From an uncultured Clostridia bacterium (GTDB lineage: Bacteria > Bacillota > Clostridia > Oscillospirales > Oscillospiraceae), in NCBI GenBank assembly GCA_945946745.1, contig CAMEWZ010000002.1, positions 1-37,805 of the forward strand: a DNA stretch of 37,805 nt, read 5' to 3'. This document shows positions 1 through 37,805 of this stretch, one piece after another (within the stretch, counting starts at the first letter, position 1; each line of letters opens with the position of its first letter). The position numbers and the translations under genes were made by a program. The notes beneath the pieces are model-generated. The model did not search any database. It was not told the DNA's origin and saw only the letters and a program-made list of their open reading frames with translations.

Positions 1-2
1 CC

Positions 3-296
3 ATGGCCCGGAATATGATCCGCCTCAGCGGCTTCGAGCCGGACGTGGACATCAAGATCGAATACACAGGCCTGCGGCCCGGCGAAAAGCTCTATGAGGA
101 GCTGCTGATGAAGGAAGAGGGCATGCAGGAAACCGCCAACAAGCTGATCCATATCGGCAAGCCCATTGAAATGGACGACGAGAAGTTTAAGGAGCAGCTG
201 GCCAGCCTGGAAAAGGCCTGCAAGGCGGAAGTGACCAACATGAAGGATATCGTGGCGGAAATCGTGCCAACCTATAAGCGAAAGGTAGAAGTATAA
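3..296 (+). CDS. C-terminal fragment of a FlaA1/CapD-like nucleoside-diphosphate-sugar 4,6-dehydratase (gene truncated by window start)
   Basis: Translation MARNMIRLSGFEPDVDIKIEYTGLRPGEKLYEELL matches the conserved C-terminal motif of the membrane-associated CapD/FlaA1/WbpM dehydratase family. The first Met is probably internal and the ORF probably extends upstream of base 1. Confidence 0.85.
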   Translation: MARNMIRLSGFEPDVDIKIEYTGLRPGEKLYEELLMKEEGMQETANKLIHIGKPIEMDDEKFKEQLASLEKACKAEVTNMKDIVAEIVPTYKRKVEV

Positions 297-315
297 CGCA
301 AAGGGGACGTGCCTT

Positions 316-933
316 ATGTATCAGAAATACGGAAAGCGGCTGCTGGACATCCTTCTGTCCGGCTGCGGCATTCTTGTGCTCAGCCCGGTATACCTTATTT
401 TGGCGCTGGCCATTAAGATCGACGATCCGGGGCCGGTGTTTTTCCACCAGAAGCGGGTAGGCATCCATAAGACCTACTTCCATATTCTGAAATTCCGCAC
501 CATGAAAATGGAGACACCCAGAGATGTCCCCACCCATTTGCTGGAAAATCCGGAGCAGTATATCACCCGGGTGGGCAGAATTCTGCGGAAAACCTCTCTG
601 GATGAGCTTCCCCAGATTTTTCAGATTTTTACGGGGAAAATGTCCATCATCGGCCCCCGGCCGGCGCTGTGGAATCAGTATGATCTGATTGCGGAGCGGG
701 ACAAGTACGGCGCCAATGACATTCGCCCCGGGCTGACGGGCTGGGCACAGATCAATGGACGGGATGAGCTGCCCATTGATGTGAAGGCACGGCTGGATGG
801 AGAGTATGTGGAAAGGCTTAGCTTCCCCTTCGACTGCAAGTGCTTTTTCGGTACGATTCTTTCCGTTGCGCGGCATGAGGGCGTTGTGGAGGGCGGCACC
901 GGCGCGCTGGAAAAGGAGAATAAGCAGCTATGA
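316..933 (+). CDS. Bacterial sugar transferase (PglC/WcaJ C-terminal domain-like undecaprenyl-phosphate sugar-1-phosphate transferase), 205 aa
   Basis: KRLLDILLSGCGILVLSPVYLILALAIKIDDPGPVFFHQKRVG, LRKTSLDELPQIFQIFTGKMSIIGPRPAL and RPGLTGWAQINGRD are hallmark motifs of the bacterial sugar transferase family. Small PglC-like size. Confidence 0.93.
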   Translation: MYQKYGKRLLDILLSGCGILVLSPVYLILALAIKIDDPGPVFFHQKRVGIHKTYFHILKFRTMKMETPRDVPTHLLENPEQYITRVGRILRKTSLDELPQIFQIFTGKMSIIGPRPALWNQYDLIAERDKYGANDIRPGLTGWAQINGRDELPIDVKARLDGEYVERLSFPFDCKCFFGTILSVARHEGVVEGGTGALEKENKQL

Positions 934-1808
934 AACGCATTCTGATCACCGGCGGTCACGGCTACATCGGCAGTTGGGTGGCCGGGTATCTTGGCCGCTG
1001 GCCGGAGCGCTATCAAGTGGAAACGCTGAGCCAGCGGGAGGAAAGCTGGAAGGCGGTTTCCTTTCGGGGCTATGACGCGGTGCTGCACGCGGCGGGGCTG
1101 GCCCACCAGGAGAAGACGAAAAACGATCCCGCCCAGGCGGATCGATATGACCGCGTTAACCACCTTCTGGCGGTGGAGACCGGGGAAAAGGCCAAGGCGG
1201 AGGGCGTTGGGCAGTTCCTGTTTTTAAGCTCAGCCAGCGTTTACGGCCTCACGGCCTCGGTTGGCTCCACGGTGATGATTACAGAGGATACGCCGCTGAA
1301 GCCCGTGGACAATTACGGCATCAGCAAGGCAAAAGCCGAAGCGGATTTGCAGGCTCTGGCGTCTCCGGATTTTAAGCTTGCCATTCTGCGGCCGCCGATG
1401 ATCTATGGCCCGGGGTGCAAGGGCAATTATGTGACTCTGGCAAAGCTGGCGAACAAGCTGCCCATTTTTCCCAAGGTGGAAAACCGGCGTTCCATGCTGT
1501 ATATCGAGAATTTGGCGGAACTGATCCGGCTGCTGATCGAGGATGAGGCAGAGGGTGTTTTCTGCCCGCAGAACGAGGAATATGTCTCCACCTGCGATAT
1601 GGTCAGCCAGATTGCCCATGCCCACGGGCGGCAGATCCTGTTCGTCGGCGGATGCGCCTGGGCGCTGAAGCTTCTCAGCCATGCCACCGGCATGGTGGAC
1701 AAGGCCTTTGGCAGCCTGTGCTACGACCAGTCCTTGAGCCGCTACCCCGGAGATTACTGTGTGAAGAATCTGACCGAATCCATCTGGGAGACGGAAAACG
1801 AGGCATAA
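930..1808 (+). CDS. NAD-dependent epimerase/dehydratase (extended SDR); candidate 4-keto reductase of the WbpV/WreQ type
   Basis: Rossmann motif ITGGHGYIGSWVAGYL, SSASVYG and catalytic YGISK. ATGA overlap with the upstream gene. The WbpV/WreQ role is inferred from neighbours. Confidence 0.85.
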   Translation: MKRILITGGHGYIGSWVAGYLGRWPERYQVETLSQREESWKAVSFRGYDAVLHAAGLAHQEKTKNDPAQADRYDRVNHLLAVETGEKAKAEGVGQFLFLSSASVYGLTASVGSTVMITEDTPLKPVDNYGISKAKAEADLQALASPDFKLAILRPPMIYGPGCKGNYVTLAKLANKLPIFPKVENRRSMLYIENLAELIRLLIEDEAEGVFCPQNEEYVSTCDMVSQIAHAHGRQILFVGGCAWALKLLSHATGMVDKAFGSLCYDQSLSRYPGDYCVKNLTESIWETENEA

Positions 1809-1826
1809 AACGGAAGGAGGGCTTTC

Positions 1827-3068
1827 TTGAAACAGAAAAAGGATGTTTTGTTCCTGTGCCAGTTTTTTTATCCGGAATACATTTCCTCTGCCCAGCTTCC
1901 CTTTGACACGGTGATGGCGCTGAAAAACGCGGGCTTCTCCGTGGATGCCCTCTGCGGCTATCCACAGGAATATTTGGACGGCAGGGATATTCCGGTGCGG
2001 GAAACGGTGGACGGAGTTTCCATTCACCGGCTGAAGTACCTCCAAATGAACCGTTCCGGCTTTTTGGGGCGGTTGGTCAATTACTTTTCGTTTACCCTCA
2101 TGGTGCTGCTGCATCTGCCGGAGATCGCCGGATACCGGTCGGTGGTGGTGTATTCCAACCCTCCGATTCTGCCCTGGATTGCCTCCTGGGCAAAGGCACT
2201 GTTTGGGGTCAAGCTGGTGTTCGTGGCCTATGATCTGTACCCCGAGGTGGCGACGGTGACCAACACCCTGGGAAAGAAGCATCCCATCTGCCGCTTGATG
2301 AACCACATCAACCAATGTGTCTTCCGGCGCGCGGACAAGGTGGTGGCCCTGTCCTCGGAGCAGCGGGCTTATATCCTGGCGCATCGGCCGGTTTCCCCGG
2401 AAACGGTGACGGTGATCCCCAATTGGCACCCGGATCAAGGGCTGCGGGGAAAAAGCCGGGAGGAAAACCGGTTCCGGGAGATGGCAAAGGGCCGGTTCGT
2501 GGTCTCCTATTTCGGCAATATGGGCACCATGCAGGATATGCAGACCATTTTGGATGCCATTCGGCTGCTGCGGCGGGAGGATGACCTGTTTTTCCTCTTT
2601 GCGGGCCACGGCAATAAGCTGGAAAAGCTGAAGCAGACCGCGGCGGCGGAGGGAATCGAAAACATTTTGGTCTGTGATTACCTCCACGGACAGAATTTTC
2701 AAGATGCCCTGGAGGCCAGCGGCTGCGCCCTGGTGTCTTTGGAAAAGGGGGCCACAGGACTGTGTGTTCCCAGCAAAACCTACTGCTATATGATGCAGGG
2801 GATTCCTCTGCTGGCGATTATGGACGAATGCGACATCGTCCGGGATGTGGAAAGCGGCGTGGGGGCCTGGGTGCGAAACGGCGAGGCGGACAAGCTGGCC
2901 CAGGCCATCCGGATGCTTCGGGATCATCCGGAGCAGAGGGCCGAAATGGGAAAAACCTGCCGCAGACTGTATGAGAAAACCTATACCGTTCAAGTCGGTA
3001 CACAAAAATATATTACCCTTTTCCGGGAATTGCTTGGTTCCCGGGGGAAAGAAGGAGAGCAAACATGA
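1827..3068 (+). CDS. Glycosyltransferase family 4, WbuB-like (candidate L-FucNAc transferase); TTG start
   Basis: LCQFFYPEYISSAQLPFDTVMALKNAGFSVDALCGYP, YDLYPEV, VIPNWHPDQ, and C-terminal GT4 acidic region. GGAAGGAGG RBS at 1812-1820 before TTG 1827. Next to the CapEFG genes. Confidence 0.85.
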   Translation: MKQKKDVLFLCQFFYPEYISSAQLPFDTVMALKNAGFSVDALCGYPQEYLDGRDIPVRETVDGVSIHRLKYLQMNRSGFLGRLVNYFSFTLMVLLHLPEIAGYRSVVVYSNPPILPWIASWAKALFGVKLVFVAYDLYPEVATVTNTLGKKHPICRLMNHINQCVFRRADKVVALSSEQRAYILAHRPVSPETVTVIPNWHPDQGLRGKSREENRFREMAKGRFVVSYFGNMGTMQDMQTILDAIRLLRREDDLFFLFAGHGNKLEKLKQTAAAEGIENILVCDYLHGQNFQDALEASGCALVSLEKGATGLCVPSKTYCYMMQGIPLLAIMDECDIVRDVESGVGAWVRNGEADKLAQAIRMLRDHPEQRAEMGKTCRRLYEKTYTVQVGTQKYITLFRELLGSRGKEGEQT

Positions 3069-4114
3069 GTATTTTTGCCAACAAGACCCTGATGATCACC
3101 GGAGGCACCGGTTCCTTCGGCAACGCGGTGCTCAACCGTTTCCTGGATACGGATATCCGGGAGATCCGGGTGTTTTCCCGGGATGAGAAGAAGCAGGACG
3201 ACATGCGCCATGAGTTCCAGGCAAAGCTGCCCCAGGCGGCGAATAAGATCAAGTTCTTCATCGGCGATGTCCGGGATATCCAGTCCGTCAAGAACGCCAT
3301 GCATGGCGTCGACTACATCTTCCATGCCGCCGCGCTGAAGCAGGTGCCCTCCTGCGAGTTTTTCCCGTTGGAGGCGGTGAAGACCAATGTCCTCGGCACC
3401 GACAACGTGCTCACTGCCGCCATTGACGAGGGCGTGAAGACGGTGATCTGCCTGTCCACGGACAAGGCGGCCTATCCGGTCAACGCCATGGGCACCTCCA
3501 AGGCTATGATGGAAAAGGTCATCGTGGCCAAGTCCCGCACCGTTTCCCCGGAGAAAACCAAGATCTGCTGCACCCGCTACGGCAATGTCATGTGCTCCCG
3601 GGGCAGCGTCATCCCCCTGTGGATTGACCAGATCAAGGCGGGCAATCCCATTACCATTACGGAGCCTACCATGACCCGGTTCATCATGAGCCTGGAGGAG
3701 GCGGTGGATCTGGTACTGTTCGCCTTTGAAAACGGCGTCAGCGGCGATATTCTGGTGCAGAAGGCCCCGGCCTGCACCATCGAGACCCTGGCCAAGGCGG
3801 TCACCGGACTGTTCCAGCCCGGCCATGAGATCAAGGTCATCGGCATCCGCCACGGCGAGAAGATGTACGAGACCTTGCTGACCAATGAGGAATGCGCCAA
3901 CGCCATCGACCTGGGGAACTTCTACCGGGTGCCCTGCGACAAGCGGGACTTGAACTACGACAAGTATTTCCGGGAGGGCAATCTTCAGCGCAACGTCCTT
4001 TCGGAGTTCAATTCCAACAACACCCAGCTTCTGAATGTGGAGCAGGTGCAGCAGAAGCTGCTGTCTCTGGCCTACATCCGGGAGGAACTGGATGCCTGGA
4101 AGAAAAAAGGCTAA
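3065..4114 (+). CDS. capE: UDP-N-acetylglucosamine 4,6-dehydratase/5-epimerase (CapE/FnlA/WbjB-like)
   Basis: MITGGTGSFGNAVLNRFLDTDIREIRVFSRDEKKQDDMRHEF, FHAAALKQVPSCEFFPLEAVKTNVLGTDNV, CLSTDKAAYPVNAMGTSKAMMEK. This is the classical soluble CapE-type dehydratase signature. Confidence 0.92.
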   Translation: MSIFANKTLMITGGTGSFGNAVLNRFLDTDIREIRVFSRDEKKQDDMRHEFQAKLPQAANKIKFFIGDVRDIQSVKNAMHGVDYIFHAAALKQVPSCEFFPLEAVKTNVLGTDNVLTAAIDEGVKTVICLSTDKAAYPVNAMGTSKAMMEKVIVAKSRTVSPEKTKICCTRYGNVMCSRGSVIPLWIDQIKAGNPITITEPTMTRFIMSLEEAVDLVLFAFENGVSGDILVQKAPACTIETLAKAVTGLFQPGHEIKVIGIRHGEKMYETLLTNEECANAIDLGNFYRVPCDKRDLNYDKYFREGNLQRNVLSEFNSNNTQLLNVEQVQQKLLSLAYIREELDAWKKKG

Positions 4115-4136
4115 ATCAAAGCGGGAGGATCCACGG

Positions 4137-5336
4137 ATGAACATTCTGATCACCGGCGCCGCCGGATTTGTGGGAAAAAACCTGACTGCCGCCCTGGAAT
4201 GCCTCCGGGACGGAAAGGATCGCACCCGTCCGGGGTTGACCATTGGGGAGATTTACCGTTACGATGTGGATTCTCCCGCTGCGCTTTTGGAGGAAGCCTG
4301 CCAAAAAGCGGACTTTGTCTTCAACCTGGCGGGGGTCAACCGGCCCCAAAACCAGGAGGAATTCATGCAGGGCAATTTCGGCTTTGCCTCCACGCTGCTG
4401 GACACGCTGAAAAAGTATCGAAATACCTGCCCCGTTATGCTGTCCTCCTCCATCCAGGCCACCCTGGTGGGCCGTTACGCCAACGGCGAGTATGGCAAAA
4501 GCAAAAAAGCGGGGGAGGAGCTGTTCTTCCACTACGCCGAAGAAACCGGGGCCAAGGTACTGGTATACCGGTTCCCCAACCTGTTTGGCAAGTGGTGCCG
4601 CCCCAATTACAACAGCGCGGTCGCCACCTTCTGCCACAACTACGCCCACGATCTGCCCATTACGGTGAACGACGCTTCCGTGGAATTGGAACTGCTCTAT
4701 ATCGACGATCTGGTGGCGGAGATGCTGGACGCGCTGGAAGGGAAGGAGCACCGCTGTGAATTCGACGGCGTCAACACGGTGCTGACTCCCGATGGCCGCT
4801 ACTGCGCCGCGCCGGTATCCCACCGGGCAACCTTGGGGGAGATTGTGGCCCTGCTGGATCGGTTCAAGGCCCAGCCTCAGACCCTGGTGATGCCCGAAAT
4901 CCCCCAGGGCAGCTTTGCCAAGAAGCTGTATTCCACCTATCTTTCCTACCTTCCCAAGGAAAAGGCGGCCTTTCCCTTGAAAATGAACGTGGACGCCCGG
5001 GGCAGCTTTACGGAGCTGCTGAAAACCGAAAGCTGCGGCCAGTTCAGCGTGAATATTTCCAAGCCCGGCGTTACCAAGGGTCAGCACTGGCATCATACCA
5101 AGTGGGAGTTCTTCATCGTGGTTTCCGGCCGGGGTCTCATCCAGCAGCGGAAGGTGGGTACGGAGGAAGTGCTGAACTTTGAAGTCTCCGGAGAAAAGAT
5201 GGAAGCTGTCCACATGCTGCCGGGCTATACCCACAACATCATCAACCTGTCCGAAACGGAGGATCTGGTGACGCTGATGTGGGCCAATGAGTGCTTCGAC
5301 CCGGGCAAGCCCGATACGTTTTACGAGGTGGTGTGA
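4137..5336 (+). CDS. capF: Capsular polysaccharide reductase CapF-like (FnlB/WbjC): SDR domain plus C-terminal cupin domain
   Basis: N-terminal MNILITGAAGFVGKNL. C-terminal cupin-like region TKGQHWHHTKWEFFIVVSGRGLIQQRKVGTEEV...MLPGYTHNIINLSETEDLVTLMWANECFDP. Start reassigned from the ORF-track 4035 to ATG 4137 (RBS GCGGGAGGA). Confidence 0.92.
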   Translation: MNILITGAAGFVGKNLTAALECLRDGKDRTRPGLTIGEIYRYDVDSPAALLEEACQKADFVFNLAGVNRPQNQEEFMQGNFGFASTLLDTLKKYRNTCPVMLSSSIQATLVGRYANGEYGKSKKAGEELFFHYAEETGAKVLVYRFPNLFGKWCRPNYNSAVATFCHNYAHDLPITVNDASVELELLYIDDLVAEMLDALEGKEHRCEFDGVNTVLTPDGRYCAAPVSHRATLGEIVALLDRFKAQPQTLVMPEIPQGSFAKKLYSTYLSYLPKEKAAFPLKMNVDARGSFTELLKTESCGQFSVNISKPGVTKGQHWHHTKWEFFIVVSGRGLIQQRKVGTEEVLNFEVSGEKMEAVHMLPGYTHNIINLSETEDLVTLMWANECFDPGKPDTFYEVV

Positions 5337-5338
5337 CC

Positions 5339-6523
5339 ATGGACATGAAACTGGATTATTCGGATATTTCCTTTCAGAACAACGGCAAGCTGAAGCTTCT
5401 GATTATTGTGGGCACCCGGCCGGAGATCATCCGGCTGGCAGCGGTGATTAACAAGTGCCGGAAGTATTTTGACTGCCTTCTGGCCCACACGGGGCAGAAC
5501 TATGACTATAACCTCAACGGCATTTTCTTCCGGGATCTGGGCCTGGCCGACCCGGATGTGTATATGAACGCGGTGGGCGACGATTTGGGCGCCACGGTGG
5601 GCAACATCATCAACTGTTCCTACAAGCTGATGGCGCAGATTAAGCCCGATGCCATGCTGATTCTGGGCGACACCAATTCCTGCCTGTCCGCCATTCCCGC
5701 CAAGCGGCTGCATATTCCCATTTTTCACATGGAGGCAGGAAACCGCTGCAAGGACGAGTGCCTGCCGGAGGAGACCAACCGCCGGATTGTGGACATCATC
5801 TCCGACGTGAATCTGGCCTATTCCGAGCACGCCCGGAAGTACCTCCACGAGTGCGGCCTGCCCAAGGAGCGAGTCTACGTCACCGGTTCCCCCATGGCAG
5901 AGGTGCTGCACGCGAATCTTGCGGCAATCGAAGCATCCGATGTGCATAAACGTCTGGGCCTTGAGAAGGGAAGATACATCCTGCTATCGGCCCACCGGGA
6001 GGAAAATATCGACACCGAGAAAAATTTCTTTTCCCTGTTTAGCGCCATCAACGCTATGGCGGAGAAATACGATATGCCCATTTTGTATTCCTGCCATCCC
6101 CGCTCCAAAAAGCGGCTGGAAGCCACCGGCTTCCAGCTGGACAGGCGGGTGATTCAGAGCACCCCGCTGGGCTTCCACGACTATAACTGCCTGCAAATGA
6201 ACGCCTTCGCGGTGGTGTCCGATTCCGGCACCTTGCCGGAGGAAAGTAGCTTCTTTACCAGCATCGGCCATCCCTTCCCGGCGGTGTGCATCCGGACTTC
6301 CACGGAGCGGCCCGAGGCTTTGGATAAAGCCTGCTTCATCCTGGCGGGCATTGACGAGGGACACCTGCTTCAAGCGGTGGATACCGCGGTGCAGATGAAC
6401 CTGGAAGGAGATCACGGCATTCCGGTTCCCGACTATGTGGAGGAGAACGTGTCCACCAAGGTGGTCAAGATCATCCAGTCCTACACCGGCGTGGTGGACA
6501 AGATGGTCTGGCGGAAGTATTAA
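5339..6523 (+). CDS. capG: UDP-N-acetylglucosamine 2-epimerase family (CapG/FnlC/WbjD-like)
   Basis: LLIIVGTRPEIIRLAAVINKC, HTGQNYDYNLNGIFFRDL, HMEAGNRCKDECLPEETNRRIVDIISDVN, SDSGTLPEESSFF. Follows capE and capF. Start reassigned to ATG 5339. Confidence 0.93.
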   Translation: MDMKLDYSDISFQNNGKLKLLIIVGTRPEIIRLAAVINKCRKYFDCLLAHTGQNYDYNLNGIFFRDLGLADPDVYMNAVGDDLGATVGNIINCSYKLMAQIKPDAMLILGDTNSCLSAIPAKRLHIPIFHMEAGNRCKDECLPEETNRRIVDIISDVNLAYSEHARKYLHECGLPKERVYVTGSPMAEVLHANLAAIEASDVHKRLGLEKGRYILLSAHREENIDTEKNFFSLFSAINAMAEKYDMPILYSCHPRSKKRLEATGFQLDRRVIQSTPLGFHDYNCLQMNAFAVVSDSGTLPEESSFFTSIGHPFPAVCIRTSTERPEALDKACFILAGIDEGHLLQAVDTAVQMNLEGDHGIPVPDYVEENVSTKVVKIIQSYTGVVDKMVWRKY

Positions 6524-6540
6524 TACAAGGAGGCGAGTAC

Positions 6541-7650
6541 ATGAAGTACCTGTTTATCAATTCCGTGGCGGGCTTTGGCAGCACCGGACGGCTGGCGGCG
6601 GAGAAATGCCGGGAATTGATGGCCCAGGGAAACGAATGTGTACTCGCCTTTGGCCGTAAAGAGGCTGGCTGCGAGGATATTCCTACAGTGCGCATCGGCT
6701 CGGACTGGGATTGCCGCCGGAACGCCTTGGAAAACCGACTCCTGGACAACCAGGGCTTTGGCTCCCGGGAGGCAACCCGGCGCTTTCTGACCTGGGTGCG
6801 GCAATATGATCCGGATGTGATCTGGCTGCACAATCTGCACGGCTACTATCTCCACATTGGCGAATTGTTCGACTATCTTCGCATCTGTGGTAAGGAGATC
6901 CGCTGGACACTCCATGACTGCTGGGCCTTCACGGGGCACTGCGCCTACTTTGATTACGCCCGGTGTGACAGGTGGAAAACCGGCTGCGATCATTGCCCGG
7001 AAAAGGGCAGCTATCCCCAAAGCCTCCTGCTGGATGGCAGCCGGAGAAATTTCGAGAAAAAGAAGGCCCTCTTTACGGGAATCCCCAGCCTAAGCTTGAT
7101 CGTCCCCTCCCACTGGCTGGAAAGCCGGGTAAAGGAGAGTTTTTTGGGAGCATATCCGGTGGAGGTGGTGTACAACACCGTCAATACCGATATTTTCAAG
7201 CCTACATCCAGCGATTTTCGCCGGGAGCATGGTCTGGAGGACAAGATCATCCTGCTGGGGGTTGCCAGCGTGTGGGATCGGCGCAAGGGCCTGGAGGATT
7301 TCCTGGCGCTTTCCGGCAGACTGAATGCGAAGTATCAAATCGTATTGGTGGGGCTGACGGAAAAGCAGCGCCGGGGGCTTCCGGAGAACATTCTGGGCCT
7401 GCCCAGAACCAACAGCCCCCGGGAATTGGCGGAGATCTATACCGCCGCCGACCTGTTGCTGAACCCCAGCCTGGAGGAGACCTTCGGCATGACGGTGCTG
7501 GAGGCCCATTGCTGCGGCACAGAGGCGGTGGTATACCAGGATACCGCCTGTGAGGAAATTGTCAATGCATTTGGCGGCCGGGCGGTTCCCCGGGGCGTGG
7601 AGAACCTGTTGGAGGCGGTACTTTCCTGGGAGAAGGAGCGGAATCCATGA
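6541..7650 (+). CDS. Glycosyltransferase family 4 (WcaC-like)
   Basis: FINSVAGFGSTGRLAAEKCREL, WTLHDCWAFTGHCAYFDYARCDRWKTGCDHCP, LNPSLEETFGMTVLEAHCCGT. RBS AAGGAGG upstream. Confidence 0.87.
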   Translation: MKYLFINSVAGFGSTGRLAAEKCRELMAQGNECVLAFGRKEAGCEDIPTVRIGSDWDCRRNALENRLLDNQGFGSREATRRFLTWVRQYDPDVIWLHNLHGYYLHIGELFDYLRICGKEIRWTLHDCWAFTGHCAYFDYARCDRWKTGCDHCPEKGSYPQSLLLDGSRRNFEKKKALFTGIPSLSLIVPSHWLESRVKESFLGAYPVEVVYNTVNTDIFKPTSSDFRREHGLEDKIILLGVASVWDRRKGLEDFLALSGRLNAKYQIVLVGLTEKQRRGLPENILGLPRTNSPRELAEIYTAADLLLNPSLEETFGMTVLEAHCCGTEAVVYQDTACEEIVNAFGGRAVPRGVENLLEAVLSWEKERNP

Positions 7651-8984
7651 CGGAATTTGACTTTTTGAATCAAAAATGGAAAAAGGCGCTGTTTGGATTA
7701 TTCCTGTTTGCCATGCTGCTGCTGGCCAGAGACACCTTGGTGACCTCCTCTATTTTGGGCTTTACCAAAGCCCAGGCCTTGATGCTGGCACTGACCGCGT
7801 TGCTGGGCGCTGCTTTCCTGGCGGCGAACCGAAAGCGGCTGAAAGCCATCGTCACTGACTGGCGGATGGGGTTTCTGGGATTTCTGGCGCTGCTTTTGCT
7901 GCTGCCCATGGTGGTGAAGCGGGATTGGCAGATGATGTATTTCAGCATTTTGTTCTGCCTGGCCTTCGCGGTATTTCTGACCTATTTTGCATCGATGCGG
8001 GATGTTGCCAAGCTTTACGTGGTGATGTTAACTGCGTTGGCGGCATACTCCGTCCTGGCGACCTATGGGCTAAAGGAGCTGGCCGGGGCGGGCGTTCTGA
8101 AGGTGCCGGTGTTCTGCAATTCCAATGACTGGGATTTTTACAACTTTGGTTTCTGCTATGTGGTGACCTGGCCGTTGTGGCATCGAAATTTTGGTATTTT
8201 TCGGGAGCCTGGGGTCTATCAGTTCTTCCTGCTGCTGGCCCTGTATCTCAATCACTACCGGGTGGATTGGAAACGGGCCTGGACGCGGTGGCTGGTCAGC
8301 GGGATTCTGGCCGTCACCATGGTGACCACCTTTGCCATTGGCGGCATCGCGGAGCTGGGGCTTCTGGCAATATTTGTCTACTTTGATCAGAAATGGTATC
8401 GGACAAAGGCAGGGCGAATCGCGGGGCTGTGCGCGGTGGCGGTGGTGCTGGCGCTTCTGGCCCACATTCTGATTACCATCCGAACCACAGCCTTTGAATT
8501 CAGCATTTACTATGAGTTTTACGACATGTTCCTGCGGCTGACGACCCCCTCGGATTCCTCCGTTGACCGGCTCAGCGCCATTTTTACGGATCTGTCGTTT
8601 TTTGGAAAGCATCCTCTGTTTGGGGATACCCTGGCGGAGGTGCTCCACGGAACCAATCACAATACCAGCTCCACGCTGATTCAGTATGCCATTTTCGGCG
8701 TGCTGGGCGGGAGCCTACATGTGGCGGCCTGGGTGGCGCTGATCTGGGAGCGGAAACGATCCATTGTGGGCAATCTGTGTCTGCTGGGAATCCTGTTCCT
8801 GTCCTTCAACACCCAGAATCTGGTTGCGGACGTATTTTTCTGGCTGTTCCCGATGATGGCGCTGACCGAACGGGGACTGACCTACTTCCGGAGGAAAGGA
8901 GAGCGTGCAAATGGAACAGGCATTGCTGCGCAGGGTACAGCTGACCCAGCTGGAGATCGCCAAGGAGATCAAGCGGGTCTGTGA
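7647..8984 (+). CDS. Polytopic membrane protein, candidate Wzy-type O-antigen/capsule polymerase
   Basis: Many hydrophobic segments (LFGLFLFAMLLLA, FLGFLALLLLLPMV, FSILFCLAFAVFLTYF, etc.), a soluble loop and embedding among GTs with a Wzx. No confident sequence motif. ATGA overlap with the upstream GT. Confidence 0.6.
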   Translation: MTEFDFLNQKWKKALFGLFLFAMLLLARDTLVTSSILGFTKAQALMLALTALLGAAFLAANRKRLKAIVTDWRMGFLGFLALLLLLPMVVKRDWQMMYFSILFCLAFAVFLTYFASMRDVAKLYVVMLTALAAYSVLATYGLKELAGAGVLKVPVFCNSNDWDFYNFGFCYVVTWPLWHRNFGIFREPGVYQFFLLLALYLNHYRVDWKRAWTRWLVSGILAVTMVTTFAIGGIAELGLLAIFVYFDQKWYRTKAGRIAGLCAVAVVLALLAHILITIRTTAFEFSIYYEFYDMFLRLTTPSDSSVDRLSAIFTDLSFFGKHPLFGDTLAEVLHGTNHNTSSTLIQYAIFGVLGGSLHVAAWVALIWERKRSIVGNLCLLGILFLSFNTQNLVADVFFWLFPMMALTERGLTYFRRKGERANGTGIAAQGTADPAGDRQGDQAGL

Positions 8985-9753
8985 GGAAAACGGCATCCGG
9001 TATTTTCTGGACGCGGGCACCTTCCTGGGGGCTGTCCGGCATGGGGGCTTCATCCCCTGGGATGATGATATGGACATCGGAATGCTGCGCTCCGATTATG
9101 AGAAATTCTGCCGCATCGCGCCGGAGAAGCTGAAGAAGGAATACTGCCTGCAAACCTGGTATACCGAGCCAAATTACGGCCTGCCCTTCGGCAAGGTGAT
9201 GAAGCGGGGCACAGTGTATTTGGAGAGCAAAAAAACCCGCCGCCTCCAGGAAAACGGCTTCTATGTGGATATTTTCCCTTTCGACGACGTACCCACTTCG
9301 GAGGAGGGGCGCAAAGACCTGGCCAGGCGGCTGCTGCAAATTTACCGGGTTCGGTTGATGAAATGCGGCTACAAGCCCTGGATGGAGGAGGATCGGATTC
9401 TCTGGAAAAAGCGGCTTGGGTATGTATATTACCAGATCCGGGCGCTGTTCGCCGCCAAAAAGGAGTTGGCCCGGGCCTATGATGCCCTGGCGGAATCCAT
9501 CCCGGAAACGGGCCTTGTCTGCGAACAGAGTGCCATGACGGCGCCGATGTACTTTGAACGGAGCTGGTGCGAGGAGCTGGCGATGTACTCCTTTGAAGGA
9601 GTCGCCTTCCCCGGCCCCAAGGAATATGACAAATTCCTCACCGCCATGTATGGCGATTATATGCGCCTTCCCCCGGAAAATGAGCGGGAAAACCGCCATC
9701 AGATTGTCCAGATTGATTTCGGCACGGAAACCCAAAAGGAAGAGACCAAATGA
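8911..9753 (+). CDS. LicD family protein (phosphocholine/phospho-alditol transferase-like)
   Basis: GIRYFLDAGTFLGAVRHGGFIPWDDDMDIGMLRSDYEKF is the diagnostic LicD/FKTN motif. ATG 8911 preferred over GTG 8905 (RBS GGAGGAAAGGAG at 8891-8902). Confidence 0.93.
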   Translation: MEQALLRRVQLTQLEIAKEIKRVCEENGIRYFLDAGTFLGAVRHGGFIPWDDDMDIGMLRSDYEKFCRIAPEKLKKEYCLQTWYTEPNYGLPFGKVMKRGTVYLESKKTRRLQENGFYVDIFPFDDVPTSEEGRKDLARRLLQIYRVRLMKCGYKPWMEEDRILWKKRLGYVYYQIRALFAAKKELARAYDALAESIPETGLVCEQSAMTAPMYFERSWCEELAMYSFEGVAFPGPKEYDKFLTAMYGDYMRLPPENERENRHQIVQIDFGTETQKEETK

Positions 9754-10850
9754 AGCGAGTTCTGTTTTTGACCAATTACCCATCCCCCTACCGGGTGCAC
9801 TTTTTTGACGAGCTGGGAAAAAGCCTGGATGTGACGGTGCTCTATTCCGACCAGGTGGCGGACATTACCCACCGGGATCCAAAGTGGTTCGAGGCGGGCG
9901 AGGGGGGCTTTCACCCGGTGCAGCTGCGGAAAACCGCTGCCTTCCGGGAGGAAAACCTGTGCCTGGATGTGCTGCCCTGGCTGAAAAAGCCCTTTGACCA
10001 TATTGTCATCTGCGGCTACGCCTCGCCGACGGCGATGCTGGCCATGGCCTGGCTGCGGCTGCACCGGGTGCCCTTTTACATGGAAGTGGATGGCGGCCTG
10101 ATCCGGGAGGACAGCGCGGCCAAATACCGCTTCAAGCGGCTGCTGGTCAGCGGCGCTACCTACTGGCTCAGCAGCGGCCCCAAAACCACGGACTATCTTG
10201 TCCATTATGGAGCCAAGGAAGAAGCCGTGCGGACATATCCCTTCACCTCTCTCTGGGAACGGGACATTCTGCCCCAAATTCCCACCCTGGAGGAAAAACA
10301 GTCCCTTCGCCGGAAGCTGGGGATGATGGAGAACCAAATTGTCCTGTATGTGGGCCGGTTTACCCGGGCCAAGGGCATGGATGCCCTGCTGGAGGCGTCT
10401 ACCACCCTGGATTCGGATACCGGCGTTTATTTCGTAGGCGGTGAGCCGGAGAAGGCTCATCTGCGTTTCTGCGAGAGCCAGGGGTTGTCCAATGTCCACT
10501 TTGTGGGCTTTCGGAGGAAGGAACAGCTGACTGATTATTACAAAGCAGCAGATCTGCTGGTGCTGCCCACGGAAAGCGATGTTTGGGGCCTGGTGATCAA
10601 TGAGGCCATGGCCTGCGGCCTGCCGGTGGTTACCACGGATCGATGCGTGGCCGGGTTGGAGCTGGTGGAGGACGGTGTCAACGGCTATCTGGTGCCGGTG
10701 AATGACCGGGAGGCCCTGGCGGAGAAGCTCCAGCTGGTTCTCAGCGCCGATTACCGGGAGATGGGAGAGCGGTCTTTGGAGAAGATCCGCCCATATACCC
10801 TGGAAAATATGGCAAAATCCCATGTGGAAATCTTTGAAAATGAGGGCTGA
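9750..10850 (+). CDS. Glycosyltransferase family 4
   Basis: FLTNYPSPYRVHFFDELGK, VLYVGRFTRAKGMDALLEA, PTESDVWGLVINEAMACGLPVVTTDRCVAGLELVEDGVNGYLV. Confidence 0.9.
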   Translation: MKRVLFLTNYPSPYRVHFFDELGKSLDVTVLYSDQVADITHRDPKWFEAGEGGFHPVQLRKTAAFREENLCLDVLPWLKKPFDHIVICGYASPTAMLAMAWLRLHRVPFYMEVDGGLIREDSAAKYRFKRLLVSGATYWLSSGPKTTDYLVHYGAKEEAVRTYPFTSLWERDILPQIPTLEEKQSLRRKLGMMENQIVLYVGRFTRAKGMDALLEASTTLDSDTGVYFVGGEPEKAHLRFCESQGLSNVHFVGFRRKEQLTDYYKAADLLVLPTESDVWGLVINEAMACGLPVVTTDRCVAGLELVEDGVNGYLVPVNDREALAEKLQLVLSADYREMGERSLEKIRPYTLENMAKSHVEIFENEG

Positions 10851-10853
10851 ACC

Positions 10854-12020
10854 ATGCACATCCTCTACGCGGTGACCACCTGCTCCAACCGAACCTACCG
10901 GCGGCTGTTTGCGAAAGTGGCGGTCAAACCGGCCTTTCAATCCCAGAAATACCACCGCCTGCTCATTGAGGGCCTGGCGACGAACAGCAGGGTGGACGTG
11001 ATTGCCAACCCGCCGGTGAACCGCGCGGTGCTGGATCAAGCCTTTATCCGTCTTTCTCGGGAGGAGGAGGGGGGCGCCTGCTACCATAACCTGCCCGCCA
11101 TCCGTAATCCTCTGTTGAAAGCGGCCTGGGTGGGACTGGGAACCTTCTTTCAGATTCTTCGCTTGGCGGATCGGGATTCCGCGGTGGTGGTGGACGGACT
11201 GAACCGGGTCACCGCTCTGGCGGGAATGTTGGCGGCCCGACTGCGGCGGATACCTTGCGTAGGCATTGTGACGGATCTGCCGGACATGCTGGGTGGCGGC
11301 GGCTTTTCCAAAAAGCTTGCCAATTTCGTCATTGACCATTGTAGCGCCTATGTATTTTTAACCCAGGCCATGAATGGGCGTCTGAATCCAACGGGAAAGC
11401 CGTATGTCATTTTGGAGGGCCACGCCGACATTGCCATGGAGAAGCGCACGCCCTCTTTGGAGAAAAAGCAGCATCCCCGTGTGTGCCTGTATGCCGGGGG
11501 CGTCAGCCGGCAGTACGGCCTGGCCAATTTGGTGGAGGGCTTCCGCCTGGCGAACCTGCCGGATACCGAGCTGCATATCTACGGCCCCGGAGACTATGTG
11601 GAGGAATTAAAGACGGTGGCGGCGGAGGACAGCCGGGTAAAATACGGCGGGATGCTGCTGAACACCGAGATCGTGGACAAGGAGATGGAGGCCACGCTGC
11701 TGGTCAATCCCCGGCCCACATCGGAAGAATTTGTGAAGTATTCCTTCCCCTCCAAAACCATGGAGTACATGTCCACCGGAACGCCGGTGCTGACCACGGT
11801 GCTGCCGGGAATGCCGGAGGAATACCATTCCTATGTGAATTTGATCCGGGAGGAAACGCCCCAGGGCATTGCCCGTGCGCTGCGGGAGACCCTGGAGCGC
11901 AGCGACGAGGCGCTGCTGGAGCAGGGAATGGCGGCGAGAAGCTTTGTGCTGACCCAAAAGGACAATGTGACCCAAGCGGGTAAAATTCTGGAAATGCTGA
12001 CTAGGATGCAAAGGAAGTGA
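10854..12020 (+). CDS. Glycosyltransferase (GT4-like)
   Basis: CLYAGGVSRQYGLANLVEGFRLANLPDTELHIYGPGDYVEEL...VNPRPTSEEFVKYSFPSKTMEYMSTGTPVLTTVLPGMPEEY, a GT-B C-terminal domain. Confidence 0.85.
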   Translation: MHILYAVTTCSNRTYRRLFAKVAVKPAFQSQKYHRLLIEGLATNSRVDVIANPPVNRAVLDQAFIRLSREEEGGACYHNLPAIRNPLLKAAWVGLGTFFQILRLADRDSAVVVDGLNRVTALAGMLAARLRRIPCVGIVTDLPDMLGGGGFSKKLANFVIDHCSAYVFLTQAMNGRLNPTGKPYVILEGHADIAMEKRTPSLEKKQHPRVCLYAGGVSRQYGLANLVEGFRLANLPDTELHIYGPGDYVEELKTVAAEDSRVKYGGMLLNTEIVDKEMEATLLVNPRPTSEEFVKYSFPSKTMEYMSTGTPVLTTVLPGMPEEYHSYVNLIREETPQGIARALRETLERSDEALLEQGMAARSFVLTQKDNVTQAGKILEMLTRMQRK

Positions 12021-12026
12021 CAAACC

Positions 12027-13295
12027 ATGCGGCTGCTGTGGCTGTGCAATACCGCCCCCGGGGTGGTGTGTTCTCATATCAGCGGAAAGCCCACCGGCGG
12101 GGTGAACTGGGTGGATCATGTCCTCAGCGGCCTGCGCCGCCAGGGCCTCACCATCCGGATCTTGTTCCGGGGGGAGGGCGGCAGCGCGCAGCTGGATGAC
12201 GGCTGCGGCTATGCCGCCTTTTCGGAGCCTTTGCCACACCGGTATTACCCGGAGCTGGAGAAACGATTCCGGGCGGAAATCCGTTCCTTTCAACCGGATG
12301 TGATCCACAGCTGGGGCCTGGAATATGGCCATACCCTGGCCATGGTGAACGCTGCCCAGGCGGAGGGAAAGCTGCCCTGCATGGCGGCCAGCATCCAGGG
12401 CCTGTGCGGCTTCATTGCCCGGCATTACGCCGAGGGCATTCCGGAGCGGGTGCAGCGAAGCGCCACCTTTCGGGATTTTGTCCGCCGGGACAATATTCGG
12501 CAGCAGCGGGAAAAGTATGTGCTGCGGGGCCGGATGGAGGCCCAGGCCATGAAAATGCTGAGCCACGTCATTGGCCGCACCGACTGGGATCGGGCCTGCG
12601 CGAAAACATGGAATCCGGACATTGTCTATCATTTCTGTGGGGAAACCCTGCGGGAGCCTTTTTACCAGGGGCAGTGGCGCTATGATGCCTGCCGTCCCCA
12701 CCGGATTTTCGCCTCCAGCTGCGAATACCCGGTGAAGGGGTTCCACTATCTGCTGGAAGCCTTTTCGGAGGTGCTGAAAACCTACCCGGACGCTACGCTG
12801 GCCGTCCCCGGAAGAAGCTTTCTTTCCGGCGGGGCCCAGGCCCGTCTTCGTCGGGGCAGTTATGAAAAGTATCTGGAAACCCTGGCAAAACAATGGAATT
12901 TGACGGATAAAATCGAATTTCTGGGGGATCTCAGCGGGGAGGAGATGAAGGCGGCTTATGTAAGCGCCAACGTCTTTGTCCTGCCCTCCACCATAGAGAA
13001 TTCCCCTAACTCCCTGGGGGAGGCCATGCTGCTGGGGGTTCCTTGCGTAGCCAGTGACGTAGGCGGTGTGTCCAGCCTCATGCGCCACGGCAGCGAGGGC
13101 CGGATTTACCAGTCAACCGCTCCCTATATGCTGGCATATCATATCCAGACGCTGTTTGCCATGGGGCCGGAGGCGGCATCCCTGGGCCAGGCGGCCCGCG
13201 CCCACGCCCAGGTGACCCATGATCCGGAACGGAATCTGGAGACCCTGTTGGCGATTTATGGGGAGCTTGCCGGGGGAGGGAACTGCCATGGGTAA
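12027..13295 (+). CDS. Glycosyltransferase family 4
   Basis: CNTAPGVVCSHISGKPTGGVNWVDHVLSGL, VFVLPSTIENSPNSLGEAMLLGVPCVASDVGGVSSL. Confidence 0.88.
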   Translation: MRLLWLCNTAPGVVCSHISGKPTGGVNWVDHVLSGLRRQGLTIRILFRGEGGSAQLDDGCGYAAFSEPLPHRYYPELEKRFRAEIRSFQPDVIHSWGLEYGHTLAMVNAAQAEGKLPCMAASIQGLCGFIARHYAEGIPERVQRSATFRDFVRRDNIRQQREKYVLRGRMEAQAMKMLSHVIGRTDWDRACAKTWNPDIVYHFCGETLREPFYQGQWRYDACRPHRIFASSCEYPVKGFHYLLEAFSEVLKTYPDATLAVPGRSFLSGGAQARLRRGSYEKYLETLAKQWNLTDKIEFLGDLSGEEMKAAYVSANVFVLPSTIENSPNSLGEAMLLGVPCVASDVGGVSSLMRHGSEGRIYQSTAPYMLAYHIQTLFAMGPEAASLGQAARAHAQVTHDPERNLETLLAIYGELAGGGNCHG

Positions 13296-14274
13296 GCGCT
13301 TGAGTGTCATTGTGCCGGTTTATAACGTGGCGGCGTATCTGAGCCGGTGCGTGGATTCCTTGTTGGAGCAAAAGGACGTGGAGCTGGAAATTTTGCTGGT
13401 AGACGACGGCTCCACGGACGCATCCGGCAGTATCTGCGATGGCTACGCGGCCCGGGATTCCCGGGTGAGGGTCATCCACAAGGAAAACGGCGGCTTGAGC
13501 ATCGCCCGGAACGCGGGCCTGGACGCGGCGGAGGGGGAGTATCTGACCTTCGTGGACAGCGATGATTATGTGGAGCCGGATTCCTATGGCCCCATGCTGG
13601 CGCTGGCGGAGCGCTGGGGCGCAAGGCTGGTGTGCGGCGGCCGGTATGACGTGGATGGCAATACCGGTGAAAAAACGGTGGGCTTGTGTCCCGAAAAAAC
13701 CGAGCGGATTTCCGGGGAGGAGCTGGCGGGCAGGATTTTTCTGTGGGATGGCTGCGATTCCAGCGCCTGTGACAAGCTTTACCACCGCTCCCTGTTTGAT
13801 GCCATCCGCTACCCGGAGGGCCGGGTCTGCGAGGATGTGCCGGTAACCTACCGGCTTGTGCTGAAGGCAGAGTGGGTTGTGCTTTGGAATCGGCCCTATT
13901 ATCACTACTACCACCGGCCGGGGAGCATCACCACGGCGGAGGTGTCGGAAAAGACCCTCCATTTTTCCCAGCATACGGCGGCGATTTACGAGGATATTCG
14001 GAAAAATCACCCGAATATCGAACCACAGGCCCGCTTTTTGCGGGTAAAGTCCCTGTCCCATCTAATGCTTCTGCTGGGTCAGGCGGAGCCGGAAAAACGG
14101 CGGCAGTTTGCCGGAGAATACCGGCAGGCCCGGAGAAACTTAAGCCGCCACACGGCTTTTTTCCTAAGCAGTCCCTATTTCGACCGGAAGGAACGGCTGC
14201 GGGATCTGCTGCTGGTGCTGGGCTTGTACCGCTTTGTGCGTCCGTTCTTTCACAAAGAGGCGCAAAGCCTGTAA
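13288..14274 (+). CDS. Glycosyltransferase family 2
   Basis: RLSVIVPVYNVAAYLSRCVDSLLEQ...LLVDDGSTDASGSICDGYAARDSRVRVIHKENGGLSIARNAGLD...FVDSDDYVEP. Start reassigned to ATG 13288 (8-nt overlap with the upstream CDS). Confidence 0.92.
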   Translation: MGKRLSVIVPVYNVAAYLSRCVDSLLEQKDVELEILLVDDGSTDASGSICDGYAARDSRVRVIHKENGGLSIARNAGLDAAEGEYLTFVDSDDYVEPDSYGPMLALAERWGARLVCGGRYDVDGNTGEKTVGLCPEKTERISGEELAGRIFLWDGCDSSACDKLYHRSLFDAIRYPEGRVCEDVPVTYRLVLKAEWVVLWNRPYYHYYHRPGSITTAEVSEKTLHFSQHTAAIYEDIRKNHPNIEPQARFLRVKSLSHLMLLLGQAEPEKRRQFAGEYRQARRNLSRHTAFFLSSPYFDRKERLRDLLLVLGLYRFVRPFFHKEAQSL

Positions 14275-14304
14275 GGAATCTTCCATTTTTTCACTGGAGT
14301 TACC

Positions 14305-15693
14305 ATGAAACGACAGAACCGAGTTGCTTTTTTTAATATTTTGAGCACCTTGCTGCTGCGGGGCATCTCGTTTATCACCATGCCGCTGTTCACCCGGCTG
14401 CTGGGAGACAGCGGCTATGGCGTGACCCAGATCTACAATACCTGGGTTAGTGTGCTGGCCATCGTGTTCACCCTGCAAACCCAGGGAACCCTGGTCAACG
14501 CCCGGGTAGAGTACCCGGAGGAGGAGCAGGCGCAGTACCAGTCCGCGGTTATGGGCTTGTCGCTGCTGCTGTTTTTGACTTGTGCCGCGGCGGTGCTGTG
14601 CTTCCTCGGCCCGGTTTCCGCGGCGCTGAAGCTGGATCGGCTGCTGATCGTGCTGATGCTGCTTCAGGCCTTTGGCACCTACTGCGTCAATTTCCTGAAC
14701 ATGAAGTTCGTCTATGAGTTCAAGGCGGGCCGGAACATGGTGCTGTCCCTGGTGGTCACCCTGGTGACCCTGGGGCTTTCCCTGGCGTTGATTCTGCCCA
14801 TGCCCCAGGAGCAGCGGTATTACGGCAGAATCGTGGCTATTGCCGCGACCTATAGTGTACTGGGCATTCCTGCCTGCATCTACATTCTGGCGAAGGGAAA
14901 GACGCTGGTTCACCGGGAGTATTGGAAATTCTGCGTTGGCTTGGCCATTCCGGTGGTATTTTATAACCTGTCGGATCTGATCCTGGGCCAGAGTGATAAG
15001 GTCATGGTGCAGCAGATGCTGGATGACGCCCGGGCGGGCCGGTATTCCGCGGCGCTGACCTTTGGCGGCGTGATGTTTACCATTTTCGGGGCGCTGAACA
15101 ATACCTGGTGCCCCTTCTTTTTTGAGGACATGAAGCAGGGGGATCGGGAGCAGGTTCGGCAGAAGGCGAAGAACTTTCTGGAGCTGTTTACCGTGCTGTC
15201 CATGGGCTTTGTTCTGCTGGTGACGGAGGTTTACCATGTGGTGGTGGATCAAACCTTCTGGGATGGAACGATGCTGATTCCCATTTTTGTATCCAGTTAT
15301 TTCTTGAATTTTCTGTGTACCTTCCCCATTAACTATGAGTACTACCGCAAGCGCACCAAGGCGGTGGCTGTGGTGACCATTGGCGCTTCCCTGCTGAATC
15401 TGGGGCTGAATTATGTGCTGATCCGCTGGATGGGCATGGCGGGGGCGGCAGTGGCCACCATGCTGTCCCACGGAATCCAGCTGGGAACGCACCATGTTTA
15501 CACCCGGTATTTCCTGGGAAAAGCGGATTATCCCTTCGGCTTGGGTCTGTGGGGGAAATACGCGCTGGCTTATTTTGCCGTTGTGGCGCTGGTGCTGCTG
15601 GGGCAGGACGCGGCGCTGCTGCGCTGGTGCCTGGGCGGCGCCATCGGTGTATGGGAGCTGCTGCGCATCCGGAAACGGCGGGTATTGATTTGA
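14305..15693 (+). CDS. Oligosaccharide flippase, Wzx/MATE-like polysaccharide transporter
   Basis: MKRQNRVAFFNILSTLLLRGISFITMPLFTRLLGDSGYGVTQIYNTWVSVL is a typical N-terminus of polysaccharide biosynthesis (RfbX/Wzx) proteins. ~12 hydrophobic segments follow. Confidence 0.9.
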   Translation: MKRQNRVAFFNILSTLLLRGISFITMPLFTRLLGDSGYGVTQIYNTWVSVLAIVFTLQTQGTLVNARVEYPEEEQAQYQSAVMGLSLLLFLTCAAAVLCFLGPVSAALKLDRLLIVLMLLQAFGTYCVNFLNMKFVYEFKAGRNMVLSLVVTLVTLGLSLALILPMPQEQRYYGRIVAIAATYSVLGIPACIYILAKGKTLVHREYWKFCVGLAIPVVFYNLSDLILGQSDKVMVQQMLDDARAGRYSAALTFGGVMFTIFGALNNTWCPFFFEDMKQGDREQVRQKAKNFLELFTVLSMGFVLLVTEVYHVVVDQTFWDGTMLIPIFVSSYFLNFLCTFPINYEYYRKRTKAVAVVTIGASLLNLGLNYVLIRWMGMAGAAVATMLSHGIQLGTHHVYTRYFLGKADYPFGLGLWGKYALAYFAVVALVLLGQDAALLRWCLGGAIGVWELLRIRKRRVLI

Positions 15694-15698
15694 CGGCA

Positions 15699-15733
15699 GG
15701 CGGTCGGGCAAAAAGCCCGGCCGCCTTTGCTTT
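15699..15733 (+). terminator. Rho-independent terminator after the flippase gene
   Basis: GGCGGTCGGGC-AAAAA-GCCCGGCCGCC (11-bp stem with one G-U wobble, 5-nt loop) followed by TTTGCTTT. Starts 5 nt after the stop codon. Confidence 0.85.
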
Positions 15734-15739
15734 CCAGGG

Positions 15740-15768
15740 TTGCAATCAAATGGGAAATGGTGTATAAT
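15740..15768 (+). promoter_or_regulatory. Sigma-A-type promoter driving the second half of the cluster
   Basis: -35 TTGCAA (15740-15745), 17-bp spacer, -10 TATAAT (15763-15768), directly downstream of a terminator and ~59 bp before ATG 15827. Confidence 0.78.
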
Positions 15769-15826
15769 ACCGTTGGATTTGTGTCCATTTTTGACGGAAC
15801 GACTTGCTGGCTTTGGGGGATTTGCT

Positions 15827-16963
15827 ATGGAAAAAAAGAAGGTTTTGTTTGTGGCTACGGTGGTCAAAACGCATATCATGCAATTCCATCTCCCCTATCT
15901 GAAGATGTTCCAGGAAATGGGCTGGGAAACGGCGGTTGCTGCCCGGAATGATTACGAAGATCCGGCGGACTGCCAGATTCCCCACTGCGACCGGTATTTT
16001 GACATTCCCTTTGAACGGCTGCCCTGGAAGAAGGGTAACTTGCGGGCCTACCGGATGCTCAAAGCCATTATCGACCAGGAACACTATGACTTGATTCACT
16101 GCCACACACCGGTGGGGGCCATGATCGCCCGCCTGGCGGCCCGGGCTGCGCGGAGGAAGGGGACGAAGGTCATCTATACCGCCCACGGCTTCCACTTTTT
16201 CCAGGGTGCGCCGGTAGCCAACTGGCTGCTGTTTTATCCTGTGGAGTGGGCGTTGTCCTTCTGCACGGATGTGCTCATCACCATCAACCAGGAGGATTAT
16301 ACCCGGGCGAAGGGGCATCTGCACGCAAAGCGGGTGGAATATGTGCCCGGGGTGGGCATCGATACGGCCCGTTTTCGGGAGAATCCGGTTGACCGCTGGG
16401 AAAAGCGCCGGGAGCTGGGCTGTGCCGACGGGGATTTTTTGATTCTGACCGTGGCGGAAATGACCGCCAACAAAAATCACATCACCATTTTAAAGGCGTT
16501 GGCGCTTTTGAAAAACGAGCCGATGTTTGCAAACCTGCACTATTGGATCTGCGGACGGGGAGAGACCTGGCAGTCGCTGGAAAACAGCGCCAGAGAGCTG
16601 GGGATTGCGTCCCATGTCCACTTCCTGGGCTACCGGAATGACGCCCCGGAGCTGTATCCCTGCTGTGACCTGTTCGCGTTTATGCCCTACCGGGAGGGCT
16701 TGCCTGTGGCCTTGATGGAGGCCATGGCCAGCGGAGCACCCATTGTGTGCACCCGGATTCGAGGCAACCGGGATCTGATTGCCGACGGCGTTTCCGGTGT
16801 GTTCGTGGAGAATTCTCCCCAGGCCCTGGCGGAGGCCATCCGCGCCCTCTATGCCGATCCCCAGCGGCGGGAAGCACTGGGACGGGGCGCGAGGGAGGCC
16901 GTCCAGGCATTCGATGCCGAGGCGGTGTACCGGCAGATGAAGGAAATTTATTTGAGCGTATAA
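15827..16963 (+). CDS. Glycosyltransferase family 4 (EpsD-like)
   Basis: KKVLFVATVVKTHIMQFHLPYLKMFQEMGWETAVAARNDYE, DLIHCHTPVGAMIARLAARAARRKGTKVIYTAHGFHFFQGAP, YREGLPVALMEAMASGAPIVCTRIRGNRDLI. Start reassigned from 15740 to ATG 15827. Confidence 0.92.
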   Translation: MEKKKVLFVATVVKTHIMQFHLPYLKMFQEMGWETAVAARNDYEDPADCQIPHCDRYFDIPFERLPWKKGNLRAYRMLKAIIDQEHYDLIHCHTPVGAMIARLAARAARRKGTKVIYTAHGFHFFQGAPVANWLLFYPVEWALSFCTDVLITINQEDYTRAKGHLHAKRVEYVPGVGIDTARFRENPVDRWEKRRELGCADGDFLILTVAEMTANKNHITILKALALLKNEPMFANLHYWICGRGETWQSLENSARELGIASHVHFLGYRNDAPELYPCCDLFAFMPYREGLPVALMEAMASGAPIVCTRIRGNRDLIADGVSGVFVENSPQALAEAIRALYADPQRREALGRGAREAVQAFDAEAVYRQMKEIYLSV

Positions 16964-16975
16964 GGAGGCTGGCAC

Positions 16976-17950
16976 ATGGGCGGAACCTTGATCGTATCCC
17001 TGGATTTTGAACTGTTTTGGGGAATGCTGGACAAGTGCGCGCTGGCGGATTACCAGGAAAATGTCCTAGGGGGCCGGGCGGCGATTCCCAAAATGCTGGA
17101 GCTGTTTCAAAAATACGGCATTCACGCCACTTGGGCGGCGGTGGGGTTCCTGTTTGGGGAGGATTACCGACAGCTTTCCTCCTTTTTTCCGGCGGAGGCC
17201 CAGCGGCCGACCTATGACAATCCCAAGCTGAATCCCTATGGCGTTTTTTCCGGAATCGGTGATAACGAGGAAAGTGCGCCCTGCTTCTATGCGCCGTCCC
17301 TGCTGCGGCAGATTGCCGCGGCGCCGGGGCAGGAGATTGGCAGCCACACCTTTTCCCACTATTACTGCCGGGAGAAGGGCCAGACGGTGGAGCAGTTCCG
17401 GGCGGACATGCTGGCGGCCCAGGCGGTTGCCCAGGCACAGGGCTACGCGCTGACCTCGGTGATCCTGCCCCGGAACCAGTGCGAGCCGGAATATACCCAG
17501 GTTCTCCGGGAGTGCGGCTTTACCGCCTACCGGGATGAGGAAAATGACTGGATTCACGAAAAAATCAAGTTCCGTCCCCTGCTGCGGGCGCTGCGGCTGG
17601 CGGATGTGTACCTTCCGCTGACGGGTCAAGGCGGTTACCGGCCCCAAAATGAGGATGGCATCTGGAATCTGACGGGTTCCCGGATGTACAAGCCGATTTT
17701 TGGCCCGCTGCGGTTTTTGGAAAACGGGAAGCTGCGCCGGATCAAGCGCCAGATGCGCTACGCGGCGGAGCATGATCTGACCTTCCATCTGTGGTGGCAC
17801 CCGCACAATGTGGGCGTCAAAACAGAGGCACATCTAAAACAGCTGGAGGAGATTTTTGCGTATTTCCGGCAGCTGCAGCAGACCTACGGGATGCGCAGCC
17901 TGAATATGGGCGAAGCCGTCCAAATGCTGGAAAAGGAGGCCGCCCGATGA
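16976..17950 (+). CDS. Polysaccharide deacetylase family protein (NodB/CE4-like), no obvious signal peptide
   Basis: LIVSLDFELFWG, GIHATWAAVGFLFGE, EIGSHTFSHYYC (H-S/T-x-x-H metal motif), LTFHLWWHPHN. Confidence 0.88.
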   Translation: MGGTLIVSLDFELFWGMLDKCALADYQENVLGGRAAIPKMLELFQKYGIHATWAAVGFLFGEDYRQLSSFFPAEAQRPTYDNPKLNPYGVFSGIGDNEESAPCFYAPSLLRQIAAAPGQEIGSHTFSHYYCREKGQTVEQFRADMLAAQAVAQAQGYALTSVILPRNQCEPEYTQVLRECGFTAYRDEENDWIHEKIKFRPLLRALRLADVYLPLTGQGGYRPQNEDGIWNLTGSRMYKPIFGPLRFLENGKLRRIKRQMRYAAEHDLTFHLWWHPHNVGVKTEAHLKQLEEIFAYFRQLQQTYGMRSLNMGEAVQMLEKEAAR

Positions 17951-18999
17951 AAGTGATGCATGTGCTCAATTCCCGCATTTACTCCGGCGCGGAAAAGGTG
18001 GTCTGCCAGATCATTCATTCCTTCGCGGACACAGAGGTGGAGATGGTCTATTGCAGCCCGGAAAGCGAGATCGTCGCCCGGATGCTGACCGAGCAGGGCG
18101 TGACCTATCTGCCGGTGTCCAAGCTGACACCCGGGGAGCTGGGCCGGGTGATTCGGGAACAGAAGCCGGATCTGATCCACGCCCATGATATGCGGGCGGG
18201 ATTTGTATCCGCTCTTTGCTGCGGGAGCATTCCGCTGATTTCCCACATTCATAACAACGCCTATGATTCCCGGGGGATTTCCCCCAAGTCCATTGCCTAT
18301 CTGCTGGCGGGGCTCAAAGCCAGGCATATTCTGTGGGTATCCAACAGTTCCTATGAAGGGTATGCGTTTCATAAGCTGTTTGCGAAGAAAAGCAGCGTGT
18401 TGTACAACATCATTGACACGGAGCAGATCTTTGCAAAAAAGGCCCAGGATCCCAATACCTATGATTTTGACCTCATCTATGTGGGCCGTCTGACCTTCCA
18501 GAAGGATCCCCAGCGGCTGATGCGGCTGTGCGCCCGGCTGAAGCAATCCCGGCCAAATGTAAAGGCGGCCATTGTGGGCACCGGAGAACTGGAGCAGGAG
18601 ACAGAGGCACTTTGCCGAGAGCTGGGCTTGGAGGAAAATGTCCACTTTCTGGGCTTTCAGGATAATCCCATCAAGATGGTGGCGGACAGCAAGGCGCTGG
18701 TGCTGACCTCCCGCTGGGAGGGAACGCCCATGTGCGCCCTGGAGGCCATGGCGCTGGGAACGCCGGTGGTCAGCACCCCCTCTGATGGCATGGTGGATTT
18801 GCTGGAGGACGGCGTCAGCGGCTATTTAAGCGAGGATGACGAGGTGCTGGAGCGGGATTTGCTGAAGCTTTTCGATGACCCGGTCTGCCGGGAAACCCTG
18901 GCGGAAAACGCCCGGAGGCACTTCCTCGAAATCAACGATGCCCCCAAATACCGGCAGGCCATCTGGGACTGCTACCGGCAGGGGATGGAGACGGTATGA
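17947..18999 (+). CDS. Glycosyltransferase family 4
   Basis: MKVMHVLNSRIYSGAEKVVCQIIHSF, DLIYVGRLTFQKDPQRLMRLCARLKQ, LTSRWEGTPMCALEAMALGTPVVSTPSDGMVDLLEDGVSGYL. ATG 17947 overlaps the upstream TGA. Confidence 0.92.
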   Translation: MKVMHVLNSRIYSGAEKVVCQIIHSFADTEVEMVYCSPESEIVARMLTEQGVTYLPVSKLTPGELGRVIREQKPDLIHAHDMRAGFVSALCCGSIPLISHIHNNAYDSRGISPKSIAYLLAGLKARHILWVSNSSYEGYAFHKLFAKKSSVLYNIIDTEQIFAKKAQDPNTYDFDLIYVGRLTFQKDPQRLMRLCARLKQSRPNVKAAIVGTGELEQETEALCRELGLEENVHFLGFQDNPIKMVADSKALVLTSRWEGTPMCALEAMALGTPVVSTPSDGMVDLLEDGVSGYLSEDDEVLERDLLKLFDDPVCRETLAENARRHFLEINDAPKYRQAIWDCYRQGMETV

Positions 19000-20066
19000 A
19001 GATTTTGCAGGTGATTCCCTATTTCTGCTTCGGCGGCGCGGAGACCATGTGCGAGAGTCTGACCTACGCTCTGGGAAAGCTGGGGCATACGGTGCGGGTG
19101 GTCAGTCTGTACGCCGAGCACACCCCCATCTCCCAACGGATGGAGCGGGCGGGGGTGCCCATCCGCTACCTGGATAAGAAGCTGGGCATGGATCTTTCCA
19201 TGGTTCCCAAGCTGGCGAAAATCATCCGGGAGGAAACGCCGGACGTGATCCACACCCATCTGGATGTGATCAAATATACCGTTGCCGCCGCCAGACTGGC
19301 AGGGGTGAAGAACTGCGTCCATACCATCCACAACGTGGCGCAGCAGGAGGCGGAGGGACGGGTTCAGAAAATCATCAACGGCTTTTATTTCCGCCATGGC
19401 TGGTCGGTGCCGGTGGCCCTCAGCCCCCAGGTGCAGCGCACCGTGGAGTCCTTTTACGGCCTAAACCAGGCGGATATCCCGGTGATCTATAACGGCATCC
19501 AGTTGGACAGCTGTGTCCCGAAAACCGCATATTCGCTGACCGATACGCCGACACTGGTGCATATCGGCCGGTTTAATGAACAGAAAAATCACGCGCTGCT
19601 GCTACGCTCGTTTCAGCGGATTCTCGCGGCGTATCCCCAATGCCGGCTGCTGCTGCTGGGGGACGGGGAGCTGCGGCGGGAAACGGAAGCGCTTGCCGCG
19701 CGGCTGCATATCCAGGATAGCGTCTTCTTTTTGGGCAGCCAGGACAATGTGTACCCCTGGCTGAACCGGGCGGATATCTTCCTGCTGCCGTCCCGGTATG
19801 AGGGGATGCCCATGACCCTGATCGAGGCCATGGGCACGGGTCTTCCCATTGTGGCCAGCGCCGTTGGCGGTGTGCCGGATATGCTCACCGACGGAGAAAG
19901 CGCCCTGCTGACCCCCTGTGACGAGGAGGCGGTGGCCCAGGCGGTGCTTCGGCTGCTGGCGGATGAGGGGCTGCGGGCGTCTTTGGGAAAAGCCGCCTTG
20001 ACACAGAGCCGCCGGTTCTCGGCGGAATACATGGCGCGGCAGTATGTCACGCTTTATCAGAAATAA
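18996..20066 (+). CDS. Glycosyltransferase family 4 (EpsF-like)
   Basis: MKILQVIPYFCFGGAETMCESLTYALGKLGHTVRVVSLY, LVHIGRFNEQKNHALLLRSFQRI, LPSRYEGMPMTLIEAMGTGLPIVASAVGGVPDML. Confidence 0.93.
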   Translation: MKILQVIPYFCFGGAETMCESLTYALGKLGHTVRVVSLYAEHTPISQRMERAGVPIRYLDKKLGMDLSMVPKLAKIIREETPDVIHTHLDVIKYTVAAARLAGVKNCVHTIHNVAQQEAEGRVQKIINGFYFRHGWSVPVALSPQVQRTVESFYGLNQADIPVIYNGIQLDSCVPKTAYSLTDTPTLVHIGRFNEQKNHALLLRSFQRILAAYPQCRLLLLGDGELRRETEALAARLHIQDSVFFLGSQDNVYPWLNRADIFLLPSRYEGMPMTLIEAMGTGLPIVASAVGGVPDMLTDGESALLTPCDEEAVAQAVLRLLADEGLRASLGKAALTQSRRFSAEYMARQYVTLYQK

Positions 20067-20085
20067 CCAGAGAGGGGGATTGGCT

Positions 20086-21066
20086 GTGGAACGGATTTCT
20101 GTGATTGTACCGGCCTACAATACCGCGCCCTGGCTGCCCCGGAGTCTGGACAGCCTGCTGGCGCAGACCTATCCCGACTTGGAGATTATCGTGGTCAATG
20201 ACGGCTCCACGGATCATACCCGGCAGGTTTTGGAGGAATATGTCCAAGATCACCCCCGAATCAAAGCCATCCACAAGGAAAACGGCGGAGTCACCTCCGC
20301 CCGGCTGCGGGGCGTGGCGGAGGCCACCGGGGCGTGGATCGGCTTTATGGATGGCGATGATACGGTGGAGCCGTGGATGTATCAAAAGCTGCTGGACAAT
20401 GCCCATGCCTACGGCGCGGAAATCTCCCACTGCGGCCACCAGGTGCGGTTTCCCGATGGGAGAGTGTCCTATGTCCACAATTCCGGCCAGCTCCGGGTTC
20501 AAGAGGGGCTGACAGGAGCCAAGGATCTGCTGGACGGCAGCCTGGTGGAATCCAGCCTGTGTACCAAGCTGTTCCGCCGGGAGCTGTTTGTGGGGCTGGA
20601 AGGCTGGATTGACCCGGCGATTACCATCAACGAAGATTATTTGATGAACTATTACCTGTTTGCCCAGGTGAAAAAAGCGGTATTTGAGGATGTGTGCCCC
20701 TACTGCTATCTTCTTCGCAGCGGCTCGGCTTCCTACCGGGTGCTCCACGAGCACAGCATTTTTGATCCCATCACCGTCCGGCAGACCATTTTGGATCGCT
20801 GTGTGCCGGAAATGCGCCAGGATGCCCGGCAGGCGCTGCTGCGCAATTGCCTGTTTGCCTATGCCCAGCTTTCGGTGAACCGGGAGCGGCAATATGACGG
20901 ATATCGGACAAGGGTTCGGGCGCTTCTGCAGGAGCAAAAGGAATATTTTCCCTTGCTGTCCCGGCGAAATCGAATTTTGGCGAATATGATTTGCACAGCC
21001 CCCTGGAGCTTCCGAATTGCCTACCGGCTGTATGTGAAGCTGTTCCAGCGGGAGGAGGAGCACTAA
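20086..21066 (+). CDS. Glycosyltransferase family 2 (GTG start likely; TTG 20080 possible)
   Basis: RISVIVPAYNTAPWLPRSLDSLLAQTYPDLEIIVVNDGSTDHT...IHKENGGVTSARLRGV...FMDGDDTVEPWMY. RBS AGAGGGGGA at 20071-20079. Confidence 0.9.
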   Translation: MERISVIVPAYNTAPWLPRSLDSLLAQTYPDLEIIVVNDGSTDHTRQVLEEYVQDHPRIKAIHKENGGVTSARLRGVAEATGAWIGFMDGDDTVEPWMYQKLLDNAHAYGAEISHCGHQVRFPDGRVSYVHNSGQLRVQEGLTGAKDLLDGSLVESSLCTKLFRRELFVGLEGWIDPAITINEDYLMNYYLFAQVKKAVFEDVCPYCYLLRSGSASYRVLHEHSIFDPITVRQTILDRCVPEMRQDARQALLRNCLFAYAQLSVNRERQYDGYRTRVRALLQEQKEYFPLLSRRNRILANMICTAPWSFRIAYRLYVKLFQREEEH

Positions 21067-21090
21067 CCGTTTCTGAAGGGAGAAAGATGT

Positions 21091-22074
21091 ATGGATTCGC
21101 TGCCCCTGCTCAGCGTGGTAGTCCCGGTTTATAACGTGGAAAACTATCTGGATCGCTGTATCCGCTCCATTGCGGAGCAGACCTATTCCAATCTGGAAAT
21201 AATTTTGGTGGACGACGGCTCCACGGACGGCAGCGGTGCCATTTGTGATGCCTGGGCGGAAAAGGACAGCCGGGTAAAGGTCATCCATAAGGAAAACGGC
21301 GGCGCGGGACAGGCCCGAAATGTGGCTCTGGAGCAGATTAGGGGAGAACTGGTGGGCCTGGTGGACAGCGACGACTTTCTGGAAAGGCATATGTATGCAC
21401 ATCTGTACAGTCTGATGCGGGAGGATGTGGACATTGCCGAATGCGCCATCGGTCTGGCGGAAAGGGATGATTTTCCCATGGACGATGGAAGTATCGCCCA
21501 GATTCAGGTTTTCCCGGTGGTGGATGCCATGCGGCTGCATATTCGGGACGAGCTGTTTTGTCAGACGCCGCCCAATAAGCTATACCGCAGAAGCGTCATT
21601 GGGGACATTCGCTTTCCGGAGGGCAATCTCATCGACGACGAATTCTGGACCTACCGGGTTATCGGCAACGCCCGCCGCCTGGCCCATTCCTCAGCCTGTA
21701 TGTACGCCTACCGCCAGCAACCAGGCAGCGCGATGCACAAGCCGTATTCTCTGAAGCGGCTGCAGGGCCTTACCGCCAAGGAGCAGCGATTGGCTTATGT
21801 AGCGCAGCGGATGCCGGAGCTGGAATATGAAGCCAAATTCGACCTGTTTTTTACCTGCCTGTATGCCATGCAGGGATGCTTGAAATCTTTGCCAAAGGAG
21901 GAACTGCGGTCTGCGAGACGGATGGTTCGGGACATCGTGGCAAAGATCACGCCGCTGCCTCCCAACCCGGAGGCTTCCCGGATGAAAAACCTGCTGCTGA
22001 AGCTGGCCCAGATTTCCTTTGAGCCTACCTGCCGGGGGCTGAATTTTCTGATCGATATTCATGTGCTGACATAA
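21091..22074 (+). CDS. Glycosyltransferase family 2
   Basis: LLSVVVPVYNVENYLDRCIRSIAEQTYSNLEIILVDDGSTDGSGAICDAWAEKDSRVKVIHKENGGAGQARNVAL...LVDSDDFLE. Confidence 0.92.
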   Translation: MDSLPLLSVVVPVYNVENYLDRCIRSIAEQTYSNLEIILVDDGSTDGSGAICDAWAEKDSRVKVIHKENGGAGQARNVALEQIRGELVGLVDSDDFLERHMYAHLYSLMREDVDIAECAIGLAERDDFPMDDGSIAQIQVFPVVDAMRLHIRDELFCQTPPNKLYRRSVIGDIRFPEGNLIDDEFWTYRVIGNARRLAHSSACMYAYRQQPGSAMHKPYSLKRLQGLTAKEQRLAYVAQRMPELEYEAKFDLFFTCLYAMQGCLKSLPKEELRSARRMVRDIVAKITPLPPNPEASRMKNLLLKLAQISFEPTCRGLNFLIDIHVLT

Positions 22075-22085
22075 GGAGCGAGACT

Positions 22086-22976
22086 ATGGAGGAATCCTTT
22101 TTCATCACCGTGTTTACGCCCACCTTCAACCGGGCTTATATTTTGGAAAACCTGTACCGTTCCTTGCAGCGCCAGAGCTTTCGTGACTTTGAATGGCTGA
22201 TTGTGGATGACGGCTCGTCGGACAACACCCAGGCGCTGGTGGAGTCTTGGCGCGGGGAGGACAATCCCTTTCCCATCCGCTATGTCCGCCAGGAAAACGG
22301 TGGCAAGTGCCGGGCTATCAACCATGGCTTGAAGCTGGCCCAGGGAAAGCTGTTTTTTACCGTGGATTCCGATGACTATTTGACGGACGATGCCTTGGAG
22401 AAAGTGGCCCGCTGGGAGTCGGAGCTTCCCAAGGATCAGAAATTCTGCGGCTTTGCGGGAAACCTGGGCCTTACCCCGGAGCAGACTCCCAACCGGTTGT
22501 TCGAGGGAGGCTATTGGGACGGGACGGCGCTGGATCGGTATGGCCAGGTGGACGGAGAGCGGGCATACGCATTTTATACGGATGTCCACCGGCAGTATTT
22601 CTATCCTGAGTTCCCTGGAGAAACGTTTCTGACGGAGGCTGTGACTTGGGATCAGATGGCTCATGACGGCTACAAAATGCGGTTTTATAATGATATCATC
22701 CGGATCTGGGAATACCAGGACAACGGCTTGACCAAGGCCGGATATCAGATATTCCTGGACAATCCCCAGGGAACGGGGTTGTTCTTCCGGCAAAAGGCGG
22801 AATACCTGCATTATGACTGCAAAACCCGTCTGGGCATGTGGTACGGCTTTACCTGTGACGCGATGGATCGCTGTACCAACCGGCAGATCGCGGAATACAT
22901 CGATATGCCCTTGTGGCTGGTAGGCCCCATGAAGGCGGTTCATAACATTTTGCAATTGATTCGGAAAAAGAGGTAA
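22086..22976 (+). CDS. Glycosyltransferase family 2 (SpsA-type N-terminus)
   Basis: FITVFTPTFNRAYILENLYRSLQRQSFRDFEWLIVDDGSSDNTQALVESW...ENGGKCRAINHGLKLAQGKLFFTVDSDDYL. Confidence 0.92.
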   Translation: MEESFFITVFTPTFNRAYILENLYRSLQRQSFRDFEWLIVDDGSSDNTQALVESWRGEDNPFPIRYVRQENGGKCRAINHGLKLAQGKLFFTVDSDDYLTDDALEKVARWESELPKDQKFCGFAGNLGLTPEQTPNRLFEGGYWDGTALDRYGQVDGERAYAFYTDVHRQYFYPEFPGETFLTEAVTWDQMAHDGYKMRFYNDIIRIWEYQDNGLTKAGYQIFLDNPQGTGLFFRQKAEYLHYDCKTRLGMWYGFTCDAMDRCTNRQIAEYIDMPLWLVGPMKAVHNILQLIRKKR

Positions 22977-22979
22977 CCT

Positions 22980-23837
22980 ATGGCTGACATTTCGCAATCC
23001 AATTATCACATTCATATTACCGCCAAGCACCGCTGGCTGGATCTGAATTTGAAGGAGGTCTGGCGGTATCGGGACTTGATCCTTCTGTTTACCAGGCGGA
23101 ATTTTGTGGTGTCCTATAAGCAGACCGTGCTGGGCCCCGCCTGGATTTTCTTGACGCCTTTGTTCAGCAGTATCGTCCAGGCCTTCGTCTTTGGCGGCAT
23201 CGCGGGCATTGAGACCGATGGCATTCCCATGCTGCTGTTTTATCTTTGCAGCAACGCGGTGTGGGGCTTCTTCTCCACGTGCCTAACCAACAACGCCGGA
23301 ACCTTTACGGAAAACGCCTATGTGTTTGGCAAGGTGTATTTCCCCCGGCTGACCACGCCCATCTCCAACATCCTGTCCTGCGCCATCCGGTTTGGCATTC
23401 AGATGATCCTGGTTCTGATTTTTATGGTGTATTTTCTCATCCAGGGAACGGTGCATCCCAATTGGTGGGCATGGTTCCTCATTCCGGTGGAGCTGATCCA
23501 TCTGGGAATTCTGGGCATGGGCTTTGGCATTATCATTTCCAGCCTGACCACCAAGTATCGGGATCTGACGGTGCTGGTGGGCTTTGGCGTGTCCCTGTGG
23601 ATGTATCTGACCCCCATTGTTTACCCTTTGTCTACGGCGGCGGAGGGCTGGATGAAAACCGCGCTGATGATCAACCCGGTGACCATTCCCGTGGAGCTGA
23701 TGCGCTTTGCCATTTTGGGGAAGGGCACCTTCCATCTGGGGTACTACAGCCTGTCCTGGGTGGTGACGCTCTTGGTGGCGGTGCTGGGCATCATGATCTT
23801 CAATAAGGTCGAGCGGAACTTTATGGATACGGTGTAA
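22980..23837 (+). CDS. Polysaccharide ABC exporter permease (Wzm-like, ABC-2 type)
   Basis: RYRDLILLFTRRNFVVSYKQTVLGPAWIFLTPLFSSIVQAFVFGGIAGIETDGIPMLLFY is typical of the Wzm/TagG/RfbA permease N-terminus. ~6 TM segments. Next to the Wzt-like ATPase. Confidence 0.93.
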   Translation: MADISQSNYHIHITAKHRWLDLNLKEVWRYRDLILLFTRRNFVVSYKQTVLGPAWIFLTPLFSSIVQAFVFGGIAGIETDGIPMLLFYLCSNAVWGFFSTCLTNNAGTFTENAYVFGKVYFPRLTTPISNILSCAIRFGIQMILVLIFMVYFLIQGTVHPNWWAWFLIPVELIHLGILGMGFGIIISSLTTKYRDLTVLVGFGVSLWMYLTPIVYPLSTAAEGWMKTALMINPVTIPVELMRFAILGKGTFHLGYYSLSWVVTLLVAVLGIMIFNKVERNFMDTV

Positions 23838-23849
23838 GGAGGGAAAGCC

Positions 23850-25145
23850 ATGGAAGAACAGAAAATTGCCATCCGGCTTTCCGGGGTCAAGAAGCGCTAC
23901 AAACTGGGTCAAATTGGCGGCGGAACGCTGACCGCTGACCTGCAAAGCTGGTGGGCAAGGGTTCGGGGAAAAGAGGATCCCAACACCTTGATCGGAACAG
24001 ACCAGCGCCTGGTGGGGCAGACCTTCATGGCCTTAAACGGCATTGACCTGACGGTATATAAGGGGGAGGCCCTGGGCATCATCGGCGGCAACGGCGCGGG
24101 AAAGAGCACCATGCTGAAGCTGCTGTGCCGGGTCACCGCCCCCACGGAGGGTGAGATCGACATCTACGGCCGGGTGGCCTCCATGCTGGAGGTGGGTACC
24201 GGCTTCAATGGAGAAATGACCGGCCGGGAAAATGTCTATATGAACGGCGCGATTTTGGGCATGACCAAGGCGGAGATCGACGCCAAAATGGAGGATATCA
24301 TCGAATTTTCCGAGGTGCGGGATTTCATCGACACCCCGGTCAAGCGCTATTCCAGCGGCATGTTTGTCAAGCTGGCCTTCTCTGTGGCGGCCCATTTGGA
24401 CAGCGAGATCATGATTATGGACGAGGTGCTAGCGGTGGGCGACGTGGCATTCCAGCACAAATGCCTGGATAAAATGCGTTCCGTGGCCAAAACCGAGGGC
24501 CGGACGGTGCTGTATGTGTCCCACAATATGAACACCATCCGCCGCCTGTGTGACCGGTGCATCGTGCTGGACAAGGGCAGGATCCTTTTTGAGGGGGATG
24601 TGGAGAAGGCTATTGAGATTTATCTCAGCAACGCCCACGAGCAGTGGTCGAATTGCCAGACGGAGTTTGATCTGACCGAGGCCCCCGGGCGTTCCCCCTA
24701 TACGCCGGGAGACGCGCAGATTACCTATGTCAAGCTGCTGGACAAGGCCAGCGCCATGTATGGTTCTGGAGAGAAGCTGCGCTTTGAAATGCGGATTCTG
24801 ACGAAAAGAGCCTTTTCGGATCTGCGGCTGCGGCTGGAGCTGCGCTATGGCGACGAAACCCCGGTGGGTACCATGCCGGATGTATCTCTGGGCAGCTGCC
24901 AGGAAAACGGGGAACGAAGCTATACGGTGGAATTTGACCCCATCCAGCTGACCAACGGCAAATACCGGCTGGATATGGTGCTGTTTGAGAAGGACGACTG
25001 CGGCAACAGCTACGACCAGGAGCTGCTGTTGCCTGCCTTCTTCTTTGAGGTGCAGCAGCCGGAGGAGCTGGTCTGGAACCAGACCAACTGGGGCCATATC
25101 CGGTTCCCGGATGCGGTGGTGACGCCTCTGGGTGTGGAGGAATAG
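23850..25145 (+). CDS. Polysaccharide ABC exporter ATP-binding protein (Wzt-like) with C-terminal carbohydrate-binding-type extension
   Basis: Walker A GGNGAGKSTMLKLL, signature YSSGMFVKLAFSVA, Walker B EIMIMDEVLAVGD. ~150-residue C-terminal domain (AQITYVKLLDKASAMYGSGEKLRFEMRI...) like Wzt C-terminal domains. Confidence 0.94.
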   Translation: MEEQKIAIRLSGVKKRYKLGQIGGGTLTADLQSWWARVRGKEDPNTLIGTDQRLVGQTFMALNGIDLTVYKGEALGIIGGNGAGKSTMLKLLCRVTAPTEGEIDIYGRVASMLEVGTGFNGEMTGRENVYMNGAILGMTKAEIDAKMEDIIEFSEVRDFIDTPVKRYSSGMFVKLAFSVAAHLDSEIMIMDEVLAVGDVAFQHKCLDKMRSVAKTEGRTVLYVSHNMNTIRRLCDRCIVLDKGRILFEGDVEKAIEIYLSNAHEQWSNCQTEFDLTEAPGRSPYTPGDAQITYVKLLDKASAMYGSGEKLRFEMRILTKRAFSDLRLRLELRYGDETPVGTMPDVSLGSCQENGERSYTVEFDPIQLTNGKYRLDMVLFEKDDCGNSYDQELLLPAFFFEVQQPEELVWNQTNWGHIRFPDAVVTPLGVEE

Positions 25146-25148
25146 ACA

Positions 25149-26294
25149 ATGGAGAAAATTCGCCTCCTGTTTGTGCATCACAGGCTGGTATGCGGCGGCG
25201 CGGAGCAGGCGCTATATGATTTGATCGGTCTGCTGGACAAGCAGCGGTTCCAGGCGTCTGTATTTGTCCAAAACCCCGGCGGGGAGTGGGAACAAAAGTT
25301 CCGGGATGCGGGCATCGAGGTTCTCTACGACTATTCCTGCCGCCAGCCCACGTTCAATCCCGTGAAAAAGCTGGGAAACCTAAACAAAAAGCGCCGCATC
25401 CAGAAGGCGTATCAAAATGGAGGGGCGGGGCTGCTGGACGTATGCCTGCCCCAAGGTGCGGACATTGTGATCTCCTACAATGTCTGGGAAAACGAGGAAC
25501 TGGTGTTCGCGGAAAACGCCAAAACGGTGAAATATATCCATGGTGATCCCGGCACCAACCCGGATTACCGGGCGGAGGCGGTGAACCATAAGGCGCTGTT
25601 GTCCCGGTTTGACCGGATTGTCTGCGTGTCCCGGTCGGCCTGGACGGCCTTCCGGGAGCTGAGCGGCCTGACCGAGGGCGTGGAGCTGCACTACAATCCC
25701 ATGAACAGCGACCACGTTCGGGAGTTGGCGCAAGCGGAAGTGGAGCTGCCCCAGGATGTGCCGCTGATCTGCGCGGTGGGACGGCTGTCGGTGGAGAAGG
25801 CCTTTGAGCGGCTGGTGATCATCCACAAGCGCCTGCTGCAGCGGGGCATCCTCCACAAGCTGGTGATCGTGGGGGACGGGGTAGATCGGGAGTACCTGCG
25901 CCGGATCATCCGGGCAACGGACACCCAGGATAGTGTGATTCTGGCGGGGTATCAAGCCAATCCCTACCCGTATATGAAGCGCAGCCGGTTCCTGGTGAAC
26001 AGCTCCTATACCGAGGGCCTGCCGGTGATCGCCATGGAGGCGCTGTGCCTGGGGGTGCCCATTGTGGCGCCGATTCCCTCGGTGGGGGAAATGTTCGGCG
26101 GAGAGGTCTGCGGGATCATAACCCAAAACGACAATGCCAGCCTGGAAGCGGGCATTGCCCGGATGCTTACGGACGAAGATTTCTACCGCCAGGCAAAGCA
26201 GGGCGCGGAGAACCGCAGCGCGTTCTTTGACGGAAAGCGAATGGTGCGGGAGCTGGAAACCCTGTTTGCGGAGGTTGCCAGGGAAACAAAATGA
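25149..26294 (+). CDS. Glycosyltransferase family 4
   Basis: LLFVHHRLVCGGAEQALYDLIGLLDK, CAVGRLSVEKAFERLVIIHKRLLQRG, VNSSYTEGLPVIAMEALCLGVPIVAPIPSVGEMFG. Confidence 0.92.
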   Translation: MEKIRLLFVHHRLVCGGAEQALYDLIGLLDKQRFQASVFVQNPGGEWEQKFRDAGIEVLYDYSCRQPTFNPVKKLGNLNKKRRIQKAYQNGGAGLLDVCLPQGADIVISYNVWENEELVFAENAKTVKYIHGDPGTNPDYRAEAVNHKALLSRFDRIVCVSRSAWTAFRELSGLTEGVELHYNPMNSDHVRELAQAEVELPQDVPLICAVGRLSVEKAFERLVIIHKRLLQRGILHKLVIVGDGVDREYLRRIIRATDTQDSVILAGYQANPYPYMKRSRFLVNSSYTEGLPVIAMEALCLGVPIVAPIPSVGEMFGGEVCGIITQNDNASLEAGIARMLTDEDFYRQAKQGAENRSAFFDGKRMVRELETLFAEVARETK

Positions 26295-26313
26295 AAAGCG
26301 GGGGAGAAGGGTC

Positions 26314-27276
26314 ATGGCGGAAATCAGTGTGATCGTACCGATTTTTAATACCGAAAAGCTGCTGCCCCGATGCGTCGGCAGCATTTTGGCCCAGTCCTTC
26401 CGGGATTTTGAACTGATCCTGGTGGACGACGGCAGCACCGACGGCAGCGGCGGCCTGTGTGATGCCTATGCCGCCCAGGACAGCCGGGTGCGGGTGCTCC
26501 ATCAGAAAAACAGCGGCGTAGGCGCAGCCAGAAACGCGGGACTGGATTGGGCCGCGGCCAACAGCGACAGCGGCTGGATTACCTTTGTGGACAGTGATGA
26601 CTGGATTCACCCGCAGATGCTATCCTGCCTTTTGGAAACCGCGAAAAGCTGCCACGTCAGCATCAGCATCTGCGGTTATCTGGAAACGGAAAACGGCCCG
26701 TTGGCGCCGGAGAAAAACCAGTGGAGCGTGGAGCGGTGGAAACCGTCGGACTTTTACCGGCAGCAGATGACCCTGGCCACGGTGCCTTGGGGAAAGCTCT
26801 ATGCCAAGGCGTGTTTTGAGACGGTTCGCTATCCGGTGGGAACCTATTTTGATGACGAGTATGTGACCTACCGGCTGCTGTTTGCCCAGGAATTTCTGCC
26901 GGTGGTGCCCGCCCCGCTGTACGCCTATTACTGGAATCCGGCGGGCTTGACCAAAAAGCCCTGGAATCCCCGGCGGCTGGAGGTCTGGGATGCCTATGAG
27001 CAGCAGGTGGCGTTTTTTGCCGGGGATCCGGAAATGCTGCGGTTTCGTTACCGGGAGTATCTGGACAATTCCTATGCCCAGCTGCTGGAGGTGCGTTCCG
27101 CCCCCAACGCGCAAGAACGGAAAAAGAGCGACCGCTATATCCGCCGCCGGCTGCGCAAGCTCATCCGGCGGGCCTGGAAGCTGGGCTTCATCGAATTCTG
27201 GATGGATTACGACATGCTCTACGCCTGCAGCCCGGTGAGTACAAAGCTATACCGGTTCTGGCTGGACAGGAAATAG
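26314..27276 (+). CDS. Glycosyltransferase family 2
   Basis: EISVIVPIFNTEKLLPRCVGSILAQSFRDFELILVDDGSTDGSGGLCDAYAAQDSRVRVLHQKNSGVGAARNAGLDWAAANSDSGWITFVDSDDWIHPQML. Start reassigned to ATG 26314. Confidence 0.92.
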   Translation: MAEISVIVPIFNTEKLLPRCVGSILAQSFRDFELILVDDGSTDGSGGLCDAYAAQDSRVRVLHQKNSGVGAARNAGLDWAAANSDSGWITFVDSDDWIHPQMLSCLLETAKSCHVSISICGYLETENGPLAPEKNQWSVERWKPSDFYRQQMTLATVPWGKLYAKACFETVRYPVGTYFDDEYVTYRLLFAQEFLPVVPAPLYAYYWNPAGLTKKPWNPRRLEVWDAYEQQVAFFAGDPEMLRFRYREYLDNSYAQLLEVRSAPNAQERKKSDRYIRRRLRKLIRRAWKLGFIEFWMDYDMLYACSPVSTKLYRFWLDRK

Positions 27277-27291
27277 CGGGATTGATACTAT

Positions 27292-27323
27292 TATCTGATA
27301 AAACCATTTGGCTTTATCAGATA
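27292..27323. repeat. Perfect 11-bp inverted repeat, 10-nt loop, in the largest intergenic gap of the second half
   Basis: TATCTGATAAA (27292-27302) / TTTATCAGATA (27313-27323), loop ACCATTTGGC. AT-rich against GC-rich surroundings. No T-tract follows. Confidence 0.8.
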
Positions 27324-27385
27324 GACACCGCCTGGCGGCGTTGTCAGGCTTGCATGATAGAAATTTGGAAAGGAAGGGAAAGCCG

Positions 27386-28420
27386 ATGCCAAAGGTCAGC
27401 GTAATCGTGCCGGTATACCGGGCGGAAGCGTATTTGAACGACTGTGTGGACTCCATCCTATCCCAGACTTTCTCGGATTTGGAAGTGTTTCTGGTGGACG
27501 ACGGAAGCCCGGACGGCTGTGGGGCGCTGTGCGATGCCTATGCGGCCCGGGACTGCAGGGTTTCGGTGATCCACCAGGAAAACCAGGGCCAGGCTGCGGC
27601 GCGAAATCACGCCCTTGCCAAGGCCCGGGGAGAATGGGTCTGCTTTGTGGACAGCGACGATCTGATCCATCCCCAGATGGTGGAGCGGCTGCTTTCCGCG
27701 GCGGAGGGCAGCGGCGCGGGCATCAGCATGTGCCGGATGCTGGAGGCGCAGACACCGCCGGAGGTTTTTTTTCGGGAGTGTGACGGCGCCTGGCAAAGCT
27801 TGCCCATGGACGAGGAAACCCTGCTTTCCCTCTATGACCGGGACGAATACCCCGGCTGGGTGGCCTGCGCCAAGCTGATTCGCCGGGAGATCGTGATGAC
27901 CCACCTGTTCCGGGAGGGACGGGTCTACGAGGATAATGAGGCGGTGTGCCACTGGCTGCTGCAAGCAGGATACCTGGCGCGGATCGATCAGAGCCTGTAT
28001 TTTTACCGGGGAAACCCCAATAGCACCACCAAAAGCGCCTTTTCCCGGAAACGGCTGGATTATCTGTGGGCGTTGGAGGGCATCTTGAATTGCTACGGCG
28101 CCGCGGGCTATCCGCGCCTTCGGGAGCGGTTCCTCCAGCGGTACGCGGAGGCGGCAGCCAGCGCCATTCGGGGCGCCCGGGAGATTCTCAAGGAGCCGGG
28201 CTTGGCACGGCAGACGGAAAGAAACGTCTGGCGGTTCCTTTGCCGGGAAAAGCTGCGGCTGAACGCGGCGCAGTTGGATCAGTTGTTGGATGCCGCCCAT
28301 CCCAAGCTGATCCGGTTTTACTGGCCGGTGGCGGGGGCCGTCCGCACCCTTCGGCAGACGGGCTTTGGCGGACTGTGGCGAAAAATCCGAAGGTGGTTCG
28401 GGAAAGGAGCGGAGACATGA
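27386..28420 (+). CDS. Glycosyltransferase family 2
   Basis: KVSVIVPVYRAEAYLNDCVDSILSQTFSDLEVFLVDDGSPDGCGALCDAYAARDCRVSVIHQENQGQAAARNHAL...FVDSDDLIHPQMV. Start reassigned to ATG 27386 after AAGGAAGG. Confidence 0.92.
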   Translation: MPKVSVIVPVYRAEAYLNDCVDSILSQTFSDLEVFLVDDGSPDGCGALCDAYAARDCRVSVIHQENQGQAAARNHALAKARGEWVCFVDSDDLIHPQMVERLLSAAEGSGAGISMCRMLEAQTPPEVFFRECDGAWQSLPMDEETLLSLYDRDEYPGWVACAKLIRREIVMTHLFREGRVYEDNEAVCHWLLQAGYLARIDQSLYFYRGNPNSTTKSAFSRKRLDYLWALEGILNCYGAAGYPRLRERFLQRYAEAAASAIRGAREILKEPGLARQTERNVWRFLCREKLRLNAAQLDQLLDAAHPKLIRFYWPVAGAVRTLRQTGFGGLWRKIRRWFGKGAET

Positions 28421-29187
28421 GCATTCCCAAAATCATCCATTACTGCTGGTTTGGCGGAAAACCCAAGCCAAAGCTGGCGGAAAAGTGCCTGCAAAGCTGG
28501 AAAAAGTTCTGCCCGGACTACCAGATTCTGGAGTGGAACGAGGACAATTTCGACATTTCCACAGCACCGCTGTACGTGCGTCAGGCCTACGAGGCGGGCC
28601 GCTGGGCCTTTGTCACGGACTATGTCCGGCTGCGGGGGCTGACGGAGCTGGGCGGTATTTACATGGACACGGACGTGGAGGTCATCCGGCCTCTGGATCC
28701 CTTCCTGGAGCAGAAGGCCTTCGCGGGCTTTGAACATGTGGAACGAGTCCAGACAGGGCTTTTGGCCTGCGAAAAGGGCTTCCCACTGTTTCTGGACTTT
28801 CTACGTTATTATGACGACGCCACGTTCCTGCGCCCGGACGGCACCGTGGACACCACCACCAATGTGGAGGTTTTGACCAATCTGTGCCGCCAGAGGGGTC
28901 TGGTGCTGAACGACCGGTTCCAGGTGGTGGAAGGCCTTGCCATCTATCCCCGGGAGGTATTCTGCCCGGTGGATTTTGATACCAAAAAGCTGAAAAAGAC
29001 CCGAAAAACCGTGACCATCCATTGGTTTTCCGGCAGCTGGCACACCCAGGAGGAATTGGATGCCATGGCGGAGGAAAAGCGGCAGCAGCGCCGGGAGCGG
29101 CAGAGCAATCTCCGGGTCGCCATCGGCAGCAAGCTGCTGGGAGAAACGGGCTATGAGAGGCTGAAAGCCATTTTAAAGAGAAAGTAA
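28417..29187 (+). CDS. DXD-motif glycosyltransferase (Gly_transf_sug/GT32-like capsular polysaccharide synthesis protein)
   Basis: IPKIIHYCWFGGKPKPKLAEKCLQSWKKFCPDYQILEWNEDNFD...YEAGRWAFVTDYVRLRGLTELGGIYMDTDVEVIRPLDPFL. Start reassigned to ATG 28417 (ATGA overlap). Confidence 0.93.
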   Translation: MSIPKIIHYCWFGGKPKPKLAEKCLQSWKKFCPDYQILEWNEDNFDISTAPLYVRQAYEAGRWAFVTDYVRLRGLTELGGIYMDTDVEVIRPLDPFLEQKAFAGFEHVERVQTGLLACEKGFPLFLDFLRYYDDATFLRPDGTVDTTTNVEVLTNLCRQRGLVLNDRFQVVEGLAIYPREVFCPVDFDTKKLKKTRKTVTIHWFSGSWHTQEELDAMAEEKRQQRRERQSNLRVAIGSKLLGETGYERLKAILKRK

Positions 29188-29196
29188 GGGATCGCC

Positions 29197-30144
29197 ATGC
29201 CGAATATCAGCGTGATCGTGCCGGTCTATAAGGTGGAACCGTTTTTAAAGCGGTGTGTGCAGAGTATTCTGGAGCAAACCTACCAGGATTTTGAAGTGAT
29301 CCTGGTGGATGACGGCAGCCCCGACCGCTGCGGGGAACTGTGCGAGGAATATGCGCAGAAAGATGCCAGGGTGCGGGTACTCCATCAGGAGAATGGCGGC
29401 CTGTCCGCCGCCCGGAACACGGGCATCGACTGGGCCTTTGCCAACAGCGACAGCCGCTGGCTGGCCTTTGTGGACAGCGACGACTGGGTGCATCCGGCGT
29501 TTTTGCAGACTTTGTACGATACCGCAGAGCAGACCCTGTGCAAAATCAGCGCCTGCGGGCTTTACCGTACCGGGGGAGAGGAGATCCCGCCCCAGACGGA
29601 TTTTTCGGCAACATGCCTGAATGCGGACGATTATTACTGTGGCCAGATGCATGACGGACTGACGGCGGTGGCTTGGAACAAGCTTTACCACAAATCCCTT
29701 TTTAAAAGCCTGCGCTATCCCATCGGAAAGCTGCATGAGGATGAATTTACCACCTACCGGGCCATTTACGCGGCGGGAAAGATCGGCGTGACCCCGGCCC
29801 GGCTGTATGCCTATTACCAAAACCCCGAGGGGATCATGCGCTCCCAGTGGAATCCCCGCCGGATGCACATGCTGGAAGCCTTTGAGCAGCAGATCGCCTT
29901 TGCCCAGCAGACCGGCAATGCCCGGCTGCTGAACAAAACCGCCGAGCAGTATATTTACAGCACCTACGAACAGCTTTCCCAGGCCCAGATCGTTTACCGC
30001 AAGGAACTGCGCCGAAAACTCCGGGCCGCGTTGAAGCTGGGCCGGGAATGCGGCTGCTTTCCCTTGGAAAGAAGCCGCCTCTGGGCCTACGAAAAGGCCT
30101 ATCCCGTGAAACCGCTGTGGTGGCTGATTGCCAGAATAAAGTGA
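29197..30144 (+). CDS. Glycosyltransferase family 2
   Basis: NISVIVPVYKVEPFLKRCVQSILEQTYQDFEVILVDDGSPDRCGELCEEYAQKDARVRVLHQENGGLSAARNTGIDWAFANSDSRWLAFVDSDDWVHP. Confidence 0.92.
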   Translation: MPNISVIVPVYKVEPFLKRCVQSILEQTYQDFEVILVDDGSPDRCGELCEEYAQKDARVRVLHQENGGLSAARNTGIDWAFANSDSRWLAFVDSDDWVHPAFLQTLYDTAEQTLCKISACGLYRTGGEEIPPQTDFSATCLNADDYYCGQMHDGLTAVAWNKLYHKSLFKSLRYPIGKLHEDEFTTYRAIYAAGKIGVTPARLYAYYQNPEGIMRSQWNPRRMHMLEAFEQQIAFAQQTGNARLLNKTAEQYIYSTYEQLSQAQIVYRKELRRKLRAALKLGRECGCFPLERSRLWAYEKAYPVKPLWWLIARIK

Positions 30145-30152
30145 GGAACCCA

Positions 30153-31127
30153 ATGAACGATGTGATTTCGGTGATCGTGCCGGTTTACAATGTGGCGCGG
30201 TATCTGCCCCAATGCCTGGACAGCATCTTAAGCCAGGATCACCAGGCGCTGGAGGTGATCGTCATTGACGACGGCTCCACCGACGGCTCCGGGGCAATCT
30301 GTGACGAATACGCCCGCCGGGACAGCCGGGTGCGGGTGATTCACCAGGAAAACGGGGGCGCCGCCTCGGCAAAAAACGCGGGGTTGCGGGCTGCCACGGG
30401 GGAATACCTGAGCTTTGTGGACAGCGACGATTTTCTGGAGCCGAATGTCTATGGGTTTATGGTGGAAACGCTGAAAACCCAAAACGCGGACGCGGCCCAG
30501 TTCAATTTCCGGGACGTATACCAAAGCCGGACGGAGGAGCAGTGCCTTTGGACGGGAACGGGGCAGCTGACCAGCACGGAATATCTGCTGCGCTTTCCCA
30601 AGGACTGGACTTGCTCCCTGCTGTGGAACAAGCTGTATAAGCGGGCCATTTTTGACGGCGTGTTTTTTGAGGAAGGCCACAAGATCGACGATGAGTATTT
30701 TACCTACCAGGGCTTTCTGCGGGAGCGCCGGATTGTTTGGGACGAGCGGATCATCTATAACTACCGCAAGCGGGCTTCCAGTGTGATGGCCTCGCCGGAG
30801 GCGGCGGAACGGCGGCTGCTGGACGGCATGGATGCCGTTGCCAAGCGCCGGGAGGCGGTTACCCGGGCATATCCCCAGCTGCGCCGGGCCTTTGATGAGA
30901 ATTATTTGGATGCGATTTGGTATCTGTCGGCCAACGCGGCGCAGGAAGCCACGATTGTGAGCCTAAAGAAGCGGCTAAAGGAATATGCTTGCACCTGGGG
31001 CAATTCCCTGCCTCCCCGATACCTGTGGCCAAAGCTGTGGCATTTGGCTGTCACCAGCCCGCAGAGGCTGGTTCAAGAAAACGAACGGGACAAAGAATGC
31101 GACAATATCCAGGAATATTTCGCGTAA
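30153..31127 (+). CDS. Glycosyltransferase family 2
   Basis: VISVIVPVYNVARYLPQCLDSILSQDHQALEVIVIDDGSTDGSGAICDEYARRDSRVRVIHQENGGAASAKNAGL...FVDSDDFLEP. Start reassigned to ATG 30153. Confidence 0.92.
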   Translation: MNDVISVIVPVYNVARYLPQCLDSILSQDHQALEVIVIDDGSTDGSGAICDEYARRDSRVRVIHQENGGAASAKNAGLRAATGEYLSFVDSDDFLEPNVYGFMVETLKTQNADAAQFNFRDVYQSRTEEQCLWTGTGQLTSTEYLLRFPKDWTCSLLWNKLYKRAIFDGVFFEEGHKIDDEYFTYQGFLRERRIVWDERIIYNYRKRASSVMASPEAAERRLLDGMDAVAKRREAVTRAYPQLRRAFDENYLDAIWYLSANAAQEATIVSLKKRLKEYACTWGNSLPPRYLWPKLWHLAVTSPQRLVQENERDKECDNIQEYFA

Positions 31128-31150
31128 CGCTGAAAAAAGAGGGAAGACCC

Positions 31151-32695
31151 ATGAAGAACAAAACAGAATTCTGGAAAACGCCGGCAGCGGCGGCGATGCT
31201 TACGGCGCTGGCAGCGGGGCTGCTGGTTCACCTGTTTGGCCTGGTGAACATCCTGCACAACAACGATGATATCTGGCAGCAGCCCATGGGTTACGGAGCG
31301 GGCATTACCTCCGGACGGTGGCTGCTGACGGTTCTGGGGGATTTCCTCTCCAGACAGGGCTTTGGCTATAATCTGCCGGTGGTGAACGGGGTGCTGTTCC
31401 TGGTGCTGGTGGCCCTGTGCAGCGGGGTGATCGTGGCCGTGCTGCCCATTCGCTGCCGGAAGATGGCAGCGCTGTTCGGCGCGCTGTTCGCGGTGTTTCC
31501 CGCCATCACCAGCGTGCTGTTTTTTAAGTATACCACTGTGTACTATGGCTTGGCGCTGCTGCTGGCGGTGCTGGCGGCCTGGACACTCCGGGAGGACACG
31601 AAGCTGGGACTGCTGCTGTCGGCCCTGTGTACGGCCCTGTCTCTGGGAATATACCAGGCCTATGTGCCGGTGACGGTTACCTTGCTGGTGCTGATGCTGC
31701 TGCGGCAGACGCTGGAGGGAAAGACGGATGGGAAGAAGCTGCTTCTGCGGGGGCTGTATTTCTGCGCCGGGCTGATCCTGGGCGTACTGCTGTACTTCGT
31801 GTTCCTCAAGATATCCCTGGCGGTTTACCATACCGCGCTGAGCGACTACCAGGGCGTGGACAACATGGGCAGAATCTCCCTGGGCGCTCTGCCCAAGCTG
31901 ATTCGGCGGGCAGTGGGAGACGTGTGCAAGCTGCCGATCTACGACTATTGCGGACTGGCCAATGTGGGCCTTCTGAAGCTGGCTTATGTGGTTCTGGCGG
32001 GCGTATCCGCCGTCCTGGGAGTGTACACGGTTCTGACGCGGAGACTGAAGCCGGGACAGCTGGGGATGACGCTGCTGCTCTGCGCGGCACTGCCGGTGGC
32101 GCTGAATTTTGTGGTGATTATGTGCCCGGACACCTTGATTTACACCTTGATGGTGGCGTCCTTTGCTCTGATTCCCTGCATCCCCATGGTGCTGCTGGAG
32201 GTTTTTCCTGTGGACAGAGGCGGCAGGCTGAAGGCGGCGGCGGGAAAGCTCACCGCCGTGGCGGTGGCGGCGCTGATTTTCGGCTATGGCTATTACGCCA
32301 ATGTGAATGATACCGCCATGTACTTCGCCAACCGGCAGGTGGAGAACTATTGGAGCACCCTGGTGGCCCAGGTTCGGATGACGGAGGGCTTTGACACGGA
32401 CAAGCAGTGGGCGCTGATCGGCGAAATTTCGGATCCCCTGCTGGGCAGCGGCTGGGTGGACGGCGTGACCTACGGCGGAAACCGGTTCACCGACGATCTG
32501 CTGAATCAATATTCCCGGCTGGCCTGGGTGACCCATTATCTGGGCTACCGGGTGCCGGAGGCCAGTGAGCAGACCATTGCGGCGCTGGCCGCGTCCGACG
32601 AGGTAAAGGCCATGCCCTGCTGGCCCAATTATGGCTCCATCCGGGTGATCGGGGACACGGTGGTTATCAAGTTCCAGGAGATGTCCCAGGGATAG
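31151..32695 (+). CDS. Polytopic membrane glucosyltransferase-domain protein (GtrII-like)
   Basis: ILHNNDDIWQQPMGYGAGITSGRWLLTVLGDFLSRQGFGYNLPVVNGVLFLVLVALC: N-terminal D-D/E region followed by a GRW motif and many TMs, as in GtrII-type proteins. Start reassigned to ATG 31151. Confidence 0.78.
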   Translation: MKNKTEFWKTPAAAAMLTALAAGLLVHLFGLVNILHNNDDIWQQPMGYGAGITSGRWLLTVLGDFLSRQGFGYNLPVVNGVLFLVLVALCSGVIVAVLPIRCRKMAALFGALFAVFPAITSVLFFKYTTVYYGLALLLAVLAAWTLREDTKLGLLLSALCTALSLGIYQAYVPVTVTLLVLMLLRQTLEGKTDGKKLLLRGLYFCAGLILGVLLYFVFLKISLAVYHTALSDYQGVDNMGRISLGALPKLIRRAVGDVCKLPIYDYCGLANVGLLKLAYVVLAGVSAVLGVYTVLTRRLKPGQLGMTLLLCAALPVALNFVVIMCPDTLIYTLMVASFALIPCIPMVLLEVFPVDRGGRLKAAAGKLTAVAVAALIFGYGYYANVNDTAMYFANRQVENYWSTLVAQVRMTEGFDTDKQWALIGEISDPLLGSGWVDGVTYGGNRFTDDLLNQYSRLAWVTHYLGYRVPEASEQTIAALAASDEVKAMPCWPNYGSIRVIGDTVVIKFQEMSQG

Positions 32696-32715
32696 AAAAA
32701 AGAGGAGTATTGGGT

Positions 32716-33720
32716 ATGAAAACCGTAAAAATCAAATTTGTGGGAAAAAGCGCCGGACTCCGGCCGGAGGACAACCTGGTATGCTACTATCTGCAAAAGA
32801 ACGGCTATGAGGTGGTGCTTTCGGAGGAACCGGACTATGTTATCTGCGACGTATTTGGCAATCCGCCCTATGCATACTGCCGGTATCCCCAGATCCGGAT
32901 CTTTGAAAGCGGGGAGAATTATACCCCGGATTTCAATGTGATGGACTATGCCATCTGCCGCTATCCCATCTCCTTTTCCGACCGCTGCTTTTATCTGCCC
33001 GGCTGCACCAATCCGGGAGACCATTGGCATGCGCTGGCGAAGAAGGATCGGAGCCGGTATGACCTGGAATTCCTCCGGGCGAAGCCTTACTTTGCCAATT
33101 TTATATCCGGGCATGATTCCGAGCACAACATCCGGGGCGATTTCTTCCGCAAGCTGAACCAGTACAAACGGGTGGAAGCTGCGGGAACTCTGTACAACAA
33201 CATGCCCGGCGGCCAAACGGTGGACTGGTTGGACGGCAGCAAGACAGAGCTGCAAAGAAAAAGCAAATTTACGATCTGCTTTGAAAGCACCTGCCACTAT
33301 GGCTTCATCACGGAGAAAATCACCGACGCGTTCTACGCCGATACCATTCCCATCTACTACGGCAGCCCAAACATCACCGAGATCTTCAACAAAAACGCCT
33401 TCATCAACTGCACGGATTATCCCAGCTTTGACGCGGTGATCGAGAAGATCAAAGAGCTGGATCAGGATGACGAAAAATATCTGGAAATGCTCCGTCAGCC
33501 CATTCTGGTGGATCCTACCTATCCCGAAAGGCTGGACAAGGCGCTGGAGCAATTCCTCTTAAACATTTTTGAGCAGCCCTATGACCAGGCCTACCGCCGC
33601 TGCCGGGCTTATTATCCCAAGAATCATGACGATTATCTGGCAAACTGCATCGAGCCGACGAAGGGGTATCTACTGAAGCAGCGCCTCAAGCAGGCGCTGT
33701 CCCGGAAAGAGAAAGAATAG
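32716..33720 (+). CDS. Glycosyltransferase family 10 (fucosyltransferase-like)
   Basis: YFANFISGHDSEHNIRGDFFRKLNQYKRVEAAGTLYNNM and KFTICFESTCHYGFITEKITDAFYADTIPIYYGSPNITEIFNKNAFIN are the conserved alpha-1,3-fucosyltransferase C-terminal motifs. ATG 32716 with RBS AGAGGAG. Confidence 0.92.
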   Translation: MKTVKIKFVGKSAGLRPEDNLVCYYLQKNGYEVVLSEEPDYVICDVFGNPPYAYCRYPQIRIFESGENYTPDFNVMDYAICRYPISFSDRCFYLPGCTNPGDHWHALAKKDRSRYDLEFLRAKPYFANFISGHDSEHNIRGDFFRKLNQYKRVEAAGTLYNNMPGGQTVDWLDGSKTELQRKSKFTICFESTCHYGFITEKITDAFYADTIPIYYGSPNITEIFNKNAFINCTDYPSFDAVIEKIKELDQDDEKYLEMLRQPILVDPTYPERLDKALEQFLLNIFEQPYDQAYRRCRAYYPKNHDDYLANCIEPTKGYLLKQRLKQALSRKEKE

Positions 33721-33778
33721 GAAAATGCTGATCGGGTTAACGCAGCAACGACTATGCCTTCGCTGGAATTTTTAAATT

Positions 33779-33793
33779 TGTCCCAAAGGGACA
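33779..33793. repeat. Short perfect palindrome TGTCCC-AAA-GGGACA
   Basis: Direct reading of the intergenic sequence 33779-33793. Confidence 0.7.
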
Positions 33794-33799
33794 CCTTAA

Positions 33800-33828
33800 C
33801 TGTCAACTGTCAACTTTCCACTGTCAAC
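33800..33828. repeat. Three short direct repeats of CTGTCAAC
   Basis: CTGTCAACTGTCAACTTTCCACTGTCAAC at 33800-33828. Confidence 0.7.
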
Positions 33829-33863
33829 AGCCTTCCCGATACGATATGGGGGAGGCTGTTTTT
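33827..33863 (+). terminator. Rho-independent terminator closing the polysaccharide cluster
   Basis: ACAGCCTTCCC (33827-33837) / GGGGAGGCTGT (33849-33859), 11-bp stem with one wobble, followed by a TTTT tract and a T-rich region. Confidence 0.85.
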
Positions 33864-33894
33864 GTGCTTTCCACCAGAAAAACGAAAGAAACCC

Positions 33895-33923
33895 TTGCAT
33901 TTGACAACGCTTTGCAATATAAT
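33895..33923 (+). promoter_or_regulatory. Candidate promoter of smc
   Basis: -35 TTGCAT (33895-33900), 17-bp spacer, -10 TATAAT (33918-33923), 36 nt before GTG 33960. Confidence 0.7.
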
Positions 33924-33959
33924 AAATTGAATTATCATCTTTTGACATGAGGTTTTGCT

Positions 33960-36900
33960 GTGTATCTGAAATCTTTGGAATTACAGGGCTTTAAATCCTT
34001 TCCGGATAAGACCCTGATCCGGTTCGGTGATGACATTACCGCCATCGTCGGCCCCAATGGCTCCGGCAAGTCCAATATTTCCGACGCCATCCTCTGGGTC
34101 ATGGGCGAGCAAAGCTCCAAGACCCTCCGGGGCGCGAAAATGGAGGACGTGATCTTCGGCGGCACCCAGAAGCGTTCCGCCGTGGGGTTCGCGGAGGCGA
34201 CCTTGACGCTGGACAATTCCGACCGGGAGCTGGCCTATGATGCCGACGAGGTCATGGTCACCCGGCGCTATTACCGCTCCGGGGACAGCGAATTTTACAT
34301 CAACAAGCAGTCCGCCCGGCTTAAGGACATCAACGAGCTGTTTATGGACACCGGCCTGGGCAAGGAGGGCTACTCCAATATCGGCCAGGGCCGTATTGAC
34401 GAAATCCTCTCCCTAAAAAGCGGCGACCGCCGGGAAATTTTTGAGGAGGCGGCGGGCATCTCCAAATACCGCCACCGCAAGGAGGAGACGGAGCGAAAGC
34501 TGGAGCGTACGGAGGATAACTTGCTGCGCATCGGCGACAAGGTTTCCGAGTTGGAATTGCAGCTGGAGCCTTTGAAGGTTCAGTCCGAGAAGGCGAAAAA
34601 ATATCTGGAACTGAAAGATGAACTCAAAGGGGTGGAGGTGGCCGTTTGGCTGGACACCCTGGACAAGCTATCCGCCGCGGCGAAGAAGGCGGAGGAGGAC
34701 TATGCCTCCGCGTCCTTCGTGCTGCAGCAGGCCCATGATGATCTGGACAGCCTCTACCGCCAAGCAGAGGAACTGACCCAGCTCCTCCATACCCGGGACG
34801 GGGAATTGGAGACCGTGCGGGTCAAGGTCAACATGCTCAGCGCCACCCATCAGCAGCTGGAAGGCCAGATGGCGGTGCTTCAGGGCAACGTGGAGAATAA
34901 TAACGCCAACATTGCCCGAATTGAGGAAGAATTAAAGGGCCAGGAAGATCGCAGCGGCGGCATTGCGGCCCAAATACAGCAGACCCAGAGCAGAATCGGG
35001 GAAATTGAGGCGGCGCTGGGAGAAAAGCGCCGGGAGCTGGATCGCCTGCAGCAGGAGCTCACCGCCATGACCTCCAATGCCCAGGGCATCACCAAGCAGT
35101 TTTTGGAGCTGCGGGGACAGGAATCCACCCTGGCGGCGGATATTGCCGGCCGGCAGGCGGATGTCCGTGGCCTGGAGGAGGGCATGGTGCAGACCCGGCA
35201 GCGGCTGGAGCAGCTGGATGCTGACCTGTCCTCCGGCGCGGCCCGGCATCACGAGGCCCAGGCCAGTCTGGACAATGCCCGCAAGGAGCTGCGGACAGCC
35301 CGGGACAATGTCACTGCGGCCAACAATACCATTTCCGGCTATACCCTCCGGCAGACTACCCGCCTAAAACGCCGGGATGATTTGCAGCAGAGCCTGCGGG
35401 AGCTGAACCAAAAGCTGGACGCGGCGTCCGCCAAGGCCCGGGTGTTCCGAGCCATGGAGCGGGACTTTGAAAGCTACAACAAAGCCGTCCGGATGGTGAT
35501 GCAGGAGGCCCAGCGGGGCGCCCTGCGGAATATCCACGGGCCGGTATCCCGATTGATCCGCACGGAGGACAGCTATACCGTGGCCATTGAGATCGCACTG
35601 GGGGCGGCCATGCAGCAGATCGTGGTGGGCAGCGAGGCCGACGGCAAGGCGGCCATCTCCTACCTGAAGCGCACCGGCGGCGGCCGGGCCACCTTCCTGC
35701 CGCTGAGCACCATTCAAGGCAGAACCTTGCAGGAAACCGGCCTGGAAAACTGCCGGGGGTTTGTGGGGATTGCTTCCCAACTGGTGACATCGGATCCCCA
35801 GTACCGGGGAATCGTGGAAAATCTCCTGGCCCGGACGGTGATCGTCCAGGATATGGACGCGGCCATCAGCATGTCCCAAAAATACCGGGGCCGCTTTAAA
35901 ATCGTCACTCTGGACGGCCAGGTGATGAACCCCGGCGGCTCCATGACCGGCGGTTCCGTGAACAAGGACGCGGGCATTTTGTCCCGGGCCAACGAACTGG
36001 AAAAGCTGACGGCCCAGGAGAAGCAATTGCAGCAGGATAAACTGGTGACAGAAGCTGAATTGCAGGAGGCCCAGCGCCAGTGTGACCAGGTGGAGTTCCA
36101 GATGAGCGCCGCCCGGGATCAGCTCCGGGAAGCGGAGGATCAGGTGCTGCGGCTGGAGGGCCAGGAAAAACAGTATGAGATTTTGCTGAATGCCATTGTG
36201 GAGGCGGAGACCTCCGCCCAGCGGGAGCGGGACGCACTGAAGGAGCGGGACAGCTCCGATAAGAGCCGCTACGCTGCCCAGCAGGCGAAGATCCAGGTCT
36301 ACACCCAGCAATTGGAGCAGACCCGCCAGACCCTGGCAAAGCTGGAAGGCAGCCAGACCGAGGCGGCTGAGGCTACCACGGCCATCTCCGAGAAGATGAC
36401 CGCCTTGAAAACTGGAGAAGCGGCCCTGGATGCCGAGCGCTCCACCGCGCTGGCCCATATCACTGACCTGGAAAATCTGCGGGGCGCCATGGAGGGAGAC
36501 CGGGAGAAAAAGCTGGCTCTGATAGATGCCATCCGGGAGGACACCGCCCGCCTGGAAGGGGAGATCGCCTCCCTTAAGCAGCGCCAGGAGGAAAACGACC
36601 GGGAAAGCGCGGACAGGAACACCCAGATGCAAAAGACCTTGGAAAGCCGGGCAGAGGCAGAAGCCGCCAAAACCCGGGCGGAACGGGATGCCCAGGAGAA
36701 AAACAAGGACATCCTCAACATGGAGCGGGCCTGCGCCCTGCTGGAGCAGAAGAAGGTCACCTCCTCCATGGAGGAAAAGCAGATCATCGACAAGCTGTGG
36801 GAATCCTACGGCTTGACGCCCGGCACGGCCGGAGAGCATCGGGGTGAGATCGAGAATGTCACCGCCGGCAGCCGTCGGGCATCGGAGCTGAAACGGAAAA

Positions 36901-37532
36901 TCGCGGCGCTGGGCACGCCGAACCTGGGCGCCATTGAGGAATACGCCCGGATCAACGAACGCTACACGTATCTGGCGGAGCAGCGGGATGATGTGCTGAA
37001 TTCCAAGCGGGAGTTGGAGAGCGTCATCCGGGATATTACCAAGGAAATGACCACGATTTTTGTGACGGAATTCACCAAAATCGACCATTATTTCGGCCAG
37101 ACCTTCGAGGAAATGTTCGGCGGCGGCAAGGGACAGCTGATTTTGGAGGATCCGGAGGATCCCCTGGCCTGCGGCATCGAGATTCGGGTTCAGCCCCCCG
37201 GAAAGCAGGTCAAGACCATCACCCTGCTCTCCGGCGGCGAGAAGGCCTTCGTGGCTACGGCCCTGTACTTCGCCATTTTGAAGGTGCGCCCCACGCCCTT
37301 CTGTCTGCTGGACGAGATCGACGCGGCTTTGGATGACCGAAACGTGGAACGGTTTGCCAGCTACCTGCACAATTTGGCGAAAAAGACCCAGTTTATCGTC
37401 ATTACCCACCGCCGGGGCACCATGGAATCTGCGGATGTGCTCTACGGTGTCACCATGCAGGAGCAGGGCGTGAGTAAGCTGCTGCGGCTGGATTTGAACC
37501 AGATGGAGCAGTATTTGGGAATTGTGGAATGA
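33960..37532 (+). CDS. smc: Chromosome segregation protein SMC (GTG start)
   Basis: [17 protein letters not shown], Walker A [23 protein letters not shown], long coiled coils, hinge (FVGIASQLV...[11 protein letters not shown]-type region), signature [19 protein letters not shown], Walker B [13 protein letters not shown]. 1190 aa. Confidence 0.98.
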   Translation: [1190 protein letters not shown]

Positions 37533-37547
37533 CCTGGAAATCCATCC

Positions 37548-37660
37548 GTCATTGCGAGGAGCGAAGCGACGTGGTAATCCGTTTTCTCTTTGCGGTGTAG
37601 GAAAGCGTATCAAAAATAGAGCGGATTGCCACACCAGTGTGCGCACTGGTTCGCAATGAC
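37548..37660. repeat. Dispersed-type intergenic repeat (MITE/REP-like) with 10-bp terminal inverted repeats
   Basis: GTCATTGCGA...TCGCAATGAC termini, inner GGTAATCCG/CGGATTGCC near-inverted arms and an internal ACCAGTG-TGCG-CACTGGT hairpin. Confidence 0.82.
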
Positions 37661-37711
37661 AGGATAATTGCAGGCTGGGTGCGCATTACCGGCTTGTGTG
37701 AAAGGAAAAAC

Positions 37712-37805
37712 ATGGGATTTTTTGACAAGATCAAAGCCGGACTGACCAAGACCCGGGACGCGCTGAGCGATACTCTGGGCAGCGTTTTTTCCGGGTTTTC
37801 CGAAA
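37712..37805 (+). CDS. ftsY: Signal recognition particle receptor FtsY, N-terminus (truncated by window end)
   Basis: MGFFDKIKAGLTKTRDALSDTLGSVFSGFSE is the typical FtsY N-terminus, directly downstream of smc as in many Firmicutes. RBS AAAGGAAA. Confidence 0.9.
   Translation, partial: MGFFDKIKAGLTKTRDALSDTLGSVFSGFSE

Follow-up and report, generated by a model that had tools for sequence, protein, structure and literature searches.

The window (i.e., the whole stretch of 37,805 nucleotides analysed) carries a glycosyltransferase gene of the GT10 family as the last gene of its cluster, the position that the original prediction had given it. Its open reading frame (32716–33720, on the forward strand like the flanking, GT4, Cap, Wzm and Wzt features of the window given below) is undamaged, starts with an ATG codon behind a GAGGAG Shine-Dalgarno sequence located 8 nt upstream (32702–32707, by direct sequence reading), and yields a product of 334 amino acids. 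Directly 5′ of it lies a gene for a GtrII-type polyprenyl-phosphate glycosyltransferase (31151–32695; PF14264, 3e-57), and on its 3′ side follow a terminator-like hairpin with a T run (33826–33860; one found vs. 0.4 expected in shuffles) and smc for chromosome segregation (33960–37532, named by eye from the sequence), a cluster border that recurs in another locus (L044, position 12877). The gene has a G+C content of 51.7% vs. 57.7% for the window, which fits acquisition from elsewhere. A search of phages and plasmids for near kin returned distant GT10 matches only (cyanophages, one uncultured phage and Azospirillum plasmids), which covered part of the query at less than 35% identity, and thus gave no sign of a mobile origin.

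The family assignment made in the original prediction was borne out. In Pfam, the protein matched Glyco_transf_10 (PF00852; residues 127–257, 8.4e-19, 68.4 bits vs. a cut-off of 23.9) and FucT_N (PF18025; residues 6–95, 3.1e-14, above the gathering score), and the NCBIfam profiles gave no usable match for it. The Helicobacter pylori fucosyltransferase FucT was the top match in the PDB (2nzw, 8.6e-32), and an AF2 model (pLDDT of 80.5, built from a 6-sequence alignment) likewise retrieved H. pylori 2nzx/2nzw as its top Foldseek matches (E-value of 8.4e-18, TM-score of 0.57–0.62). By sequence and modelled fold, the protein is a member of the GT10 family, with a predicted GT-B fold like that of the solved GT10 enzymes.

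The residue numbering of H. pylori FucT (2NZW/2NZX/2NZY) was carried over to this protein from the alignments, which placed Glu95, Arg195, Glu249 and Lys250 at Glu67, Arg140, Glu200 and Lys201, respectively, all of them invariant across 18 aligned GT10 rows. In the H. pylori enzyme, Glu95 has been put forward as the base and Glu249 is the stabilising residue (PMC4202792), and Tyr246, Glu249 and Lys250 interact with GDP-fucose (PMC11468063). Since both the catalytic base (Glu67) and the residues serving the phosphate and transition state (Arg140, Glu200 and Lys201) are kept, the protein should be a functional inverting transferase. The two enzymes thus share family, FucT_N domain, fold and these four residues, at about 25% identity on the structure alignment, but three other positions differ: Asn189 is replaced by His133, Asn240 by Ser191 (codon 33286–33288) and Tyr246 by Phe197. 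The asparagine of the FEN motif (Asn240) is present in all aligned GDP-fucose GT10 enzymes, i.e., H. pylori FucT, Arabidopsis FUT11, mango FUT13 and human FUT9, and the upstream "SN" asparagine (Asn189) in the same enzymes except mango FUT13; both may touch the nucleotide sugar. The FEN asparagine and Tyr246, a feature of GDP-L-fucose transferases, are therefore absent here. For the alpha-1,3-fucosyltransferase motifs that the original prediction had described as intact around 33265–33391, the location held, with the aligned donor-site motif FESTCHYGFITEKITDAFYADTIPIYYGSP at 33280–33369, but the intactness did not, given these three replacements. The loss of the GDP-fucose site that it had named as counter-evidence is thus seen in part.

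GT10 genes are rare in the host family: PF00852 matches were found in 7 of 251 genomes of the family and 7 of 391 of the class, and querying 84,980 species genomes with the GT10 protein added five further loci. The clostridial enzymes were grouped by the residue at the Ser191 position, from sequence and ahead of any search for CapF (see below), with G643 being placed by its serine and the tree. The Ser-type ("FES") branch, with the motif CFEST..GF.TEK, comprises 11 members (the window genome, G639–G642, G230, G259, G276, G462, G326 and the more distant G643), and the Asn-type comprises G032, G057, G139, G140, G186, G472 and G408, the last being a short, partial copy that was left out of the tree. 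In a maximum-likelihood tree, the 11 Ser-type rows were separated from the others by a branch with a support of 90/86. Serine was found in 11/11 Ser-type rows and asparagine in 7/7 Asn-type rows of the tree, and the histidine corresponding to His133 in 10/11 Ser-type rows. The Tyr246-to-Phe change was also considered as a marker of the branch and was dropped, because this position varies in the Asn-type group too. The Asn-type clostridial enzymes show 30–38% identity to the window GT10.

The window contains neither gmd nor fcl, as originally noted, and extending the search to the assembled genome (70% complete) revealed no gmd, no Fkp/FPGT and no convincing fcl. Among the 11 Ser-type genomes, G276 alone had a gmd match above the cut-off (situated on a different contig), none had an Fkp/FPGT match (PF07959) above it, and manC was present in two (G276 and G462). 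No gmd, Fkp or manC was found in G259 (100% complete) and G326 (95% complete), so that, unlike in the H. pylori setting, no known route to GDP-fucose should be available in these near-complete genomes. The Asn-type genomes, in contrast, had gmd in 5/7 and manC in 6/7 cases, a difference with a Fisher test value of 0.013 for each gene (with genomes treated as independent and several being incomplete MAGs). In four of these seven (G032, G057, G139 and G140), the GT10 gene sits inside a gmd/fcl/manC operon; these relatives of the same family and bacterial class differ from the window enzyme in their kept FEN asparagine, their gene neighbours and the lack of CapF in their genomes. On two features of a GDP-fucose transferase, i.e., the conserved asparagine and the donor supply, the window protein fails. 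The Lewis-type, host-like fucosylation put forward by the original prediction was discarded as the leading interpretation, given that the GDP-fucose supply is missing across the Ser-type branch; another of its options, that donor specificity differs, is now favoured, since the branch tracks a different sugar pathway.

Two further arrangements of fucose-type genes were observed. In G057 (L099:9234–12387) and G139 (L100:10794–13968), a WecE-like gene of the aminotransferase fold lies between gmd and fcl, an order that recalls GDP-colitose synthesis (ColD/ColC), so that the Asn-type GT10 of these genomes may serve colitose instead of fucose. In G242, a congener of the window genome, gmd, fcl and an Fkp-like frame of 1129 codons carrying a fucose pyrophosphorylase domain lie together on one contig (C28:8052–18437), and a PF00852 search of this genome found no GT10.

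CapF is the diagnostic step of UDP-L-FucNAc synthesis. A gene set for this pathway, at 3065–6523 in the same window, had not been connected with the GT10 gene in the original prediction. It consists of a CapE/FnlA-like UDP-GlcNAc 4,6-dehydratase/5-epimerase (3065–4114; best NCBIfam match FnlA with 3.3e-157 and 523 bits, below the cut-off of 730; PF02719, 1.6e-106), CapF, a bifunctional reductase/epimerase with a cupin domain (4149–5336; full-length match to S. aureus Cap5F 2zkl with 9.6e-108; NF047837, 4.2e-101, below cut-off; PF14667, 3.2e-46), and a CapG-like UDP-HexNAc 2-epimerase (5339–6523; TIGR00236, 1.5e-61; PF02350, 1.8e-74). Together, CapE, CapF and CapG convert UDP-GlcNAc to UDP-L-FucNAc (PMC6441080). 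Directly 5′ of CapE lies a GT4 glycosyltransferase gene (1827–3068; WcaI/WbuB-like, NF007640 WcaI family with 2.4e-29, below cut-off).

CapF was found in all 11 Ser-type genomes and in none of the seven Asn-type genomes (Fisher test, 3e-5, again counting partly incomplete MAGs as independent, although the carriers belong to five or more families), against a class background of 57/391 genomes. When the own genome was left out and only the class draw was considered, the association persisted (4/4 vs. 52/386, p = 4e-4). It also held within a single genus (g143), where the Ser-type G276 has CapF and the Asn-type G472 does not. Moreover, the window, G639 and G259 have GT10 and CapF on the same contig, whereas in the other Ser-type genomes the two apparently lie on separate contigs, so that their coupling is not simple hitch-hiking. 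A UDP-L-FucNAc transferase would have its donor pathway in the same cell, which is what was found. CapG lies near CapF in nine Ser-type members including the window, and not beside it in G641 and G642.

Beside CapE/F/G of G259 (L067:1316–3236) and G640 (L094:11065–12994), a galactokinase-like GHMP kinase gene and a small NTP_transferase gene were observed, possibly a salvage kinase and nucleotidyltransferase for a 6-deoxy-amino sugar. In genus g143, the CapF match came in two pieces within a single open frame of 451 or 439 amino acids (G276:C15:35514–36791 and G430:C30:60994–62271), suggesting an insertion between its two domains.

The cluster further encodes an ABC export system, i.e., the polysaccharide transporter permease Wzm (22980–23837; PF01061, 5.8e-17) and the ATPase Wzt (23850–25145; partial matches to NF010065/NF050108), which has a C-terminal carbohydrate-binding Wzt_C domain (within 24630–25142; PF14524, 3.2e-8, above gathering). 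The genes for Wzm, Wzt and GT10 lie side by side in G641, G642, G259, G276 and G326 (with Wzt broken into two frames in G326), and share a cluster in the window and G639. PF14524 was above its cut-off in four of the five Wzt proteins tested (window, L046, L047 and L066) and below it in L044. In known systems, this C-terminal domain recognises the polymer's non-reducing cap (PMC9445017, PMC11231755), which makes a cap role possible for a sugar added by GT10 to an ABC-exported polymer. The arrangement is like that of the ABC O-antigen cappers (e.g., ORF7 of Klebsiella pneumoniae O4, GT137), where a transferase gene is linked to Wzm and to Wzt with Wzt_C (principle in PMC11231755 and PMC9445017). 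Unlike the present case of a GT10 gene in Gram-positive Clostridia, known from gene linkage, the caps known there are Kdo from CMP-Kdo, or methyl or phosphate groups. Since GT10 occurs by itself in G640 and G462 and comes after a Wzx flippase gene in G230, a capping role would not be general. The window was also seen to hold a Wzy/Wzx-type set (7647–15693, labels by eye) in addition to Wzm/Wzt (22980–25145), so that two surface polymers may come from one locus.

The explanation that fits these data best is that an inverting transferase of the GT-B type has moved away from GDP-L-fucose, for which the GT10 family is otherwise known, and would instead transfer N-acetyl-L-fucosamine from UDP-L-FucNAc, made from UDP-GlcNAc by CapE, CapF and CapG of the cluster. 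L-FucNAc and L-fucose share the L-galacto 6-deoxy frame, so that going from L-fucose to its 2-acetamido form, together with the change of nucleotide, would be chemically modest. The acceptor would probably be a lipid-linked polysaccharide exported by Wzm/Wzt, to which L-FucNAc would be attached at a late stage, where it may form a chain cap that Wzt recognises through its carbohydrate-binding domain. That the donor is something other than GDP-fucose seems quite probable. That it is UDP-L-FucNAc for the Ser-type enzymes, a donor deduced from gene co-occurrence, we consider somewhat better than an even chance, and the capping role is suggested more weakly. The full scenario, in which the branch switched both nucleotide and sugar to UDP-L-FucNAc, is marked by the Asn-to-Ser and Asn-to-His changes, and caps Wzt-recognised polysaccharides in gut-type Clostridia, is tentative and, taken as a whole, doubtful.

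Co-occurrence with CapF does not by itself prove the donor, as CapE/F/G also feed other transferases, and the GT4 directly upstream of CapE is an alternative candidate L-FucNAc transferase. FucNAc could then sit in the acceptor of GT10, with a different sugar being donated. Under such an arrangement, the GT4 would act like S. aureus CapL, a characterised GT-B type L-FucNAc transferase that works with CapE/F/G (PMC6441080). However, no glycosyltransferase gene lies beside CapE/F/G in G640 and G643, and no alternative 6-deoxy-L-sugar donor for GT10 is evident, which leaves this division of labour very unlikely. The preferred assignment of UDP-L-FucNAc to GT10 itself would share with CapL the pathway and the predicted donor, but not the type of transferase, as we know of no description of CapL as a GT10 enzyme. 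A third nucleotide sugar has slightly more in its favour while still being improbable. UDP-L-PneNAc is the CapE/CapF intermediate, and it, another UDP-6-deoxy-L-HexNAc or dTDP-L-rhamnose might be the substrate of the Ser-type enzymes, as CapG is not beside CapF in G641 and G642 and RmlB-like genes occur in several neighbourhoods. Against this, CapG is near CapF in the other nine members, the window among them, and CapF follows the Ser-type branch perfectly.

The reading closest to the original prediction keeps an ordinary GDP-L-fucose enzyme that adds a terminal fucose, Lewis-like or not, and whose donor is either made by genes missing from the assembly or obtained by salvaging fucose of the host. 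The incompleteness of the own genome leaves room for such genes, a congener (G242) does encode gmd, fcl and a fused frame of Fkp size, and the catalytic residues of the GT10 protein are kept. This congener has no GT10, however, and ten relatives on the branch show the same or nearly the same lack, including genomes that are 95–100% complete and devoid of detectable gmd, Fkp and manC. As, in addition, two asparagines common to the aligned GDP-fucose enzymes are replaced, ordinary fucosylation appears unlikely, ranking between the two alternatives above.

Genes like the present one are easily called alpha-1,3-fucosyltransferases, a name that hints at gut bacteria decorated with Lewis structures like those of the host. 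If the branch uses UDP-L-FucNAc, this call would be wrong for its Ser-type members, which would instead handle a sugar known from the capsules of S. aureus and other pathogens. To our knowledge, this would be the first GT10 route to L-FucNAc. It would also constitute a natural donor switch within GT10, allowing a residue-level comparison with the fucose enzymes, and the serine or asparagine at a single position offers a simple rule that genomes and enzyme assays could put to the test.
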